A stretch of DNA of 64,000 nt. Origin: Saccharopolyspora sp. SCSIO 74807. GTDB taxonomy: Bacteria > Actinomycetota > Actinomycetes > Mycobacteriales > Pseudonocardiaceae. The stretch covers positions 2,606,501 to 2,670,500 of the forward strand of contig NZ_CP146100.1 of NCBI RefSeq assembly GCF_037023755.1, read 5' to 3'. The translations under genes and the position numbers were made by a program. Numbering within the stretch: position 1 is the stretch's first letter; every line of letters starts with the position of its first letter. The notes below the pieces were generated by a model. It did not search any database, was not told the DNA's origin, and saw only the letters and a program-made list of their open reading frames with translations. This document shows positions 1-64,000 of the stretch, in pieces.

Positions 1-2052
1 CAGTGGCGCCGCGAGAAGGACGCCGCTGAGCGGGCGTTGTCGGTGCTCACCGCGCGCCGCGCCGTCGCCGGCGCGGAGACCGAGTTGCGGCAGTCCGCCG
101 AAGAAGTGCAGGCGGCCGCGGACCGCTGCAGCGGCGTGGACACCGCCGCGGAGCTGGACCAACTGCGCTCTTCGGCGGCCGCGCAGCGGGAACGGGCCGG
201 TGCGCTGGCAGAGCTCCTTCCCGAGGCGCAGCAACAGGAAACCGACCAGGCGAAGATCGGCGAGTTCGGCCGCGGCATCGAGTCCGACGAGCAGGCGGCC
301 CAGGAGCTCGCCGACCAGCGCGCTGCGTTGCCGGAACGGATCACCGCGGCACGGCAGCGGCTCGACGAGGCCAAGCAGGCCGAAGCCCGCCGCGAGTCCG
401 CGGAGGCGAAGGTCGAGGAACTGGCCGAACTTCTGAGCACGGCCCGCGAATTGCCCGCTGCGCAGCGGAATCAGGAGCAGTCGGCGCAATCCGCGCGGCG
501 CGCCTTGGACGAGCACCAGCAGGCGCGGGACCTGCTGCTGGACCTGCGGGAACGGCGGCTGGCAGGGATGGCCGCGGAGCTCGCGGACGGCTTGGAAACC
601 GGGCAGCCGTGCCCGGTGTGCGGTTCAGCGCAACATCCGGCGCCGCGCGAAGCCGTCGCCGACCCGGTCGGCGCCGATGACGAGGAACGGGCCCAGCACG
701 CCGAGCAGCAGGCCCAGTCCCGCCGGGAAACCGCGGCGAAAGCCGAGGCCGACGCGCGCCAGTACTTCGACCGGCTGCGGGAACGGGTAGGTGAGCGCAC
801 CGAAGCGGAACTGGCCGCGGAGTCCGCCGCAGCGGCCGAAGACCGTGATGCGGTGCGCAAACTCGCCGATCAAGCAGCGGCACGCGCCGACGACCTCGCC
901 GAGCTGGAGGGCTCGGCGGAACGGCTCACCGCGCGGCGCTCCGAACTCGACGCGAAGATCGCCGCGGCGCGCTCCGAACTCGCCGCTCTCCAGGACACAG
1001 TGGACAGACGTGCGGCCAGGCTGGACGAGGCACGCGGCGAGCACGCGGGCATCGCCGAGCACCGCGAGCACCTGCTCGACCAGGCCGGACGTCTCGAGCG
1101 GCTGGTCACGGCCCGCATCGCCCGCGACGAAGCCGAAATCCGCCTCGAGCGGCAACGCGCAGCGCTGGCCGAAGCCGCCACCGAGGCTGGTTTCGACGGC
1201 GTCGACGAAGCCCTCGCGGCCGGGCGCGACGAAGCGCGGCGCGCCGAGCTGGCCGAGGGACTGGCCGAAGCCGAGCGGCGCCGCGCCGCCGCCCAATCGG
1301 CGCTGGGCAGCGAAGAGCTCTTCGGCGTGGACGCGGGCACCGAGGTCGGCCTGGAAGCCGCGGCCGAAGCCGCCACCGCCGCCCGCGAGGCCGCTGAACG
1401 CGCCATGGCGACCGAGCAACGCCTGGACCAGCGCCACCGCGACCTCACCGACCTGGCGAAACGGCTGCGGAAGGAATGGGACGAACTCGGTCCCGCGAAA
1501 GCCGAGTACGACGAGCTGGACGCGCTCACCGACGTGGTCAACGGCCGCGGGCAGAACGCGCGGAAGATGTCGCTGCGCTCGTACGTGCTGGCCGCGCGGC
1601 TGGAGGAGGTCGCGATCGCGGGCACCCGCCGGCTGCAGCGGATGAGCGGTGGGCGCTACTCGTTCGTGCACTCCGACGCGGCCGGAGCGCGCGGCACGCG
1701 CGGCGGGCTCGGGCTCGACGTGCTCGACGACTACTCCGGGCGGACGCGGTCGGCGAAGACGCTCTCCGGCGGTGAGTCGTTCATGGCTTCGCTTTCGCTG
1801 GCGCTGGGCCTGGCCGACGTCGTCGCCGGTGAGTCGGGCGGGGCGCTGCTGGACACCCTGTTCATCGACGAAGGTTTCGGCACGCTCGACGCGAACACCC
1901 TTGATCTCGTGATGGACACGCTGGACGAGCTGCGCGCGGGCGGGCGGGTGATCGGCCTGGTCTCGCACGTGGACGAGATGCGGCAACGGATCGGGATGCG
2001 GCTGCGCATCCGCAAGTCGCGGGCGGGATCGACGATCGAACTCGACACTTGA
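1..2052 (+). CDS. sbcC: SbcC exonuclease subunit, 3' part (truncated by window edge)
   Basis: C-terminal part of the SbcC/Rad50-type SMC ATPase that works with the SbcD nuclease on DNA ends and hairpins. The frame is already open at base 1, so the Walker A half lies outside the window. Visible are a long Ala/Glu/Arg-rich coiled coil, the zinc-hook motif CPVCG (bases 610-624), the ABC signature LSGGES (around 1762-1779) and Walker B/D-loop FIDEGFGTLD (around 1861-1890). These motifs in this order make the family assignment firm. An sbcD gene would be expected just upstream. The downstream gene, alkA, is convergent. Confidence 0.93.
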   Translation, partial: QWRREKDAAERALSVLTARRAVAGAETELRQSAEEVQAAADRCSGVDTAAELDQLRSSAAAQRERAGALAELLPEAQQQETDQAKIGEFGRGIESDEQAAQELADQRAALPERITAARQRLDEAKQAEARRESAEAKVEELAELLSTARELPAAQRNQEQSAQSARRALDEHQQARDLLLDLRERRLAGMAAELADGLETGQPCPVCGSAQHPAPREAVADPVGADDEERAQHAEQQAQSRRETAAKAEADARQYFDRLRERVGERTEAELAAESAAAAEDRDAVRKLADQAAARADDLAELEGSAERLTARRSELDAKIAAARSELAALQDTVDRRAARLDEARGEHAGIAEHREHLLDQAGRLERLVTARIARDEAEIRLERQRAALAEAATEAGFDGVDEALAAGRDEARRAELAEGLAEAERRRAAAQSALGSEELFGVDAGTEVGLEAAAEAATAAREAAERAMATEQRLDQRHRDLTDLAKRLRKEWDELGPAKAEYDELDALTDVVNGRGQNARKMSLRSYVLAARLEEVAIAGTRRLQRMSGGRYSFVHSDAAGARGTRGGLGLDVLDDYSGRTRSAKTLSGGESFMASLSLALGLADVVAGESGGALLDTLFIDEGFGTLDANTLDLVMDTLDELRAGGRVIGLVSHVDEMRQRIGMRLRIRKSRAGSTIELDT

Positions 2053-2064
2053 CCCGCGGAGCCC

Positions 2065-2967
2065 TCAGATGGGTCGCTGGTTCGCCAGCCACAACAGCAT
2101 CCCGGCGTAGGAACGCCACGGGCGCCAACGCTGCGCGTGAGCTCGCAGCGCGCCGGGCCGGTCGGGCAGTCCGAGTTCGGCGGCGCCGCGGCGCATCGCG
2201 AGATCACCGTCGAGCAGCACGTCCGCGACCCCGAGCACGCGCAGCGCCACGTAGTTCGCCGTCCACGGGCCGATGCCCGGGAAAGTTCGCAGCTGCGCGC
2301 TGAGCTCGTCGGCGTCCCGGCCCGGTTCGACCAGCAGCGAGCCGTCCGCCAACGCCTCGCACACGAGCCGCAACGCCTCGGTACGCCGCTTCGGCCCGGT
2401 GAGCACTCCGGTGACTCCGGACGCGATCGCTGCGGGTGTGGGGAACAGCCTCGTGATCGTGCCGTCCGCGCAGGTCAACGGCTCCCCGAGGGCTTCGGTG
2501 AGCCGTTGCGCCGCGGTACGCGCGGCGGCCACGGACACCTGCTGCCCGAGGACGGCCCGCACCACGATCTCCGCGCCGTCCACGCTTCCGGGGACCCGGA
2601 CGCCGGGGTGCTTGCGCAGCATCGGAGCGAGTGCCGGGTCGCCGTCGAGGACTTCGGCCACCGCGGCCGGATCGGCGTCGAGATCGAGCAGCCTGCGCGA
2701 GTGCGCGATCGCGCTGTCCCGGTCGCGCTGGTCGGCGAGCCGCAGTGTCGCGGCGACGTGGTCTCGCCGAGGCCGCAGCGTCACCGTCCCCGCACCGTGC
2801 GCAAGTCGCAGCGCACGGGAGTAGTGCTCGGCCCCGGCGTCCTCCACGCCGCCGACCGCGCGGGCGCGCAGGAACCCGAACAGGGCCGCTGCGTCGAGCG
2901 GAGGGCGGAACGGCAGGCGAACGTTCAGCTCGTCGTCGGTCGAGGTCGGGCAGGGCTCGGTCGGCAC
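2065..2967 (-). CDS. alkA: DNA-3-methyladenine glycosylase II (AlkA-type HhH-GPD)
   Basis: About 300 aa. Excises alkylated purines in base-excision repair. The N-terminal third has the AlkA_N pattern (LPFRPPLDAAALFGFL, then an Ala/Gly-Val-Glu segment). The C-terminal half carries the helix-hairpin-helix motif FPGIGPWTANYVALR followed by DGDLAMRRG, whose Asp matches the catalytic acid of HhH-GPD glycosylases. The frame runs further upstream, but the GTG at 2967 begins the family-like sequence, whereas the extension is low-complexity. There is no Ada methyltransferase domain, so this is stand-alone AlkA. A second, unrelated glycosylase (tag) lies at 42078-42665. Confidence 0.88.
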   Translation of the reverse strand: MPTEPCPTSTDDELNVRLPFRPPLDAAALFGFLRARAVGGVEDAGAEHYSRALRLAHGAGTVTLRPRRDHVAATLRLADQRDRDSAIAHSRRLLDLDADPAAVAEVLDGDPALAPMLRKHPGVRVPGSVDGAEIVVRAVLGQQVSVAAARTAAQRLTEALGEPLTCADGTITRLFPTPAAIASGVTGVLTGPKRRTEALRLVCEALADGSLLVEPGRDADELSAQLRTFPGIGPWTANYVALRVLGVADVLLDGDLAMRRGAAELGLPDRPGALRAHAQRWRPWRSYAGMLLWLANQRPI

Positions 2968-3064
2968 GGCGTCGATTCTGGCAAGGCCACCGACATGCCG
3001 TGGCACGCGAACGCTCGGCGCGGAGTAGGTGACACCGGCTCGATTGATCCCTAATGTCGGCTTC

Positions 3065-3250
3065 ATGGCAAATTCCACGACCGCACGCGGTTTCAAGATC
3101 GCCGGTGGGGTGGCGGCGGCGATGCTGGCGCTGACCGTCACCGCGGGCTGCAACGACCCCGCCCCGCCGCCACAACAGCAGCAAGAGCAGCAGGACGGCG
3201 ACCAGCAAGACGACCAGCAGGACGGTGACGAGCAGGAGCAGGACGACTGA
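3065..3250 (+). CDS. Small lipoprotein with Gln/Asp-rich tail
   Basis: 61-aa protein with a lipoprotein signal: a positively charged start, hydrophobic stretch AAAMLALTVTAG and lipobox Cys (LTVTAGC). The mature part is almost only Pro, Gln, Asp and Glu. It should be a short surface lipoprotein with a disordered acidic tail. No enzymatic domain is present and the function is unknown. It is divergent from alkA and followed by an intergenic palindrome and ychF. The low-complexity tail gives poor family signal, so homologues may be missed. Confidence 0.7.
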   Translation: MANSTTARGFKIAGGVAAAMLALTVTAGCNDPAPPPQQQQEQQDGDQQDDQQDGDEQEQDD

Positions 3251-3272
3251 CTCCCCCCGCGAGCCGATGCGA

Positions 3273-3327
3273 CGGAGTGAACGGACCGCTGGTCCGAACG
3301 AATCGGGCGAAGAGTCCGTTCACTCCG
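3273..3327. repeat. Intergenic palindromic repeat, copy A (13-bp arms)
   Basis: Perfect inverted repeat: CGGAGTGAACGGA at 3273-3285 and its complement at 3315-3327, with a 29-base loop. The same arm motif (GAGTGAACGG / CCGTTCACTC) recurs at 42678-42728, 52853-52903 and 52926-52976, always between genes. Copy A lies between the lipoprotein gene and ychF and may act as a terminator-like hairpin. Confidence 0.75.
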
Positions 3328-3390
3328 ATCGCTGCGCACGTCAGGAGGGGTGGGCGGAGATCGTGCCCGTACCACCTAGACTCACGGCCC

Positions 3391-4470
3391 GTGAGTCTCA
3401 CCCTCGGAATCGTCGGGCTGCCCAACGTCGGCAAGTCCACCCTGTTCAACGCGCTGACCAGCAACGACGCGCTCGCCGCGAACTACCCGTTCGCGACCAT
3501 CGAGCCGAACGTGGGCGTGGTGCCGTTGCCCGACGGCCGCCTCGGCGAACTCGCCGGGATGTTCTCCTCCGAGAAGGTGGTGCCCGCCACCGTCTCGTTC
3601 GTGGACATCGCGGGCATCGTCAAGGGCGCGTCCGAAGGCCAGGGGCTGGGCAACAAGTTCCTCGCGAACATCCGCGAGGCGGACGCGATCTGCCAGGTCA
3701 TCCGCGTCTTCGACGACAGCGACGTGGTGCACGTGGACGGCGACGTGAACCCGGCCGATGACATCGAAACGATCAACACCGAGCTGATCCTCGCCGATAT
3801 CCAGACGCTGGAGAAGGCGCTGCCCCGGCTGGAGAAGGAAGCCCGCACCCGCAAGGACAAGCGCCCCGCGCTGGATGCGGTGTACGAGGCCAAGGAGATC
3901 CTCGACGGTGGCACCACCCTGTTCGCCGCGAACAAGGGCACCGAGGTGCCCGAGCTGCGCGAGCTGAACCTGCTCACCACCAAGCCCTTCCTGTACGTGT
4001 TCAACGCCGATGAGGGCGTGCTGGCCGACGAGCAGCGCAAGCAGCAGTTGCGCGACCTGGTGGCGCCCGCCGACGCGGTGTTCCTGGACGCCAAGGTCGA
4101 ATCCGAACTGATCGAACTGGACGAGGAATCCGCCCGCGAGCTGCTGGAGTCCGTCGGGCAGCCGGAGCCGGGCCTGAATGCGCTGGCCCACGCCGGGTTC
4201 CACACCTTGGGCCTGCAGACTTATCTGACCGCCGGGCCGAAGGAGGCCCGCGCCTGGACGATTCCGCAGGGCGCCACCGCTCCGCAGGCGGCCGGGGTGA
4301 TCCACACCGATTTCGAACGCGGTTTCATCAAGGCCGAGATCGTGTCCTACCCGGACCTGATCGAGGCCGGTTCCATGCAGGCGGCCCGCTCGGCGGGCAA
4401 GGTCCGGATGGAAGGCAAGGAGTACATCATGTCCGACGGCGACGTGGTGGAGTTCCGCTTCAACGTGTAG
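3391..4470 (+). CDS. ychF: Redox-regulated ATPase YchF (Obg-family)
   Basis: 359 aa, the normal length for YchF/OLA1. The P-loop is GLPNVGKST (residues ~8-16); the Obg-type switch follows (TIEPNVGVV); the G4 position reads FNADE, the NxxE form linked to ATP rather than GTP preference. A C-terminal TGS domain ends in FRFNV. Start GTG 3391 gives the canonical MSLTLGIVG beginning. The last 17 coding bases (4452-4468) are the left copy of the direct repeat bounding the downstream element. The present TAG stop is supplied by the element; the displaced chromosomal copy at 14728 continues into TGA. Protein sequence is unaffected. Confidence 0.96.
   Translation: MSLTLGIVGLPNVGKSTLFNALTSNDALAANYPFATIEPNVGVVPLPDGRLGELAGMFSSEKVVPATVSFVDIAGIVKGASEGQGLGNKFLANIREADAICQVIRVFDDSDVVHVDGDVNPADDIETINTELILADIQTLEKALPRLEKEARTRKDKRPALDAVYEAKEILDGGTTLFAANKGTEVPELRELNLLTTKPFLYVFNADEGVLADEQRKQQLRDLVAPADAVFLDAKVESELIELDEESARELLESVGQPEPGLNALAHAGFHTLGLQTYLTAGPKEARAWTIPQGATAPQAAGVIHTDFERGFIKAEIVSYPDLIEAGSMQAARSAGKVRMEGKEYIMSDGDVVEFRFNV
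4452..4468 (+). repeat. attL core, 17-bp direct repeat
   Basis: GTTCCGCTTCAACGTGT, identical to 14728-14744. It forms the last codons of ychF. The next base differs (A here, G at the right copy), which fixes the limit of identity. The core keeps the reading frame, so integration preserves ychF. Confidence 0.93.
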
Positions 4471-4533
4471 CGAAATATCGGCGAGCTTATACCGCTCCTG
4501 GTGAACAAAGTCAAACTCGCTGTTCAGTAAATG

Positions 4534-4582
4534 GGAGCCCGCTCTGACGTACCCGGTATGTCATGGCGGGTTCCTGTTTTTG
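4534..4582 (+). terminator. Strong hairpin terminator at the left end of the element
   Basis: Two stacked stems: GGAGCCCGC (4534-4542) pairs with GCGGGTTCC (4566-4574, one G-U). Inside it TGACGTAC pairs with GTATGTCA (one G-U) around a CCG loop. A TGTTTTTG tract follows at 4575-4582, as in an intrinsic terminator. It lies 64 bases after the ychF stop, inside the element, so it would end ychF transcription and insulate the element. Confidence 0.75.
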
Positions 4583-4591
4583 CTCGGGATG

Positions 4592-4599
4592 GTGCTGAC
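4592..4599 (+). other. Candidate integrase arm-type site, left arm
   Basis: GTGCTGAC, the same 8 bases found twice next to the right end (14649-14656 and 14670-14677). Its location 124 bases inside the left core fits an arm-type recombinase or excisionase site. An 8-mer alone is weak evidence. Confidence 0.35.
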
Positions 4600-4682
4600 T
4601 TGGTGATGAGTTCGCAAGCTAGATCAAGTCCTCAAAGGACGTTCCAGTAGCCCGGCATCCAACGCTGTGGCGGCCGGGGCGA

Positions 4683-4874
4683 CTACGGCCTTTGGCGCTT
4701 GGAGTGCTCCCGTAGCTGCCGCTTCGAGTCCTCAAGGTCGAAGCGGCCTTGCCCGCCTGGCGTGTAGAACTCTGGCTCCAAGATTCCGGCCTGCACGTAC
4801 CGCGCCACGGAGCGGCGCGAGATACCTAGCTCATCCGCGAGTTGGCTGGACGTGAGCAGCTTTGGCCTGGGCAC
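4683..4874 (-). CDS. Small BldC/MerR-type helix-turn-helix protein
   Basis: 63 aa from GTG 4874; a TTG at 4901 is an alternative start. The core LLTSSQLADELGISRRSVARYVQAGIL followed by GGQGRFDLED is the helix-turn-helix plus wing of BldC/excisionase-like MerR relatives (family pattern: start-helix, turn, recognition helix, then G-x-x-R-F). The C-terminus is basic (KRQLREHSKRQRP). It is divergent from the gene at 4931. Direct repeats CTCAGTTG at 4907-4914 and 4947-4954 lie between them and could be its operator. It may act as element regulator or second recombination directionality factor. Confidence 0.65.
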   Translation of the reverse strand: MPRPKLLTSSQLADELGISRRSVARYVQAGILEPEFYTPGGQGRFDLEDSKRQLREHSKRQRP

Positions 4875-4930
4875 GGCCCGAAAGTGGCACGAATGGCGCA
4901 ACTTGTCTCAGTTGCTGACTCAGATGCGCT

Positions 4931-5203
4931 ATGGTGGCCCATATGGCTCAGTTGTCCCAGTTTCCCATGGTCGTGATCGACGGCCGGGAATGGTGGGCGT
5001 GTCCCGCCAAGGGCGCGGACTGCGGACGGTCCCTCGTGGACTTCGGGTCATGGGGCCTGGATGCCCTCGAACTCCATGTGCAGCGAGAGCACCCCGAATG
5101 GTGGTGGGCACAGCAGCGTGCCTCTGTGGCTGCCCGTCCCCGTAACCAGCTTCGAGACAGTGCCCATTCCGTGGAGGCGCACAACAGCGAACGAGCAAGC
5201 TAA
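4931..5203 (+). CDS. Small hypothetical protein with zinc-finger-like Cys/His pattern
   Basis: 90 aa from ATG 4931; ATG codons at 4943 and 4967 are possible shorter starts and no clear ribosome-binding site decides. It contains WACPAKGADCGRSL and then LHVQREHPEW, giving C-x5-C and H-x4-H, which looks like a metal-binding finger. The C-terminus is polar and probably disordered. I do not recognise the family. It lies in the element, divergent from the HTH gene, and is followed by a 10-bp hairpin at 5226-5249. Confidence 0.6.
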   Translation: MVAHMAQLSQFPMVVIDGREWWACPAKGADCGRSLVDFGSWGLDALELHVQREHPEWWWAQQRASVAARPRNQLRDSAHSVEAHNSERAS

Positions 5204-5225
5204 AGCCGCATAGCGCACCGATACA

Positions 5226-5249
5226 CATCACTCGGCTGACCGGGTGATG
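5226..5249 (+). terminator. Hairpin after the small finger gene
   Basis: CATCACTCGG pairs with CCGGGTGATG (10 bp, one G-U) around the loop CTGA, 22 bases after the stop at 5203. No T tract follows, so factor-independent termination is uncertain. Confidence 0.45.
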
Positions 5250-5291
5250 CGTAGTTCTACGCTCCCTGCCACATACCAGGTTCGATACAGT

Positions 5292-5323
5292 CTCCCCTGA
5301 TCAACGCGCAGTGATCAGGGGAG
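5292..5323 (+). promoter_or_regulatory. Perfect 12-bp palindrome covering the ribosome-binding site
   Basis: CTCCCCTGATCA (5292-5303) and TGATCAGGGGAG (5312-5323), loop of 8 bases. The right arm contains the GGGGAGG Shine-Dalgarno for GTG 5331. In RNA the hairpin would hide the ribosome-binding site; in DNA it would be a typical dimer operator. Confidence 0.6.
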
Positions 5324-5330
5324 GAAGCGC

Positions 5331-5606
5331 GTGAACGTCCGTGTCGATCCGGAGACGCTAGCTGCCCTGGCCGGTGAACTCGAACAGTCCAGCAGCAAGC
5401 TTGCCCACGCACAGCCCGCGCCAGAAGCCGATGCAGGTCCGTCCGGTCCGGCCGTGAACGAGACCCTGGCTGAACTCATGCGCGCCGCCGCAGGTCTTGC
5501 CGAGGAAACCGCCAAGACCGCCGATGCGCTGCACTCCGGCAAGGCGGTCTACCTCGACACTGACGCGGCCAACGCAGATCAGATCAACCAGATCCGTCCG
5601 CGCTGA
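5331..5606 (+). CDS. EspC/DUF2580-like type VII secretion-associated protein
   Basis: 91 aa from GTG 5331 with SD GGGGAGG inside the palindrome. The opening VDPETLAALAGELEQSSSKL and the overall plan (one amphipathic hairpin, short Ala/Pro linker, second helix) resemble the small EspC/WXG100-superfamily proteins exported by ESX systems. There is no WXG in this protein; the partner encoded 21 bases downstream has one. Inference: partner or co-secreted chaperone of the hydrolase at 5628. No ESX core component (EccC, EccB, EccD) is in the window, so any export would use a chromosomal machine elsewhere. Confidence 0.6.
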   Translation: MNVRVDPETLAALAGELEQSSSKLAHAQPAPEADAGPSGPAVNETLAELMRAAAGLAEETAKTADALHSGKAVYLDTDAANADQINQIRPR

Positions 5607-5627
5607 GCACCGGGGAGCGCAGTACAC

Positions 5628-7340
5628 ATGCCGCTGAATATCTTCGTGTCCGGTGACCCTGGGTCGGTCCGGGCAACAGCCGAAGCAGTCCGTCAGCTCG
5701 CAACCGGGGTTGAAGACAACGCGACCGGTTGGCACCAGACCCGCAGTCGCTCAGAAGCCGATTGGGAAGGGCAAGCGGGCGATGGCTTCCGAGCGAAAGC
5801 AGGCACCACAGCCCGAGACGCTGACGCTCTCGATCAGTTGTTCCTTGGCATCAATCGGGCGCTGACCGCGTTTGCGGACGATTTGACGACCGTCAAGGCG
5901 CGTATGGACCAAGCGCGACAGGTTGGAACCGGCGGCGGTCTGAAGATGATGGGAAGCACGCTCATCCTCGAACCTGGTCCGATGCCGTTGCCTCCAGACG
6001 AGAACAAGCGCCAGCAAGCCGCGTATAAAGAAGCTCGCGAAACCATCGAGCAAGCGCGGCGCATGGAGAAGACAGCCCACGAACGTCTGAATGCGGCGCT
6101 GAAAGCCAATGCTAACGGACTCGGACACATCAGCAGTGCCGGGACTTGGGCACAGGCTGCCGCAGCGGCAACTAGCCCTGCCGCTATGGCTCTAGCCAAG
6201 GCGGCAACAGTGATGGACGATCGCGCGGTCAATGCGACTAAAGGGATGTTCGAGAAGGCGGCTGCGACGGGTCCTGCCGCTGTTGGTGGCTTGTGGGGTT
6301 CGATGACCAGTGCCCAACGCGCCGACCTGATGGACCGATACCCGCACATGGTCGGCAACACCAACGGCATTCCCTCAGCCACGCGCGATGTTGCCAACCG
6401 CTCCATCCTCGCATCACAGCGCCAAGCGATCTCTGGAAAGATCAGCGCGCTTCGGAACGAGATGCGTGAAGATTTTGAACGTCATGGGCACAGTGACACG
6501 GCAAAGGGTAAGCAGATCAACGAGCTGAGTGACGCACTCAGCGGTATCGATTCCTTGCAGGGCAAGCTGGGCACATCGGCCGATGCAAGCAATTACTACT
6601 TGCTCGGTATCGACTCGACAGCCGAACATCGCGGACAAGCCATCATCGCCAACGGTAACCCGGACCACGCTGACAATACGATGACCCTTGTTCCAGGTAC
6701 ATTCAGCGATCTCGGCGACGCCACCGACTACGTCGAACAGAACGACAAGGTGTTGGACCGAGCCAACGAGCTGTCGGGTGGCAAGAACGCTGCGATCACC
6801 TGGGCAGACTACGAGTCTCCCAACCACTTGTTGCCCAATGCAGCGTTCAGCGGCTACGCGGAGAATGCGCATGGCGATCTCTCGAATTTCCAAGAGGGCC
6901 TTCGAGTCACCCACGAAGGCGAGACACCTTCACACAACACGTTGGTTGGCCACAGCTACGGTTCAACGGTGGCCGGGGAGGCCGCGGCGAACGGCGGGTC
7001 GCACGCAGATGACGTCGTGTTCCTCGGTAGTCCCGGTGTCGGTGTCGACGACGCCAGCGAGCTAGGAGTACCCAGCGACCACGTATGGGCAGCGAAGTCG
7101 GAAAGCGACGTCATCGACTGGACTCCGTCCACGAACCCTCTCGACTGGGGACCAACTGTTTTCGGTGGTACCGACCATGCACGTTACGGCGTCGACCCCA
7201 CCGACCCGACTTTCGGTGGACAGGTGATGCCGACAGATCCGAACGGCGGGCATGGCGACTACTGGGACAAGGCGCCTTCGCGTGAGAGCATGGCGCGGAT
7301 CATGACGGGCACGAACGGCGGAGGAGCAGCAGCACCGTGA
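5628..7340 (+). CDS. WXG100-like N-terminus fused to alpha/beta hydrolase (DUF1023)
   Basis: 570 aa. Residues 1-~105 form a helical WXG-like domain with DWEGQAGDGFR (WxG near residue 46). Residues ~110-300 are Ala-rich helices. Residues ~320-570 are an alpha/beta hydrolase of DUF1023 type with nucleophile elbow GHSYGS (Ser443), a preceding HEGETPSHNTLV strand, and later GTDHARYG that could supply the catalytic His. Such fusions in actinobacteria are typically exported type VII substrates. Substrate unknown; lipase, esterase or toxin activity are all possible. It follows the EspC-like gene by 21 bases and overlaps the next gene by one base (TGATG), suggesting one transcript. Confidence 0.75.
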   Translation: MPLNIFVSGDPGSVRATAEAVRQLATGVEDNATGWHQTRSRSEADWEGQAGDGFRAKAGTTARDADALDQLFLGINRALTAFADDLTTVKARMDQARQVGTGGGLKMMGSTLILEPGPMPLPPDENKRQQAAYKEARETIEQARRMEKTAHERLNAALKANANGLGHISSAGTWAQAAAAATSPAAMALAKAATVMDDRAVNATKGMFEKAAATGPAAVGGLWGSMTSAQRADLMDRYPHMVGNTNGIPSATRDVANRSILASQRQAISGKISALRNEMREDFERHGHSDTAKGKQINELSDALSGIDSLQGKLGTSADASNYYLLGIDSTAEHRGQAIIANGNPDHADNTMTLVPGTFSDLGDATDYVEQNDKVLDRANELSGGKNAAITWADYESPNHLLPNAAFSGYAENAHGDLSNFQEGLRVTHEGETPSHNTLVGHSYGSTVAGEAAANGGSHADDVVFLGSPGVGVDDASELGVPSDHVWAAKSESDVIDWTPSTNPLDWGPTVFGGTDHARYGVDPTDPTFGGQVMPTDPNGGHGDYWDKAPSRESMARIMTGTNGGGAAAP

Positions 7341-7684
7341 TGCCGACAGAGAACCAAGCCGATCAAGGCATCAAATACAAACCGCTACGGATCACGGGCA
7401 TCGTAGTCGGTGGGCTAATCATGGCGCTCAGCTTGGTCGGCTGGTTCCCCTACCTCGGTGCGTCGCTGACCGGATTCGATCCTGGTGACTCCGGCCCCGG
7501 CGTGACAAACCAACAGCTCATCGGCATGTTTTTCGCGCTATGGATTGTGCCGTGGCTGGTCGGGTTGGTGCTTGTTCTGGTCGCCATCACTGGATGGCTG
7601 CGCCGCACGCTCTGGGCATTGCTCGGATTGACAGGTGTCATGCTCTCTGTTTCGCTAGTCACTTATCTGGTCGGGACCGCCTAG
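7340..7684 (+). CDS. Small three-helix membrane protein, possible immunity partner
   Basis: 114 aa with three hydrophobic segments (around ITGIVVGGLIMALSLVGW, FALWIVPWLVGLVLVLVAI and WALLGLTGVMLSVSLVTYL). ATG 7340 overlaps the stop of the hydrolase gene (TGATG), so translation is coupled. By position it may protect the host from, or anchor, the hydrolase; that is inference from gene order only. Its last 30 bases overlap the convergent gene at 7655. No family recognised. Confidence 0.65.
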   Translation: MPTENQADQGIKYKPLRITGIVVGGLIMALSLVGWFPYLGASLTGFDPGDSGPGVTNQQLIGMFFALWIVPWLVGLVLVLVAITGWLRRTLWALLGLTGVMLSVSLVTYLVGTA

Positions 7685-8404
7685 ATTCGAGTGCTGCGAC
7701 TCATCCCTTATCGGTTGCAAGCCATCCCTTATATGCTTCTTCATCATATCGACCATCCACTCCCAGCGATCAGGGTACGGTAATTCCACCAAGAATCCAT
7801 GGTTACACAGGTCGCCGTCACTATTGCGGCACCACTGCACGCCAGCAAGGTCAGTGAACTGAATCTCAATACCACGATGGGCAATCAAGCTACAGAAACT
7901 TTCAAAGCACGCACCTTTCAGTCGTTCGATCTCGTGCCCGAATTCTTCTTCGTGTTCAAGGTGGTCCATTCCGAGCGATGACAGAACTTCAGCGAAAAGA
8001 TCGTAAGAGTAGGCTCTTGCCCACTCGGTCGCACTGCGGTACCTGACCTCCTTGGCCTCGTTGGAGGGCACCACAACAGCTTCCAAGGTGTCCGGCCTGG
8101 TTCGAGTAGTTAACCGACAGGATAGGCCGAACACTGGAAGATTGCTAGCATTCAAGTAATTTACATATAATTCGCTCGCGACAGAATCTCCGCGATGCTC
8201 GATCCAAGCAGCTACTTTCGAAGCCTGCTCGCTCTTATCTTTCTCGTTACGTTCTTCCTGCGCATCGAGCGCAATCTGTGCTTGAGTTCTAGCCGCTCTC
8301 GCACTCCAGTGCGAGTTGTATGCCGTCCAGCTAGTAAAGATCAGAGCGCAGGACGCGACGATAGCCGATACCCAAGACGGTAGGTTTCCCAGCCAATCAG
8401 TCAC
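7655..8404 (-). CDS. Hypothetical single-pass membrane protein
   Basis: 249 aa from GTG 8404. One N-terminal membrane segment (WVSAIVASCALIFTSWTAY), then a charged coiled-coil stretch (about residues 30-65), then a cytosolic-looking domain ending with the motif IQFTDLAGVQWCRNSDG. That motif resembles the FTDxxGxxWxRDxxG signature common at the end of uncharacterised actinobacterial membrane proteins of mobile regions. Function unknown. It lies 18 bases after the gene at 8423 and probably shares its transcript. Confidence 0.65.
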   Translation of the reverse strand: MTDWLGNLPSWVSAIVASCALIFTSWTAYNSHWSARAARTQAQIALDAQEERNEKDKSEQASKVAAWIEHRGDSVASELYVNYLNASNLPVFGLSCRLTTRTRPDTLEAVVVPSNEAKEVRYRSATEWARAYSYDLFAEVLSSLGMDHLEHEEEFGHEIERLKGACFESFCSLIAHRGIEIQFTDLAGVQWCRNSDGDLCNHGFLVELPYPDRWEWMVDMMKKHIRDGLQPIRDESQHSNLGGPDQISD

Positions 8405-8422
8405 GTGATGATCGTAGCAGCG

Positions 8423-9010
8423 CTAGGAACCGAGTAGGTCGAAGTGGAACCCGATTGCCACGGCAAAGAACGCGAGCCATCGAGTCGTATTTGCATGTCG
8501 TCCGACTGTAAGCAGCTTGGATAGTATCCGCAATGACTGCCTAGTGACGTAGGGAATTGCAATTAAGAGGCCAACTGCGACGAACCCAACTAAAGGAATC
8601 GCAAGAAGAAGCAACAACGAAGACCTTGAGGAAACTTCATAGTAAAAAAGGAGCGCAAGAGGAAGCATGATCGCATAAACTACAAGAAACTCAACTAAGG
8701 CTGACTTGTTTTTCCCCTTGAGTCTCTGCGCCCAACTCTTGTACCCCTTAGCGGTTCTCTCTAGATTATCCGCGATTCGGAGCATCCGTTCCGGGCCGAT
8801 GAGGTCGAGCACTGCTGCCACACCGCCCGCGAATTGGAGAATCTTTCCGATTCGCGCCCACCACAGGAACGGAAGTCCCCACATAGCGAAGTCTTCAAGC
8901 TTTGCCCCGGACCCCCACAAGGTCCAGGCTTCGCAATAGTCCACTTCGACCAAGTTGCCTCCCAGGTTGAGAGGCAACTCTAGCGAATGATCAGTCTGCA
9001 AATGGCGCAT
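8423..9010 (-). CDS. Hypothetical multi-pass membrane protein
   Basis: 195 aa from ATG 9010. The N-terminal ~45 residues are polar or interfacial with several Trp. A weakly hydrophobic segment (residues ~57-73) is followed by LIGPERMLRIADNLERTAKGYKSW, a basic loop (KGKNKS), two adjacent membrane helices (about residues 105-125 and 130-150) and a last hydrophobic C-terminal helix. No known domain. Paired with 7655-8404, it may form a two-component membrane complex; no enzymatic motif supports more. Confidence 0.6.
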   Translation of the reverse strand: MRHLQTDHSLELPLNLGGNLVEVDYCEAWTLWGSGAKLEDFAMWGLPFLWWARIGKILQFAGGVAAVLDLIGPERMLRIADNLERTAKGYKSWAQRLKGKNKSALVEFLVVYAIMLPLALLFYYEVSSRSSLLLLLAIPLVGFVAVGLLIAIPYVTRQSLRILSKLLTVGRHANTTRWLAFFAVAIGFHFDLLGS

Positions 9011-9095
9011 ACCCTTGTTCCGTAATATGCAACAGATCGCCTTCTGACCTGTACACAGGATCGGGGGCGCTATACAGGCCGATCTCTGAGCACGC

Positions 9096-9113
9096 GGGGA
9101 GGACTCCCTCCCC
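9096..9113 (-). terminator. Hairpin after the zinc-binding gene 9119
   Basis: GGGGAGG (9096-9102) pairs with CCTCCCC (9107-9113), loop ACTC, just past the stop of the minus-strand gene at 9119. Likely end of the transcript covering 9119-9661; no T tract. Confidence 0.45.
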
Positions 9114-9118
9114 TGCCC

Positions 9119-9361
9119 TTAACGCTCCGACTTCTCTCGAAACACTCCTTCAACCTGCTCCACTGGAGGAGCCTCCATCCAAGAGGGCTTGAGACAGCCG
9201 CCATACTTACGTTGATGTGCCCTGAAAAGCTCCCAGCTAGACCACGAGACATGACATCGGGAACAGTGCTTGATGTCATCGCCAGTCCATCGAACGGCAC
9301 ACATGCGACAGCGATGCACACGCTCATTGACGCGCTGAGTTGGGTCCTGGATAAGTGGCAT
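9119..9361 (-). CDS. Small zinc-binding protein (FDXHR-like pattern)
   Basis: 80 aa from ATG 9361. The pattern CRMCAVRWTGDDIKHCSRCHV ... FRAHQRKYGGC (C-x2-C, HC-x2-CH, then F-x2-H-x-R and GC) resembles the small FDXHR-type putative zinc-binding proteins of actinobacteriophages and plasmids. The C-terminus is acidic and lacks structure. It lies 12 bases after the stop of 9374-9661, also Cys-rich, so the two are probably co-transcribed. Possible role: DNA or RNA binding or assembly with a nuclease; not shown by sequence. Confidence 0.6.
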   Translation of the reverse strand: MPLIQDPTQRVNERVHRCRMCAVRWTGDDIKHCSRCHVSWSSWELFRAHQRKYGGCLKPSWMEAPPVEQVEGVFREKSER

Positions 9362-9373
9362 ACTGAGTCTTTC

Positions 9374-9661
9374 TTAGCGTAAGCATTTGGCTTGGAAGTG
9401 CCATAGCCGTTCTTCTTGGTCGGACTTTTTATCGGAGTGAGAGACGTAGACCTCCGCGCAGTAGGGGCACTGCGATGTCTTCGGGTCTTGTTGGAACCGA
9501 CACATAGAGCACAGTCGCTCTCGCTTCCGTTTGCGGTACTCCTTTCCGCATCGGAGGCACTTCCGGATCGCTCGGCAATCATCACACTGAGACCGGCGGT
9601 TTCCGTGGGTATATATCTCCCGTCCGCAGAGGCAAAGCTTGGTAAGTGGTGGAGCTAGCAC
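9374..9661 (-). CDS. Small multi-zinc-knuckle protein
   Basis: 95 aa from GTG 9661 with SD AAGGGAGAA about 9 bases upstream. Three Cys modules in order: CLCG...CDDC, CLRCGKEY...CSMC, and CPYC followed by a His-containing stretch ending HFQAKC. A very basic linker (RKRKRER) lies between modules 2 and 3, suggesting nucleic-acid binding. Family not recognised. First gene of a two-gene minus-strand unit with 9119-9361. Confidence 0.6.
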   Translation of the reverse strand: MLAPPLTKLCLCGREIYTHGNRRSQCDDCRAIRKCLRCGKEYRKRKRERLCSMCRFQQDPKTSQCPYCAEVYVSHSDKKSDQEERLWHFQAKCLR

Positions 9662-9791
9662 AATGCTGGTTCTCCCTTCCTGGTCAGAGAATCCCTAAAT
9701 CCCTTCGAGATCTAAACTGGAGCGGTGGGCCTGGGTGGGTTTTTCGGGGTTTAGAGAATCTCTCAGGGCTTCTCAGAGCTTGATAGAGCAA

Positions 9792-9817
9792 GGGGACCGC
9801 CCACCTAGAGCGGCCCC
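9792..9817 (-). terminator. Hairpin terminator of the 9834-10983 operon
   Basis: GGGGACCGC (9792-9800) pairs with GCGGCCCC (9810-9817) with one bulged A, 17 bases beyond the stop of the minus-strand gene at 9834. On the minus strand the stem is followed by a short T-containing stretch. Confidence 0.5.
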
Positions 9818-9833
9818 CGAAGAGACGAGGTGA

Positions 9834-10040
9834 TTACCAGCGTCCACCTCGTCCGCGCTCTATTTCGACTCGAAGAAGATGCCCTGCCGATGCCTTCCTC
9901 TGCCGATCATCAACGAACCCCTGAGTTGGATCATGTGCGGGCTGACTTTCTTGGGAAGATTCTTCTTCCTCTGGAGCCGTCGTCTCCGACTTGCCGTCAC
10001 GGAGAAAACGGGCGAAGAAATCCTTGGGGTCCTCACTCAT
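9834..10040 (-). CDS. Small acidic hypothetical protein, coupled to 10037
   Basis: 68 aa. N-terminal motif MSEDPKDFFARFLRDGKSE is a likely amphipathic helix; the middle is acidic and Ser-rich (EEEESSQES), the end basic (ERGRGGRW). The start ATG shares four bases (ATGA, 10037-10040) with the stop of the upstream gene, so translation is coupled. Unknown function. Charge segregation suggests an adaptor or scaffold-like partner for the 253-aa protein. Confidence 0.6.
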   Translation of the reverse strand: MSEDPKDFFARFLRDGKSETTAPEEEESSQESQPAHDPTQGFVDDRQRKASAGHLLRVEIERGRGGRW

Positions 10041-10798
10041 GCTGCTTCCTTACCAACCGGATTACGTTCGGCGGCATCCGCCGGGTGAATCAGGTTCACT
10101 GGAATGTGGTTGTGAACCAACGTGACGAACGGATCGAGCGGGCTATAGGGGTTAATGCCCACCTGGTGACTCGCGGAGAGCTGCCTAGCTGCGTCCAAGT
10201 ACGCTTGCTGCGACGCAGGCTCTCCAAGCTGAAAGACAGCGATCCCAAATCCGTCTTGCTTGTTGGCAGTCAAGTACCCCAACGATCGAGAGACGCTGTT
10301 ATAAGCTCTCCAGTAGCGCCGCATTTCAGCGGCGGAGGTAGTTGCCTGGTTGAGGTTCTCGAAGTCCTCCGAACCCAGTTGCCAGGTGGACGTGATCTCC
10401 ATGTTGGGCAGCTTGCCTACGGCCTCACTGAACTTCGGCACCAGAGCATTGAAGTTAATGCAAAGCGCCTCAAAGATTCGGCCCTCATCAGCAAAGAGCG
10501 CATCAAAGAGATTTCGGAACTTAGCAGTCTGCATGTCCTGCTGGAAGTTCAAGTTGTCCCATGCAAGAACTTCCACCGCGTAGGCACGGGCAAGCTCATT
10601 GGCTGCTTCGGAAAACTCCTCCGCTGCTGCCTCCCTGAGACGCTTCTGAGCCCTGGGCACCGCACTACGGTCAGCGGCTGCCTTGGCGTAGGTGACAGCC
10701 TCAAGGAGGCGCGCTGAGGGTTCGATATCGGCTTCCCGGAGAATGTCCGGGATCTTCTGGAGGGTCTGGATCTGTGCTGCTTGCTGGATATCGGTCAT
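10037..10798 (-). CDS. Hypothetical helical protein, middle gene of coupled operon
   Basis: 253 aa from ATG 10798 with strong SD AGGAAAGGAA 6-8 bases upstream. Predominantly helical by composition: an Ala/Glu-rich N-terminal half, a central stretch with many aromatic residues (NLNFQQDMQTAKFRNLFDALF), and a C-terminal segment ending near HIPVNLIHP. No nucleotide-binding, membrane or catalytic motif seen. Overlaps both neighbours by ATGA. Not recognised; a structural or assembly role in the element is a guess. Confidence 0.6.
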   Translation of the reverse strand: MTDIQQAAQIQTLQKIPDILREADIEPSARLLEAVTYAKAAADRSAVPRAQKRLREAAAEEFSEAANELARAYAVEVLAWDNLNFQQDMQTAKFRNLFDALFADEGRIFEALCINFNALVPKFSEAVGKLPNMEITSTWQLGSEDFENLNQATTSAAEMRRYWRAYNSVSRSLGYLTANKQDGFGIAVFQLGEPASQQAYLDAARQLSASHQVGINPYSPLDPFVTLVHNHIPVNLIHPADAAERNPVGKEAA

Positions 10799-10983
10799 GA
10801 TGAGTTCCTTTCCTGGTCGTTCGGTACTGCGGTAGCTGAGCCGTACTCAGCAAGCCATTGGGCACGCTTACGCGCCTGTGACTCCCTCGCCCGCTTGTTC
10901 TTGCAGTGGCGGCAGCGAGCCGTTCCATATATCCAATACGTATTTGTAGGGGTGCGGGAGCACCCGCACCGGAAGGTATCCAT
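10795..10983 (-). CDS. Small Cys-rich protein, first gene of coupled operon
   Basis: 62 aa from ATG 10983, chosen because GGAG lies 7 bases upstream; a GTG nine codons earlier has no such site. Pattern FRCGCSRTPT ... RCRHCKNKRARESQARKRAQW: C-x-C, then C-x2-C, followed by a strongly basic helix, as in small zinc-binding DNA- or RNA-binding proteins. The stop overlaps the start of the 253-aa gene by ATGA. Function unknown. Confidence 0.6.
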   Translation of the reverse strand: MDTFRCGCSRTPTNTYWIYGTARCRHCKNKRARESQARKRAQWLAEYGSATAVPNDQERNSS

Positions 10984-11010
10984 GTTCACGCTCCTGTAGA
11001 TGGTCAGCAC

Positions 11011-11511
11011 TGGACAAATAGAGAAACCCCTTCCGGCCCGATGATCCGGAAGGGGCTGCCGTAGGAAGGTGAGATATCCTTACGGAGTCAGGACAGGCAC
11101 AGAAGTCCGGAATACACAGGGGCAAGGCCGCTAAAGGAGGAAACGCGGCTTTGCCTCCTGCGGAGCAGCGCAACAGCATGGGCTGCTCGCGCTCTATCCG
11201 GCCGTGTTCTCATCGGCCGGATATTTCACATAACCCAAGATTATTTGATTCAGAGTATTTCAACCGGCCTACGGCCGGAGATGCTACATTACTAGGAGTT
11301 AGTACTTAGATTGAGTATGACAACAGGACAACGGATTGGAAGACAGGTCCCCCTACCCCCAAAAAATCTCAGATAGAGCTGGGGTAGGAGAATCCACCTT
11401 CCGATCCGTGTCAGGGTGTCACCATGACAGGCAGGTATCCGGTGGCCGCATTCGAGCTAGCTCCTAGCTCTGGACTTCGAACAGGCCCAGCCTTACGGCT
11501 GTGACAGAGGC
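11011..11511. other. 500-bp noncoding region packed with hairpins
   Basis: No convincing gene. Successive inverted repeats: 11027-11036/11046-11055 (10 bp); 11121-11131/11145-11155 (11 bp, one G-U, loop containing AAAGGAGG); 11163-11169/11182-11188 (7 bp); 11195-11204/11214-11223 (10 bp); CCGGCC/GGCCGG around 11264-11278; and 11352-11359/11381-11388 (8 bp). Possibilities: replication or transfer origin, structured leader RNA for the minus-strand operon, or tandem terminators. Confidence 0.6.
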
Positions 11512-12552
11512 TCACCGCCCAGTGAGCTTGTCCCCAGAGGTATTCACCCTCCATAGGTATAGATTATTCGGACACTTTGGGTTCTGACCTGGAATTATCT
11601 GTGCCGCCAGCCATGTTCTCAGAACGTCAGGATCATCAGCTCCTGTAGCCTTCATGGCTCGCTGAGCATCTACCTTCATGCACAGCAACTCTTCCCACTC
11701 AGGCTGATCCAGGTAGGCTGGTAGCTCGGACCAATCGGTCTCATACTTGGATTCCCTTCCTGGCTCCGGAAGGCATCGCTGAATAGCTGGAGAAGTCTCA
11801 GGAGCGGTTGTGTCCCACCAGAAGGGTTCAAGAGCTGTCAGAGGATCTCGCGTACAGGTGAAGTAACGACGTTTGCGGTTGTCATCCCAGATCGTCCTGA
11901 AGCTTCCCTGTACTGCTGGAAGTTCGCCACGGGCTGTTCTGCCAACGTCGAGCGGAGGAGCAAGGAGATTATGGTCATCACGTTCCCGGTACCATTCTTC
12001 AACCCTACTCCTATCACGAGCAAACGGAAAACGATGTTGGGCGCCTGAATCTCGGTGATCATCATACGGCGGGAGCCCTTCAATTCCTAGCTCATTAGGG
12101 AGTGTCCAGACTGACCCTGACGGTATCCAGCTAGCTCCTTCGCGCAGGTGGTCGCCACGTTGAGTATGGCGATACTCGTGTGACCACCTCTGCGTGGCCT
12201 TCGTTCGTTCTACTTGCTCCTTCAGCGGCATCGGTTGGTATGCGCTCGGGGCAATATACCCCTCCTTGGTTTGTGGCGGTCGAGATACATTCGGTCTGCG
12301 AACGCGACAGGGATACTCCTCACCTGGTGGGTTATGCCAGGCTTGCCCTTGAGTTTCTGCTTTCTTGAATCCCTCCCTCTGCTGGTGATTTCTTGCACGA
12401 CTCTTAGCGCGATTGAGGTTGTCCAACTTCTTTTTGTGTTTTGGGCTACAGGTTCGTGGTGGGCGACCGCCCTTCGATGTATAGGAAAATGGCCGTCCGC
12501 ACGGGGGCCAGGCACAAACAGCACTCCTGATCTTGCTCTTAGTGGCGCCCAT
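11512..12552 (-). CDS. Hypothetical protein with N-terminal zinc finger, coupled to xis
   Basis: 346 aa from ATG 12552, which overlaps the xis stop by one base (TGATG). A GTG six codons upstream would also fit the frame. Residues ~13-35 read CAWPPCGRPF ... RPPRTCSPKHKKKL, the C-x4-C-G ... C-x3-H/K type finger seen in actinobacterial mobile-element and regulatory proteins, followed by a basic helix. The rest is rich in Arg, Trp and Pro with no recognised catalytic motif. Co-expression with xis suggests a role in excision, replication or regulation of the element; none is demonstrated. Confidence 0.65.
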   Translation of the reverse strand: MGATKSKIRSAVCAWPPCGRPFSYTSKGGRPPRTCSPKHKKKLDNLNRAKSRARNHQQREGFKKAETQGQAWHNPPGEEYPCRVRRPNVSRPPQTKEGYIAPSAYQPMPLKEQVERTKATQRWSHEYRHTQRGDHLREGASWIPSGSVWTLPNELGIEGLPPYDDHRDSGAQHRFPFARDRSRVEEWYRERDDHNLLAPPLDVGRTARGELPAVQGSFRTIWDDNRKRRYFTCTRDPLTALEPFWWDTTAPETSPAIQRCLPEPGRESKYETDWSELPAYLDQPEWEELLCMKVDAQRAMKATGADDPDVLRTWLAAQIIPGQNPKCPNNLYLWRVNTSGDKLTGR

Positions 12553-12740
12553 CAGTCGCCGGTCTCCCACTCCTGCGCCAAGCGCTCAACATCCCTCAAC
12601 CTGAACCTCAGCGCTCCGCTCGTTCCGCCACCGATACGGACTCCTTTGAGCTGCCACATTTTCCAGTTCTGATAGACGGTTTTTGGAGCCACACCCAGGT
12701 GTTCGGCCACGTCCTCCACGGTCATAAGTCGGCTGGTCAT
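12552..12740 (-). CDS. Excisionase-like MerR/AlpA-type HTH protein
   Basis: 62 aa from ATG 12740 with SD GGAGGAG 8 bases upstream. MTVEDVAEHLGVAPKTVYQNW is the helix-turn-helix of the AlpA/Xis family; it is followed by GVRIGGGTSGALRFRLRDVERLAQEW, the wing with R-F and an ending helix. These proteins act as recombination directionality factors for tyrosine integrases. Divergent from the regulator-integrase operon and translationally coupled to the 346-aa gene. Confidence 0.8.
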   Translation of the reverse strand: MTSRLMTVEDVAEHLGVAPKTVYQNWKMWQLKGVRIGGGTSGALRFRLRDVERLAQEWETGD

Positions 12741-12800
12741 TGCCTGTTCTCCTCCTCTACCTATCCGGGCGTGTCCCGGAGCTGCCCCCACCAGACATGC

Positions 12801-12858
12801 CCAACCTAGGGGTGTCAAGACGTGTGCGGTCGTTACTTCCATGCTTGACCAACCTAGG
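12801..12858. promoter_or_regulatory. Direct repeats CCAACCTAGG in the divergent control region
   Basis: CCAACCTAGG at 12801-12810 and again at 12849-12858, 48 bases apart, between the divergent xis and regulator-int transcripts. Each copy includes the palindrome CCTAGG. Likely operators for one of the three HTH proteins of the element. Confidence 0.5.
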
Positions 12859-12881
12859 TATGGCGGTCTACGGTGCGAGCC

Positions 12882-13433
12882 ATGGAGGAGGAGAACAGCC
12901 GCAGGCAGCCACCACGGGTAGGCATCGCACAAGATATTTGGCCCTGGCAGGTGAGCATGGAATGGCCGAAAGACGTAGACCAAGGAGGACCCTGGTATCT
13001 GGCAATTCGCCCCCACCCTGGGGCTAGCGACGAGGAGCTAGCCGGAGGGCTGTCCTCAACCGTGCTCAGGAAGCTGGACTTCAAGAAAGCTGCTGAGGAA
13101 TGGCGAGAGGTCTCAAAATCAGAAGGTTCCTTTGAGCTAACTCAAGCAATGCTGGATGAGGTCTCCTCTACGCTAAAGGATGCTTCGAAAGAAGGGGTCA
13201 CTGACGAGTATCTGTCGTTCTTGGCATACCTCTACGTTGAGTTTGTCCAACTGGGATTTCAGCCCGTGACAACGAACCTTGCAGAACTTGCCGGTAGGCG
13301 GCCGGAAACGATACGTGCCCACCTCAAATCCGCCCGAACTCAAGGACTTCTTACGGCTGTGAAGGGCAGAGCCGGAGGAAAGCTTACTGGTAAGGCTCAG
13401 GAGATTCTTGCTTCAATGAAGGATGAAAGCTAA
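12882..13433 (+). CDS. Winged-helix regulator upstream of the integrase
   Basis: 183 aa from ATG 12882; GTG 12873 is an alternative. The N-terminal ~85 residues have no recognised fold. Residues ~110-175 form a helix-turn-helix with wing: YLSFLAYLYVEFVQLG, then LAELAGRRPETIRAHLKSARTQGLLT and a basic wing. This arrangement is common in actinobacterial element genes just before the integrase. Stop TAA directly abuts the integrase ATG, so the two are one operon. Probable role: control of integration or lysogeny-like maintenance. Confidence 0.65.
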   Translation: MEEENSRRQPPRVGIAQDIWPWQVSMEWPKDVDQGGPWYLAIRPHPGASDEELAGGLSSTVLRKLDFKKAAEEWREVSKSEGSFELTQAMLDEVSSTLKDASKEGVTDEYLSFLAYLYVEFVQLGFQPVTTNLAELAGRRPETIRAHLKSARTQGLLTAVKGRAGGKLTGKAQEILASMKDES

Positions 13434-14645
13434 ATGGCTACTGTTTGGCAGAAGTGCAGAGATGGCTACCCGAAAAGAACTGATCCGCCGTGTGAGGGTC
13501 CGAAGTGCGGGCACCCTTGGACTGTCCGTTATCGGGAACCGGGTGGGCGGACTGCGAAGCAGCGTGAGAAGTCGTTCCCAAGGAAGAAGGAGGCAGATGC
13601 GTACGCCTCGAAGGTTGAGAACGACAAGAATGAAGGCGTCTACCTTGATCCGAAACGGGGAGCGATTACGCTTCGGGCCTGGGCCGAGCAATGGCTAGGA
13701 CAGATCATCGTAGGCGAGTCCACTCGGAGGAACTACGAAGGGTTCATTGAGAAGTGGCTAGTTCCGAATATTGGACGTAAGACGCTCTCGGGTCTTACCG
13801 CGTCGGACGTACAGAGCTTGGTAAACAAGATGCACCGCTCTGGACTGGCTGCTTCGACTATCAGCGACCGGCTTAATCCGCTACGAGCGATGATGCGGGC
13901 CGCCATTCGTGAGAAGAGGATTGCCGACAGCCCCTGTGAAGGGGTCACGTTGCCTCGCAGGGGGACCAGCGCGGTAGGTGAGGATGAGATCCCTACACTG
14001 GAGCAGGTGCACGCGATTGCGCGGAACATCAGCGGTCAGTATGCGCTGAGTATCTGGCTGATGGCGGGTGCTGGTCTCCGGATCAGTGAGGCGCTGGGCT
14101 TCTCGGTTGACTGCGACAGGGGAGACTTCCTGCGGTCGCGGCGGCAGGTTAGTTCCAAGGCCAATCAAGGTGATTGCCGGACACGGTTGGTCCCGCTGAA
14201 GCATCGGACGGAGGATGAGTACCGGGACGTTCCGCTACCGCCCTTCCTGTCCGCTGAGATCGAAGCTCATATTGATCAGTGGGGTGTGACAGATGTGGAA
14301 GGGTTTCAGGTTCTCTTTGCCCCACGTGAGCGAGGCAAAGGAACCATGCCTACCGCTACGACGTATGGCTACCACTGGCGGAAGGCTCTGGAGGCTGCTG
14401 GCCTGACCGTGTTGGTAGACGGGAAGGTGAAGCCCTTGTTCACCCCGCATTCCCTACGACACTTCTTCGCCTCGACTGCGCTTGGTGGGGGCGTGCCGCT
14501 GCTGGAGGTGTCCCGGTGGCTTGGGCACCGCTCGATCAAGGTCACGGCTGATACCTACGGGCACCTGACCCCGGACGCCCCGGAGAGGTTCCGGACGGTC
14601 ATGCAGGATGCTCTACGGCCAGCGCTCAAGGCAGTTGCGAGCTGA
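13434..14645 (+). CDS. int: Tyrosine recombinase / site-specific integrase
   Basis: 403 aa. Basic N-terminal arm-binding region (~1-75), SAM-like core-binding domain (~80-165) and catalytic domain with Arg216 (AGLRISEALG), HSLRH (His339, Arg342), GHRSIKV (His365) and nucleophile Tyr375 (TYGHL). All catalytic positions are intact, so the protein should be active. It ends 82 bases before the right core repeat, the usual placement next to the attachment site. The target, the 3' end of ychF, follows from the flanking repeats. Confidence 0.94.
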   Translation: MATVWQKCRDGYPKRTDPPCEGPKCGHPWTVRYREPGGRTAKQREKSFPRKKEADAYASKVENDKNEGVYLDPKRGAITLRAWAEQWLGQIIVGESTRRNYEGFIEKWLVPNIGRKTLSGLTASDVQSLVNKMHRSGLAASTISDRLNPLRAMMRAAIREKRIADSPCEGVTLPRRGTSAVGEDEIPTLEQVHAIARNISGQYALSIWLMAGAGLRISEALGFSVDCDRGDFLRSRRQVSSKANQGDCRTRLVPLKHRTEDEYRDVPLPPFLSAEIEAHIDQWGVTDVEGFQVLFAPRERGKGTMPTATTYGYHWRKALEAAGLTVLVDGKVKPLFTPHSLRHFFASTALGGGVPLLEVSRWLGHRSIKVTADTYGHLTPDAPERFRTVMQDALRPALKAVAS

Positions 14646-14647
14646 CA

Positions 14648-14680
14648 TGTGCTGACCCGTGCTGGTTCTGTGCTGACCCG
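14648..14680 (+). other. Candidate integrase arm-type sites, right arm
   Basis: TGTGCTGACCCG occurs at 14648-14659 and 14669-14680, exactly 21 bases apart (two helical turns), between int and the right core. The shared GTGCTGAC also occurs at 4592. Spacing and position fit arm sites bound by the integrase N-terminus. Confidence 0.5.
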
Positions 14681-14727
14681 GAAAGATCGACATCTCATCT
14701 TTGCAGGTCAGAGCATATGGGGTAGAT

Positions 14728-14744
14728 GTTCCGCTTCAACGTGT
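14728..14744 (+). repeat. attR core, 17-bp direct repeat
   Basis: Identical to the ychF 3' end at 4452-4468 and followed by GA, completing GTG TGA, the original ychF stop. It is the remnant of the uninterrupted chromosome and shows the insertion polarity. The 270 bases from here to 15014 hold no gene that I can support. Confidence 0.93.
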
Positions 14745-14826
14745 GAGGCCGCTGGAGTTTCGCGGTGGCGCGTCCCGCGGCAATTCGGTTTCGCGGCGCA
14801 ACCCGACCGGTTCATTGTCGATCGGT

Positions 14827-14845
14827 TGACCCCCGATCGGGGTCA
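14827..14845 (+). terminator. Displaced original ychF terminator hairpin
   Basis: TGACCCC pairs with GGGGTCA (7 bp) around CGATC, about 80 bases after the original TGA of ychF. In an element-free chromosome this would be the ychF terminator; it now lies 10 kb away. No T tract, as usual in high-GC actinobacteria. Confidence 0.4.
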
Positions 14846-15014
14846 CGTCACGCGTCGATCGGCAAATTCACGGGGAATATCGCCGGCATTTCAGCTCGTC
14901 CGAGTGAAATGTTCGGCCCGGCCGGTCGCGCAGCGCGCGCATCGGGGGCTGCGCACCAGGAACCTAATACCCTCGTGATTCGCACCGCGTTACCGGCCGC
15001 TTTATGTTGGGCGC

Positions 15015-15107
15015 ATGCAGCTCATCACGTCCATCTGCGGAGACTGCAACGGCAAGGGTTGCGGTAACTGCGGGGGCACCGGCACGATCACCATTCTGGA
15101 AGACTAA
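15015..15107 (+). CDS. 30-aa protein with DnaJ-type CxxCxGxG repeats
   Basis: ATG 15015 to TAA 15107. The centre reads [16 protein letters not shown]: two tandem CxxC-x-G-x-G half-motifs, the pattern of DnaJ zinc fingers, here almost the whole protein. Four Cys could bind one zinc. No strong ribosome-binding site is visible, but the motif is too regular to be chance. It lies between the ychF/element boundary and bioA. Too short to resemble a known enzyme; a mini zinc chaperone or partner is a guess. Confidence 0.55.
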
Positions 15108-15303
15108 TCCGCGAATCCGCGCAGAAACCCGGCGTGGAGTTCCGGGTGAACTGCGGGAGGCGGTGATCAACCGCACCCGCGCGGGGCTGTCACTCGGCAT
15201 CGCGGTCGATCCGATCGACGCGCCACAGCGATCCGGCGGCGAGCACGGGCCCGAGCCGGCGCTACCGGGGCGGCGTCCGCCCGCGCGCCCGGACTGCGGA
15301 ATC

Positions 15304-16596
15304 ATGCGGCGCATGCAGTCCCATCGAACCCTGCTCGACCTGGACCGGGAACACGTTTGGCATCCCTACGGCGCGATGCCCGCGACGACCGAGCCGCTGC
15401 TGGTGGACTCCGCGGAAGGTGTGCGGTTGCGGCTGGCCGAACCGGTCGACGGGGTCGGCGAACTCATCGACGGCATGTCTTCGTGGTGGGCCGCGATCCA
15501 CGGCTACCGGCACCCCGTGCTCGACGATGCGGTGCGCGGGCAGCTCGACCGGATGAGCCACGTGATGTTCGGCGGCCTCACCCACGAACCCGCGATCGAA
15601 CTGGCCGAACGGCTGGTCCGGATCACCCCGGAACCGCTGCGGCACGTGTTCCTGGCCGACTCCGGCTCGGTGTCGGTGGAAGTCGCGATCAAGATGTGCC
15701 TGCAGTACCAGCGCTCCACGGGGCGCGCGCACAAGCGGCGGCTGCTGACCTGGCGCGGCGGGTACCACGGTGACACCTGGCACCCGATGTCGGTGTGCGA
15801 CCCGGAAGGCGGGATGCACCACTTGTGGGGCTCCGCGCTACCGCCGCAGATCTTCGCGGAAGCACCGCCCGCGGAATTCGACCCGGCCTATGCCGATCAC
15901 CTCGCCGAGCAGTTCGCCCGGCACGCCGAAGACGTCGCCGCGGTGATCGTGGAACCCGTGGTGCAGGGCGCAGGAGGAATGCGGTTCCACTCCCCGGAGT
16001 ACCTGCGGGTGCTGCGGGAACTCGCCGACGAGCACGACGTGCTGCTGATCTTCGACGAGATCGCCACCGGGTTCGGGCGCACCGGCGAGCTATTCGCCGC
16101 CGACCACGCCGGGGTCAGCCCGGACGTGCTGTGCCTGGGCAAAGCGCTCACCGGTGGGTACCTGACGATGGCCGGAACGCTGTGCACGCCGCGCATCGCC
16201 GAAGGGATCTCCGGCGGGTCCGTTCCGGTTCTGGCGCACGGGCCGACGTTCATGGGCAACCCGCTGGCCGCCGCGGTGGCCCGGGCGTCGACCGATCTGC
16301 TGCTCGGGCAGGACTGGAAGGCCGAGGTGAAGCGCATCGAGCGCGGGCTCACCAGCGGACTCGCTCCCGCCTGGGACCTGCCGGGAGTGGTCGACGTCCG
16401 GGTGCTCGGAGCGATCGGAGTCGTCGAGCTCGATCACGACGTGGACATGTCCGCCGCGAGCAGCGCGGCGCTGCGCAGCGGGGTGTGGCTGCGGCCGTTC
16501 CGGAAGCTGATCTACACGATGCCGCCGTACGTGACCGGGGACGACGACCTCGCCGCTATCTGCGCGGCCGCTCTCGCCGCGGCTCGGGAAGGCTGA
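15304..16596 (+). CDS. bioA: Adenosylmethionine-8-amino-7-oxononanoate aminotransferase
   Basis: About 430 aa PLP fold-type I class III aminotransferase that turns KAPA into DAPA in biotin synthesis. Features: N-terminal HVWHPYGAM and [14 protein letters not shown] typical of BioA, GGYHGDT, the Asp-containing [16 protein letters not shown] lysine in LGKALTGGY, and [15 protein letters not shown]. Start ATG 15304 (15313 is also possible). bioD starts three bases after its stop, so they form an operon. bioF and bioB are not in the window. Confidence 0.95.
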
Positions 16597-16598
16597 AG

Positions 16599-17297
16599 AT
16601 GTTCCTGATCGTCACCGGAACCGGCACGGAGATCGGCAAGACCGCGGTCACCGCCGCGGTCGCCGCGCTCGCGCCGGGGAGCACAGCAGTTGTCAAACCC
16701 GCGCAGACCGGGGTCGAACCCGGCGAAGACGGTGATCTCGCGCAGGTGCGAGCGTTGACGGGGCCGGTCACCACCGTCGAACTCGGCAGGTATCCGGAAC
16801 CGCTGGCTCCGGCGACGGCGGCGCGCCGGGCCGGTGCGGAGCCAGTGCGGCCCAGCGCCGTCGCGGATGCAGCGCGGGAACTCGCCGGCACGCACGATCT
16901 CGTGCTCATCGAAGGCGCAGGCGGACTGCTGGTCCGCTTCGACGACGAAGGCGGCACGATCGCCGACATCGCCTCCGAACTGGAAGCTCCGGTACTGGTC
17001 GTGACGCACGCCGGCCTCGGGGCGTTGAACGTCGCCGCGCTCACCGCGGAGGCGTTGCGCACGCGCGGGTTGCGGTGCTCCGGTGTGGTGATCGGCGACT
17101 GGCCGCGTGAGCCGGACTTGGCCACGCGGTGCAACCTGGCCGATCTGCCGGAAGTCAGCGCGGCACCGTTGGCCGGGGCGTTGCCGCACGGCGCGACGGC
17201 TTCAGCCGCGTTCCGCGACATCGCGCGGACCGCGCTCGCTCCCGAACTCGGCGGCACGTTCGACGCCGAAGCGTTCCGGCGAGCGCACATCAGCTGA
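16599..17297 (+). CDS. bioD: Dethiobiotin synthetase
   Basis: 232 aa. ATP-dependent carboxylation and ring closure of DAPA to dethiobiotin. P-loop variant [14 protein letters not shown] at the N-terminus, KPAQTG substrate loop, and [10 protein letters not shown], all typical of BioD; the TATAARRAG-like lid is present. ATG 16599 lies immediately after the bioA stop, so translation is probably coupled. Length matches the family. Confidence 0.95.
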
Positions 17298-17336
17298 AAA
17301 CCACCGCCATCCGGCGGCGCTGCTAGCGTGCCGAGC

Positions 17337-18293
17337 ATGCCGCTCGAGGAATCTGTGCTGGTCATCGGTGCCGGCGTGGCCGGGTTGAGCACTGCGGTCA
17401 CGCTCGCGGAAACCGGAACCCCGGTGCGCATTCGCACGTCGGAACACCCGCGCGCGACGACCTCCGCAGCCGCCGGCGCGATGTGGGGACCGGCGCTGCT
17501 GCAACCTGCCGACCGGGTGCTGGGCTGGGTCACCACCTCGTACCACCGGTTCGTCGAACTCGCCGCGGACCCGGCGACCGGCGTGCACCTCGAGTACGGG
17601 CGGATGGCCGCGCGCTTCGACCTGGGAGACCAGGTGCCACCCGAGGCGGAACTGCTGCCGGATCTGCGCCGCTGCCGGCCCGACGAACTACCGGAAGGTT
17701 TCGTCAGCGGCTACCGCGGGACCGTTCCGCTGATCGACATGCCGCGCTACCTGGACCACCTCACCGAACGTTTCCGCGCGGCCGGCGGGGAATTACTGCA
17801 CAGCCCGGTGTCCTCGCTGGCGGAAGCGGCGGAGGAAGCGAGCGTCGTGGTCAACTGCACGGGAGTCGGCGCGCACGAACTCATCGGTGACCCCGGTGTC
17901 CGCCCGGTGCGCGGTCAGCAGGTCGTGGTCCGCAATCCCGGGATCGACGAGTACTTCGTGGAAATCGGACAGGGCGAGGAGCCCGTCGCCGTCATGCCGC
18001 ACGGCGGCCACGTCGTGCTCGGCAGCACCGCCGTGGAACACGACTGGTCCCGGACCGCCGAGGGCGGGACGACCGACGGCATTCTTCGCCGTTGTGCGCG
18101 AGTTGACCCGCTGCTGTCCGGGGCCGTCGTGTTGGAGGAGAAGGTCGGGCTGCGTCCCGGCAGGGACGCGGTTCGGGTCGAGGTGGAGCGATTCGGCGGT
18201 GCGAAGATCGTGCACAACTACGGTCACGGCAGCTGCGGGGTGGCGCTGTCCTGGGGCTGCGCCACCGAAGCAGCCGAACTCGCGCGCGGTTGA
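17337..18293 (+). CDS. FAD-dependent D-amino-acid oxidase family protein
   Basis: 318 aa. Rossmann FAD motif VIGAGVAGLSTAVTLAE at the N-terminus, the SAAAGAMWGP segment of D-amino-acid oxidases, and the C-terminal signature HNYGHGSCGVALSWG that ends DAO-family proteins. It would oxidise D-amino acids to keto acids with peroxide formation; substrate preference cannot be read. It lies 39 bases after bioD, perhaps on the same transcript, but has no obvious link to biotin. Convergent with the pterin dehydratase gene. Confidence 0.85.
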   Translation: MPLEESVLVIGAGVAGLSTAVTLAETGTPVRIRTSEHPRATTSAAAGAMWGPALLQPADRVLGWVTTSYHRFVELAADPATGVHLEYGRMAARFDLGDQVPPEAELLPDLRRCRPDELPEGFVSGYRGTVPLIDMPRYLDHLTERFRAAGGELLHSPVSSLAEAAEEASVVVNCTGVGAHELIGDPGVRPVRGQQVVVRNPGIDEYFVEIGQGEEPVAVMPHGGHVVLGSTAVEHDWSRTAEGGTTDGILRRCARVDPLLSGAVVLEEKVGLRPGRDAVRVEVERFGGAKIVHNYGHGSCGVALSWGCATEAAELARG

Positions 18294-18299
18294 CGAAGC

Positions 18300-18599
18300 T
18301 CAGGTTTGGGAGAGCGCGTCGACGACTCCGTCGATCTCCTCGGCCATGGACACGTCCTTGGCGGTGATGCCGCCTTCGGAATGCGTGCTGCAGTAGAACG
18401 TCACCTTCCGCCACCGCACGTCGAAGTCGGGGTGGTGGCCCTCGTTCTCGGCGATCTCCGCGATCCGGTTCACGCCCTGGATGGCCTGCGGGAAGCTGTC
18501 GAACTCGACGGTCCGGGACAGCCGGGTGCCGTCCTGCTCCCACTCCGGCAGGCTTCGCAGCGCCTCGGAAACCTGCGTGTCGTTCAATAGTCCGGTCAT
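18300..18599 (-). CDS. 4a-hydroxytetrahydrobiopterin dehydratase (PCD/DCoH)
   Basis: 99 aa from ATG 18599. Motif ENEGHHPDFDVRWRKVTFYCSTHSEGGIT holds the conserved His-His-Pro-Asp active site and the later His of pterin-4a-carbinolamine dehydratases. Recycles the pterin cofactor of aromatic amino-acid hydroxylases, or has a role in molybdopterin metabolism. Length fits the family. Convergent with the DAO gene; its promoter region backs onto the TPP riboswitch. Confidence 0.9.
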   Translation of the reverse strand: MTGLLNDTQVSEALRSLPEWEQDGTRLSRTVEFDSFPQAIQGVNRIAEIAENEGHHPDFDVRWRKVTFYCSTHSEGGITAKDVSMAEEIDGVVDALSQT

Positions 18600-18678
18600 G
18601 CCCACATGGTGGTACTTGATCGCGCCGGATGCGACCTTCGGGCATCCGTTGGCGTGATCGGCACGTAGACTGCTCGCG

Positions 18679-18772
18679 CCACGGGAGTCCAGCGCGCTGG
18701 GCTGAGAGGAGGGGCTCTTCCCCTCGACCGTCCGCACCTGAACCGGATCATGCCGGCGCAGGGAGGTACCGC
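18679..18772 (+). ncRNA. TPP (THI-element) riboswitch
   Basis: Core signatures in order: ACGGGAGTCC (18681-18690), GGGCTGAGAGGA, the variable P3 arm, CACCTGAACCGGATCATGCC and GGCGCAGGGAGG. These match the conserved CUGAGA and the ACCUGAUC...AAUGCCGGCGNAGGGA elements of the thiamine-pyrophosphate riboswitch. It lies just before thiB and should repress the thiBPQ transporter operon when TPP is abundant. Confidence 0.92.
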
Positions 18773-18823
18773 GATCCGCTCGACGTCGCGTGGCCGATAT
18801 CGGCTCGCCGTTCGGGAGGATCG

Positions 18824-19912
18824 TTGCCCCGCTTATCACTGTCCCCTTCCTCGCAGCACCGCTCGTTGCGATGGACCGCGTTGGTCCGGTGGGTCGCGGC
18901 GGTCGCCGTGATCACGTTGACCGCCGGATGTTCGCTCCTGGTCGGCCAGGAGCCCGCGCAGCGCACGGTGACCTTGGTCGCGCACGACTCGTTCGTGGTG
19001 GATCCCCGGCTGCTGGCGGAATTCGAGCAGCGTTCCGGAATCCACGTCGAAGTCCGCACCAGCGGCGACGCCGGTGAGCTCGCCAACAAGCTGGTGCTGT
19101 CCAAGGCAGCGCCGCTCGGGGACGTCGCCTACGGCGTGGACTCGACCTTCGCGTCCCGCACGCTGCGGGAAGGCGTGTTCGCGCCGTACCGGGCCGCCGA
19201 TGCCGACCAGGGACCGCATCGCTACGCCCAGGACCGGCAAAACCGCCTCACCGCGGTGGATGTGGCGGACGTGTGCGTGAACATCGACACCGAGTGGTTC
19301 GCCGCGCACCGGATGCCGGAGCCCGCGACGCTGCGAGACCTCACCGAACCGCGCTACCGCGGCCTGACAGCCGTTCCGGATCCGACGACGTCCTCGCCCG
19401 GCTTGGCCTTCCTGCTCGGGACGGTCGCTGCGTTCGGCGACCCGGGATGGCAGCAGTACTGGCGGGAACTCGCGGCGAACGACGTCAAGCTCTCCTCCGG
19501 TTGGGAGGAGGTCTACAACCAGGACTTCTCCGCTGCCGCCGAACACGGGCCACGCCCCATCGTGCTGTCCTACGCCTCGTCGCCGGCCGCGGAGGTCGGC
19601 GACGACGGCAAGCCGCGCACCAAGGCGCTGCTGGACACCTGCTACCGGCAGGTCGAGTACGCGGGCGTGCTGGCCGGGGCGAAGGACCCGCAGGGCGCTG
19701 GTCAGTTGGTCGACTTCCTGCTGTCGCGGGAGTTCCAGCGCCAAGCGCCGGAACAGATGTACGTCTACCCGGCGGTGGACGGGGTGCCGCTGCCACCGAA
19801 CTGGTCGGCCAGCGCACCGCTGCCGCCGCGACCGGCCGAGCTGCCCGCGTCCGAAGTGGAGCGGAATCGGGACCGCTGGGTCCAGCAGTGGCGAACCTTG
19901 GTTCGCGGATGA
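18824..19912 (+). CDS. thiB: Thiamine ABC transporter substrate-binding lipoprotein
   Basis: 362 aa from TTG 18824; SD GGGAGGA three bases upstream decides this start. N-terminal membrane segment and lipobox LTAGC mark a lipoprotein. Periplasmic-binding type 2 fold: TLVAHDSFVVDPRLL, GDVAYGVDSTF, and the C-terminal QMYVYPAVDGVPLP segment typical of ThiB/TbpA. The TPP riboswitch directly upstream supports thiamine (or TPP) as ligand. Stop overlaps thiP start by ATGA. Confidence 0.92.
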   Translation: MPRLSLSPSSQHRSLRWTALVRWVAAVAVITLTAGCSLLVGQEPAQRTVTLVAHDSFVVDPRLLAEFEQRSGIHVEVRTSGDAGELANKLVLSKAAPLGDVAYGVDSTFASRTLREGVFAPYRAADADQGPHRYAQDRQNRLTAVDVADVCVNIDTEWFAAHRMPEPATLRDLTEPRYRGLTAVPDPTTSSPGLAFLLGTVAAFGDPGWQQYWRELAANDVKLSSGWEEVYNQDFSAAAEHGPRPIVLSYASSPAAEVGDDGKPRTKALLDTCYRQVEYAGVLAGAKDPQGAGQLVDFLLSREFQRQAPEQMYVYPAVDGVPLPPNWSASAPLPPRPAELPASEVERNRDRWVQQWRTLVRG

Positions 19913-21504
19913 GCCCGCACAACCGGCTGGCGGTCCCGGCAGCCGCGAGCGTCGTGCTCGGATTCCTCGGGCTGTTCTTCGCATGGCCGGTGGCAGCGAT
20001 CATCGGAATGGGGCTGCACGGGAACGTCGGCGAGGTGCTGGCGGAGGCGTCGACCTGGCGGTTGGTGGCGTTCACGCTCGGACAGGCAGCGGCGTCCACA
20101 GCGGTGGCGCTGATCGCGGGCGTGCCGTTGGCGTACGTGCTGGCTCGTTCGTTGATCCCGGGCCGTGCGGTGCTGCGTGCGGTCGTGACGGTGCCGTTCG
20201 TGTTGCCGACGATCGTGGTCGGCATGGCCTTTCGCGCGCTGTTCGACGTCGATTCCGGTGCGGTTCTGCCGATCGTGCTCGCCAACGCCTTCTTCAACGT
20301 CGCGGTCGTGGCGCGCACGGTGAGCGGGTTGTGGAGCCACCTCGACCGTCGGGCCGAAGACGCGGCCCGATCGCTGGGAGCGTCGAAGCTGCGGGCGTTC
20401 ACCTCGGTCACGTTGCCCGCGCTGCTGCCTGCGCTGGGGTCCGCGGCCGCCGTGGTTTTCCTCTTCTGCGCCACGAGTTTCGGTGTGGTGCTGGTGCTGG
20501 GCGGCGGGCAGTACCGGACCTTGGAGACCGAGATATACCTGCGCACGGTGCAGTTGCTGGACCTGCCGGGTGCGGCGGCGCTGTCGCTGTTGCAGCTGGC
20601 GGCGGTCGTGACGGCGTTGCTAGCGGCCTCGTTCGCGCGGCGCCGCAGGGAAACCGCGTTGCGCCTGCGGTCCGCAGCGGGCACTGCGCGCCGTCCGCAA
20701 GGCGCGCAGTGGCTCGTGGTGGGGGCGGCGGGCCTGGTGGTTTGCGGATTGCTGGCGCCGATCGCCGGCTTGCTGGTGCGCTCGGTGTCCACAAGGGATG
20801 GTTGGGGCCTGGCGGGATATCGGGCGCTGCTGGGCACCGGGCAGCAGGGGACGTTGGAAGTCACCGGCCTCGAGGCCGGGTTGAACTCGGTGCGCACGGC
20901 CGTCGACGCGACCTGGATGGCGTTGCTGCTCGGATTGCTGGCGTCGTTCGTGCTGGTCGCCGTGCGGCGGCGCGCGCTCGCCGAGTCCCTTGACGTGGTG
21001 CTGATGGTGCCGCTCGGAGTCTCCGCGGTGACCGTCGGTTTCGGATACCTGATCACGCTGCACCTGTTGCCCGGCGACCTGCGGACTTCGCCGCTGCTGG
21101 TGCCGTTCGCGCAAGCTCTCGTGGTGACGCCGCTCGTGATCCGCATGGTGTTGCCGGTGCTGCGGTCCATCGACGACCGGCTTCGGCAGGCGGCGGCGAC
21201 GCTCGGGGCCGGGCCTTGGCGGGTGCACCGGGAGGTGGACGTGCCGTTGGCGGCGCGGTCCGTGCTGGGCGCGGCCGGGTTCGGATTCGTGGTCGCACTC
21301 GGCGAGTTCGGGGCGACCAGCTTTCTCGCCCGGCCGGACGCGCCGACGTTGCCGGTCGCGATCGGGCGGCTGCTGGGCAGGCCGGGCGAGCTGAACACGC
21401 AGATGGCGTACGCGGCTTGCACCTTGCTCATGATCGTCACCGTGCTGGCGGTCGTACTCGTCGAACGGTTGCGGATCCGCACCGACGCGGTGGAGGAATT
21501 CTGA
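19909..21504 (+). CDS. thiP: Thiamine ABC transporter permease (two fused permease domains)
   Basis: 531 aa with about 12 membrane helices and two binding-protein-dependent permease EAA loops: EDAARSLGASKLRAF (first half) and RQAAATLGAGPWRVHREV (second half), as in fused ThiP. ATG 19909 overlaps the thiB stop (ATGA). The stop shares one base with thiQ ATG (TGATG). Tight coupling implies fixed stoichiometry of the transporter. Confidence 0.93.
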   Translation: MSPHNRLAVPAAASVVLGFLGLFFAWPVAAIIGMGLHGNVGEVLAEASTWRLVAFTLGQAAASTAVALIAGVPLAYVLARSLIPGRAVLRAVVTVPFVLPTIVVGMAFRALFDVDSGAVLPIVLANAFFNVAVVARTVSGLWSHLDRRAEDAARSLGASKLRAFTSVTLPALLPALGSAAAVVFLFCATSFGVVLVLGGGQYRTLETEIYLRTVQLLDLPGAAALSLLQLAAVVTALLAASFARRRRETALRLRSAAGTARRPQGAQWLVVGAAGLVVCGLLAPIAGLLVRSVSTRDGWGLAGYRALLGTGQQGTLEVTGLEAGLNSVRTAVDATWMALLLGLLASFVLVAVRRRALAESLDVVLMVPLGVSAVTVGFGYLITLHLLPGDLRTSPLLVPFAQALVVTPLVIRMVLPVLRSIDDRLRQAAATLGAGPWRVHREVDVPLAARSVLGAAGFGFVVALGEFGATSFLARPDAPTLPVAIGRLLGRPGELNTQMAYAACTLLMIVTVLAVVLVERLRIRTDAVEEF

Positions 21505-22535
21505 TGGGGCTGGAACTGCGCGGTCTCACCGTGCGTTTCGGGGCGGTAGAAGCGGTGCGCGATGTTTCCCTGGCGTTGCGCGACGGGGAAGTGCTGGCAT
21601 TGCTCGGTCCGTCCGGTTGTGGCAAGTCGACGTTGTTGCGGGCCGTCGCCGGGCTGGAGGAGCCGGCTGCCGGCCAGATCCGGTGGGACGGCCGGGATCT
21701 CGCCAGGGTGCCGGTGCACCGGCGCGGGTTCGGCCTGGTCTTCCAGGACGGGCAGTTGTTCCCGCACCGCGACGTCGCCGGCAACGTGGGCTTCGCGTTG
21801 CGGATGCGCGGCGTCGCGCGGGCCGAACGCGGCGCGCGAGTGGCCGAGCTGCTGGAACTCGTCGGGCTCGCCGGTTGCGAAGGCCGCCGCGTCACCGAGC
21901 TCTCCGGTGGAGAGGCGCAGCGGGTCGCGCTGGCCCGCGCGTTGGCCGCCGACCCCGAGCTGTTGTTGCTGGACGAGCCCCTGTCGGCACTGGACCGGAT
22001 GTTGCGCGAACGGCTCGCCGTCGACCTCGCCGCGCTGCTCGGCAGGGAACCCTCGACGGGACTGGTCGTCACGCACGATCACGACGAGGCGTTCACGCTC
22101 GCCGACCGGGTAGCGGTCATGATCCGCGGCACGATCACCCAGGTGGACACGCCGGACCTGCTGTGGCGGCGACCGGTCAGTATCGAAGTCGCGGAGTTCC
22201 TGGGCTGTTGCAACTTTCTTTCCGCGCGCGTCCGGGACGGTGTGGCGTCGTGCGCGTTGGGGTCGGTGGCAGTGCGGGCGGACGACGGCGAAGTGCAGTT
22301 GGGGCTGCGTGCGACCGGGGTGCGTGCGCGGCGACCGGTGGACGACCGAGACCGGGACGTCGCGGTGACCGGGACCGTGCGGGAACGGGTGTACCGGCGC
22401 GATCATTTCCGGCTCGCCGTGTCGGTCCCGGAGGTCGGTCAGGTGGAGGCAGTCGCGCAAACCGCCGAGGCACCGGCTGTGGGCGAGCGGGCCGGATTGG
22501 TGCTCGATTCCGAGGGCGTGGCCGTCGTCGGGTGA
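21504..22535 (+). CDS. thiQ: Thiamine ABC transporter ATP-binding protein
   Basis: 343 aa. Walker A LGPSGCGKSTLL, Q-loop FQDGQLFPH, signature LSGGEAQRVALARAL, Walker B LLLLDEPLSALD and the switch His in VVTHDHDEA. A C-terminal TOBE-like regulatory region follows (from ~residue 235), longer than in enterobacterial ThiQ. Last gene of the riboswitch-controlled thiBPQ operon. Confidence 0.92.
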   Translation: MGLELRGLTVRFGAVEAVRDVSLALRDGEVLALLGPSGCGKSTLLRAVAGLEEPAAGQIRWDGRDLARVPVHRRGFGLVFQDGQLFPHRDVAGNVGFALRMRGVARAERGARVAELLELVGLAGCEGRRVTELSGGEAQRVALARALAADPELLLLDEPLSALDRMLRERLAVDLAALLGREPSTGLVVTHDHDEAFTLADRVAVMIRGTITQVDTPDLLWRRPVSIEVAEFLGCCNFLSARVRDGVASCALGSVAVRADDGEVQLGLRATGVRARRPVDDRDRDVAVTGTVRERVYRRDHFRLAVSVPEVGQVEAVAQTAEAPAVGERAGLVLDSEGVAVVG

Positions 22536-22560
22536 CGGGTGGGTGCCCGACCGGGCTCGC

Positions 22561-22968
22561 TCACCGCCTGGGCCGTTCCATGAAGTCGGAGTTCGGTTCG
22601 TCGAACCCGAATCGCCGGTACAGCTCGTGCGCATCCGAGGTGTGCAGCATCCACCGGAAGTTCCCGCCCGGACCGTCTTCGACCATCGTCCGCACGAGCC
22701 CAGCACCGATGCCGTGCCCGCGCGCTTCGGCCAGTACGAACACGTCCGCCAGGTATGCGCTGAGCACTCCATCGGAGAAGGCTCGGGCGAACCCGAGCAG
22801 CCGGCCGCCCGGGCGCTCGTACGCGGCGACGACGCGCCACGCGCCGTCCAGCTGGCGATCGAACTGCTCGCGGGTGCGGTTGTTGCCCCAGTACGCCTCG
22901 GTCGTGAGGAAGTTCCACACCGCGTCCCGGTCGACCCGCCGCAGGTCATCGTCGAACTCGTAGTCCAT
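22561..22968 (-). CDS. GNAT-family N-acetyltransferase
   Basis: 135 aa. Acetyl-CoA binding core: VFVLAEARGHGIGAGLVRTMVE (motif A with the Q/RxxGxG/A type loop) and the terminal HELYRRFGFDEP seen in many GNAT proteins. An YWGNNRT segment near the N-terminus is frequent in a subgroup of GNATs. Substrate unknown. Convergent with thiQ. No operon partner. Confidence 0.88.
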   Translation of the reverse strand: MDYEFDDDLRRVDRDAVWNFLTTEAYWGNNRTREQFDRQLDGAWRVVAAYERPGGRLLGFARAFSDGVLSAYLADVFVLAEARGHGIGAGLVRTMVEDGPGGNFRWMLHTSDAHELYRRFGFDEPNSDFMERPRR

Positions 22969-23190
22969 TGCGGCAGCGTAGGTCGCGATCGGCCGTCGGC
23001 GCGTCGGCTTTTACCGTGCGTCGGTGGCGACCAGCCGTACGACCTTCGCCAGCCCTTCGGCAACAGTAGCCACACCGTCCGTGCCAGGCCGGTGTCCCGC
23101 GCGACCGGAAGAACCCGTCGCCTGGCGAACGCGACGAGCGCGGCAGCCGGCTTCCGGAGCGGGGACAGCGGTGCGGCAGGATGTCGCCAC

Positions 23191-24042
23191 GTGTCGACGA
23201 TGCGGAGCAAGGGGTCGGTCGATGCCCCGCCGAGGACAGTGGCAGCGGCCTTGCGGCACACCCGCACGGCCGAGGACGGCCTGCGTGCGCTGGGCGTCCG
23301 GGGGCGGGTGAGCACGACGGCCGCCGAGCTCCTCGTGCCCGGCGATGATCTGTCGTTCCGGCTCGCGGTCGGTTGGCCGAGCCTGCGCAGCAGGGTCGTG
23401 CGGGCGGCTGCCGACGAACTGGATTCCGTGCTCATCGCTGGTCCTCTCCGGGAGATGCGGCACGACAGCGTGCTCGCCGAGATCGGGGGGTCGGGCGGCG
23501 GTCGATCCACGTCGTTGACCGACTGCCTGCGGTGGAAGAGCCCGTTGGGGGTGTTGGGACGGACGGTCGACGTGCTGGTGGGCCGCCGGGTAGCGCAAGC
23601 AGTGCTGGCGTACCGCTTCCGCGCTGTCCGCGAGCTCGCCGAGTCGTGGGCGCAGCGGCCGATCGTGGTCGGCACCGCGCTGGTGCACGACGGGCGGCTT
23701 CTGGTGCAGCAACGGCGTTACCCGGCCCGCGACGCCGGACGTTGGGAACTGCCGGGTGGCCGGGTCGAACCGGGGGAAGGCGAACGCGACGCGGTCATCC
23801 GGGAATGCGAAGAGGAACTCGGCATCGGCGTGGTCCCGACCGGCCGGGTGGGCACCGACGTTCCGCTGCACAACGGGATGTTGCTGCGCGTGCACACTGC
23901 CGAGCCCGCGGACCCGACCGCCGAACCCCGGGCCGTGGAACACCGGGAGGTGCGTTGGGCATCCGCCGCCGAGCTTGCCGCGCTGGACTGGCTGGAAGCT
24001 GACCGCGTCTTGCTGCACTCCCTGCGGGAGCTGTTGGCCTGA
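23191..24042 (+). CDS. SRPBCC-like domain fused to NUDIX hydrolase
   Basis: 283 aa from GTG 23191 (ATG 23200 possible). Residues ~8-140 look like a START/SRPBCC domain (VDAPPRTVAAAL opening, C-terminal long helix ending RFRAVRELAESW). Residues ~150-283 are a NUDIX domain with box G-x5-E-x7-REcEEELG (PGGRVEPGEGERDAVIRECEEELGI) and a C-terminal LDWLEAD segment, as in MutT-like (d)NTP pyrophosphohydrolases. The NUDIX box is complete, so that part should be active. The fusion is unusual. The 220 bases upstream hold nothing I recognise. Confidence 0.75.
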   Translation: MSTMRSKGSVDAPPRTVAAALRHTRTAEDGLRALGVRGRVSTTAAELLVPGDDLSFRLAVGWPSLRSRVVRAAADELDSVLIAGPLREMRHDSVLAEIGGSGGGRSTSLTDCLRWKSPLGVLGRTVDVLVGRRVAQAVLAYRFRAVRELAESWAQRPIVVGTALVHDGRLLVQQRRYPARDAGRWELPGGRVEPGEGERDAVIRECEEELGIGVVPTGRVGTDVPLHNGMLLRVHTAEPADPTAEPRAVEHREVRWASAAELAALDWLEADRVLLHSLRELLA

Positions 24043-24114
24043 CAGCCGCGGCGCGTGCTGCGGTACTCGGCCGCGCAAGATCGGTTCGGGCCTGCTGCTC
24101 TGTGCGTTGCGCCC

Positions 24115-24200
24115 GAAGTCGGCTCTGTCTGTTGTGCCGGGAAATCGGCTCTGTCTGTTGTGCCTGGAAGTCGGCTCTGTCTGTTGTGCCTGGAAGTCGG
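24115..24200. repeat. 26-bp tandem repeat, 3.3 copies
   Basis: Copies at 24115-24140, 24141-24166, 24167-24192 and a partial one at 24193-24200; unit begins GAAGTCGGCTCTGTCTGTTG. Copies differ at one to two positions. A diverged copy may precede it at ~24089-24114. Lies in the 298-bp noncoding gap between the convergent NUDIX and trpS genes; lower GC than the surroundings. No spacers, so not a CRISPR. Confidence 0.85.
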
Positions 24201-24340
24201 CGATGGCCGTCGAAAGCCTGTTCATGAGATCCAGACTGGCGCCGCCGATCAGCGCTTCGCCACCATCCGAGCCCCATTGCACTCGAACTGGTGAACGAAG
24301 CGGGCGGACCGATGCCGATGTCGGCCCGCCCGCTTTCGCG

Positions 24341-25306
24341 TCATCGCAGCCCGGCGACTCGCAACGCAGCATCGAGCCTGCTGCTGGCCCGTTCCGCGGC
24401 CTGCCGCGCGCCCTTCTCGCGGACCCGCTCGAGTTCGCCGGGGTCGTCGAGCAACTCTCGCGCGCGCTCGCGCACCGGCCGCAGTTCCTCGAGCACGGCC
24501 TCCGCCACCGCATCCTTGAGCTGCGCGTACGTCGTCGCCGTCCGAGCCGCGGCGTAAGGGCTGACGCCGGTGCAGACCGCCAAGATCTCGATCAGGTTCG
24601 CCAACCCCGGCCGCTGCTCCGGCTCGTACCGCACGTCGCGCAGGTCGTCGGTCTTCGCCCGGTTGATCTTGCGCTGCACCACGTCCGGCTCGTCCAGCAC
24701 GAACACGACACCGTTCTGCTGCTGCGCCGACTTGGCCATCTTGCGGCCGGGATCCGCAAGATCCCGCACGCCGGCAGCCGCCCGGGGCACCGCGGCCGCG
24801 GGCACCGTGAACACCTCCCCGTAGGAGGCGTTGAACCGGCGGGCCAGCGTCCTCGCCAGCTCGACGTGCTGGTTCTGGTCGTTGCCCACCGGTACCTCGG
24901 AAGCGCCCTGCAGCAGGATGTCCGCGGCCATCAGCACCGGGTAGGTCAGCAGCCCGAGCCGTGCGGAGTCCTGCTCGGCCGCCTTCTCCTTGAACTGGAT
25001 CATCCGTGCGGCCTCGCCGTAGCCGCAGGTGCACTCCAGCACCCAGTTCAGCGCTCCCAGCTCGCCGACCAGGTCGGACTGCACGAACACCGACCCCGGA
25101 TCGATCCCGGCGGCCAGCAGCACCGCGAGGTTCTCGCGGGTGAGCGCGCGCAGCCGTTCCGGCCGGTACGGCAGCGTCATGGCGTGCAGGTCGGAGACGA
25201 AGTAGAGGTCGTCCGGCTCGCTTTCGGCGGCCCACCGGCGGATCGCGCCGAGGTGGTTGCCCAAGTGGATGTGGCCGGACGGGGTGATGCCGGACAAGCG
25301 GGTCAC
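24341..25306 (-). CDS. trpS: Tryptophanyl-tRNA synthetase, attenuator-controlled
   Basis: 321 aa from GTG 25306 with SD GGGAGA four bases upstream. Class I synthetase: PSGHIHLGNHLG is the HIGH region, and GRKMAKS replaces KMSKS. ECTCGYGEAARMIQFKEK and VGNDQNQHVELAR are TrpRS motifs. The 5' leader (25307-25440) contains Trp codons and mutually exclusive hairpins, so expression should rise when charged tRNA-Trp falls. In Streptomyces coelicolor an auxiliary, indolmycin-resistant TrpRS is known to be controlled this way. Whether this genome has a second trpS cannot be seen here. Confidence 0.93.
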   Translation of the reverse strand: MTRLSGITPSGHIHLGNHLGAIRRWAAESEPDDLYFVSDLHAMTLPYRPERLRALTRENLAVLLAAGIDPGSVFVQSDLVGELGALNWVLECTCGYGEAARMIQFKEKAAEQDSARLGLLTYPVLMAADILLQGASEVPVGNDQNQHVELARTLARRFNASYGEVFTVPAAAVPRAAAGVRDLADPGRKMAKSAQQQNGVVFVLDEPDVVQRKINRAKTDDLRDVRYEPEQRPGLANLIEILAVCTGVSPYAAARTATTYAQLKDAVAEAVLEELRPVRERARELLDDPGELERVREKGARQAAERASSRLDAALRVAGLR

Positions 25307-25354
25307 GATCTCTCCCGATGGTCGGGGCCGCCACCCGGGTCCGCCGCACCGCGC

Positions 25355-25427
25355 CGGTCGCCTGGTGGCGACCGATGCGCGTGCTGACTTCAGTGCACGA
25401 CGAGCCGGGGCCGCCCTTCGGCGGCCC
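25355..25427 (-). promoter_or_regulatory. Candidate ribosome-mediated attenuator of trpS
   Basis: On the minus strand hairpin 1:2 is GGGCCGCC-GAAG-GGCGGCCC (25427-25408) and hairpin 3:4 is CGGTCGCC-ACCA-GGCGACCG (25374-25355), both perfect 8-bp stems. The 3' arm of the first (GGCGGCC) can instead pair with the 5' arm of the second (GGTCGCC; 7 bp, one G-U), giving the 2:3 antiterminator. Two TGG codons (25431-25426) abut segment 1. Confidence 0.65.
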
Positions 25428-25440
25428 ACCAGTTGCCCAC
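25390..25440 (-). CDS. Putative Trp leader peptide of trpS
   Basis: From GTG 25440: a 16-residue peptide, (M)GNWWAAEGRPRLVVH, ending TGA at 25390. An ATG at 25497 in the same frame would give 35 residues. Neither start has a clear ribosome-binding site, the main weakness. Adjacent Trp-Trp codons right before hairpin 1:2 are what an attenuator leader needs. Confidence 0.45.
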   Translation of the reverse strand: MGNWWAAEGRPRLVVH

Positions 25441-25596
25441 GCGTGCGCAGGCAGCGCAAACCCGAGCGTCTGCATGGCCTGCTTCTGCATGGCGCATGCA
25501 TACGCGGATGCGGCCGGTACGCGACATTTCGTGCACGTGCGGCACGTTACCAGAAAGGTATCGGCAACGGCCGTCGGGAAGGACTATCGTGGAATC

Positions 25597-25920
25597 ATGT
25601 TCGTCGTATTGCTGAACTACACCGCTCCGCAAGCCGACATCGACGGCGCTTTGGTGGATCACTACGAGTGGGTTTCACGGCATTACGAGGCCGGAGACTT
25701 CATCGCCACCGGGCACCGGACCCCCGAACCCGGTATGCCGCTGACCGGCGGTGTGCTCATCGCACGTGCGATGTCCCGCGGCAGGCTGGAGGCCATACTC
25801 GCCACGGACCCCTTCGAGCTGCGCAAACTCGCCAGGCACGAGGTGATCGAGTTCCAGTCCTACCGGACCGTGCCGGAGATGGCGAAGTTCGCCGACCAGT
25901 TCGCTCCGGCGGCCGAATAA
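25597..25920 (+). CDS. YciI-like (YCII domain) protein
   Basis: 107 aa from ATG 25597. Starts MFVVLLNYTAPQADIDGALVDHYEWV and continues GDFIATGHRTPEPG, the dimeric alpha/beta ferredoxin-like YCII fold with a conserved His and Asp. Such proteins have unclear roles, some in dehydrochlorination-type or regulatory functions. Divergent from trpS and its leader, convergent with the Lys-rich gene at 25965. Confidence 0.8.
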   Translation: MFVVLLNYTAPQADIDGALVDHYEWVSRHYEAGDFIATGHRTPEPGMPLTGGVLIARAMSRGRLEAILATDPFELRKLARHEVIEFQSYRTVPEMAKFADQFAPAAE

Positions 25921-25964
25921 CGGATTTCGCAGGCAGCCACCGCGGTCCGCGCCGCGGCGGCGGG

Positions 25965-26138
25965 TCAATCTGACTTTTTCTTGTCCTTTGACTGTTTCTT
26001 TGCCTTTTTCTGGGCCTTCTTGACCTCGGCTGCCTTTGCATCCTTGAGTGCTTCTCGCAATACCACGATCGGGCACTGCTTGCACGGCGGTTGCGAATGG
26101 CAGCATTTCCGCTTGACCTTGATCGTTTTCTTGCCCAC
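25965..26138 (-). CDS. Small Lys-rich protein with CC-x5-C-x2-C motif
   Basis: 57 aa from GTG 26138 with SD GGGGAAAG about 9 bases upstream. N-terminal KKTIKVKRKCCHSQPPCKQCP has four Cys (C-C-x5-C-x2-C) that could bind metal; the C-terminal half is a Lys/Ala helix (KAAEVKKAQKKAKKQ) ending KDKKKSD, histone-tail-like. The A/T-rich Lys codons stand out in this GC-rich region. Likely nucleic-acid binding. Divergent from typA. The longer frame reaching 27032 is only antisense to typA. Confidence 0.65.
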   Translation of the reverse strand: MGKKTIKVKRKCCHSQPPCKQCPIVVLREALKDAKAAEVKKAQKKAKKQSKDKKKSD

Positions 26139-26493
26139 GTCTGGTCTTTCCCCTGCCTGTGACCACCCGGCAGCCGGATCGGACGGCGTCAGCGTAGGTG
26201 CCGCCGGTCGGCCGGTGCGAACTTGATGTCGGCCGGGGGACTGTTGCTCTCGACACCTGCCGCCCGTTCGCGTCGGCAGGTGCCCTACGCTGGGTGTGGC
26301 CGCTAGTCGACAGCGCGCCGGGCCTTGCACCAGCGCCGAGCGCCTTCGGCCGCGTTCCGCCGAGCGGAGCCGGCCGCCCCGGCCCGAGCCCGGTGACGTG
26401 CGCGTGCGCAGCGGCGGCACAGCAGCCGCGGCAACGAGGTCGACGCGGCTGCGACTGCCCGACCCAGATCCTTGCCGAATCAGGAGAGCTCGC
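26139..26493. other. Noncoding gap between Lys-rich gene and typA
   Basis: 355 bases separating two divergent genes. It should hold both promoters. I see no clear -10/-35 pair, riboswitch or repeat that I would defend; only the typA ribosome-binding site CAGGAGA (about 26481-26487) is clear. Confidence 0.5.
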
Positions 26494-28419
26494 GTGCCCG
26501 CCACCAGCGTCGCCGAACCGAACCAGCAGGTCCGCACCGATCTGCGCAACATCGCGATCGTCGCGCACGTCGACCACGGCAAGACCACCTTGGTGGACGC
26601 CATGCTGCGCCAGTCCGGTGCGTTCACCGAGCGCGCCGAGCTGGTCGACCGGGTGATGGACTCCAACGACCTGGAGCGCGAGAAGGGCATCACCATTCTC
26701 GCGAAGAACACGTCCCTGCGGCGCACGACCGAGGACGGCCCGGTCACGATCAACGTGGTCGACACCCCGGGGCACGCCGACTTCGGCGGTGAGGTCGAAC
26801 GCGGGCTGTCCATGGTCGACGGCGTGGTCCTGCTCGTCGACGCGAGCGAAGGCCCGCTGCCGCAGACCCGCTTCGTGCTGCGCAAGACGCTGGCGGCGAA
26901 GCTGCCGGTGATCCTGGTGGTGAACAAGGTCGACCGCCCGGACGCGCGCTGCTCCGAGGTCGTCGAGGAAGTCCACGACCTGCTGCTGGAACTGGCCTCC
27001 GAGCTCGACGACGGCGAGGGCGCCGTCGACATGGACGCGATCCTCGACCTGCCGGTGATCTACGCGTCGGCGCGCGCAGGCCGGGCGAGCCGCACCGCGC
27101 CGGTGGATGGTGAGCTGCCCGCCGACGAGAACCTCGACTCGCTGTTCGACACGCTGATGTCGCACGTGCCCGCGCCGATCGGCGACGTCGAAGCTCCGCT
27201 GCGGGCGCTGGTGACCAACCTCGACGCCTCCTCCTTCCTGGGGCGCATCGCGCTGTGCCGCATCCACGCGGGCACCTTGCGCAAGGGCGAAACGGTCGGC
27301 TGGTGCCGCGAGGACGGCACGGTGCAGAAGGTCCGGATCACCGAACTGCTGGTCACCCAGAACCTGGACCGGGTCCCGGCGACCGAGGCGTACGCGGGCG
27401 ACCTGGTGGCGATCGCAGGCATCCCGGACATCACCATCGGCGACACCCTCGCCGCTCCCGACGACCCGCAGCCGCTGCCGCGGATCACCGTGGACGACCC
27501 GGCCATCTCGATGACCTTCGGCGTGAACACGTCCCCGCTGACCGGCCGCAACGGCGGAACCAAGGTCACTGCGCGGCAGGTCAAGAGCCGGCTGGACGCG
27601 GAGCTGATCGGCAACGTCAGCATGAACGTGGTGCCGACCGAGCGCCCGGACACCTGGGAGGTGCAGGGCCGCGGCGAGCTCGCGCTGGCGGTGCTGGTGG
27701 AGAACATGCGCCGGGAGGGCTTCGAGCTCACCGTCGGCAAACCGCAGGTGGTCACCAAGACCATCGACGGCCAGCTGTGCGAGCCGTTCGAGCGGCTGAC
27801 CATCGACGCTCCCGAGGAGTACATGGGCGCGCTCACCCAGCTGCTGGCCGCGCGCAAGGGCCGGATGGAGACCGTGGACGGCCACGGCACCGGTCGGATC
27901 AAGCTGGACTACGTGATCCCGGCCCGCGGGCTGATCGGTTTCCGCACCGACTTCCTCACCGAGACCCGCGGCACCGGCATCGCGAACCACGTCTTCGAGG
28001 GCTACTTCCCGTGGGTGGGCGAGTTGCGCACGCGCAACAGCGGCTCGCTGGTCGCGGACCGCTCCGGGCCGGTGACCACCTACGCGATGCTGCAGCTCGC
28101 GGACCGCGGCACGTTCTTCGTGGAGCCGGGTGCCGAGGTGTACGAGGGCATGGTCGTGGGGGAGAACCCGCGCGCCGAGGACCTCGACATCAACGTCACC
28201 AAGGAGAAGAAGCTCACGAACATGCGCTCGGCCGCGGGTGAGGAGCTGGAGCGGCTGGCCCGCCCGCGCACGCTGGGCCTGGAAGAGGCGCTGGAGTTCT
28301 GCTCCGCCGACGAGTGCGTCGAGGTCGGTCCGTCGGCGGTCCGGGTCCGCAAGGTGGTGCTGGACGCCACCACCCGCGGCCGCGAGCGTTCGCGCGCGAA
28401 GGCGCGGGACCAGGGCTGA
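26494..28419 (+). CDS. typA: Translational GTPase TypA/BipA
   Basis: 641 aa from GTG 26494, SD CAGGAGA upstream. G1 AHVDHGKTTLVDAML, DREKGITILAKN-like G2 region, G3 DTPGHADFGGEVER, G4 NKVDRPDAR; then elongation-factor domains II, III and V and the BipA-specific C-terminal domain (RGLIGFRTDFLTETRGTG). Binds ribosomes and assists assembly or stress translation. Followed by the LpqW-like gene in the same orientation, the same order as typA-lpqW in mycobacteria. Confidence 0.96.
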   Translation: MPATSVAEPNQQVRTDLRNIAIVAHVDHGKTTLVDAMLRQSGAFTERAELVDRVMDSNDLEREKGITILAKNTSLRRTTEDGPVTINVVDTPGHADFGGEVERGLSMVDGVVLLVDASEGPLPQTRFVLRKTLAAKLPVILVVNKVDRPDARCSEVVEEVHDLLLELASELDDGEGAVDMDAILDLPVIYASARAGRASRTAPVDGELPADENLDSLFDTLMSHVPAPIGDVEAPLRALVTNLDASSFLGRIALCRIHAGTLRKGETVGWCREDGTVQKVRITELLVTQNLDRVPATEAYAGDLVAIAGIPDITIGDTLAAPDDPQPLPRITVDDPAISMTFGVNTSPLTGRNGGTKVTARQVKSRLDAELIGNVSMNVVPTERPDTWEVQGRGELALAVLVENMRREGFELTVGKPQVVTKTIDGQLCEPFERLTIDAPEEYMGALTQLLAARKGRMETVDGHGTGRIKLDYVIPARGLIGFRTDFLTETRGTGIANHVFEGYFPWVGELRTRNSGSLVADRSGPVTTYAMLQLADRGTFFVEPGAEVYEGMVVGENPRAEDLDINVTKEKKLTNMRSAAGEELERLARPRTLGLEEALEFCSADECVEVGPSAVRVRKVVLDATTRGRERSRAKARDQG

Positions 28420-28585
28420 GCCGCGGGGAATCCCGGCTGCGAGGCTGAACGGACGCCCAGCGGTCCCACCCCGGTGTCGAATGAGGTGCGGACGCGCGGA
28501 ACCATGAGTCTTTCCGCGCGTCCCCCGATGGGGCGCATCGCGCCGCCCGCGAGACGGCCTGGGGAACGAGGGGAGGTTCGGCAGC

Positions 28586-30316
28586 GTGCACCAGGGTCGA
28601 CGGCCGCGCACCGTGATCTGTCTGCTGGTTGCGATCGGGAGCATGGTGGCGGCTTGCACCAACGCACCACCGCCGCCGCTGGTCGAACCGCCCGCGCCGG
28701 GTCCGCCGCCTGCGCGGCAGCCGATGCCGACGGAGGTGGTCGTCGGGGTGGATTCGCTCGAGGGCGGCTTCAACCCGCACGCGCTGGCCGACCTGTCGCC
28801 GACCAGTTCGGCGTTGTCCAGCCTGATGCTGCCGTCGGTGTTCCGGCCGGCCGCGGACGGCAGCAGGCGGCTGGACAGCACGCTGATGGAGTCGGCCGAG
28901 GTCGTTCCGGGCGCGGACAAGTTCACGGTGCGCTACCGCATCCGCAAGGAAGCCGCCTGGTCCGACGGTGCGCCGATCGCCGCTGAGGACTTCTTGTACC
29001 TGTGGGAGCAGTTGCGCTCGCAGCCCGGGGTGTCCGACCCGGCCGGTTACCAGTTGATCGACGATGTCGCCTCGCGCGACGGCGGCAAGACCGTGGACGT
29101 GAGCTTCGAGCGCCCGTACCCGGGCTGGCAGAGCCTGTTCACGAACCTGCTGCCCGCGCATCTGCTGCGGGACGCGCCGCGCGGCTGGGCGACCGCGCTG
29201 GACAGCGGTTACCCCGCCTCCGGTGGTCCGTTCGCGATCAAGCAGGTGGACAAGCAGCGCGGTGAGATCATCCTGGAGCGCAACGACCGCTTCTGGGGCC
29301 CGCCCGCGGTTTCCGACCGGATCGTGCTGCGCGCCAGCGATCAGGCCGCTCAGGTCGCCGCGCTGCGCAGCGGGGACAGTCACTTGGCGGTGTTCGGCGC
29401 GGATGCGGCGACGATGGCCTCGCTGCGTGAAATGGGTTCGTCGGTGCAGGTCAGCACGGTTCCCCGGCCGGCGACGATGCAGGTGCTGCTGCGGCCGACG
29501 AGCGCGCAGCTGGCGGATGAGCGCGTGCGGAACGGGGTGCTCGCGGGCCTGGACCGGCAGGCGCTGATCGATGTGGGCACCGGCGGGGGTCCTGGTGACC
29601 AGTTGCCGGCGCACGCGCAGGTGCTGGCCCCGTCGGAACCGGGCTACAAGCCGACCGAGCCGCCGGGCGCGTTCGCCGACCGCCCGGATCCGGAGCGGCT
29701 GCAGCAGTCGTTGACCGATGCCGGGTACGAGCACGTCGCGGGCGCGTGGATGAAGGACGGCCGGCCGCTGAACCTGGTGATCGCCGCGCCGTTCGAGCAC
29801 GAGCAGTACATCAAGATCGCCGAGGCGGCGGCCGCGCAGCTGCGTGCGCAGGACGTGCAGGCGACCGTGGTCACCCCGACCGGCGATCAGCTGTTCGGCG
29901 AGATGCTGCCGAAGAACCCGCTGTCCGCGGAGCCGGGGGCGAGCCAGGTGGACATGGCGGTTGCTCCGCGTCCGGCCGATGGTGATCCGGCGGCGATGAT
30001 GGCCGCCTCCTACGGCTGCCCGGGCGTCGACTCGGACGAGCAGCCGTTCCCGTTCAACCCGACCGGGTTCTGCGATCCGTTGCTGCAGCCGACGATCGAG
30101 GCGGCGCTCAGCGGTGCGATGCCGTTCCCGGAGGCTTCGGCGAAGGTCGAGTCGGTGCTGTGGTCGCGGGCGGTGGCGTTGCCGCTGTACCAGCAGGCGC
30201 AGGTCCTGGTGTCCGGCCGGGAAGTGCGCGGGGTGCAGCAGGGCAACGGGCTGGCCGGGCCGTTCTCCACCGCCGCGCAGTGGCGGGGAACGCCCAGCGA
30301 GAACGACGGCTATTAA
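28586..30316 (+). CDS. LpqW-like lipoprotein, family 5 solute-binding fold
   Basis: 576 aa from GTG 28586. Signal plus lipobox VAACT at residue ~25, Pro-rich linker, then SBP_bac_5 domain: VGVDSLEGGFNPHALADLS, TVRYRIRKEAAWSDGAPIAAEDF, ASGGPFAIKQVD. Family members bind oligopeptides, but mycobacterial LpqW, which sits right after typA, acts in phosphatidylinositol mannoside/lipoarabinomannan synthesis. The synteny (typA, this gene, mshB) favours the LpqW-like role over a transporter; no permease or ATPase genes are adjacent. Confidence 0.85.
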   Translation: MHQGRRPRTVICLLVAIGSMVAACTNAPPPPLVEPPAPGPPPARQPMPTEVVVGVDSLEGGFNPHALADLSPTSSALSSLMLPSVFRPAADGSRRLDSTLMESAEVVPGADKFTVRYRIRKEAAWSDGAPIAAEDFLYLWEQLRSQPGVSDPAGYQLIDDVASRDGGKTVDVSFERPYPGWQSLFTNLLPAHLLRDAPRGWATALDSGYPASGGPFAIKQVDKQRGEIILERNDRFWGPPAVSDRIVLRASDQAAQVAALRSGDSHLAVFGADAATMASLREMGSSVQVSTVPRPATMQVLLRPTSAQLADERVRNGVLAGLDRQALIDVGTGGGPGDQLPAHAQVLAPSEPGYKPTEPPGAFADRPDPERLQQSLTDAGYEHVAGAWMKDGRPLNLVIAAPFEHEQYIKIAEAAAAQLRAQDVQATVVTPTGDQLFGEMLPKNPLSAEPGASQVDMAVAPRPADGDPAAMMAASYGCPGVDSDEQPFPFNPTGFCDPLLQPTIEAALSGAMPFPEASAKVESVLWSRAVALPLYQQAQVLVSGREVRGVQQGNGLAGPFSTAAQWRGTPSENDGY

Positions 30317-30418
30317 TATCAAGTGATCTCGCCGCCTGATCGAATGAAGTTGATCGAAGGTGATTGACAATCGCCGGGCGGCGTTCGACCAGCGCGCCGG
30401 GCCGTTTAGGCTGGCGCC

Positions 30419-31330
30419 GTGACGCTGACGGCTCCACCCGGGTTGTTGCTGGTACACGCGCATCCGGACGACGAGACCCTCTGGACCGGCGGGACGATCG
30501 CTCGCTACGCGGCGCGCGGGGTGCAGGTCACCGTGGTGACTTGCACGCTCGGGGAAGAGGGCGAGGTCATTCCGGAGAGCTTGCGCGGGCTGGCCTCCGA
30601 TCGGGCGGACCAGCTCGGCGGCTACCGCGTCGGCGAGCTGCGGGCGGCCTGCGCGGCGCTGCGGGTGGCCGACCACCGGTTCCTCGGCGGGATAGGGCGT
30701 TGGCGGGACTCCGGGATGCTGTGGGAGGAACCGGGCCGGGCCGGCGCGCTGCCCGCTGCGCATCCGCGGGCGTTCGCGGCCGGTGATCGCGATGCGCAGG
30801 CCGGCTCGCTGGCCGAGATCCTCCGCGAAGTCCGGCCCCAAGTCGTGGCCACCTACGCCGCAGACGGCGGCTACGGGCACCCCGATCACGTCCGCGCGCA
30901 CGAGATCACCATGGCCGCTGCCGAGCAGGTCCCGGACGTGCTGCGGGTGTTCCACGCGGTGCCATCGCGCGGCCGCCTCGAGGCCGGGTTGAAGGCGTTG
31001 GCCGATGTCGAGGCGTTGCCGTTCGAGCGCCCATCGGTCGACGAACTTCCCAGCGTTGCGGACGAGTCGATCAGCACTGTGATCGACATCGAGGACCAGC
31101 TCGCTGCCAAGATCCGCGCGTTGCGCGCGCACCGCACGCAGGTCGAGCTGTGGCTGGACGAGTGGGACAACGGCGCGGGCGTGGGCGCCTACGCGCTGTC
31201 GAACGGGGTCGCGCAGCCGCTTTCCAGCACCGAGCACTACGTGCTGGCCACCGGTGATCCGCAGGGCAGCGAGCGGGACCTGTTCGGCGGGCTCGGCGTC
31301 AGCGGAGCGGAACCGGTGGAGTCGCGGTGA
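30419..31330 (+). CDS. mshB: GlcNAc-Ins deacetylase of mycothiol synthesis
   Basis: 303 aa from GTG 30419. Zinc site LLVHAHPDDETLWTGGT (residues ~10-26) and YGHPDHVRAHE (~157-167) of the LmbE/PIG-L deacetylases; the C-terminal YALSNGVAQPLSSTEHYVL is typical for MshB. Removes the acetyl group from GlcNAc-inositol in mycothiol synthesis, which marks the organism as an actinomycete. The following membrane gene starts within its last codons (GTGA overlap). Confidence 0.93.
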   Translation: MTLTAPPGLLLVHAHPDDETLWTGGTIARYAARGVQVTVVTCTLGEEGEVIPESLRGLASDRADQLGGYRVGELRAACAALRVADHRFLGGIGRWRDSGMLWEEPGRAGALPAAHPRAFAAGDRDAQAGSLAEILREVRPQVVATYAADGGYGHPDHVRAHEITMAAAEQVPDVLRVFHAVPSRGRLEAGLKALADVEALPFERPSVDELPSVADESISTVIDIEDQLAAKIRALRAHRTQVELWLDEWDNGAGVGAYALSNGVAQPLSSTEHYVLATGDPQGSERDLFGGLGVSGAEPVESR

Positions 31331-31695
31331 CCCTCTTCGACCGGGTGCTGTTCGGGTTCCTGCTGCTGGACACGGTGCTGCTGGCGCTGGTGGAGCTGTT
31401 CTACCTGCCGTCCTGGATCGGCGAGGTGCAGTTCCCGATCACCACGGCGGTGGCCGCGGTGACGACTCCGCTGCTGGTCGCGGCTTGCGGCCGGCTCGCA
31501 CCGCGCCGGAGCGTCGCGGGCGCGCCTCTGGTGCTGTGGTTCGCCACGATCTTCGTGTTCGGGCTGTTCGGGCCGGGCGGTGACGTGATGCTGCTCGGCG
31601 ATGACTGGCGGACGTTGCTGCTGGTCTTCTCGGGCACGCTGCCCTCGGCGCTGATGCTCGGCATCGTGCTCGGCAAGCAGGCCGCCGGGCGGTGA
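31327..31695 (+). CDS. Small membrane protein coupled to mshB (Rv1171-like)
   Basis: 122 aa with four hydrophobic segments and few charged residues. GTG 31327 overlaps the mshB stop by four bases. In mycobacteria a comparable membrane protein follows mshB (Rv1171), so position rather than sequence gives the link. No catalytic motif. Function unknown; translational coupling suggests a role related to mycothiol or its membrane environment. Confidence 0.75.
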   Translation: MTLFDRVLFGFLLLDTVLLALVELFYLPSWIGEVQFPITTAVAAVTTPLLVAACGRLAPRRSVAGAPLVLWFATIFVFGLFGPGGDVMLLGDDWRTLLLVFSGTLPSALMLGIVLGKQAAGR

Positions 31696-32031
31696 AGGTG
31701 GCCAGGTGGTGAAGGCCGCTGCGCGGGTGTGTCGAACAGCACTCGCGGGCATGCCACTGCGGTGAATCCGCGCGCTCGCGACGCGTCCGCGCGGTGCGGA
31801 GCCCCTGTTTTCACCAGCGACGACGGCCTGCCGCGAGGCGTGTGACGGGCCGCCGCACCCGCCTGCGGACGCGCGATCTTGCGACGTTTACCGCCTAGTA
31901 CTCCCCGTCGTATGGTCGAAAACGGTGCCCGCGCTGTGGGACCGCTTAGTCTCCCGAACCGGGCACGGGGGATACTGTCAGCAGCCGGGTGGGAACGTCT
32001 GGCCCGGATCGGAACAAGCAGGAGAGCAACC
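31696..32031. other. Noncoding region upstream of fdxC
   Basis: 336 bases. No gene that I can support. Near 31975 the sequence GATACT could be a -10 box for fdxC with a poor -35 about 19 bases before. SD AGGAGAG at ~32020-32026 serves fdxC. Confidence 0.4.
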
Positions 32032-32352
32032 GTGACCTACGTGATCGCCGAGCCCTGCGTCGACGTGCTCGACAAGGGCTGCATCGAAGAATGCCCGGTC
32101 GACTGCATCTACGAGGGCGGACGGATGCTCTACATCCACCCCGATGAGTGCGTCGACTGCGGTGCTTGCGAACCGGTTTGCCCGGTGGAGGCCATCTACT
32201 ACGAGGACGACGTGCCGGACGAGTGGGGTGCTTACACCAAGGCCAACGTCGACTTCTTCGACGAGCTCGGTTCGCCCGGCGGTGCCGCCAAGGTCGGCAA
32301 GATCAACAAGGACGTCGAGCCGGTCACCAGCCTGCCCCCGCAGGGAGAATGA
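32032..32352 (+). CDS. fdxC: Seven-iron ferredoxin
   Basis: 106 aa from GTG 32032 with SD AGGAGAG. Cys pattern: C8 ... C16-x3-C20 for the 3Fe-4S cluster region ([23 protein letters not shown]) and [16 protein letters not shown] for the 4Fe-4S cluster. Typical actinobacterial FdxC/FdxA electron carrier for P450s and oxidoreductases. Stop overlaps the dapC ATG (ATGA). The fdxC-dapC pairing is conserved in mycobacteria. Confidence 0.94.
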
Positions 32353-33473
32353 CCGCCGAGCCGACTCCGGCGGGCGGGCCGCCGCACCGGCGCGGCCCGG
32401 AGCTGCCGGACTTCCCATGGGATTCGCTCGCCGCGGCCACCGCGCGCGCCAAGGCGCACGCCGGTGGCCTGGTGGACCTGTCGGTGGGCACGCCGGTCGA
32501 TCCGGTGCCGGAGCCGCTGCGCGCGGCGCTGGCCTCGGTTTCCGATGTCCCCGGCTACCCGGCCACGCACGGGACGCCGGAGCTGCGCCGCGCGGCCGCG
32601 GCGGCGCTGTCCCGGCGGCACGGCGTGACCGTTCCCGAGGAAGCGGTGCTGCCGACGATCGGCTCGAAGGAGCTGGTCGCCTGGTTGCCCACGCTGCTGG
32701 GCGTGCGGCCGGGCGAGATCGTGGCGATCCCGGACCTGGCCTACCCGACCTACGAGGTCGGGGCCAGGATCGCCGGTGCCGAAGTGGTCCGGCTGGCTCC
32801 GGGACAGGCGCCGCCCGAGGGCACTTCGCTGCTGTGGCTGAACTCCCCGTCGAACCCGACCGGCCGGGTGCTCGACGCCGCCGCGCTGGCGGAGTCGGTG
32901 CGCGCGGCCCGCGCGGTCGGCGCCGTGGTGGCTTCCGACGAGTGCTACCTGGCGCTGGGCTGGGAGGCCGAGCCGGTTTCGGTGCTGCACCCGTCGGTGT
33001 GCGCGGAGTTCACCGGCGTGCTCGCGGTGCACTCGCTGTCGAAGTCGTCGAACCTGGCCGGTTACCGCGCCGGGTTCATCACCGGTGACCCGGGGTTGGT
33101 CGGCCGGCTGCTGGAGCTGCGCAAGCACGCAGGCATGATCATGCCGCGCCCGGTGCAGCAGGCGGTGACCGCGGCGCTCGACGACGACGAACACGTGCGT
33201 GCGCAGCGGGAGCGCTACGCGCACCGCCGCGCGGTGCTGCGCCCGGCGTTGGAGAAGGCCGGATTCGAGATCGAACTTTCCCAGGCCGGTCTGTACCTGT
33301 GGGCGAGCCGCGGCGCGGACGCTTGGGAAACGGTGGACTGGTTCGCCGAGCGCGGGATCCTGGTCGCTCCCGGTACCTTCTACGGCCCTGGTGGGCAGCG
33401 GCACGTGCGGATCGGCCTGACGGCCACGGACGAGCGCGTGCAGGCCGCGGCGGATCGCCTCGCCGCGGGCTGA
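32349..33473 (+). CDS. dapC: N-succinyldiaminopimelate aminotransferase
   Basis: 374 aa class I/II PLP aminotransferase. Substrate and PLP motifs: [12 protein letters not shown] at the start, [37 protein letters not shown] (Schiff-base Lys in SLSKSS), and a C-terminal RIGLTA Arg. Converts N-succinyl-2-amino-6-ketopimelate to N-succinyl-LL-DAP in lysine/peptidoglycan synthesis. ATG 32349 is coupled to fdxC. dapD and dapE nearby confirm the succinylase pathway. Confidence 0.92.
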
Positions 33474-33480
33474 GACGCGC

Positions 33481-34398
33481 TCACACCTTCGCGGCCGCGG
33501 CGCGCAGGTCGCGCCACGCCGCCCACCACTTTTCGCGTTGGGCGAAGCGTCGGGCGTTCTCCCGCTCCACGAGCCGTCCGGCCACGAACGTCACCGCCGG
33601 GTCGACCTGCTCGCCGAGTCCCGCGAGCAGGTCGCGCACCCGCTGCTGGGCCACGCAGGCGTCCTGGTGCGCACCGAGCACGTCCTGGAAGTCCTTCGCC
33701 GCGCTGAGCAGCTTCTTCATCTGCTTGCCCAGCACCGGCTCGGCCAGCTCGGCGGTGTAGCGCAGGCGCTTGCCGAGGATCCGCAGCTCGTGCAGCCGTT
33801 CGTCGCTCGGTTCCCGCCCGGCCGCATCGACGGCACGCCGCAGCTTGCGGTACTGCTCGGCGACCAGGGCGCGGAGTTCGCGCCGTCCGTGCGCGCCGGT
33901 TCCCGCGGTCGGCAGCGGCGCTCGCACGGCCTCGCGCAGCGCGTTGACCAGTGCTTCGTAGCGGTCGCCATCGAGCACCGCGAGCATCTCGAACCGCGCC
34001 TCGCCGTGCTCGACCTCCAGCCCGGAGATGAGCCGGGCCGCGGCGGACCGCTCGGCGGTGTCCAGTTCGGCGGCGTCCTGGCGCAGCCGCTCCAGCAGCA
34101 CGTCCAGATCGCGGACCGGACCCAGCGCCCGGCCGAGCGCGCCGAGTTCCGCGCGCAACGGCTCCGACCAGCTCGTGTCCAGGAACGGTCGGGCCGACCG
34201 CAGCACCGCGCGCATCCGCCGCACCGACACCCGCATCTGGTGCAGTTCTTCGGGATCTTCGCCGAGCCGGGTGCCGGGATCGTGCGCCAGCAACCCGCGC
34301 AGCCGCGTGTGGAGCGCGGCGCGAACGTGCTCGGCGACCGGTGCGTCCCGCCCTGCCACCGCGGGTTCGGGCGGCAGGGCCGGGGAGGTGCGGTTCAT
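33481..34398 (-). CDS. CHAD-domain protein
   Basis: 305 aa from ATG 34398. Helical, with conserved His/Arg/Lys rows: ELHQMRVSVRRMRAVLR, LHELRILGKRLRYTAEL and AAKDFQDVLGAHQDA, the hallmark of CHAD domains that bind polyphosphate. No CYTH triphosphatase domain is attached. It is convergent with dapC and co-oriented with dapD, 59 bases downstream of it. The frame continues far upstream antisense to dapE, but the ATG with family-like start is at 34398. Confidence 0.9.
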   Translation of the reverse strand: MNRTSPALPPEPAVAGRDAPVAEHVRAALHTRLRGLLAHDPGTRLGEDPEELHQMRVSVRRMRAVLRSARPFLDTSWSEPLRAELGALGRALGPVRDLDVLLERLRQDAAELDTAERSAAARLISGLEVEHGEARFEMLAVLDGDRYEALVNALREAVRAPLPTAGTGAHGRRELRALVAEQYRKLRRAVDAAGREPSDERLHELRILGKRLRYTAELAEPVLGKQMKKLLSAAKDFQDVLGAHQDACVAQQRVRDLLAGLGEQVDPAVTFVAGRLVERENARRFAQREKWWAAWRDLRAAAAKV

Positions 34399-34457
34399 AC
34401 CACCAGTGTCGGCCATTCCGACGCGGTGTTCGCCGTGATTTCGGCGAGCGGGCGGGC

Positions 34458-35447
34458 TCAGTCGTTCGCGTGCAGCGCCGCGTTCAGCTCGACCTTGCCG
34501 CCGGAACGCGGCCGCACCTCGACCGCACCGGTGGTGGAGTTGCGCAGGAACAGCAGGCCGTCGGAGCCGGACAGCTCGGTGGCCTTGGTCAGCGTCCCGT
34601 CCGGCAGGCTGATCTTGGTGGCGGCGGTGACGTACAGGCCGGCCTCGACGACGCAGTCGTCCCCGAGCGAGATCCCCACCCCGCCGTTGGCGCCGATCAG
34701 GCAGCGCTCGCCGACCGAGATGACCTCCTTGCCACCGCCGGAGAGGGTGCCCATCACCGAGGCGCCGCCACCGAGGTCGGAGCCGTCGCCGACGACCACG
34801 CCGGCCGAGACCCGGCCTTCGATCATCGAGGCGCCGAGGGTGCCCGCGTTGTAGTTGACGAAGCCCTCGTGCATCACGGTCGTGCCGCTGGCCAGGTGCG
34901 CGCCGAGCCGGACCCGGTCGGCATCGCCGATGCGCACCCCGGACGGGGCCACGTAGTCGATCATGCGCGGGAACTTGTCGACGCTGTGCACGGTGACCTG
35001 GCCGCGCGAGCGCAGCCGCAGCCGGGTCTGCTCGAAGCCTTCGACGGGGCAGGGGCCGTGGTTGGTCCACACCACGTTGGACAGCAACCCGAAGATGCCG
35101 TCCATGCTCTGCCCGTGCGGCCGGACCAGGCGGTGCGACAGCAGGTGCAGCCGCAGGTAGATGTCGTGCGCGTCGATCGGGGCGTCGGCGAGCCGGGAGA
35201 TCTCGGTGCGAACCGCGACGACCTCGACTTGGCGGGCGTCGTCCCGGCCGGTCAGCGCAGCGCCGGCTGCTCCGAGCGCCTCGGCCGTCTCCGCCGGATC
35301 CAGCTCGGTGCTGCCTGCCTCGCCGGTCGAGCCGAGCTTGACGATGGGGAACCAGGTGTCGAGCACGGTTCCGTCGTCGGTCACGGTGGCCAGGCCGACG
35401 CCGTGCGCGCCGGTGTTCTGCGGGTCGGGGGTCTCGGTGCCGCTCAT
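34458..35447 (-). CDS. dapD: Tetrahydrodipicolinate N-succinyltransferase
   Basis: 329 aa from ATG 35447. N-terminal helical part, then left-handed beta-helix hexapeptide repeats (VRIGDADRVRLGAHLASGTTV, MIEGRVSAGVVVGDGSDLGGGASV) and GANGGVGISLGDDCVVEAGLYV. The HEGFVNYNAGTLG motif is characteristic of the actinobacterial DapD. Succinylates tetrahydrodipicolinate in DAP synthesis. Divergent from dapE across a 184-bp shared promoter region. Confidence 0.95.
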   Translation of the reverse strand: MSGTETPDPQNTGAHGVGLATVTDDGTVLDTWFPIVKLGSTGEAGSTELDPAETAEALGAAGAALTGRDDARQVEVVAVRTEISRLADAPIDAHDIYLRLHLLSHRLVRPHGQSMDGIFGLLSNVVWTNHGPCPVEGFEQTRLRLRSRGQVTVHSVDKFPRMIDYVAPSGVRIGDADRVRLGAHLASGTTVMHEGFVNYNAGTLGASMIEGRVSAGVVVGDGSDLGGGASVMGTLSGGGKEVISVGERCLIGANGGVGISLGDDCVVEAGLYVTAATKISLPDGTLTKATELSGSDGLLFLRNSTTGAVEVRPRSGGKVELNAALHAND

Positions 35448-35631
35448 GCCGGAAACGGTAATCGGCGGCGGCCCCAGGTGCCGCCCAGGGGTGAGGTCTT
35501 CCGCGCTCATCGATACCGAGAGTGATCGAGTGATTTCCCGGCGCAGCAACGGAAAACCGATGCGCCGCACGTCCTCTATGGACTCCGCGGAGTGGTCGGT
35601 GTCACGCGTTCCCTGCCGGTAACCTGCCAGC

Positions 35632-36708
35632 GTGACCGACTCCCTGGATCTGAGCGCCGAACCGGTCGAGCTGACCGCCGCGCTGGTCGACATCCCCAGC
35701 GTCTCCGGCGAGGAGCGCGCCATCGCCGATGCCGTGCAGCGCGCGCTGCAAGCGCAGGCCCCGCACCTGGAAGTGGTGCGCAGCGGAGAGGCCGTGCTCG
35801 CGCGCACCGACCTCGGCAGGGCGTCGCGGATCGTGCTGGCCGGGCACCTGGACACCGTGCCGATCAACGACAACCTGCCGCTGCACCGCACCGGTTCGGG
35901 CGCGGACGAGGTGCTGCACGGCTGCGGCGCGGTGGACATGAAGGGCGGCGACGCGGTGCTGCTGCACCTGGCCGCGCAGCTGACCGCGCCGCGGTACGAC
36001 CTGACCTTCGTGTTCTACGACTGCGAAGAGGTCGCCGCCGAGCGCAACGGGCTCAACCGCATCGAACGCGACCTGCCGGAGTGGCTGGCCGGGGACCTCG
36101 CCATCGTCGGCGAGCCGTCGAACGCCGGCATCGAAGCCGGTTGCCAGGGAACGCTGCGCGTGGAGGTCCGCACCAGCGGCACTCGCGCGCACGCCGCGCG
36201 CGCCTGGATGGGAGACAACGCCATCCACGCGGCGGAGCCGATCCTGCGGCGGTTGCTGGACTACACGCCGCGGGAGCCGGTCATCGACGGGCTGCAGTAC
36301 CACGAGGGCCTGCAGGCCGTGCGCATCGAAGGCGGCGTCGCGGGCAACGTCGTGCCGGACTCCTGCGTGGTCGCGGTGAACCACCGCTTCGCCCCGGACA
36401 AGTCGCTGGCCGAAGCCGAAGCGCACGTCCGCGAGGTCTTCGCCGGGTTCGACGTGACCGTGGTCGACGCCTCCGGCGGGGCGCTGCCCGGGCTGAACTC
36501 CCCGGCCGCGGCCGAGCTGGTCGAAGCCGCGGGCGGGCAGCCGATCGCCAAGCTCGGCTGGACCGACGTGGCCCGCTTCGCCGCGCGCGGACTCCCCGCG
36601 GTGAACTTCGGGCCGGGGTCGCCGACGCTGGCGCACACCCAGCAGGAGCACGTCCCGGCTGCCGACGTCCGGCATTGCGCGGACGTGCTCACCCGGTTCT
36701 TGAGCTGA
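35632..36708 (+). CDS. dapE: Succinyl-diaminopimelate desuccinylase
   Basis: 358 aa from GTG 35632. M20 metallopeptidase: LAGHLDTVP (metal His, catalytic Asp), [13 protein letters not shown] (bridging Asp), [13 protein letters not shown] (Glu pair) and HTQQEHVPA (C-terminal metal His). Dimerisation domain inserted at ~175-290. Releases succinate from N-succinyl-LL-DAP. Together with dapC and dapD it forms the succinylase branch of lysine synthesis in this window. Confidence 0.95.
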
Positions 36709-36714
36709 GCAGCG

Positions 36715-37665
36715 TCAGGAGTCGCCGACGCGGCCGTCGTGCACGTGCGGCAAGCCCTCCACGTCAGGTGCCGCGAGCGGTTCGGAGACCTGCGGAATGC
36801 CGTCCAACTCGGCCGGTTCTTCCACCGGGGCGCGCGGTTCCGGCGTCCGCGCCTGCTGCGGCGCCTCCGACGGCGGCTGTTCAGCGGATTTCTCGGCGGG
36901 TTTGCCGGTCGCGCCGCCCTGCACGTTCTCCACGAACCGCAGCAGCTCCACGGGGAACGGCAGGACCAGCGTCGAGTTCTTCTCCGCGGCGACCTCCACC
37001 ACCGTCTCCAGCAGCCGCAGCTGCAACGCCTCGGGACTGCCGGACATGACGTTCGCGGCGTCGGAGAGCTTGCGCGAAGCCTGGTACTCGCCGTCGGCGG
37101 AGATGATCCGGGAACGCCGCTCGCGTTCCGCCTCGGCCTGCCGCGCGATGGAGCGCTTCATCGTCTCCGGCAGCGAGACGTCCTTGATCTCCACCCGGTC
37201 GATGTGCACGCCCCAGCCCAGCGCCGGGCTGTCGATCATGACTTCGAGGCCCTGGTTGAGCTTCTCCCGGTTGGCCAGCAGCTCGTCCAGGTCGCTCTTG
37301 CCGATGATCGAGCGCAGCGAGGTCTGCGCGACCTGGCCCATGGCGAACAGGTAGTCCTCGACGTTGACCACCGCACGGGTCGGGTCGGTGACGTTGAAGT
37401 AGACCACCGCGTCCACCCGCACCGTCACGTTGTCCCTGGTGATGCCTTCCTGCGCGGGCACCGGCATGGTCACGATCTGCAGGTTCACCTTCTGCAGCCG
37501 GTCGACGCCCGGCACGATCGCGGTCAGCCCCGGCTCGCGCGGCGCCGACAGCACCCGCCCGAAGCGGAACACCACTCCGCGCTCGTACTGCTTGATGATC
37601 CGGACGCTGGAGGCGGTGCACAGCGCCACGAGCAGCGCGATCCCGATGATGAGTTCGACGAGCAT
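36715..37665 (-). CDS. SPFH/stomatin-like (band 7) membrane protein
   Basis: 316 aa from ATG 37665. One N-terminal membrane helix (LIIGIALLVALCTASSVRII), then the SPFH domain: QYERGVVFRFGRVLSAPREPGL, DNVTVRVDAVVYFNVTDP and a coiled-coil segment RQAEAERERRSRIISADGEYQAS. The C-terminal ~60 residues are Pro/Glu-rich and disordered. Organises membrane microdomains or protease access. No NfeD partner is adjacent. Convergent with dapE. Confidence 0.92.
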   Translation of the reverse strand: MLVELIIGIALLVALCTASSVRIIKQYERGVVFRFGRVLSAPREPGLTAIVPGVDRLQKVNLQIVTMPVPAQEGITRDNVTVRVDAVVYFNVTDPTRAVVNVEDYLFAMGQVAQTSLRSIIGKSDLDELLANREKLNQGLEVMIDSPALGWGVHIDRVEIKDVSLPETMKRSIARQAEAERERRSRIISADGEYQASRKLSDAANVMSGSPEALQLRLLETVVEVAAEKNSTLVLPFPVELLRFVENVQGGATGKPAEKSAEQPPSEAPQQARTPEPRAPVEEPAELDGIPQVSEPLAAPDVEGLPHVHDGRVGDS

Positions 37666-37870
37666 GGCGGGCTCCCAACCTCGATCGGCGAGGACGCGAA
37701 AGCCCCGGCTCCACCGGAGCCGTCGCACTGCTCACGGTACTCCGGGCGCAGGTTCCGTTCAGCCCGTATGCACTGGTCAACAAGGCTCTCGTGCCGCAGG
37801 GCGCGCGGCGCCACGCCGTGGTCACTGCCGTGGAACCCGGCGTTCGCCGCCGCTGCATACCCTCAATGCC

Positions 37871-38647
37871 ATGACCATCCAGGGCTCACCCAACGGCGCG
37901 GAGCGCCCGCAGGAGAAGCGACGCGGGCCGGTGGTGCTGCGCCGCTCCCGATTGCAGGATCCCGGCACCACCGATCAGCGCCTGCTCGACTCCCGCGGCC
38001 CGACCGACTGGGTGCACACCGATCCGTGGCGGGTGCTGCGGATCCAGTCCGAGTTCGTCGAAGGTTTCGGCGCGCTGGCCGAGGTGCCGCGCGCGGTGAC
38101 GGTGTTCGGCTCCGCGCGCACGCCCCGCGAGCACCCCGAGTACGAGGTGGGCGAGCAGCTGGGCAAGGCACTGGCCGAGATCGGCTGCGCGGTGATCACC
38201 GGCGGCGGCCCCGGTACCATGGAAGCGGCGAACCGGGGCGCGTCCGAAGCGGGCGGGCTGTCCATCGGGCTGGGCATCGAGCTGCCCTTCGAGCAGGGCC
38301 TCAACCCGTGGGTGGACCTGGGCGTGAACTTCCGCTACTTCTTCGCGCGCAAGACCATGTTCATCAAGTACGCCCAAGGATTCATCTGCCTGCCCGGCGG
38401 TTTCGGCACGATGGACGAGCTGTTCGAGTCGCTGACCCTGGTGCAGACCAAGAAGGTCACCAAGTTCCCCGTAGTGCTGTTCGGCAAGTCGTACTGGCAG
38501 GGCCTCTACGACTGGGTGCGGGACACCATGCACGCCTCCGGCAAGATCGGGGACAAGGACCTCGCCCTGCTGCACCTGACCGACGACGTCGACGACGCCG
38601 TGGAGATCGTGCAGGAGGCATACCGAGCGTGGGAGGAGACGCATTGA
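37871..38647 (+). CDS. LOG-family protein (TIGR00730), first copy
   Basis: 258 aa from ATG 37871. Rossmann-like lysine decarboxylase/LOG fold: VTVFGSARTP, ITGGGPGTMEAANRGA and PGGFGTMDELFE, the PGGxGTxxE motif of cytokinin nucleotide phosphoribohydrolases. Hydrolyses N6-modified AMP-type nucleotides or related metabolites. Carries a longer N-terminal region than the second copy. Its stop overlaps the TTG start of that copy by TTGA. Confidence 0.9.
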   Translation: MTIQGSPNGAERPQEKRRGPVVLRRSRLQDPGTTDQRLLDSRGPTDWVHTDPWRVLRIQSEFVEGFGALAEVPRAVTVFGSARTPREHPEYEVGEQLGKALAEIGCAVITGGGPGTMEAANRGASEAGGLSIGLGIELPFEQGLNPWVDLGVNFRYFFARKTMFIKYAQGFICLPGGFGTMDELFESLTLVQTKKVTKFPVVLFGKSYWQGLYDWVRDTMHASGKIGDKDLALLHLTDDVDDAVEIVQEAYRAWEETH

Positions 38648-39216
38648 GCGAGCAGGACGCCGCCGGGGACGCCATCGGGGAGGACGTCGCGGTCTGCGTG
38701 TACTGCGCGTCCGGGCCGGTGGACCAGCGGCACTTGGACCTCGCAGCCGAGGTGGGCAGCGGGGTCGCCAAGCGGAACTGGACGCTGGTCTCCGGCGGCG
38801 GCCGGGTGTCGATGATGGGCGAGGTCGCCCGGGCGGCCCGCGCGGGCGGCGCCCGCTCGGTCGGGGTCATCCCGCGCGCACTGGTGGATCAGGAGGTCGC
38901 CGACGACGACGCGGACGAGCTGCTGGTCGTGGACACCATGCGGGAGCGCAAGGGGCTGATGGACGCGCACGCCTCGGCGTTCCTGACGCTGCCCGGCGGC
39001 ATCGGCACCTGCGAGGAGCTGTTCGAGGTGTGGACCTCGCGCTACATCGGGATGCACGCGAAGCCGGTCGTGCTGCTGGACCCGGACGGCCACTACCGCG
39101 GGATGCTCGACTGGGTCCGCGGCCTGGTCGCCGACGGGTTCGCTTCGCAGCGCGCGCTGGACTCGCTCACCGTCGTCACCGACGTCGACGCGGCGCTGGA
39201 CGCCTGCGCCGGTTGA
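38644..39216 (+). CDS. LOG-family protein, second copy
   Basis: 190 aa from TTG 38644, which overlaps the previous stop (38645-38647). Motifs CVYCASGPVD, LVSGGGRVSMMGEVARA and LPGGIGTCEELFEVWTSRYIG. The canonical GGG-x-GLMG is SGGGRVSMMG here, and PGGxGTxEE is intact. Closest in size to classical LOG (Rv1205-like). Tandem coupling of two LOG paralogues suggests a hetero-oligomer or two related substrates. Confidence 0.9.
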   Translation: MSEQDAAGDAIGEDVAVCVYCASGPVDQRHLDLAAEVGSGVAKRNWTLVSGGGRVSMMGEVARAARAGGARSVGVIPRALVDQEVADDDADELLVVDTMRERKGLMDAHASAFLTLPGGIGTCEELFEVWTSRYIGMHAKPVVLLDPDGHYRGMLDWVRGLVADGFASQRALDSLTVVTDVDAALDACAG

Positions 39217-39261
39217 CCGCGGCCGGTCCGGCCGTCCGCCGAGCGTGCCAGTATCGGTGAC

Positions 39262-40140
39262 ATGAAGGCACTTCCCGCGCTGCGCTTCGGGGACAAGGAC
39301 GTGACCGGGGATCGGCCGCTGGTCATGGCCATCGTCAACCGCACCCGCGACTCGTTCTTCGACGGTGGCAGCACCTTCGATGCGCAGTCCGCGCTGGACG
39401 CCGTGGACACCGCGATCGCCGACGGCGCCGACATCGTCGACATCGGCGGCGTCCGGGCCGGTGCGCAGGGCGAACCGGTGGACGCCGCGGAGGAGTCGCG
39501 CCGGGTGGTGCCGTTCGTGGCCGCGGTCCGCGAGCGCCACCCGGACCTGGTGATCAGCGTCGACACCTGGCGCGGCGAGGTCGCCCGCCAGGTGTGCGAG
39601 GCGGGCGCGGACCTGCTCAACGACACCTGGGCCGGTGCGGATCCGCAGCTGGTGCGGGTCGCCGCGGAGTTCGGCGTCGGCATGGTGTGCTCGCACACCG
39701 GCGGCCTGCCGCCGCGCACCGATCCCTACCGGGTGCGCTACACCGACGTCGTCGCCGAGGTGGTCGGCGAGCTCGTCGAGCGCGCCGAGCACGCGGTGGC
39801 GGCGGGCGTGCCGCCCGCCGGAGTGCTGGTCGACCCGACGCACGACTTCGGCAAGAACACCTGGCACGGGCTGGAGCTGGTGCGCCGGGTGGACGAGCTG
39901 ACCGCCACCGGCTGGCCGGTGCTGATGGCTATGTCGAACAAGGACTTCGTCGGCGAAACCCTCGGTGCCGAGGTGTCCGAGCGGCTGGAGGGCACCTTGG
40001 CGGCAACCGCGGTCGCCGCGTGGGGCGGGGCGCGGGTGTTCCGCGCGCACCAGGTCGCCGAGACGCGGCGGGTGCTGGAGATGGTGGCTTCGATCGCCGG
40101 GACGCGGCCACCCGCCGAGGTGCTGCGGGCGCTGGCGTGA
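39262..40140 (+). CDS. folP2: Dihydropteroate synthase paralogue (FolP2-like)
   Basis: 292 aa TIM barrel. The DHPS signatures are altered: MAIVNRTRDSFFDGG instead of M-G-V-x-N-x-T-P-D-S-F-S-D-G-G, and DPTHDFGKNTWHG instead of the usual DPG-x-GFGK. SVDTWRGEVARQVCEAGADLLND is retained. In M. tuberculosis the corresponding folP2 (Rv1207) lies in the same neighbourhood and is not regarded as the folate enzyme. So this is probably not the pathway DHPS. The gpgS gene that follows folP2 in mycobacteria is absent here. Confidence 0.88.
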   Translation: MKALPALRFGDKDVTGDRPLVMAIVNRTRDSFFDGGSTFDAQSALDAVDTAIADGADIVDIGGVRAGAQGEPVDAAEESRRVVPFVAAVRERHPDLVISVDTWRGEVARQVCEAGADLLNDTWAGADPQLVRVAAEFGVGMVCSHTGGLPPRTDPYRVRYTDVVAEVVGELVERAEHAVAAGVPPAGVLVDPTHDFGKNTWHGLELVRRVDELTATGWPVLMAMSNKDFVGETLGAEVSERLEGTLAATAVAAWGGARVFRAHQVAETRRVLEMVASIAGTRPPAEVLRALA

Positions 40141-40215
40141 CCTGCGGTCGGGCGCCCGCGTGGCCGTGGGGGTAGCCGGTCCGCCGGAGGCGCTCGGCCG
40201 CGAGTGCGACCGGAC

Positions 40216-40584
40216 TCAGAAAGCGTCTTCGACCAGCTTGCCGGTGTGCGCGATGGGCAGCTCCGGGCCCAGTTCGCGCAGCAGCGGTGCCAGCCGCAGC
40301 CAGCGCGACCGAACCCGCGGCGCGCTCGGGTGCCTGCGGGCGACCTCCCTGGCGAGCTCGTCGATGCGCCACCACGCCTCGTCGAGTTCCAAGCCGGTTT
40401 CCGGCATCCGGTGCACGGCTTCGACCAGCTCCGCTATCCGGGCGCGCAGTTCGGCGAGGTCCGGGCGGGCACCGTTGCGGTCCGCGTCCGCTCCCGCGGC
40501 GTCCGGCCGGGGACGCGGTGCGGGCAGGACGACCTCGCGGCCGTCGGTCGGACCGGGGGCGTTTCGTTCGCTGTCGTCGCGCAC
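40216..40584 (-). CDS. Hypothetical helical protein
   Basis: 122 aa from GTG 40584, chosen because GGAG lies six bases upstream; an ATG at 40695 in frame has none and would add a disordered stretch. The C-terminal ~75 residues are helical (LAELRARIAELVEAVHRMPETG, then WWRIDELAREVARRH, then LRLAPLLRELGPELPIA). Family not recognised. Sits between folP2 and padR, where mycobacteria have gpgS. Confidence 0.6.
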   Translation of the reverse strand: MRDDSERNAPGPTDGREVVLPAPRPRPDAAGADADRNGARPDLAELRARIAELVEAVHRMPETGLELDEAWWRIDELAREVARRHPSAPRVRSRWLRLAPLLRELGPELPIAHTGKLVEDAF

Positions 40585-40880
40585 ACCGAGCTCCTTGCCT
40601 CCTCGCGGGCACGCGTCCGCTGGGCGTGCCTGGTGATCCGAAGTGTGGGGCGCTTTCCCCGGTGATCGAGCAGGGTCGTGAATCGATCCACTCATTCGGC
40701 GCAGTGATCACCCACGAACGGGCTGCCGGTGCGGTCCACCGGCCACGATGGGCGATCGATCGCTGCCCACCTACTTATGATTAGTGAGTCAATTCACCTC
40801 GTGTCGAATCGGGAAAGGACCAACAGCCCCTTGCGCCCGGCCGATGACAGTGGTTCCGAATCACCGTAGAGTCACTACTC

Positions 40881-41231
40881 GTGAAGGCTGATGCGCTCCG
40901 CGGCCACCTGGATGCCTTGCTGCTGGCAACGCTCGACGGCAGGCAGTTGCACGGCTACGCGATCATCGAGGCGTTGCAGCACCGCAGCGGCGGTGCGCTG
41001 GACCTGCCCACGGGAACCGTCTACCCGGCGTTGCGCAGGCTGGAACGCGCCGGATACGTGCACAGCGTTTGGAGCACCGTCGGCGGCAGGCAGCGCCGCA
41101 CCTACCGGCTCACCCAGTCCGGGACGGAGGCGTTGCACGACGAGCGGCGCGCCTGGCGCGAGTTCACCTCCGCCATCGAAGGCGTGCTGGAGAACAGGTC
41201 CGTCCCGGTGCAGCCGACCGCGCAGGCATGA
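40881..41231 (+). CDS. PadR-family transcriptional regulator
   Basis: 116 aa from GTG 40881. Winged helix: DALLLATLDGRQLHGYAIIEALQ, TGTVYPALRRLERAGYVHSVWS and GGRQRRTYRLTQSG, the PadR consensus. The short C-terminal helix places it in the small PadR-s2 group. No adjacent transporter is seen; the 297-bp region before it is noncoding and could hold its operator (imperfect GTGA...TCAC near 40783-40798). Confidence 0.9.
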   Translation: MKADALRGHLDALLLATLDGRQLHGYAIIEALQHRSGGALDLPTGTVYPALRRLERAGYVHSVWSTVGGRQRRTYRLTQSGTEALHDERRAWREFTSAIEGVLENRSVPVQPTAQA

Positions 41232-41285
41232 GCGGCGTGCGAGCTGGCTGCTCGGCCGTCGGGCGTCCGTGCCACGATCGGTGCC

Positions 41286-41627
41286 GTGGCTAGTGCGCTG
41301 ATCTACCTCCTCGTCGTGCTCGTGGTCGCCGCGGTGATCTACCTGCTGGCGACCCTGGTCTTCGGCCGCGGTGAGCAGTTGGAGGCGTTGCCCCCCGGCT
41401 CCACGCCGACCCGGCTGCCCGCCACCGACGTGGAAGGCGCCGATGTGCGGGCGCTGCGGTTCCAGCAGGTCGCCCGCGGGTACAAGGCAGCCGAGGTGGA
41501 TTGGGCGATGGACCGCCTGGCGGGCGAGGTCGACGACCTGCGCGGCCGGATCGCGGTCCTGCAGCGGCAGCTCGACGTGGCCGGCGAGGAGCTGCGCGAT
41601 GCCCGGTCGGCGGATCGGGAGGAGTGA
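41286..41627 (+). CDS. DivIVA-domain membrane protein (Rv1209-like)
   Basis: 113 aa. N-terminal membrane helix ALIYLLVVLVVAAVIYLLATLVF, then a linker and VRALRFQQVARGYKAAEVDWAMDRLAGEVDDLRGRI, the DivIVA-type membrane-curvature motif with coiled coil. Possible role in polar growth or septum machinery. The same place in mycobacteria holds Rv1209, just before tag. Stop overlaps a GTG of the following SRPBCC gene. Confidence 0.82.
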   Translation: MASALIYLLVVLVVAAVIYLLATLVFGRGEQLEALPPGSTPTRLPATDVEGADVRALRFQQVARGYKAAEVDWAMDRLAGEVDDLRGRIAVLQRQLDVAGEELRDARSADREE

Positions 41628-41632
41628 GTCCG

Positions 41633-42085
41633 GTGGGCAGAGCGCAGTTGCGGCTGGAAGTGCCGGTCCCGGCGCCGCCGGAGGCGGTGTGGGCGGCCGC
41701 GACGGACTGGCCGCGCCAAGGCGAATGGATGCTGGGGACCTCGGTGCACGTCGTCCGCGGTGACGGCGGTCCCGGTTCGCAGCTGGCCGCGTTCACCGGC
41801 TTCTACGGGCTCGGTTTCCTGGACACGATGGAGATCGTCGAGATGCGCGAGCCGTTGTGCTGCCGCGTCCGGCACACCGGGCGGCTGATCTCCGGCGAGG
41901 GCGGTTTCCGGGTGATCTCCCGCGGTGACGACGACCGCTCGACGTTCGTGTGGTGGGAGGACTTGTCGCTGCCGGCCGGGACCGGACCGGCGTGGCCGGT
42001 GGTCCGGCCCGCGTTCGCATGGGGGCTGCGCAAGTCGCTGGACCGGTTCGCGGTGTTCTGCGTGGAGCATCGGCGCGATGGCTGA
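41633..42085 (+). CDS. SRPBCC-family protein
   Basis: 150 aa from GTG 41633; the SD GGGAGGA lies nine bases upstream, whereas the earlier GTG 41624 would abut it. START-like fold: RLEVPVPAPPEAVWAAATDWPRQGEWML, VWWEDLSLPAG and a C-terminal helix FAWGLRKSLDRFAVFC. Binds a hydrophobic ligand of unknown identity. The end overlaps the start of tag by eight bases, so the two are co-translated. Confidence 0.85.
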   Translation: MGRAQLRLEVPVPAPPEAVWAAATDWPRQGEWMLGTSVHVVRGDGGPGSQLAAFTGFYGLGFLDTMEIVEMREPLCCRVRHTGRLISGEGGFRVISRGDDDRSTFVWWEDLSLPAGTGPAWPVVRPAFAWGLRKSLDRFAVFCVEHRRDG

Positions 42086-42665
42086 GCCGGGCGCGGTCGT
42101 GATCGGTTCGGACGGCCGGGCGCGCTGCCCGTGGGGAGCGAACCAGCCGGACTACGCCGAGTACCACGACTCCGAATGGGGCGTCCCGCTGCGCGGCGAG
42201 GCGGCGCTGTTCGAGCGGATCACGCTGGAAGCCTTCCAGTCCGGGCTGGCCTGGCTGACGATCCTGCGCAAGCGCGAGGCGTTCCGCCGCGCGTTCGCCG
42301 AGTTCGACCCGCGGCGGGTCGCCGAGTTCGGTCCGGACGACCGGCAGCGGTTGCTGGCCGACGCGGGCATCGTGCGCAACCGGGCCAAGATCGACGCGGC
42401 GATCCGGAACGCGGGCGCGGTGCTGGAGCTGGACCGCCCGCTGGACGAGCTGCTGTGGTCGTTCGCGCCGCAGGATTCCCGGGCGCGGCCGAAGAAGTCG
42501 GACGACGTCCCGGCGATCACGCCGGAGTCGAAGGCGATGGCCAAGGAGCTCAAGCGCCGCGGTTTCGTGTTCGTCGGCCCCACGACCTGCTACGCGCTGA
42601 TGCAGGCGACCGGGATGGTCGACGACCACCTCGCCGGCTGCTGGCGCGCGACCGCCCCGGAGTGA
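42078..42665 (+). CDS. tag: DNA-3-methyladenine glycosylase I
   Basis: 195 aa from ATG 42078. Tag motifs: RCPWGANQPDYAEYHDSEWGVP, FERITLEAFQSGLAWLTILRKREAFR, AGIVRNRAKIDAAIRNA, GFVFVGPTTCYALMQATGMVDDH. Zinc-binding Cys and His are present (C17 region, H30 region, late H and C). Removes 3-methyladenine. Together with alkA at 2065 the window encodes both classical 3-methyladenine glycosylases. Confidence 0.95.
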   Translation: MAEPGAVVIGSDGRARCPWGANQPDYAEYHDSEWGVPLRGEAALFERITLEAFQSGLAWLTILRKREAFRRAFAEFDPRRVAEFGPDDRQRLLADAGIVRNRAKIDAAIRNAGAVLELDRPLDELLWSFAPQDSRARPKKSDDVPAITPESKAMAKELKRRGFVFVGPTTCYALMQATGMVDDHLAGCWRATAPE

Positions 42666-42677
42666 GCTGTTCGTCGT

Positions 42678-42728
42678 GAGTGAACGGACCGCCCGCCCAA
42701 TCTAGCCAGGCGAGCAGGCCGTTCACTC
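42678..42728. repeat. Intergenic palindromic repeat, copy B (10-bp arms)
   Basis: GAGTGAACGG (42678-42687) and CCGTTCACTC (42719-42728), with a near-palindromic interior (GCCCGCC ... GGCGAGC). Lies between the convergent tag and enoyl-CoA hydratase genes, the position of a bidirectional terminator. Same family as 3273-3327. Confidence 0.75.
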
Positions 42729-42742
42729 GGCGCCGGGTGGGA

Positions 42743-43531
42743 TCAGTGGCCGGTGAAGTCGGGGTTGCGCTTGGCCACGAACGCCGAGACGGCCTCGCGG
42801 TGATCGGCGGTCCGGCCGGCTTCGATCTGGGCGCCCGCCTCGACGTCGAGGGCTTCGTCGAGTCCTTCGGCGGCCGCGGCGCGCATCGTCTCCTTGATCC
42901 GGGCGTACGCGCTGGTCGGTCCGGTAGCCATCCGCGCGGCGAGCTCGCCTGCCGCTTCGGTGGCCTGCCCGGCGTCGACGACCCGGTTGACCATGCCGAT
43001 CCGCAACGCCTCGTCGGCGCCCACCGGTTCGGCCAGCAGCAGCAGCTCCATCGCCCGCCCGTAGCCGATCAGCCGCGGCAGCGTCCACGACGCCCCGGTG
43101 TCGGTGGACAGCCCCACGTTGGCGAAGGCCATCAGGAACTTCGCGTCGGCCGATGCGATCCGCAGGTCGCAGGCGAACGCCAGCGAAGCCCCCGCGCCCG
43201 CCGCGCTGCCGCCGACCGCCGCGATGATCGGTTTCGGCATCGTCGCCACCGCCCGGATCAGCGGGTTGTAGTGCTCCTCGACCGTCCGCAGTGGACTCGG
43301 GTCGTCGGCTTCCAGCAGCGCGATGTGCTCCTTGAGGTCCTGCCCTGCGCAGAACGACCGGCCGGCGCCCGCGAGCACCACCGCGCGGATCGAGTCGTCC
43401 GCGGCGGCTTCCCGCAACGCGGCGGTCAGCGCGACCTTGAGCTCCACGTTGAGCGCGTTGAACGACTCCGGCCGGTTCATCGTCAGCGACCGCACGCCGT
43501 CGTTGTCCTGGGTCAGCAGTACATCGGACAC
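42743..43531 (-). CDS. Enoyl-CoA hydratase/isomerase family protein
   Basis: 262 aa from GTG 43531. Crotonase fold: NRPESFNALNVELKVALTAAL, AGAGRSFCAGQDLKEH (first oxyanion loop), PKPIIAAVGGSAAGAGASLAFACDL (second oxyanion loop) and FANVGLSTDTGASWTLPRLIG. The position that is Glu in classical hydratases is Asp/Thr (STDTG), as in PaaG-type isomerases. Likely PaaG/EchA-like isomerase; substrate not readable. Confidence 0.88.
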   Translation of the reverse strand: MSDVLLTQDNDGVRSLTMNRPESFNALNVELKVALTAALREAAADDSIRAVVLAGAGRSFCAGQDLKEHIALLEADDPSPLRTVEEHYNPLIRAVATMPKPIIAAVGGSAAGAGASLAFACDLRIASADAKFLMAFANVGLSTDTGASWTLPRLIGYGRAMELLLLAEPVGADEALRIGMVNRVVDAGQATEAAGELAARMATGPTSAYARIKETMRAAAAEGLDEALDVEAGAQIEAGRTADHREAVSAFVAKRNPDFTGH

Positions 43532-43905
43532 TTCTCGCCCTTTCGTCGCGATGAGCTGTGCCGCGCCGGATCGGCGGCAGCCTCCTCCACAGTGGACTCA
43601 TGCACTGGTGGTGCCGGTCCGGCGACGGCGCGTGGCGCGAGCGGTCCCGAAGGGACGATCCGCCGAATTCGCCGCCATGGCCGCACGACGCTAGCCGAAG
43701 GCGCATCGCGCGGTAAGCCGGGGAGTGCTGAACATGCCTGCACGGAGGCTGAGTCTGCCACCCGGCGCAGGCATTCGACCAGCGCAACAGCGACACGAGT
43801 TGATCGGCTCGGTTTCGCGGCTGGTTCCGGATGGGGGAGAATGGACCAGGACCCGGCTGATTGTGGCGATCAGCGGGTGGGAAGAGTTCACGGAGGGAGC
43901 ACGCT
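43532..43905. other. Noncoding region between ech and DUF3117 gene
   Basis: 374 bases, divergent promoters expected. Short frames here have no convincing start or codon bias. Only the SD CGGAGGGA (about 43891-43898) before the DUF3117 gene is clear. Confidence 0.45.
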
Positions 43906-44073
43906 ATGGCGGCCATGAAGCCCCGGACCGGTGACGGTCCCCTCGAAGTGACGAAGGAGGGACGCGGGATCGTGATGCGCGTCCCCCTTGAGGGCGGTGG
44001 GCGGCTCGTCGTCGAGATGTCGCTGGAGGAGGCCAAGAACCTGGGCGACGCCCTGGAATCGGCCACCGGCTGA
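43906..44073 (+). CDS. DUF3117 small conserved protein (Rv1211-like)
   Basis: 55 aa from ATG 43906 with SD GGAGGGA. Sequence runs MAAMKPRTGDGPLEVTKEG then MRVPLEGGGRLVVEMSLEEAKNLGDALE, the highly conserved actinobacterial DUF3117 family. The compact beta-hairpin plus helix is well conserved but has no known biochemical role. Located after tag and ech as Rv1211 follows tagA in mycobacteria. Confidence 0.92.
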   Translation: MAAMKPRTGDGPLEVTKEGRGIVMRVPLEGGGRLVVEMSLEEAKNLGDALESATG

Positions 44074-44201
44074 GGCCGCCGCGAAACCTCCGGCGTGCCC
44101 CCGATCGTCGTGGTCCGGCCCCGGCATTCCAGCGATGCCGGGGCCGTCGTCCGTGGGGCGGGCCGCACCGGCCGCCCCGTTGCAAGGAAGGAATGCCATC
44201 C

Positions 44202-45785
44202 GTGCCCGATTCCTCGGTGTTCGATTCTTCGCGGTCGCGGGAGCACGCGGTGCTCCCGGTGATCCCGACGGCACTGGTCGAAGTGGACGTCGTGACCCGC
44301 TGGCGGGACGGCGTGCCCGCGGCGGTGCCGGTCTTCGACGGTGCTGTTGGCCCGGATTTGGCTGGCCCGGACCTGGCTGCGGCCGCCGAACCGTGGGGAG
44401 TGGACACCGCGACGCTCGAAGCGTTGGGAGTGACGGCTTCCGCGGGCGACGTGCGCACGATTCCGCTGCCGGACGGGCGGTTCGGCTGGACCGTCGGCGC
44501 CGGTTCCGGTGATCAGTGGCGCACCATCGGTGCGGCGCTGGCGCGCGCGGCGCGCGAACGGCTCGGTGAAGGCTCCGGCGAGGACGATCCCGAAGACCTC
44601 GGCGACGCGACCGAGGCCGAATACCTCCAAGTGCGGTTGCCCGCGGACGCCGACGCGGAACTCGTCGCCGCGTTGACGCTCGGGTTGTCGCTGGGCGACT
44701 ACCGGTTCCGGGTCACCGGCAAGCCCACCGCGCCCCGGCTGCGCAAAGCTCTGCTGGTGGTCCCCGAAGGCACGGATCCGGCGGGATTGCGCGAGGCCGT
44801 CGCGCAGGCGCACGAGTGGGCCGCCGCCACCGCATTGGCGCGGGACCTGGCCAACACGCCCTCCAACGTGAAGAACCCCGCGTGGTTGACCGGTGCGGCC
44901 GCCGAGCTCGCCGGGTCGCTGCCCGGCCTGACGGCCGCCGTCCGCGACGAGAAGTGGTTGGCGGACAAGGGTTTCGGCGGCGTGCTGGCGGTCGGCGGCG
45001 GATCCGTGAGCCCGCCCCGGCTGCTGGAGCTGACCTGGCGGCCCGAGGGGATCAAGTCCGGTCCGCACCTGGTGCTGGTCGGCAAGGGCATCACCTTCGA
45101 CACCGGCGGTCTGTCGCTCAAGCCCGCGGACGGGATGCACATGATGCGCACCGACATGGCCGGTGGCGGCGCGGTGATCGGCGCGCTGCTGTCGATCGCG
45201 CGGTTGAACATCCCGGTGCGGGTGACGGCATTGGTGCCGTCCGCGGAGAACCACGTCTCCGGCAGCAGCTACCGGCCGGGCGACGTGGTGCGGCACTACG
45301 GCGGCAAGACCACCGAGGTCTCCAACACCGACGCCGAGGGCCGCATGGTCCTCGCGGACGCGCTGGCCTACGCGGTGCACAAGCACGAACCGGACCTGAT
45401 CGTCGACGTGGCGACGCTGACCGGCGCGATGAAGGTCGCGCTCGGACTGCGCACCGGCGGACTGTTCGCCACCGAGCCGGAACTGCAGCAGCGGGTGCGG
45501 GACGCGGGCGAGCGGGTCGGCGAGGCGTGGTGGCCGATGCCGCTGCTGGAGGACCACGCCGCGGACGTGCAAGGAGAACTCGGCGACGTGCGGCAAGCCC
45601 CGCAAGGGCCGGGCGGCGTCACCGCGGCGCTGTTCCTGCGCGAGTTCACCGGTGGCGTGCCGTGGGCGCACCTGGACATCGCCGGTCCGGGCCGGGCGGA
45701 CAAGCCCTACGCCGAGGTGGTGCCCGGCGCGACCGGTTTCGCCGCGCGCAGCCTCGTGGAGCTAGCTGCTTCCCTGGCTTCCTGA
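44202..45785 (+). CDS. pepA: Leucyl aminopeptidase (M17)
   Basis: 527 aa from GTG 44202; SD AAGGAAGGA is nine bases upstream. ATG 44193 would abut the SD and is less likely. C-terminal catalytic domain with VGKGITFDTGGLSLKP (metal Lys, Asp), MRTDMAGGGAVIGAL, and the NTDAEGRMVLADALAYA signature holding the metal Asp/Glu and catalytic Arg. Removes N-terminal Leu and others in the cytosol. N-terminal macro-like domain is normal length. Confidence 0.95.
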   Translation: MPDSSVFDSSRSREHAVLPVIPTALVEVDVVTRWRDGVPAAVPVFDGAVGPDLAGPDLAAAAEPWGVDTATLEALGVTASAGDVRTIPLPDGRFGWTVGAGSGDQWRTIGAALARAARERLGEGSGEDDPEDLGDATEAEYLQVRLPADADAELVAALTLGLSLGDYRFRVTGKPTAPRLRKALLVVPEGTDPAGLREAVAQAHEWAAATALARDLANTPSNVKNPAWLTGAAAELAGSLPGLTAAVRDEKWLADKGFGGVLAVGGGSVSPPRLLELTWRPEGIKSGPHLVLVGKGITFDTGGLSLKPADGMHMMRTDMAGGGAVIGALLSIARLNIPVRVTALVPSAENHVSGSSYRPGDVVRHYGGKTTEVSNTDAEGRMVLADALAYAVHKHEPDLIVDVATLTGAMKVALGLRTGGLFATEPELQQRVRDAGERVGEAWWPMPLLEDHAADVQGELGDVRQAPQGPGGVTAALFLREFTGGVPWAHLDIAGPGRADKPYAEVVPGATGFAARSLVELAASLAS

Positions 45786-45809
45786 ACACCGTCGGGGCCG
45801 GGCGGTGCG

Positions 45810-46724
45810 CTACCGCCCGGCCACGTGATCGCGGAACGCCCGGACCGCCGGCGGTAGCGGGCGCCGCGCCGGCCAGACCACGCCGATGGTGCGGTGCGCC
45901 GCCGGGTGCAGCGAGATCTCGGAGGTGCCCGGCGCGGCGCCGGAGAGCGCCTTCGGCAGCAGCGTCACACCGAGCCCGGCCGCGACCAGGCCGCGCGCGG
46001 TGTCGACCTCCTCGCCCTCCCACGCGAACCGCGGCGTGAAACCGGCCGCTTCGGCGAGGTCGGTGACGATGCGGCGCAGCCCGTATCCGGGGCGCAGCCC
46101 GACGAAGTCGTCGTCGGCCAGCTCGGCCAGGCGGATGTCGTCCCGCCCGGCCAGCCGGTGCCCGGCGAAGACCACGGCGACCAGTTCCTCCCTGGTGACC
46201 TCGGCGGCCTCGAACTCCGCACCGGACGGGACCGGGGAGACCAGGCAGAGGTCGACCCGGCCGGTGCGCATCCGCGCCAGCATGTCGTCCCGCGAGCCCT
46301 GCGCCAGGCCGAACCGGACGCTCGGGTGGTGCTCGCGGAACTCGCTGAGCAGCTGCGGGATCAGCGCGCGGCCCATGGTGTGCTGGAAACCGAGCACGAC
46401 CTGCCCGCGCTGCGGGTCGAGTTCTTCGACCACCGCCCGGCAGCGGTTCTCCAGCTCGTGCATCGCCTCCTCGGCCGCTTCGGTCAGCAGCGCTCCGGCG
46501 CGGGTGAGGACCACGCCGCGTCCCTGCTTGGCCACGACCGGTGTGCCGAGGTGCTCGGCGAGCCGGGCCAGTGCGCGGCTGACCGTGGGCTGCGGCTGGC
46601 CGAGCCGCTCGGCCGCGCGTGTGAGTTGCCCCTCCGCGGCGACGGTGCGCAGCAGGTCCAGCGTCGGCGCCAGATGCGCGGCGAGCTGGGCGGCTTCCCG
46701 GGGAACGCTCGATTCATGCGGCAC
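45810..46724 (-). CDS. LysR-family regulator of the divergent MFS gene
   Basis: 304 aa from GTG 46724. HTH LDLLRTVAAEGQLTRAAERLGQPQPTVSRALARLAEHLG, then the LysR substrate-binding domain (GQVVLGFQHTMGRALIPQLLSEF, LVAAGLGVTLLPKAL). The typical LysR arrangement with a 63-base divergent gap to the MFS transporter at 46788 suggests it controls that transporter. Inducer unknown. Confidence 0.92.
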   Translation of the reverse strand: MPHESSVPREAAQLAAHLAPTLDLLRTVAAEGQLTRAAERLGQPQPTVSRALARLAEHLGTPVVAKQGRGVVLTRAGALLTEAAEEAMHELENRCRAVVEELDPQRGQVVLGFQHTMGRALIPQLLSEFREHHPSVRFGLAQGSRDDMLARMRTGRVDLCLVSPVPSGAEFEAAEVTREELVAVVFAGHRLAGRDDIRLAELADDDFVGLRPGYGLRRIVTDLAEAAGFTPRFAWEGEEVDTARGLVAAGLGVTLLPKALSGAAPGTSEISLHPAAHRTIGVVWPARRPLPPAVRAFRDHVAGR

Positions 46725-46787
46725 AGCATGGATTGTCGGTCACTCGTGCATTGGACGCATTGATTAGCCCTGCTTACGGTCGCTGTC

Positions 46788-48002
46788 GTGAGTGGAACCG
46801 ACGTGAGCCGCATCCGGCGCATCCGACTGGCGCTGCTGGTCGGCGCGCTCGCCCTGTTCGCCCTGCTGTACGCGCCGCAACCGGTGCTGCCGCAGTTCTC
46901 CGAGGCGTTCTCGCTCGCGCCGGGAACGGTCGCGCTGCTGGTCTCGGCGGGCACGCTGGGGCTGGCGGTGGCCGCGGTACCGCTCGGCACGCTGTCCGAG
47001 GTCTTCGGGCGCCGCCGCGTCATGGTCACCTCACTGCTGGTGGCCGAGGTGATCGGGTTGGCGCTGCCGTGGCTGGCGAACTTCCCGCTGCTGGTCGTGC
47101 TGCGCTTCGTGCAAGGCGCCGCGGTGGCGGGCATCGCCGCTGTCGCCACCGCGTACCTGGCCGACGAGACCGGTGGCCGTGATCTCGGCACCACGATGGG
47201 CCTCTACGTCGCGGGCACCACCATCGGCGGCATGTCCGGACGGCTGCTCGGCGGCGTCGCGGGCGACTTCGGCGGCTGGACCGGCGGGCTGATCGCGGTG
47301 GCGCTGCTCGCCGGGGTGTGCACCGTGGCGTTCGTGCTGCTGCTGCCGACCGAGCGGCACCAGCGCAGGCAGGAGTTCCGCTGGCGCCCGCTGCTGACCG
47401 GCGTGCGCGCCGCGGCGACCGATCCCGCGCTGCGCGCGCCGTTCGCGGTGGCCGCGCTGGGCATGGGTTCGTTCGTGGCGGTCTACAACGTGCTCGGCTT
47501 CCGCTTGATCGCGCCGCCGCTGTCGGTGCCGCCCGCGCTGGCCGCGCTGGCGTTCCTGGCTTACGCGGCGGGCACGGTGACCTCCGCGATAGCGGGACGG
47601 CTCGCCGACCGGTGGGGGCGCAAGCCGGTGCTGCTGACCGGGCTCGGCACCGCGCTGGCCGGGCTGGCGCTGCTGCTCGCCGGGAACATCGTCGTGATCC
47701 TGATCGGGCTCGTGGTGTTCACCGGCGGATTCTTCGCCGCGCACTCGGTGGCCAGCGGCTGGGTCGGGTTCCTGGCGTCGCCGTCGGCGCGGGGGCAGGC
47801 GTCCGCGATGTACCAGTTCGCCTACTACGGCGGCAGCAGCGTCGGCGGAGTGCTCGGCGGAATGGCCTATGCGCAGTGGGGATGGCCTGGGATGACGCTG
47901 GTGCTCGCGTGCTGGCTGGTGCTGGCCGGGGTCGCCGTGCTGCGGGCGCGGAAGCCGCAACCGGCCGAGCCGTCTCAACCCGAACTGCAGTCGGTTTCGT
48001 AG
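46788..48002 (+). CDS. MFS transporter (YnfM/inner-membrane drug efflux type)
   Basis: 404 aa from GTG 46788, 12 membrane helices. MFS loop 2-3 LGTLSEVFGRRRVMVTS and the second-half copy GRLADRWGRKPVLLTG are present; the start FALLYAPQPVLPQFSEAF is typical of YnfM-like transporters of the drug/arabinose exporter branch. Divergent from a LysR regulator. Likely exporter of an unknown small molecule. Confidence 0.92.
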   Translation: MSGTDVSRIRRIRLALLVGALALFALLYAPQPVLPQFSEAFSLAPGTVALLVSAGTLGLAVAAVPLGTLSEVFGRRRVMVTSLLVAEVIGLALPWLANFPLLVVLRFVQGAAVAGIAAVATAYLADETGGRDLGTTMGLYVAGTTIGGMSGRLLGGVAGDFGGWTGGLIAVALLAGVCTVAFVLLLPTERHQRRQEFRWRPLLTGVRAAATDPALRAPFAVAALGMGSFVAVYNVLGFRLIAPPLSVPPALAALAFLAYAAGTVTSAIAGRLADRWGRKPVLLTGLGTALAGLALLLAGNIVVILIGLVVFTGGFFAAHSVASGWVGFLASPSARGQASAMYQFAYYGGSSVGGVLGGMAYAQWGWPGMTLVLACWLVLAGVAVLRARKPQPAEPSQPELQSVS

Positions 48003-48056
48003 GAATCCCGTTGCGGTGCTGGTTGCGTGCTCCGGATCAGCAGCCAGCGCAGTCGA

Positions 48057-48452
48057 TCAGGTGGCGTCCGGGTCGTAAGGCGGCCGTTCGCCCGGGTCCA
48101 GCGGGCGCTGCGGTTGCGGCTTGGCCGTGCTGGAACCGGAACTGGAGCCGTTGCCGTTGCCGTTGAGCGGCGGATCCAGCGGATTCTCCCCGTCGAACAG
48201 GTGCTTGCTCACCGCCGTGCGCGGATTGAAGTCGCGGATGCCGCGCAGATCCTCCAGCGGCTTGCGCAACTCGTCGAACTCCGGACCGAGTTCGGAGCGC
48301 AGCTGATCGCGGGCGCCCGTCGCGTACTCCTTGACCTGGCGGATGGTGCGCCCCAGCCAGGCCGCGCCCTGCGGCAACCGTTCCGGGCCGAGGATGAACA
48401 GGCCGGCAACGATGAGGACCAGGATCTCACCCCAGCCGATGCTCTCGAACAC
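48057..48452 (-). CDS. tatB: Sec-independent translocase subunit TatB
   Basis: 131 aa. [27 protein letters not shown]: short membrane helix with the conserved Glu and GPxxLP hinge of TatB, followed by the amphipathic helix and a Pro/Asn/Ser-rich tail. Lies downstream of htrA in the sigE-rseA-htrA-tatB order of mycobacteria. Works with TatA and TatC, which are elsewhere. Confidence 0.93.
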
Positions 48453-48642
48453 CTCGGATCACCCTTCGCCTCAAGAGTGCTTCAACAACGAACGCGCAAC
48501 CGGGTTGCGCAGCGGACCCGCGAGTGACCCGGCCGCGAGCGGCTCCGCCGCGCACGGGCCACCTCGCGACGGTGCGCCGCCGCCAGCCTACCCACCCGGG
48601 GGACGGCGGTGGAAACGCCACTTTTCCCAGCTTCGCGGCCGT

Positions 48643-50373
48643 TCAGCGCAGCACCACGTTCAGCACCAGCTCACGCCCCTGCCGGACCACCGTCACCGGG
48701 ACCGTCTCGCCGACCCGGTGCCGGTCGACGGCCACGATCAGCTCGTCGGCCGTGCTGACCTTGCGGTCGCCGACCTTGATGATCACATCACCCTCGCCGA
48801 TGCCCGCGCCCGCGGCGGCGCTGCCGTCCCGCACGTTCTGCACCTGGGCACCGTCGGTGACGCCGTCGCTGACCGACTTCGGGTTCACCCCGAGATCGGC
48901 GTGGCTGGCCTTGCCGGTGCGGATCAGCTCCTGCGCGATCCGGCGCACGTCGTCGATCGGGATCGCGAAGCCGAGGCCGATCGAACCGCCCTCACCGCCA
49001 CTCTCGCCGAGCGTGCGGATCCCGCTGTTGATGCCGACCACCGCGCCGTTGCCGTCCACCAGCGCGCCACCGGAGTTGCCGGGGTTGATCGCCGCGTCGG
49101 TCTGGATCGCATCGACGACCGCGTTGGTGTCGCTGCCCTCCCCGGCCAGCCGCACCGGGCGGTGCACCGAACTGACGATGCCGGTGGTGACGGTGCTGGC
49201 CAGCCCGAGCGGCGAGCCCACGGCGATGACCTGATCGCCCACCGCGAGACTTCCCGAGTTGCCCAGCTGCGCCACCGTCGGGTTGGCCACGTCGACCTTG
49301 ATCACCGCCAGGTCGGTCTTGACGTCGCGCCCGACGATCCGCGCGGGCACCCGGGTGCCGTCGCTGAAGACCGTGGAGACGGTCGCGTTCGGGGTGTCCG
49401 CGGCCATCGACACGACGTGGTTGTTGGTGACGACGTAGCCGTCGCCGTCGATCACCACGCCGGAACCGGAGCCGCCCTGCGCGCCGACGTGCACCTCGAC
49501 CGACACCACAGCGGGCACGATCCGCTTCGCCACCCCGGACACGGCGCCTGCCGGGCGGTCCGCGCCCGGCTGCACCTCGGACAACGTCACGTCCGGATTG
49601 GTCAGCGGATTGCCCTCCTCGGCGGTGATCCGGCCGACGAAGCCGCCGACGACGGCCAGCAGCACCGCGACACCGCCCAGCGCGGCCAGCGCGCGCGGGC
49701 GCACCCGGCGGCCGAACAGGATCTCCCGCGCGCTCAGCAGCGGACCGGGAGCCGGGTCCGAGTCGGAATCATCGGAGCCCTCGGCGACCGCGGGCGGCCC
49801 CATCACCGCACCTGCCGAGGGGTTGCGCCAGGGATCGTGCTCGCCGCGTTCGCTCCAGAACGTGGGCGGCTGCTCGGCGGACGGGGAAGGCGCCGACTCG
49901 CCCGGTTCCCGCTGCAGCGAACTCGCGGTGCCCCGGGGTCGGCCGAACGCCTGCGACAAAGCCGGGGAGGGGCCAGGGGGAACGGCACCGGTCGCCGGTA
50001 GCTGATCGGTGCGCTCCGGGTCGAAGCCGCCGGTGACGCCCGCCGGCCTGCCGAACGCGGCGGCCTGCGCCGAGTCGACCTCCGGGTGCTGGACCGGCCG
50101 GACGCCGAGCCGCTGCGGTTGCGACTCGGCCGAAGCCGGATCGATCGCCGGGGGCTGCTGCGCGGTCGCGTCCGGGTTGCCTGCGTGCTCAGCCGCGGCG
50201 GAGTTCTGCGCGGTCGGGTCCGGCCACTGCCCGTGCCCGGAGTTCTCGGCGGGGCGGCCGTCGGCCCGCCCGTCCGCTCGCTGGAACGTCCCGCCGTCCT
50301 GGTCGTGCGGCCGAGCCTGGTCGGGCCGCGCCGGATCGGATCCCTGCGCGGGTTTCCTCGGCTGCTCGCTCAT
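48643..50373 (-). CDS. htrA: HtrA/DegP-like membrane serine protease with PDZ domain
   Basis: 576 aa. A long Pro/Gly/Gln-rich cytosolic N-terminus (~1-220), one membrane helix (ALAALGGVAVLLAVVGGFVG), then S1C trypsin domain with VVTNNHVV (His), KTDLAVIKVD (Asp) and NPGNSGGALVDG (Ser), then a PDZ domain (VQNVRDGSAAAGAGIGEGDVI). Degrades misfolded envelope proteins. Downstream of rseA and sigE; in mycobacteria the comparable protease is part of the SigE stress pathway. All triad residues are intact. Confidence 0.93.
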   Translation of the reverse strand: MSEQPRKPAQGSDPARPDQARPHDQDGGTFQRADGRADGRPAENSGHGQWPDPTAQNSAAAEHAGNPDATAQQPPAIDPASAESQPQRLGVRPVQHPEVDSAQAAAFGRPAGVTGGFDPERTDQLPATGAVPPGPSPALSQAFGRPRGTASSLQREPGESAPSPSAEQPPTFWSERGEHDPWRNPSAGAVMGPPAVAEGSDDSDSDPAPGPLLSAREILFGRRVRPRALAALGGVAVLLAVVGGFVGRITAEEGNPLTNPDVTLSEVQPGADRPAGAVSGVAKRIVPAVVSVEVHVGAQGGSGSGVVIDGDGYVVTNNHVVSMAADTPNATVSTVFSDGTRVPARIVGRDVKTDLAVIKVDVANPTVAQLGNSGSLAVGDQVIAVGSPLGLASTVTTGIVSSVHRPVRLAGEGSDTNAVVDAIQTDAAINPGNSGGALVDGNGAVVGINSGIRTLGESGGEGGSIGLGFAIPIDDVRRIAQELIRTGKASHADLGVNPKSVSDGVTDGAQVQNVRDGSAAAGAGIGEGDVIIKVGDRKVSTADELIVAVDRHRVGETVPVTVVRQGRELVLNVVLR

Positions 50374-50531
50374 CGCTCCCCGGGCCTGCGAAGTCGTCGA
50401 CAGATCGGCACCCGTGCGAGTGGATCACACCGGCACGGCGCTGCGCGCAGCGGCACAGGTGCCCGACTCGATCGTGCCTCGGAGGCGGTGAAATCCGCGT
50501 AGGAGCGCGGTGCTCGGCACCGCGGGCGGGG

Positions 50532-51254
50532 TCAAGGCTGGACGGAAGCCGACATCGCCGGTCGGCCGGCCGGAATGCTGGAGGTACCGGGCCCGGGAAC
50601 CGCGGCCAAGCTGGGCGCCGGCGGAGGGGGCGGGGTGCGCAGCCCGGTCGAAGCCGGGATCAGCGCGGAGTCGTAGGCGCCGCCGGGGTGCGGCAGCGGC
50701 CCGACCGCGGGCGGTGGCCCCTGCTCGTCCGGCATGCTGACCAGTGCCAGCGCTCCGAGCACGAGGCTGGAGAACACCACGCCCGCCCCGGTTCGCCTGC
50801 CGCGCCCGGGCCGTGCCTGCCCGCGGGAGTCGAGACCGGTTTCGCCGAGCGGCGTGCTCGAACCCAGCGGTTGCTGACCGCCGCCCAGCGGCGTGCTCGA
50901 ACCCAGCGCCGCGCCGGATCCGAAGCGTCCGCGCCGGGCACTGGGGTCGACGGTGACCAGCTGGCCGTCCTCGGTCAGCGCCAGGCCGTCCGGTTGCGCG
51001 GGCAGTTCCGCGTTCGAGGGGATGGATTGCAGGGCCTGCAGCAAGCCGGGGGAAACCGACGGCGCGCCCGCGGACTGCACCGCGGCCCGCGCTTGCCGTT
51101 GTGCGGTGGCGTCGGCCGCGCAAGCCGGGCACCTGGCGAGGTGGGCGGCCGCGCGGTCGTGGGCGTTGGCGCTGAGTTCGCCGTCCACGAACGCCACGAG
51201 CGCGTCCAGCGCGAGGTGCTGCTCGGGCAGACCCCACCCTCGCCGTCCTGTCAT
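50532..51254 (-). CDS. rseA: Anti-sigma factor RseA (zf-HC2)
   Basis: 240 aa from ATG 51254. [36 protein letters not shown] holds the zinc anti-sigma H-x3-C-x2-C motif. A membrane helix sits near the middle ([16 protein letters not shown]) and the C-terminus is Pro-rich. Binds SigE and releases it on stress. The ATGA overlap with the sigE stop fixes their ratio. A short GSSTPLG motif is repeated before the membrane helix. Confidence 0.92.
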
Positions 51255-51886
51255 GCCGAGTCCTCCCGAGCGTGCGCGCGACGCGCTTCCAGGGTCGCTT
51301 TCAACATCTGCCGTCCGCGGTGGATCCTGCTGCGCACCGTACCCAGCTTCACCCCGAGGGTGGTGCCGATCTCCTCGTAGGAGAGCCCTTCCACGTCGCA
51401 GAGCACCACGGCGGCGCGGAACTCCGGCGGCAGCTCGTCCAGCGCGGCCTGCAGGTCCGGGTCGAGGTGGGTGTCGTGGAAGACCTGCTCCGGGCTGGGC
51501 CCGCTGCTGGGCAGCCGGTCGGTGTCCTCCGGCAGACCTTCCATCCGCAGCCGGGACCGGCGCCGCGCCATGTCCAGGAACAGGTTCGTGGTGATCCGGT
51601 GCAACCAGCCCTCGAAGGTGCCCGGCTTGTAGGAGGCCAGCGACCGGAAGACGCGGATGAAGGTTTCCTGGGTGATGTCCTCGGCGTCGTGCTGGTTGCC
51701 GGTGAGCCGGTATGCCAGCCGGTAGATCCGGTCGGCGTGCTCCCGGACCACCTCGTCCCAGGACGGCGGCGTCCAGGTCGTCTCGGTGGCTGGTGCCGTC
51801 TCGGTGACGGGCCCCGTCTCGGTCACGGGCGCGGTGCCGGCGTGTTGTTCGGCGTGCTGAGCCGGACTCATCGACTGTGTTGGCAT
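51251..51886 (-). CDS. sigE: ECF sigma factor SigE
   Basis: About 211 aa from ATG 51886; starts at 52009 and 51871 are also in frame, and mycobacterial SigE likewise has several starts. The SD-like AGGAGG is 14 bases before 51886. Region 2 [26 protein letters not shown] and region 4 [42 protein letters not shown]-terminal extension contains three near-copies of VTETxP. Directs the envelope-stress regulon including htrA. Overlaps rseA by ATGA. Confidence 0.92.
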
Positions 51887-52194
51887 CGGACGAGAAGCCA
51901 CCTCCTGCGGCGGTTGCATCCGGAGAACGAGCGGAGCATCGACGTTGTTCCCGAGCTGCAGCGTTGTTGGCGGGGTACCGGCGGGATCGCCGGCGTGTGC
52001 ACGGGACATCGGCCCGTCATGCACCACTGTTTCGCGCGCGGGTGAGGCAGGTATGAAAGCGCCCTGAGAGCATCCTGAGAAACCGGTTTTCACTCGATCG
52101 GCCCAGCGAGTGGCGGGTGCGGGGAAGAAACGGGCGGCTAACGATGTGCTCGTTCCGCACAACTGAATGCCCTTCAGAGATAATCTTGTTACCC
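51887..52194. other. Divergent control region of sigE and O-methyltransferase
   Basis: 308 bases. Holds alternative sigE starts (52009 and upstream) and promoters in both directions. A -10-like TAATCT (about 52180-52185) precedes the methyltransferase GTG 52195. Confidence 0.5.
52129..52156 (-). promoter_or_regulatory. Candidate SigE-type promoter for sigE
   Basis: On the minus strand GGAAC (52156-52152) and CGTT (52132-52129) separated by 19 bases, resembling the ECF consensus GGAAC-N16-18-CGTT. Spacing is at the long end. Would allow autoregulation of sigE. Confidence 0.35.
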
Positions 52195-52842
52195 GTGATA
52201 CCCGAGACGTCGATCGATCCCGGTCCGCTGGACCGGCCGGGCAGGCTGCTCGGCGACGCCGCCGGGCGGCAGGCCGTCGCCGAGGAATCCGAGGCCGCGG
52301 CCGTGGCCGCCGACGGCGCGCTCATCGACTCATCGACCGGCGCCGCGCTGCGCTTCCTGGCCGCGGTGCTGCGCGCGAAGGCGGTCGTCGAAGTGGGCAC
52401 CGGCACCGGCGACTCGGCTCGCTGGTTGCTCGCGGGCATGGCCCCGAGCGGACTGCTGACCTCGATCGATCTCGACCCGACCGCGCAGCGCATCGCGCGC
52501 GAAGCGCTCGCGGCCGACGGGGTGCCGCGGTCGCGCACCCGGTTCATCACGGGCCTCGCCGATCAGGTGCTGCCGCGGCTCGCGGAGGGCGCCTACGACC
52601 TGATGTTCGTCGACGCGGCGCCGAGCGGATATCCGATGTACCTGGAGGCCGGGTCGCGGCTGCTGCGGCCCGGCGGGGCGATCGTGTTCGCAGGCACCAA
52701 CCCGCCCGAGACCGCGGACCGGCACGATTCGCGGGCGGCGGCGCTGCGCGAACTCACCCAGGCCATCCGCGCCGACGAGGGCCTCGTGCCAGTGGCGCTG
52801 CCGGTCGGCGACGGCCTGCTCGCCGTCGCCCGCTCGATCTGA
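52195..52842 (+). CDS. SAM-dependent O-methyltransferase (Rv1220c-like)
   Basis: 215 aa from GTG 52195. Methyltransferase fold 3: [19 protein letters not shown] (SAM-binding motif I), [19 protein letters not shown] (acidic loop) and [32 protein letters not shown]. Matches COMT-like family 3 proteins. Divergent from sigE, as Rv1220c is beside sigE in M. tuberculosis. Substrate unknown. Confidence 0.9.
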
Positions 52843-52852
52843 TCCGCGCCCG

Positions 52853-52903
52853 GAGTGAACGGACCGCTGGCCCGGCTGGTTCGGACGAACGGTCCGCCCA
52901 CTC
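52853..52903. repeat. Intergenic palindromic repeat, copy C
   Basis: GAGTGAACGGACC (52853-52865) and GGTCCGCCCACTC (52891-52903), 13-bp arms with two mismatches. Starts 11 bases after the methyltransferase stop; first of a tandem pair with copy D between convergent genes. Confidence 0.7.
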
Positions 52904-52925
52904 GCGGAACCCGGAGTTGCTGATC

Positions 52926-52976
52926 GAGTGAACGGACTGTTGGTCCGGCTGGATTGGCCGAACGGTCCGCCCACTC
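52926..52976. repeat. Intergenic palindromic repeat, copy D
   Basis: GAGTGAACGGACT (52926-52938) and GGTCCGCCCACTC (52964-52976), 73 bases after copy C and the same orientation. Ends eight bases before the mrp stop. Arm wear matches copy C, suggesting a local duplication. Confidence 0.7.
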
Positions 52977-52983
52977 GCGGCGA

Positions 52984-54123
52984 TCAAGCGGGGGAGACGG
53001 ACAGCAGCTGGCCCGCCAGGCCGCGGGCGCGGGTGGACAGCCGCTTGGCGACGTCGGCGAGCACCTTCGACGACGGCGCGTCCGGCGCCTCGATGACCAG
53101 CGGAGTCCCGCTGTCCCCGGACTCCCGCAGCCGGGTGTCCAGCGGGACCTGGCCCAGCAGCGGGACATCGTGGCCGATCGAGCGGGTCAGCGAGTCCGCC
53201 ACGATCTGCCCGCCGCCGCTGCCGAAGACCTCCATGCGCTGCCCGTCGGGCAGCTCCATCCAGGACATGTTCTCCACGACCCCGGCGAGCCGCTGCCGCG
53301 TCTGCATCGCGATCGCCCCGGCGCGCTCGGCGACCTCGGCGGCTGCCTGCTGCGGCGTGGTCACCACCAGGATCTCGGCGTTCGGGATCAGCTGGGCGGT
53401 GGACAGCGCGACGTCGCCGGTGCCGGGCGGCAGGTCCAGCAGCAGCACGTCCAGGTCGCCCCAGAACACGTCCGAGAGGAACTGCTGCAGCGCACGGTGC
53501 AGCATCGGCCCGCGCCACACGACCGGCGTGTTGCCCGGGGTGAACATCCCGATTGAGATCACCTTCACGCCGTGCGCCTGCGGCGGCATGATCATCTTGT
53601 CCACCTGGGTGGGCTTGCCGTCCGAACCCAGCATCCGGGGCACCGAGTGCCCGTAGATGTCGGCGTCGACCACGCCGACCGACAGCCCGCGCGCGGCCAT
53701 CGAGGCGGCCAGGTTGACCGTCACGCTGGACTTGCCGACGCCGCCCTTGCCGGAGGCCACGCAGTACACCCGGGTCATCGAGCCGGGCTCGGCGAACGGG
53801 ATGCGCGGTTCCTCGGAGTCGCCGCGCAGCTGCTTGCGCAGTTCGGAGCGCTGCTCGTCGCTCATCACGTCGAGCTCGACGGTCACCTCGCGCACCCCGT
53901 CGACCTCGCGCACGGCCTGGTCGACGCGCTGCGTGATGGTTTCCCGCATCGGGCAGCCCTGGACGGTCAAGTAGACCTCGACGTCCACCTTGCCGTCCTC
54001 GCCGACGGTGACCGACTTGACCATGCCGAGTTCGGTGATCGGCTTGTGGATCTCGGGGTCATCGACCTTGCCGAGGGCCTGGCGGACGGCCTCTTCCGTG
54101 GGAGCGGAGTACGTGCTGGTCAC
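52984..54123 (-). CDS. mrp: Mrp/ApbC-type Fe-S carrier ATPase
   Basis: 379 aa from GTG 54123. N-terminal MIP18/DUF59 domain (VDDPEIHKPITELGMVKSV, VQGCPMRETI) and P-loop domain with deviant Walker A ASGKGGVGKSSVTVNLA, VDADIYGHSVPRMLG and LDVLLLDLPPGTGDVALS. Loads Fe-S clusters to target proteins. The usual CxxC is replaced by a single-Cys region (SWMELPDG), as in several actinobacterial Mrp proteins. Same neighbourhood as Rv1229c. Confidence 0.93.
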   Translation of the reverse strand: MTSTYSAPTEEAVRQALGKVDDPEIHKPITELGMVKSVTVGEDGKVDVEVYLTVQGCPMRETITQRVDQAVREVDGVREVTVELDVMSDEQRSELRKQLRGDSEEPRIPFAEPGSMTRVYCVASGKGGVGKSSVTVNLAASMAARGLSVGVVDADIYGHSVPRMLGSDGKPTQVDKMIMPPQAHGVKVISIGMFTPGNTPVVWRGPMLHRALQQFLSDVFWGDLDVLLLDLPPGTGDVALSTAQLIPNAEILVVTTPQQAAAEVAERAGAIAMQTRQRLAGVVENMSWMELPDGQRMEVFGSGGGQIVADSLTRSIGHDVPLLGQVPLDTRLRESGDSGTPLVIEAPDAPSSKVLADVAKRLSTRARGLAGQLLSVSPA

Positions 54124-54410
54124 GGTTGCGGTGACACCGACCCTTCCTGCGGGGACTGGTTGCCCCTCATGCTACTGACCGGAAAGTGATGTTACGGACC
54201 GGTAGCCCCATGGGGGCGGGCGAGGGGTGCGCGGGGCGTGACCGCCCGGCGGCCGGCCCGGCGATCGTCGCGCCCGGGTTCGACGTGCTTGCGCTCGCCG
54301 CAGCGGTCCCGTGCGCTGGATTATTCCAGGCACCGGCTCCGACGTGCTGACATGAACAAACACGGGGGCGCTTCGCATTCATCTGACTGCCCTCCGTAGT
54401 ATTACGCATC

Positions 54411-54902
54411 GTGACCGAGATAGGTCTTGACCGATTACCCACTAGTGGCGAGATGACGGCCTACCGCGCCTTCCTGCGCGCCCACGCCCGCGTCACGCGG
54501 TGCCTGGAAGGGGACCTGATCGCCCAGCAGCGGCTCACGCTCGCGGCCTACGACGTGCTGCGCGCACTGGCCGAGGCGCCGGAGCGGCGATTGCGAATGA
54601 CCGAGCTGGCGGACGCGGTTCTGCTGTCCCGGTCCGGGGTGACCAGGCTGGTGGACCGGCTGGAGCGGATCGGGCTGGTGCACCGGGTCCGGGTGGATTC
54701 GGACGGCAGGGGAGTGCTCGCGGTGATCAGCGAGGCCGGTGAACACCGATTACGGTCTGCAGCCGACACGCAGCTCGCCGGGGTGATGCAGTACTTCCTC
54801 TCGGTGACCGAGCCGCAGGAGCTGGAACAGTTCGCCCGGATCTGCGAGAAGCTCGCCGCCGGTGGCGTCCCGGCCCCGCCCGGGCAGCGCGCCCAGGCAT
54901 GA
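54411..54902 (+). CDS. MarR-family transcriptional regulator
   Basis: 163 aa from GTG 54411. Winged helix with LTLAAYDVLRALAEAPERRLRMTELADAVLLSRSGVTRLVDRLERIGLV and wing DSDGRGVLAVISEAG; terminal dimerisation helices. Stands alone, so its target is unknown; could be autoregulatory or control a distant transporter. Divergent from mrp across 287 bases. Confidence 0.9.
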   Translation: MTEIGLDRLPTSGEMTAYRAFLRAHARVTRCLEGDLIAQQRLTLAAYDVLRALAEAPERRLRMTELADAVLLSRSGVTRLVDRLERIGLVHRVRVDSDGRGVLAVISEAGEHRLRSAADTQLAGVMQYFLSVTEPQELEQFARICEKLAAGGVPAPPGQRAQA

Positions 54903-54999
54903 TCGACCGCCGATCGTCGCAGGCGCCCGCGCGCTGCTGAATTGGTGCGAGCGGTGCTGCACCTGGCGGTGCCGGCCGGGCGCGCGGCGAAGAGCCCCA

Positions 55000-55536
55000 T
55001 CAGGGCACGTCGTCGCGCTCGCCCGCGCCCTCCGCGGATTCCCGGCGGCGGCGCGCGCCCGCGCTCTCCGTGCCGGGCAGTTCGTCGCGCAGCCGGTCCA
55101 GCTCGCCGCGCAGGTAGTCCCGGGTGGCCACCTCGCCGACGGCCAGGCGCAGCGCGGCGAGTTCGCGGGCCAGGTACTCGGTGTCGGCCTTGGTCTGCTC
55201 GGCCCGCGCCCGGTCCTCCTCCAGCGAGACCCGGTCCCGGTCGTCCTGCCGGTTCTGCGCCAGCAGGATCAGCGGCGCCGCGTACGACGCCTGCGTGGAG
55301 AACGCCAGGTTGAGCAGGATGAACGGGTACGGGTCCCACGCCAGCCCGACCGCGAACAGGTTCATCGCGATCCAGGTGGTCACGAACACGGTCATCCAGA
55401 ACAGGAACTTCCCGGTGCCCAGGAACCGGGCGATGCGCTCGGAGACCTGCCCGAAGACTTCCGGGTCGAACCGCACGGCGAACCGGCGCGGCATCCGCGG
55501 CTGGTCCAGCCGGCGGCGGGGCAGCAGTTCAGGCAT
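55000..55536 (-). CDS. DUF1003 membrane protein
   Basis: 178 aa from ATG 55536. Two central membrane helices (FLFWMTVFVTTWIAMNLF and FILLNLAFSTQASYAAPLILLAQNRQ), the second ending in the DUF1003 signature with AQNRQxDRDR; the C-terminus is a charged coiled coil. Overlaps the end of the MgtE-N/CBS gene by eight bases, so the two are translated together, as Rv1231c follows Rv1232c in mycobacteria. Function unknown. Confidence 0.9.
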   Translation of the reverse strand: MPELLPRRRLDQPRMPRRFAVRFDPEVFGQVSERIARFLGTGKFLFWMTVFVTTWIAMNLFAVGLAWDPYPFILLNLAFSTQASYAAPLILLAQNRQDDRDRVSLEEDRARAEQTKADTEYLARELAALRLAVGEVATRDYLRGELDRLRDELPGTESAGARRRRESAEGAGERDDVP

Positions 55537-56854
55537 CGTCGCTCGCTCTCCGCGCCGCCGCGGCGCCGGTTCGCGGATCACCCGGCGCGGCGGGATCGTC
55601 GCGGTCCGGCAGCCCGCTCTCCCGCCAGTTCTCCGGCAGCAGGTGGTCGAGCACGTCGTCCACGGTGACCGCGCCGATCAGGTGCTCCTGGTCGTCCAGC
55701 ACCGGGCCGCAAACCAGGTTGTAGGCGGCGAAGTAGCGAGTGACCTCGGCCAGCGAGGCCGTCGGCGGCAGGCTCGCCAGCCCGGTGTCCAGCGCCCCGG
55801 CGACCAAAGTGGACGGTGGTTCGCGGAGCAGCCGCTGGATGTGCACGCAGCCCAGGTAGCGCCCGGTCGGCGTGGCCGACGGCGGGCGGCAGACGAAGAC
55901 CATGCTGGCCAGCGCCACCGGCAGCTCGGCGTTGCGCACCATCGCCAGCGCCTCGGCGATCGTGGCGTCCGGCCCGACCACGACCGCTTCCGGGGTCATC
56001 AGCCCGCCCGCGGTGTCCGACGAGTACGCCAGGAGCCGTTTGACCGGCGCGGACTCGGCGGGCTCCATCAGCTCCAGCAGCCGGTTCTTGTCCCCTTCGG
56101 ACAGTTCGGCGAGCAGGTCGGCGGCGTCGTCCGGGCTCATCGCCTCGAGCACGTCCGCGGCCCGGTCTTCGCCGAGGTGGGTCAGCAGGTCCTTCTGGTC
56201 GTCCTCGGGCATCTCCTCCACGACGTCGGCGAGCCGTTCGTCGTCGAGCGCCTCGGCGACCTCGTAGCGCCGTTTGGCGGGCAGTTCGTGCAGCGTGCTG
56301 GCGACGTCCACGGCGCGCATCGTGTCCAGCATCGTCAGCAGCTGCTCGACGCCCTGCGGACGGCCGCTGAGCTCGGCCACGGCGAGGCCGCTGACCTGGT
56401 CCCACTCCAGCACCTGCACCGCTCCGCGCCGTCCCAGCCGCCCGGAGCGTTCCCGCACCGCGAGCCTGCTGATCCGCCAGTCCCGCGTGCGGGTCTGCTC
56501 CAGCGCGGCGTCCACCAGCACGGCCGCTGCGCCGGAGGCGGCCACCGTGACCTTCGCGTCGAGCAGCTGGCCGAGCACCAGGACTTCGTTGGGGCGCTGG
56601 TGGAAGTGGCGCATGTTGACCGAGCCGGTGGCGAGGGTGACCGCGTTCGGCTCGATCCGGGTCACCCGCAGCATCGGCACGAAGATCCGCCTGCGCGGGG
56701 CCATCTCCATGACCAGGCCGAGCACTCGCGGCGGCTGGCTGCCGATCCGCAGCCCGGCCACCACGTCGCGCACCCGCCCGATCGACTCGCCGTCCGGCCC
56801 GAACACGGCGAGTCCGGCGACTCGCGCCGCGTACACCCTGTCGGTGGCTGCCAC
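55529..56854 (-). CDS. MgtE intracellular-N plus CBS protein with PRC-like N-terminus
   Basis: 441 aa from GTG 56854. PRC-barrel-like N-terminus (GPDGESIGRVRDVVAGL), a second PRC-like region (~100-165), MgtE_N helical repeat (MRAVDVASTLHELPAKRRYEVAEALDD, LGEDRAADVLEAMSPDDAADLLAEL) and paired CBS domains (TPEAVVVGPDATIAEALAMV; CGPVLDDQEHLIGAVTVDDV). No MgtE membrane part, so it is a soluble Mg2+ sensor-type relative, perhaps acting on the coupled DUF1003 protein. Confidence 0.9.
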   Translation of the reverse strand: MAATDRVYAARVAGLAVFGPDGESIGRVRDVVAGLRIGSQPPRVLGLVMEMAPRRRIFVPMLRVTRIEPNAVTLATGSVNMRHFHQRPNEVLVLGQLLDAKVTVAASGAAAVLVDAALEQTRTRDWRISRLAVRERSGRLGRRGAVQVLEWDQVSGLAVAELSGRPQGVEQLLTMLDTMRAVDVASTLHELPAKRRYEVAEALDDERLADVVEEMPEDDQKDLLTHLGEDRAADVLEAMSPDDAADLLAELSEGDKNRLLELMEPAESAPVKRLLAYSSDTAGGLMTPEAVVVGPDATIAEALAMVRNAELPVALASMVFVCRPPSATPTGRYLGCVHIQRLLREPPSTLVAGALDTGLASLPPTASLAEVTRYFAAYNLVCGPVLDDQEHLIGAVTVDDVLDHLLPENWRESGLPDRDDPAAPGDPRTGAAAARRASDDA

Positions 56855-57011
56855 GCTGATCAGGCTAGTCGGCCCGGCGGGCACGGGCAGTCGCAGCGAG
56901 ATCCGAGCGCATGTCGTGGCGGTCCGGGACGGGCACCAAGACGTTCGTCACACCTCCGGCGGCCGCCGCGCGTGATAGATACCGGATGCCGTGCTCGACG
57001 AGGAGGTTTTC

Positions 57012-57965
57012 GTGGATCAGCGTTCCCGCCGCAGTTGCCTGGCCGTTCCCGGTTCGAGCGCGAAGATGATCGACAAGGCGCGCGGTCTGGCGGTGGACTC
57101 GTTCTTCCTGGACCTGGAGGACGCGGTCGCGCCGCTGGCGAAGGCCGAAGCCCGCGGCCGGGTGGTGGACGCGCTCAACGAGGGCGGCTGGGACGGCAAG
57201 ATCCGGTCGGTGCGGGTCAACGACCTCAGCACGGAATGGACCTACCGGGACGTGATCGAGGTCGTGGAGGGCGCCGGGGCGAACCTGGACACGATCATGC
57301 TGCCGAAGGTGCAGGGCGCCGAGCAGGTGCGCTGGCTGGACCTGACGCTGTCCCAGATCGAGCGGGCGAACGGGCTGGAGCCCGGCCGGATCGGCGTCGA
57401 GGCGCAGATCGAGGACGCCCGCGGGCTGGTCGAGGTGGACGCCATCGCGGGCGCGACGCCGCGGATGGAGGCGTTGATCTTCGGGCCCGCGGACTTCATG
57501 GCCTCGATCAACATGCGCTCGCTGGTCGTCGGTGAGCAGCCGCCCGGCTACGACGTCGGCGACGCCTACCACTACACCCTGATGCGGCTGCTGATGGCCG
57601 CGCGGGCGCACGACATCCAGGCGATCGACGGTCCGTACCTGGCGATCAAGGACCTGGAGGGGCTGCGGCGGGTCGGCGGCCGGTCGGCGGCGCTGGGCTT
57701 CGACGGCAAGTGGGTGCTGCACCCGGCGCAGGTGGACGCGGTGAACGAGCTGTTCTCGCCGCGGCAGGAGGACTACGACCACGCCGAGAACATCCTGGAC
57801 GCCTACGAGTGGCACACCTCGGAAGCCGGTGGCAAGCGCGGTGCGGCGATGCTCGGCGACGAGATGATCGACGAGGCGTCCCGCAAGATGGCGCTGGTGA
57901 TCGCGGGCAAGGGCCGCGCCGCCGGGATGTCCCGGCAGGATCCCTGGACGCCGCCGGAGAGCTGA
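57012..57965 (+). CDS. HpcH/HpaI aldolase/citrate lyase-beta-like (CitE family) protein
   Basis: 317 aa from GTG 57012; SD AGGAGG is five bases upstream, deciding this over GTG 56991. TIM barrel CitE: RSCLAVPGSSAKMIDKA (CoA/Mg loop), SFFLDLEDAVAPLAKAEAR (metal Glu/Asp), RVNDLSTEW, IMLPKVQGAEQV, GVEAQIEDARGLV and HPAQVDAVNE. Likely a malyl-CoA, citramalyl-CoA or related lyase; no citrate lyase alpha or gamma genes are present. Confidence 0.9.
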   Translation: MDQRSRRSCLAVPGSSAKMIDKARGLAVDSFFLDLEDAVAPLAKAEARGRVVDALNEGGWDGKIRSVRVNDLSTEWTYRDVIEVVEGAGANLDTIMLPKVQGAEQVRWLDLTLSQIERANGLEPGRIGVEAQIEDARGLVEVDAIAGATPRMEALIFGPADFMASINMRSLVVGEQPPGYDVGDAYHYTLMRLLMAARAHDIQAIDGPYLAIKDLEGLRRVGGRSAALGFDGKWVLHPAQVDAVNELFSPRQEDYDHAENILDAYEWHTSEAGGKRGAAMLGDEMIDEASRKMALVIAGKGRAAGMSRQDPWTPPES

Positions 57966-58122
57966 TTCCGCGCGTGCGGGCTGCGCGGGATCTCGCGAGT
58001 TCCGCCCGTGCGGACGTACCTCGTCGCCGCCGAAGCGCGGTAGGTTGTGATCAACGGGTCGTCGGGGGTGGCCGCGGGTCCGCCGCTGCCGGCTCGGACC
58101 GGATCGACCGAGGGGCGGCGGC

Positions 58123-61100
58123 ATGGACGGCGGCGGCGCGCATCCGGCGGCGGGGCGCGAGCGGCACACCGAGAACGAGCGCGAACTCCGGCTCGCGCTG
58201 GCGATGCGCGGCGGGGCGAGCCTGGCGGTGTGGATCGGCGGCGCCGTCGCGGAGATCGACGAGCTGCGCCGCGCCACCGCCGAGCCCCGCGAGCACCCGT
58301 GGGCGAAGCTGGCCGGTCTGGCCGGCTACGACCAGGTCTCGGTGGACGTGCTCGCGGGCGCCTCCGCGGGCGGGTTGAACGCCACGCTGCTGTCCGCATC
58401 GATCGTCTACGGGATGCCGTTCGCGGACATGCGCGGGCTGTGGGTGCGGTTGGCCGACCTGGAGGCGATGTCCCGGGCGGTGCCGCGCTTCTGGCAGCCG
58501 CGGCCGGACTCGCTGCTGGCGGGCGACGCCTACTTCCGCGCCGAACTGGCCCGCCTGATCACCGAGCGGGTCCCGCCCGCGGAGCAGGCCCGCGACCTCG
58601 GCGACCGGCTGGACCTGCTGCTGACGGCGACGCTGCTGGACCCGGTGCTGGAGCGGCACTTCGACGCCCGGTCCGGGTCGCTGCTCGAGCAGCGCCGCAC
58701 CGCCTCGTTCCACTTCCGGCACCGGGGCAGGTCCGGGCAGCCGCTGTCGGACTTCGGCACCGGCAAGGACTTCCCGGCCACCGCGCTGCAGCTGGCCGAG
58801 GCCGCGCGCGCCACCTCGTCGTTCCCGTTCGCGTTCGAGCCTGCGCAGGTGCATTCCGGAACCGGGGCCGCGCCGCCGGGCGAGCCGGACATGTTCGGCG
58901 TGTTCTCCGAAACCGCCACCGATTCCCGCGCGTTCCGGGTGATCGACGGCGGGGTGCTGGACAACATCCCGGTGACCGCCGCGATCCGCGAGATGGCCGC
59001 GGTGCCCACCGAGCGGCCCAGCACGCGCTGGCTGCTGTACCTGAACCCGGAGCCGGAAGTGGCTCCGGAAGGGCGGGGCAGTCAGCTCGCGCTGCCGGTG
59101 GCTTCCACGGCGCTGCGCGCGCGGATGTCGCAGGAGTCGCTGCTGGCGGATCTGGACGCGCTGGAGTGGCACAACCGGGCGGTGCAGCGCACCGAGCTGC
59201 GGCGGCGGTCCGTTTTCGCGCCACTGCTGGCCGCGGAACCCGTTGCGCGGCAAGGTGTGCTGCTGGCGCAGGCGGCGGAGGTGCAAGCGCAGAACGCGGT
59301 CGTGCGCGCGGAGCTGGATGCCCAGGCGGTGCTGCGGCTGCTCGCCGAACCGGCGGGCACCGAGGACGGCAAGCTGCTGCCGCCGGTGGTCGGGGATCCG
59401 CTGGCCGGTTGGTCCCCGCAGGCGGGCACGCGACTGGACCGCGAGCTCTCCGGCGGGCTGGCGCGCCGCGCCGCCGCTGAGCCGGGCGCGGTCTTCGACG
59501 ACGTGCGCGGCCTGCTCTCGGGCGTGCAGGAATGCCTGGATTGGGCGCGGGATGCCGAACGCTGGGCCGACCGGGAGCAGCTGCCGGTGCTCAGCGCGTG
59601 CAAGACGGCGCTGTACCGGCTGCGCACGTTCGGCGAGGTGCTGGAGGGCCACGCGGACCGGTACTGGATCAACGGTGCGCGGATGGAACCGATCGTGGCC
59701 GCCGGCGAGCTGGCGGACTGGGTCCAGCGGGTGGCCGAGCGCCGCGACCGGCTGCAGCGCCACCTGCCGTCGCCGGTGCGGCCGCTGCTGGGCGCGGTGC
59801 TGGCGGAGGTGCGCCACGGCAAGCGGTTCCAGCGGGCGCTGGAGGACTTCGCGGGCGAACTGATGTCCATAGTGGACTCATCGGGTGCCGATGCGGTGCC
59901 GCACGACCCGGACGGCGTCGACGCGGTGGCCGAGGCGAACGCCGTGCTGCACGGCATCGCCGACCGGATCAGCACCGCGGTGCCGCCGCGCGCGCACGTC
60001 GAAGCGCCCGCGCAGTGCGGCTACGACCTGCTCGAACGCACCGACCGGCGGCCCGAGACGCTGCGCGCGCTGGTCGTGCTGACCGCTCCGCTGGACGTGG
60101 GCCGGGTGCCCGGCGACCACATCAACTTCTTGCGCGTGGTCAGCGATGCACCGTCCGCGTTGCCGTTCGAGGCGCTCGCGCGCGGCGGCGCGAGCGAGTT
60201 GCGCGTGGCGGACAAGGTGCGCGGCGGGGACCTCGGCAACTTCGGCGCGTTCCTGTCCGCGCGCTGGCGGGCCAACGACTGGATGTGGGGCCGACTGGAC
60301 GCCGCATCCGCGCTGACCGAGCTGCTGGTGGCACCGCAACGGCTGGTGCGGCACAACGCCGACCTCGGCGCCAGCGGCCTGGCCGAGCGGTTCCGCGCGA
60401 TCGTCACCACGCCGACCCGCCAGGAGCTCGGCGAGGCTGCGGAATCCGAGGGCTGGCGGGACTTCCTCGGCGAGTTGTGGAGCAAGCACGCCGATCAGGT
60501 CCGCGCCGAGCTGACCGCGCTGTTCGACGCCCCGGACCAGGAGCACGCCCTGACCTCCACCAAGGCGCTGGTCAACGAACGGCTGCACTGGACCATCGCC
60601 GCGCGCGAGCTGCCGTTCGTCGGCACCGTCGCAACCGGCGCCGATCCGGGTGAGCGTCAGGAACCGGACGTGCCGGAGCCGCAGCGGCTCGGCAACGACG
60701 TGCGGCGGTACGCCGTGGGCCGCCAACGGGTCGGCGATCTGGGCGAGCGCCGGACGGCCTCGATCGCGATCCGTTCCGGCCTGATCGCCTACCGCGCCGT
60801 GCGCCCGGGTAGCACCGGAGTGCTGCGGTTCCTCGGCCGGTGGGCGATGACGCTGGTCAAACCGCTCCTGATGGCCGTGGTGCTGGCGATCGCCGCACCC
60901 CGCAGGGCCGCGCTGGTGGCGTTCCTGGGCGCGGGCGCGGTGGGCTTGACCGGGATCGGCGGAGCGGTTCCGGGCGTTGCCGGACACTGCTCGCCCCTAC
61001 CGCTGCGATCCTCGCCAGGTTGCGCGATCCTCCCGGGCCGGGGCTACGTCCACGCACCGTTCGGCTTCGCCCCGTTCCAGCTCACCGCGGTTTCCGCGGT

Positions 61101-61566
61101 GGCGTTCCTGCTAGCGGCGGTCTTCGCGCTGTGGCTCGGCTACCGGCTGATGAGCCACGGGCACGGCCTCGGCCGCTGGGTTCCCGCCTGCTTCGTCGCA
61201 GCGGCGTTGGTGGCGGTGTTGCTGTGGGCGGCGAACGCCGGTTTCCGGCTCGGGCCGACCGGTGTGGCCGGGGTTGCCGTAGTGCTGACCTGGCTTGCCG
61301 CGTTGGGGTACCGCGCCTCCGGCCGGTTGCTGGCTGCGGTGTTGTCGGCGGCTGTTTTCGCGGTGGCGGTGCTGGTGGTGATCCCGAGGTTCGGTGATAC
61401 CGGCTGGCTGCTGCCGACCACGCTCGTCGCGGCCTACGCGCAGATGGTGCTGCTGTCCAGTGCCGACCTGCTGCGTCCCCGCCCACGGCCGGAACGCTCC
61501 GAAGGCGAAAGCGCGCCGCCCGCCGACGTCCGGGCGAGCGCGCCGACCCCGGCGGCGGAGTCCTGA
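58123..61566 (+). CDS. Large patatin-like phospholipase with membrane C-terminus (DUF3376)
   Basis: 1147 aa from ATG 58123. N-terminal patatin domain: RLALAMRGGASLAVWIGGAVAEI (oxyanion region), nucleophile GASAGG (Ser81) and DGG (Asp275). The middle ~350-900 is a long DUF3376-like helical region, and the C-terminal ~200 residues have five or six membrane helices. Catalytic dyad intact, so lipid acyl hydrolase activity is expected at the membrane. Unusually long for a patatin; conserved in actinobacteria but substrate unknown. Confidence 0.9.
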   Translation: MDGGGAHPAAGRERHTENERELRLALAMRGGASLAVWIGGAVAEIDELRRATAEPREHPWAKLAGLAGYDQVSVDVLAGASAGGLNATLLSASIVYGMPFADMRGLWVRLADLEAMSRAVPRFWQPRPDSLLAGDAYFRAELARLITERVPPAEQARDLGDRLDLLLTATLLDPVLERHFDARSGSLLEQRRTASFHFRHRGRSGQPLSDFGTGKDFPATALQLAEAARATSSFPFAFEPAQVHSGTGAAPPGEPDMFGVFSETATDSRAFRVIDGGVLDNIPVTAAIREMAAVPTERPSTRWLLYLNPEPEVAPEGRGSQLALPVASTALRARMSQESLLADLDALEWHNRAVQRTELRRRSVFAPLLAAEPVARQGVLLAQAAEVQAQNAVVRAELDAQAVLRLLAEPAGTEDGKLLPPVVGDPLAGWSPQAGTRLDRELSGGLARRAAAEPGAVFDDVRGLLSGVQECLDWARDAERWADREQLPVLSACKTALYRLRTFGEVLEGHADRYWINGARMEPIVAAGELADWVQRVAERRDRLQRHLPSPVRPLLGAVLAEVRHGKRFQRALEDFAGELMSIVDSSGADAVPHDPDGVDAVAEANAVLHGIADRISTAVPPRAHVEAPAQCGYDLLERTDRRPETLRALVVLTAPLDVGRVPGDHINFLRVVSDAPSALPFEALARGGASELRVADKVRGGDLGNFGAFLSARWRANDWMWGRLDAASALTELLVAPQRLVRHNADLGASGLAERFRAIVTTPTRQELGEAAESEGWRDFLGELWSKHADQVRAELTALFDAPDQEHALTSTKALVNERLHWTIAARELPFVGTVATGADPGERQEPDVPEPQRLGNDVRRYAVGRQRVGDLGERRTASIAIRSGLIAYRAVRPGSTGVLRFLGRWAMTLVKPLLMAVVLAIAAPRRAALVAFLGAGAVGLTGIGGAVPGVAGHCSPLPLRSSPGCAILPGRGYVHAPFGFAPFQLTAVSAVAFLLAAVFALWLGYRLMSHGHGLGRWVPACFVAAALVAVLLWAANAGFRLGPTGVAGVAVVLTWLAALGYRASGRLLAAVLSAAVFAVAVLVVIPRFGDTGWLLPTTLVAAYAQMVLLSSADLLRPRPRPERSEGESAPPADVRASAPTPAAES

Positions 61567-61583
61567 CCATTACGATCATCGGC

Positions 61584-62603
61584 GTGAGCGCTTTCTCGCA
61601 GCAGCAGACCGTGCGGCCCTCGGCCGCCCCCGGCACCCCGTACCACCTGCTCGCGCGCAACACCGCGCACACCTGGTGGCGGCCGTTGGTCGCGCTGCTC
61701 GTGGCGGTGCTGTTCGCCTTCGTCGCGCTGATCGCGGCGATGACCTTGCTCGTGCTGTTCACGCTGTTCCCGCTCGGCTTCGAGCAGACGCACGCGGCGA
61801 TCCTGCTGGCCGACCCCGCGGTCATCGACAAGGTCCTGCAGGACGATTTCGTGCTGCTGGTGGTGTCGTTCGGCGCGTTGGTCGCACTGCTTCCGCCGGT
61901 GCTGCTGACCACGAAGTGGGTGCAGCAGCGGCCGATGGGCGAACTCGCCGGGGTGGAAGGCCGGTTGCGGTGGCCGTGGCTGGGCGAGTGCCTGCTGCGC
62001 GCCGCGCTCGTGCTCGCGGTGGCGTTCGGCGTTGCCGGGCTGATCAGCTGGATCACCGGCACGCCCACCGGACCTGGCTTCCCCGGCTGGTGGGCCTACG
62101 CGCGGGTGGCGATCCTGGCGCTGCTACTGGTCCCGTTCCAAAGCGCCGCCGAGGAGTTCGTCTTCCGCGGTTTCCTGCTGCAGACCTTCACCGCCTGGTT
62201 CCGCACGCCGTGGCCGGCGATCGTGCTCACCTCCGTGCTGTTCCTCGGCGGGCACGGCTACACCGACCCGCTGGTGTGGTGCGAGTTGCTGGTGATGGCG
62301 GGCGCGATGTGCTGGCTGACCGTGCGCACCGGCGGACTGGAGGCCGCGATCGGCCTGCACGTGGCGAACAACTCGCTGAGCCTGCTGGTCGGCGGCCTCT
62401 CCGGGGTGCCCGGCATCGAGCAGGCGGGCGACTTCGCCGTCGGCGACGTGGTTCCGTTCATCCTCGCCGTGCTCGGCTACTCCTGGTGGACCGACCGGAA
62501 GGCGGCCGGCCGCGCACTGCGCACGGTCACCGGCGGGCGCGCGCCGATCGCACCGTGGTCGTTGCGGGCACCACGCCCCGAGTCGATCTCCACCCCGGGG
62601 TGA
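61584..62603 (+). CDS. CPBP-family intramembrane metalloprotease
   Basis: 339 aa from GTG 61584. About eight membrane helices. CPBP (Abi) motifs: SAAEEFVFRGFLLQTF (EExxxR), LGGHGYTD (His of motif 2; the F-x3-H form is altered here) and LHVANNSLSLL (motif 3). Related to prenyl-protease Rce1. Substrate unknown. Starts 17 bases after the patatin gene and may be on the same transcript. Confidence 0.9.
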   Translation: MSAFSQQQTVRPSAAPGTPYHLLARNTAHTWWRPLVALLVAVLFAFVALIAAMTLLVLFTLFPLGFEQTHAAILLADPAVIDKVLQDDFVLLVVSFGALVALLPPVLLTTKWVQQRPMGELAGVEGRLRWPWLGECLLRAALVLAVAFGVAGLISWITGTPTGPGFPGWWAYARVAILALLLVPFQSAAEEFVFRGFLLQTFTAWFRTPWPAIVLTSVLFLGGHGYTDPLVWCELLVMAGAMCWLTVRTGGLEAAIGLHVANNSLSLLVGGLSGVPGIEQAGDFAVGDVVPFILAVLGYSWWTDRKAAGRALRTVTGGRAPIAPWSLRAPRPESISTPG

Positions 62604-62719
62604 CCGGGTAGCCTGGGGTCAAGGGACAACGGGGCACGAAACGGTCGGTGGCAGAACCCCTGCGGACGACCGGCGTCTCCGCGTCCCGGCAGGTTGTGCG
62701 CTCCACGGAGGTGTCAGCG

Positions 62720-63244
62720 GTGTCCTACCCGTTTTCCGGCCCGGCCCGGTCGGCGCCGGGTTCACCGAACATGCCGACCCCGCCCACGGGGTGGCCGATC
62801 GGTTCCTACGGCACCTACGAAGAAGCGCAGCGCGCGGTCGACCACCTGGTGCAGAGCGATTTCCCGGTGCAGGACGTCACGATCGTCGGCGTGGACCTGA
62901 TGCTGGTCGAACGGATCACCGGGCGGCTGAACTGGACGCGGGTGCTCAGCAGCGGCGCGGCCTCCGGCGCGTGGATCGGGTTGTTCTTCGGGCTGCTGGT
63001 GGCCTGGTCGGCCACCTCCGGCGGCAACCTGCTCGGCTCCGTGCTGGTGGGGCTGGGCGGCGGTGTGCTGGTGGGGCTGGTGTTCGCCGCCGCCGGTTAC
63101 GCCTCGATGCGCGGCCGCCGCGACTTCTCCTCCGCCAGCCAGCTCGTCGCGGGCCGCTACGACGTGCTCGCCCAACCCCGGCACGCCGAACAGGGCCGCA
63201 ACCTGCTGGCCCGGCTGGCGATGCGCCCGCAACCTTCGCAGTAG
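62720..63244 (+). CDS. General stress protein 17M-like domain membrane protein
   Basis: 174 aa from GTG 62720; GGAGG eight bases upstream decides over GTG 62648. N-terminal GSYGTYEEAQRAVDHLVQSDFPVQDVTIVGVDL is the GSP17M/YflT domain. Two glycine-rich membrane helices follow (SGAWIGLFFGLLVAW, VLVGLGGGVLVGLVFAAAGY). Found near mrp/MgtE-N genes in mycobacteria (Rv1234-like). Role in stress or membrane organisation is inferred only. Confidence 0.88.
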   Translation: MSYPFSGPARSAPGSPNMPTPPTGWPIGSYGTYEEAQRAVDHLVQSDFPVQDVTIVGVDLMLVERITGRLNWTRVLSSGAASGAWIGLFFGLLVAWSATSGGNLLGSVLVGLGGGVLVGLVFAAAGYASMRGRRDFSSASQLVAGRYDVLAQPRHAEQGRNLLARLAMRPQPSQ

Positions 63245-63254
63245 CGCGGCGGGG

Positions 63255-63719
63255 TCAGGGGCCTGCGAACTGCTGGACCCAGTAGTGGCCGTAGCGGCTG
63301 TGCGGCGAGTAGCCGTGGCCGACGCCGATGCTGGTGTAGGCGCAGTCCTCGATGTTCGCGCGATGGCCGGGGCTGTTCATCCACTGCTGGAACGTGCCGT
63401 CCGCGGCCCCGCGGCCCGCGGCGATGTTCTCGCCGACCCGCCCGGCGCCGGGCAGCAGGTGCAGCAGCCGGCTCAACGGCCGGGAATGCGCGAAGTAGTC
63501 GTGCCCGGCCATGTCACCGGCGTGATCGCCTGCCGTGCCCATCAGCCGCGGATCGGGGACGAGCGGGCCGCAGCCCGCCGCCGCCCTGGCCTGGTTGGTG
63601 AGCTCGACGATCCGGGCATCCGCAGGAATCCGCGGGTGCGCCTGCGCGGGCACGGCCGTGCACAGGACGATCAGCACGGGCGCGAGCAGGGCGCCGCCGG
63701 GACGCTTGGGGACGAACAT
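63255..63719 (-). CDS. Secreted CAP-domain (SCP/PR-1-like) protein
   Basis: 154 aa from ATG 63719; SD AAGGAG eight bases upstream. Sec signal peptide (LLAPVLIVLCTAVPAQA). CAP motifs: VELTNQARAAAGCGPLVPDPRLMGTAGDHAGDMA with HDYFAHSRP, ENIAAGRG, WMNSPGHRANIED and YGHYWVQQFAG. The CAP His residues are present. Role of bacterial CAP proteins is unclear; probably sterol/lipid binding or cell-wall association. Convergent with the GSP17M gene. Confidence 0.92.
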   Translation of the reverse strand: MFVPKRPGGALLAPVLIVLCTAVPAQAHPRIPADARIVELTNQARAAAGCGPLVPDPRLMGTAGDHAGDMAGHDYFAHSRPLSRLLHLLPGAGRVGENIAAGRGAADGTFQQWMNSPGHRANIEDCAYTSIGVGHGYSPHSRYGHYWVQQFAGP

Positions 63720-63860
63720 CCGCACCACTCCTTGCGCAGCGAGTTTCGGTGCGGGGTTTCTAACCCGGAATCAGCGCGCCGACCGGCGGCGTCCGCGCAA
63801 CGGGTGAGCCGGGCAGGCGGGACGGCTCACCCGGACGGACTCCGGCCGCGTCGTGGGCCC

Positions 63861-63956
63861 TCAGAGCTGCTGCGAGATGATCACGAACAGGGTAAAGATC
63901 CAGCCCATGATCAGCGCGAACAGCAGGGTCAGCTTGTTGGTGGCGAGACGAGTCAT
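63861..63956 (-). CDS. 31-aa single-helix membrane peptide
   Basis: ATG 63956 to TGA 63861; SD GGGAGG lies seven bases upstream. Sequence: short basic head (MTRLATNK) then one hydrophobic helix LTLLFALIMGWIFTLFVII and a QQL tail. Clear ribosome-binding site plus transmembrane pattern make it a credible small gene, well below usual annotation limits. Function unknown; possibly a membrane-protein regulator. Confidence 0.6.
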   Translation of the reverse strand: MTRLATNKLTLLFALIMGWIFTLFVIISQQL

Positions 63957-64000
63957 GACGGTGCCTCCCGGCAGCGTGAGCGAGACGATCGAATCGAACT

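Follow-up and report, generated by a model that had tools for sequence, protein, structure and literature searches.

Integration adjoining ychF is known from the pneumococcal prophages PPH005 and PhiBM6001.4, but the Streptococcus site is an intergenic one of 26 bp, upstream of ychF, and not the coding 3′ end (available portions of PMC8637289 and PMC10383233). AICEs with tyrosine integrases are described as targeting mostly tRNA genes (excerpts of PMC3218068), and prophages of Mycobacterium abscessus carry phage-encoded ESX-secreted toxins, or PEST (partial texts of PMC10654092 and PMC8092301). Here we describe a 10.3-kb element at the 3′ end of ychF in a 64,000-nucleotide stretch (64 kb; the window) of the genome of Saccharopolyspora sp. 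SCSIO 74807. Its kind is already known, and it is the ychF 3′ site in actinobacteria for which we found no description in the open-licence PMC literature, where naming by locus tag, or island databases such as TIGER, could hide one; the site goes unmentioned in the available portions of PMC12884075, PMC12924846 and PMC6549336. Taken as a whole, the locus is, in our judgement with high probability, best explained as a site-specific element of phage ancestry that rebuilds the end of ychF, carries predicted type VII cargo and most likely spreads as a satellite or reduced prophage.

Boundaries of the element and its attachment site

A perfect 17-bp repeat, GTTCCGCTTCAACGTGT, bounds the element (Table 1), and an exact scan of the whole 6.7-Mb genome revealed these two copies only (reversed control, n = 0). 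The core reaches only the first base of the stop codon and the rest comes from the element, so integration does not alter YchF: the stop is TAG at the left, its final two bases being element-derived, versus TGA after the right copy, and the protein ends in ...EFRFNV in both cases. The GC content of the block is 53–64% compared with ~67–76% in the rest of the window, and the integrase gene stops 82 bp short of attR. The initial annotation was thus accurate on the repeat at the block ends, the lower GC content, the integrase adjoining the right copy and the swap from TGA to TAG that leaves the protein unaltered. Its statement that most actinobacterial elements target tRNA genes is supported for AICEs among the conjugative elements with tyrosine integrases (PMC3218068, in the part available). 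At this locus a tRNA gene is ruled out as the target, with none found in the 64-kb window or in eight integrase stretches that were scanned. These observations support block 4469–14744 as a site-specific integrative element whose attB is the ychF 3′ end and which leaves YchF intact. The tyrosine integrase would recombine attP with the 17-bp core formed by the last ychF codons, and excision by Int and the divergent HTH_17 protein, a presumed Xis, would restore the ychF site.

Table 1. Features of the element and its attachment site (positions in the window)
Feature	Position	Strand	Basis
ychF (redox-regulated ATPase/GTPase YchF), attB-bearing host gene	3394..4470	+	TIGR00092, 428 bits; Pfam YchF-GTPase_C
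attL core, 17 bp, GTTCCGCTTCAACGTGT	4452..4468	.	Repeat; 2 genome copies; identity step versus G003
Element-borne hairpin with T-rich tail, ~60 nt past ychF stop; candidate replacement terminator	4529..4579	+	−34 kcal/mol
Candidate left arm-type sites, GTGCTGA and a variant, GTGATGA, spaced by 11 bp	4592..4609	.	Family comparison
MerR/HTH_17-like DNA-binding protein, 72 aa	4683..4901	-	Excisionase and terminase-small-subunit PHROGs, over HTH
90-aa protein	4931..5203	+	ORF list, profile search
EspC/WXG100/PE-like partner, 91 aa, first cassette gene	5331..5606	+	Weak matches below cut-offs
Predicted type VII-secreted toxin/effector, 570 aa; N-terminal WXG100-like, C-terminal Abhydrolase_8	5628..7340	+	PF06259, 1.1e-28
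Hydrophobic protein (read by eye), 115 aa, candidate immunity protein	7337..7684	+	Overlaps toxin stop
249-aa protein, membrane-anchored (read by eye)	7655..8404	-	Homologue comparison
195-aa protein, membrane protein (read by eye)	8423..9010	-	Homologue comparison
Phage FDXHR zinc-binding protein, 80 aa	9119..9361	-	PF24071, 1.1e-10; phrog_2147
95-aa cysteine-rich protein	9374..9661	-	ORF list, profile searches
68-aa protein	9834..10040	-	ORF list, profile search
253-aa protein	10037..10798	-	Profile searches
71-aa cysteine-rich protein	10795..11010	-	Homologue comparison
346-aa orphan, cysteine-rich N-terminus	11512..12552	-	Genome and viral-contig search
HTH_17 excisionase-like protein, 63 aa, candidate Xis	12552..12743	-	Pfam, 6.2e-7; phrog_66
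Phage HTH (wHTH) DNA-binding protein, 183 aa, directly upstream of int	12882..13433	+	phrog_11473, 1.1e-45
Tyrosine integrase, 403 aa, single open frame	13434..14645	+	Phage_integrase, 8.1e-12; phrog_1, 3.7e-54
Candidate right arm-type sites GTGCTGA, GTGCTGG, GTGCTGA	14649..14676	.	Family comparison
attR core, 17 bp, then native stop TGA	14728..14744	.	Repeat position

Gene content

Phage kinship is seen in xis, wHTH, int, the FDXHR gene and two further genes. The integrase, Xis and wHTH frames are all open; the wHTH protein is 48–49% identical to its counterparts in Actinokineospora (L055) and the genome G013, and the candidate Xis is kept beside related integrases (38 tblastn matches in fetched loci, with overlapping loci counted repeatedly). 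The 249-aa protein has two homologues (27–30%) within a prophage region elsewhere in the host genome, the 195-aa protein has one (29%) within the G013 prophage at ychF, and the 71-aa protein has a weak one (45% over 51 aa) in a stretch of genome G054 that bears a related integrase. Among 390 genomes the 346-aa orphan was found in its own genome only, and neither it nor the 253-aa protein had a confirmed relative in viral contigs. No family match at E 0.01 was obtained for 6 of the 15 non-integrase ORFs in the libraries that each was given.

As initially annotated, no conjugation, replication or virion genes were recognised in searches of Pfam (all 16 listed ORFs), PHROGs (10), PADLOC (10) and NCBIfam (9). 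The sole ambiguity is the 72-aa HTH protein, whose HTH matched a terminase-small-subunit PHROG (2.6e-8) and an excisionase PHROG (6.4e-7) about equally; two PADLOC matches, the only ones, were taken as noise (E 0.002–0.01). Nowhere in the element was a gene recognised for a capsid, portal, terminase large subunit or tail, or for packaging or hijacking, and RepSA, TraB and FtsK had no match among the ORFs given to Pfam, a library that detects RepSA in the related genome G002.

The cargo beside attL, beginning 863 bp inside it, is predicted to be a three-gene type VII toxin cassette with putative toxin and immunity functions. Matches of the 91-aa partner to EspC, WXG100 and PE families are weak (E 5e-4 to 4e-3, below cut-offs), as is the WXG100 match of the 570-aa protein (4.8e-5, under the Pfam cut-off), for which a PDB search gave no match. 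Partner, toxin and 115-aa gene are co-conserved at two other loci (in G002 and G352), and the cassette also occurs at other chromosomal places without a window-type integrase. The host genome has two EccB loci, and the cassette would be expected to be exported through host ESX systems.

Comparison within Saccharopolyspora

We compared the genome (G000) with five others of the genus (G001 to G005), one of which (G003, another species) carries a degraded version of the element at its own ychF. Identity between the two rises from 87.39% in ychF to 99.87% over 4452–8300 (5 mismatches in 3,849), with the step at the repeat, while the first 400 bp past attR had no match. The G003 toxin cassette, 99.9% identical, sits within the pair of 17-mers along with the integrase end. 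A genome of the same species (G001) has only the left 3.2 kb (4452–7682, at ~98–99%) and lacks the integrase half; it retains the left edge of the element itself and a degenerate attR, and both copies (G003 and G001) show deletion. In G002 the ychF site holds a different, AICE-like element with a pSAM2-type RepSA and a GntR regulator, whose integrase shares 31% identity over 383 aa with that of the window and sits in opposite orientation at the other end of the element.

The remaining two genomes (G004 and G005) have one core copy in the fetched stretch, with one mismatch in G005, and no element of the window's family. G004, although a different species, provides the clearest empty site, an intact ychF ending in TGA with a chromosomal gene next. 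No match to the toxin cassette was found in the ychF regions of G002, G004 or G005. Relatives include the empty, TGA-ending ychF and the different cargo at the same site that the initial annotation had anticipated, and the absence of a window-family element from two of the five genomes contradicts the opposing possibility that all relatives carry the block. These comparisons show that the element was recently mobile and crossed between species.

The ychF 3′ end as a target across actinomycetes

A genome scan for relatives of the integrase covered the best 80 of 81 confirmed stretches. A census took in 82 loci where int is followed by ≥200 bp of sequence, counting the window and keeping duplicates (L057 and L124 are one locus). 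A ychF 3′ end was found within 300 bp past int at 21 of 33 loci at ≥55% identity and 12 of 20 at 50–55%, falling to 1 of 8 at 45–50%, 0 of 7 at 40–45% and 1 of 14 below 40%; the control frequency was 58 of 10,834 windows (320 bp each), a figure that counts the true sites. For the tree, 78 integrases that had no internal stop and spanned most of the query were reduced to 63 rows by dropping duplicates and loci cut just after int. All 27 ychF-flanked integrases fell within a single 40-row clade (support 98/98), with the window integrase grouping with L055 and G013 (97/95). The other 13 rows of the clade have no ychF end within 300 bp; eight (L053, L056, L058, L059, L062, L068, L071 and L078) have a ychF-end motif farther off, up to 8 kb, and five have none. 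Within 300 bp, a ychF end was absent for L064, L074, L079, L081, L085 and the 33–36% group except L116, whose integrase (best piece 33% identical) is outside the tree. The G053 integrase is directly followed by an open frame that, read by eye, resembles a transporter.

Both ends were seen in eight elements (G000, the window; G003, G013, L054, L066, L094, L116 and L119), and in all eight the final codon of ychF runs straight into a stop codon, left and right. Occupants of the site comprise a 49.6-kb prophage, islands of 3.7–10.3 kb with toxin or restriction genes among their cargo, elements in tandem, and an AICE-like element that has a different integrase. The prophage, in G013, spans 49,584 bp from ychF to attR and has a Phage_capsid gene; three islands of 7.1–10.3 kb (window, L054 and L119) have full-length integrases and differing cargo. 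Decay appears common, since the integrase is truncated or split in four of the eight (G003, L066, L094 and L116). Twelve of 13 IMG/VR contigs with integrases 52–63% identical (L119 to L131) measure 38.7–64.0 kb.

These data show that ychF is a regular target of one actinomycete integrase clade, prophages included, so that its initial description as an unusual attB stands as to attB but not as to a one-off. For actinomycetes this defines a conserved attachment site in a protein-coding gene, together with the integrase clade that uses it, and shows a single site occupied by prophages, by small islands and by an AICE-like element; as the host gene is rebuilt, the site is potentially usable for integration vectors. 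A broader reading, to which we give slightly less than even credence, is that the ychF 3′ end may be a long-standing actinomycete docking site, where one integrase clade is common to full prophages and small helper-dependent islands that trade cargo (type VII toxins, restriction-modification) and stack in tandem, each with a ready-made gene end (stop and terminator hairpin) that spares ychF.

Conserved end structures

Elements at the ychF site bring their own stop codon, a hairpin just within attL and GTGCTGA/G repeats. The window hairpin has a z-score of −5.5 as a hand-picked stretch and −4.7 for 4466–4600. Hairpins were present in all seven distinct left ends folded, with z-scores from −1.3 (L094) to −8.1 (G013) in a local test of 25 shuffles per sequence, which discriminates poorly because the native flank of G003, with a clear hairpin and T-run, scored just −0.7. 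A strict promoter/terminator consensus scan, from whose list the 4529 hairpin was absent, was uninformative. The hairpin that the element supplies would probably serve as a new terminator for ychF.

At least two copies of the arm motif occur in 33 of 35 family int-to-attR intervals, against a maximum of one in first-order Markov shuffles; all intervals had been selected for a ychF end, and near-identical pairs remain after two duplicates were dropped. Pairs spaced by 11 bp lie within attL in five of seven left ends (L054, L066 and G013; in L119 and the window variant motifs take part, the window having one exact and one variant motif). L119 has the variant GTGGTGA at this spacing at both ends, and no arm motif was found in the left end of L116. 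These repeats are probably used by Int as arm sites, left and right. The initial annotation did not name the toxin cassette beside attL, the attL hairpin or the arm-type repeats. The family is thus shown to have conserved end structures, and we suggest, as a simple rule to carry over to other families, that an integrase targeting the 3′ end of a gene may bring a substitute for that end.

Origin and mode of spread

The window element is a small island whose integrase is of phage type; it lacks a complete virion set and sits at an attachment site also used by prophages. It looks phage-derived and not conjugative, because the xis–wHTH–int module and some of the cargo have prophage relatives; in the lack of recognisable conjugation, replication and virion genes, spread as a phage satellite or reduced prophage is most likely. 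The element would most likely be moved by Int and Xis, with packaging presumably by a helper phage. How it moves had initially been left open; no transfer genes are recognised, as stated then, but these relatives narrow the question towards phage descent. A related account, possible though we doubt it, is that a temperate phage specific for ychF shed the genes for virions and replication and kept its integration module and lysogenic-conversion cargo, so that the element may excise but no longer spreads alone. The nearest integrase modules do include that of the capsid-bearing G013 element, the ORFs without family match would fit, and deletions in the G003 and G001 copies and the broken integrases of half the two-ended elements speak of decay. 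Against this, the window int, Xis and wHTH frames are open, a cross-species move at 99.87% identity was recent, and islands of 7.1–10.3 kb with full-length integrases carry different cargo.

Other explanations fare worse. There is a small chance that the toxin cassette is a resident locus beside ychF and the right part alone is mobile, as the integrase-less left portion in G001 and the cassettes at other chromosomal places might suggest; yet in G003 cassette and integrase end lie together between 17-mers, the ychF regions of G002, G004 and G005 lack the cassette, and G001 retains the left end of the element and a decayed attR. A remnant or mobilisable AICE that lost rep and tra is very improbable. 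Decay of AICEs to integrase remnants and cargo has been described (excerpts of PMC9513070) and an AICE-like element occupies the same site in G002, but its integrase differs in sequence, orientation and end, whereas xis, wHTH and int of the window match PHROGs and prophage copies; the reading was rejected on finding no rep or tra match among the Pfam-searched ORFs. That repeat and GC shift coincide by chance, or that the whole ychF region was exchanged, is scarcely credible. Exchange of flanking DNA by homologous recombination can likewise yield mosaic identity, but the jump in identity at the repeat (87% to 99.9%) and the unmatched right flank rule it out as the source of the G003 copy; a chance repeat, which the initial annotation had named as a possible objection, is rejected by the two-copy genome scan, and the same geometry recurs in other species.

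Comparison with known systems

Temperate prophages, exemplified by G013, share with the window element the xis–wHTH–int–attR module, the ychF 3′ attachment, the GTGCTG repeats and the attL hairpin; they differ in size, the window element having only 10.3 kb, and in the genes for capsid, portal, terminase large subunit and tail, none of which was recognised in it. AICEs such as pSAM2 resemble it in the accretion of elements at shared sites (available parts of PMC3218068 and PMC9513070), but they usually target tRNA genes, and the window has no RepSA or TraB, the G002 element alone being AICE-like. PICIs and candidate mycobacterial PICIs are likewise small integrase islands, some at prophage attachment sites and some with ESX-toxin cassettes, although the mycobacterial candidates are defined, in the accessible text of PMC10654092, by an integrase and a major capsid gene, the latter not recognised in the window. 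In cargo it resembles the PEST cassettes, which, as far as the excerpts of PMC10654092 and PMC8092301 go, combine a small WXG100-type partner, a large toxin with N-terminal WXG100 and an immunity gene; the candidate partner, predicted toxin and candidate immunity gene of the window would correspond to these, and both cassettes neighbour an attachment junction. The window cassette differs in its Pseudonocardiaceae host, its Abhydrolase_8 toxin C-terminus, its EspC/PE-like partner and its carrier, so that the toxin-next-to-att arrangement known from mycobacterial prophages is also seen in an island with no recognised virion genes.

The ychF 3′ end as attachment site

A perfect 17-bp repeat lies at 4452–4468 and 14728–14744, and scanning the complete 6,688,468-bp genome for exact copies found the 17-mer only at these two element ends (reversed control, 0 copies). 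GC content is 53–64% between the copies versus ~67–76% in the rest of the window. The left copy forms the 3′ end of ychF (TIGR00092, 428 bits), which reads ...GAG TTC CGC TTC AAC GTG TAG, and the native stop TGA, then chromosome, follows directly after the right copy. Because the core extends just one base, the T, into the stop codon, the stop is completed from either side and YchF is unchanged. The tyrosine integrase gene (int, 403 aa) stops 82 bp short of the right copy. The initial annotation had proposed an integrative element attached at the ychF 3′ end, with a repeat bounding a lower-GC block, an integrase beside the right copy and a TAG-for-TGA swap sparing the protein; each of these points was upheld, and the genome-wide count disposes of a chance repeat.

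The bioA and bioD genes lie directly right of the island (15304–17300) in this genome and in G001, another genome of the species. The ychF regions fetched from four further genomes of the genus (G002–G005) gave no DNA match to 15123–17312, which points to a second indel in the neighbourhood.

Occupancy of the site within the genus

Our within-genus comparison covered six genomes, the window's included. G003, from a different species, carries the element at the same ychF position. Its identity to the window is 87.39% in the part of ychF left of the repeat and rises to 99.87% (5 mismatches in 3,849 bp) over the repeat and onward to 8300. In the first 400 bp past the right copy the two genomes show no match, and their flanks realign further out. 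The identity step at the repeat, together with this unmatched stretch, shows that the att sites delimit the transfer. Deletions in the G003 copy have removed some of its middle and the first half of int. G001 keeps the left 3.2 kb at ~99% identity (98.95% over 4452–7600), with the right half replaced by ~900 bp and attR mutated.

An uninterrupted ychF and different cargo at the same site, both of which had been suggested as checks, were each found. G004 has a single core copy, TGA and a chromosomal gene immediately after; G005 has the core with one mismatch and no element of this family within the fetched stretch. In G002, two perfect copies of the same 17-mer enclose a different, 11.1-kb element. 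It encodes the replication initiator RepSA (434 bits), a GntR regulator and an oppositely oriented integrase that is 31% identical to the window's; two larger ORFs had no Pfam match. This occupant of the ychF site appears AICE-like (actinomycete integrative and conjugative element), RepSA and GntR being no proof of transfer.

An integrase clade with a shared target

Using an alignment of eight integrases as the query, we scanned 84,980 species genomes and IMG/VR; the genome scan loci are the best 80 of 81 confirmed stretches. The census took in 82 loci, among the matches listed, in which the sequence continued for 200 bp or more past the integrase, and counted as a ychF end FRFNV-stop within 300 bp past the integrase. 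Among the matches listed, a ychF end followed 21/33 integrases at ≥55% identity, 12/20 at 50–55%, 1/8 at 45–50%, 0/7 at 40–45% and 1/14 at <40%; the background was 58 of 10,834 windows, inflated by true sites. A maximum-likelihood tree of 63 integrases placed the 27 ychF-flanked rows, without exception, in one 40-row clade (support 98/98). Eight of the remaining 13 rows had the motif further off in the locus (within 8 kb, where some may be neighbours') and five lacked it. The window's integrase grouped with those of Actinokineospora enzanensis (L055) and G013, a genome with a ychF prophage (97/95). These patterns indicate that targeting of ychF is a trait of the integrase clade. The site that the initial annotation had singled out as noteworthy thus holds as an attB, now as the clade's shared dock.

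At the integrase N terminus (13434–13530), C8, C20, C25 and H27 are invariant in all eight aligned integrases, which suggests a zinc-binding domain, possibly arm-binding. Because a related integrase in genome G053 (locus L039, 47–50% identical) directly precedes a transporter-like open frame, relatives that fall outside the ychF clade may have other protein genes as their targets.

Further elements at ychF

Elements with both ends seen ranged from short islands to a prophage (see table). The G013 element has a Phage_capsid gene and is a prophage, tailed by our reading of its ORFs. L119 holds a Phage_capsid gene within its element and is a candidate satellite or prophage remnant. A DNA methylase occurs in the L054 and L094 elements, with a ResIII helicase as the next gene in L054. 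Methylase and a large helicase-type ORF (L054:4587–8656, L094:3366–7459) are common to these ychF islands of different Streptomyces, the ResIII match having been checked in L054 and the second L094 ORF likened by its start. L041 encodes a type I restriction HsdR subunit no more than 10 kb from the integrase, and extra downstream core copies occur at L047, L048 and L082. Decay is common, since the integrase is broken in half of the comparable elements.

Elements at ychF and toxin cassettes outside it (L, fetched loci; G, genomes)
Feature	Coordinates	Length	Ends	Integrase	DNA identity
Window element		10,276 bp	both seen	full length, one frame	
G003 element		6,261 bp	both seen	truncated or split	
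L054 element		7,099 bp	both seen	full length, one frame	
L066 element		7,721 bp, further core 3,327 bp on	both seen	truncated or split	
L094 element		9,009 bp	both seen	truncated or split	
L119 element		9,010 bp	both seen	full length, one frame	
L116 element		3,726 bp	both seen	truncated or split	
G013 element		49,584 bp	both seen	full length, one frame	
Cassette outside ychF (L213)	G002:C1:1735378-1737087				~72%
Cassette outside ychF (L214)	G352:C6:204055-205755				~72%

Hairpins and candidate arm-type repeats at the element ends

All seven distinct left ends folded had a hairpin within ~120 nt past the ychF stop. That of the window (4529–4579; −34 kcal/mol, then TGTTTTTG) gave z −5.5 as a hand-picked stretch and −4.7 when its left end was folded whole. 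Folded in the same way, L054, L066, L094, L119 and L116 gave −3.2 to −3.6. A local fold test scored G013 at −8.1, L094 at −1.3, four stretches after cores downstream of the integrase (L047, L048, L066, L082) at −2.5 to −8.1, and native flanks at −1.6 to +2.2; it discriminates poorly, because the G003 native flank, a plain hairpin with a T-run, scored just −0.7. A strict terminator scan did not list the window hairpin. We infer that the hairpin would act as a terminator and, with the stop codon, give ychF a replacement 3′ end; the hairpins could instead serve recombination. The idea of element-borne gene ends is testable.

Between the int stop and attR, at least two GTGCTGA/G motifs occur in 33 of 35 family intervals, totalling 105 copies versus a mean of 3.2 and a maximum of 10 in shuffles. 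Five of the seven left ends have motif pairs spaced 11 bp inside attL. The pairs are exact in L054 (where there are two), L066 and G013; that of the window combines GTGCTGA with a variant, GTGATGA. The L119 pair consists of two GTGGTGA. An identical pair lies on the right side of L119, and GTGCTGA/G occurs at neither end of that element. The L094 left end has four copies at other spacings and that of L116 none. The one-turn spacing and the matching L119 variants are what would be expected of sites recognised by the Int that each element encodes.

Gene content and probable mode of movement

The rightward-reading gene next to int encodes a phage HTH protein (phrog_11473, 1.1e-45), with an HTH_17 excisionase-like gene divergent from it, and this module recurs beside related integrases. 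Among the leftward-reading genes, one encodes a phage FDXHR zinc protein and two others have homologues in prophage regions. The gene at 7655–8404 has two homologues in the host's own prophage region (~1.55–1.60 Mb), and that at 8423–9010 has one within the G013 ychF prophage. The host region (C1 ~1554000–1603000; L191, L192, L215) has a Phage_capsid match and, by our reading, terminase-, portal- and tape measure-like ORFs; at its left end, one ORF begins with a stretch that resembles (35%) the WXG portion of the 570-aa protein encoded by the element.

The initial annotation, which recognised no conjugation, replication or virion genes, left the mode of movement open. Apart from an HTH-level match of 4683–4901 to a terminase small subunit PHROG, our analysis recognised no replication or packaging gene among the element ORFs. 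The evidence on movement now points to phages. We favour a phage-derived island that would integrate and excise at ychF through Int and Xis and spread with a helper phage. It may be a true satellite or a reduced prophage, and the sequence, which cannot separate the two, accommodates either. Conjugation of the window element is unlikely.

Three genes adjoin attL, encoding a 91-aa EspC/WXG/PE-like protein, a 570-aa WXG100–Abhydrolase_8 protein and a 115-aa protein. All three are kept together at two further chromosomal loci (see table), and no ychF-type integrase was found within the 17–18 kb fetched around them, which argues that the cassette travels from one context to another. Of 390 family genomes, 207 contain matches to the 570-aa protein at E ≤ 1e-20, and the host has two EccB loci. 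The 570-aa protein is presumably toxic, and the cassette would then include immunity.

Comparison with known systems

Insertion at a protein gene followed by its restoration is a known kind of integration (PMC12884075). In open-licence PMC literature, as far as its accessible text extends, we found no description of the ychF 3′ end as an attB in actinobacteria, and the site is apparently undescribed. For AICEs, different elements are known to accrete at one site (PMC9513070). Mycobacterium abscessus prophages and candidate phage-inducible chromosomal islands carry three-gene PEST (phage-encoded ESX-secreted toxin) cassettes, which in prophages adjoin the attachment junctions (PMC10654092, PMC8092301). 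As described there, these cassettes have the same three-gene plan as the genes on the attL side of the element.
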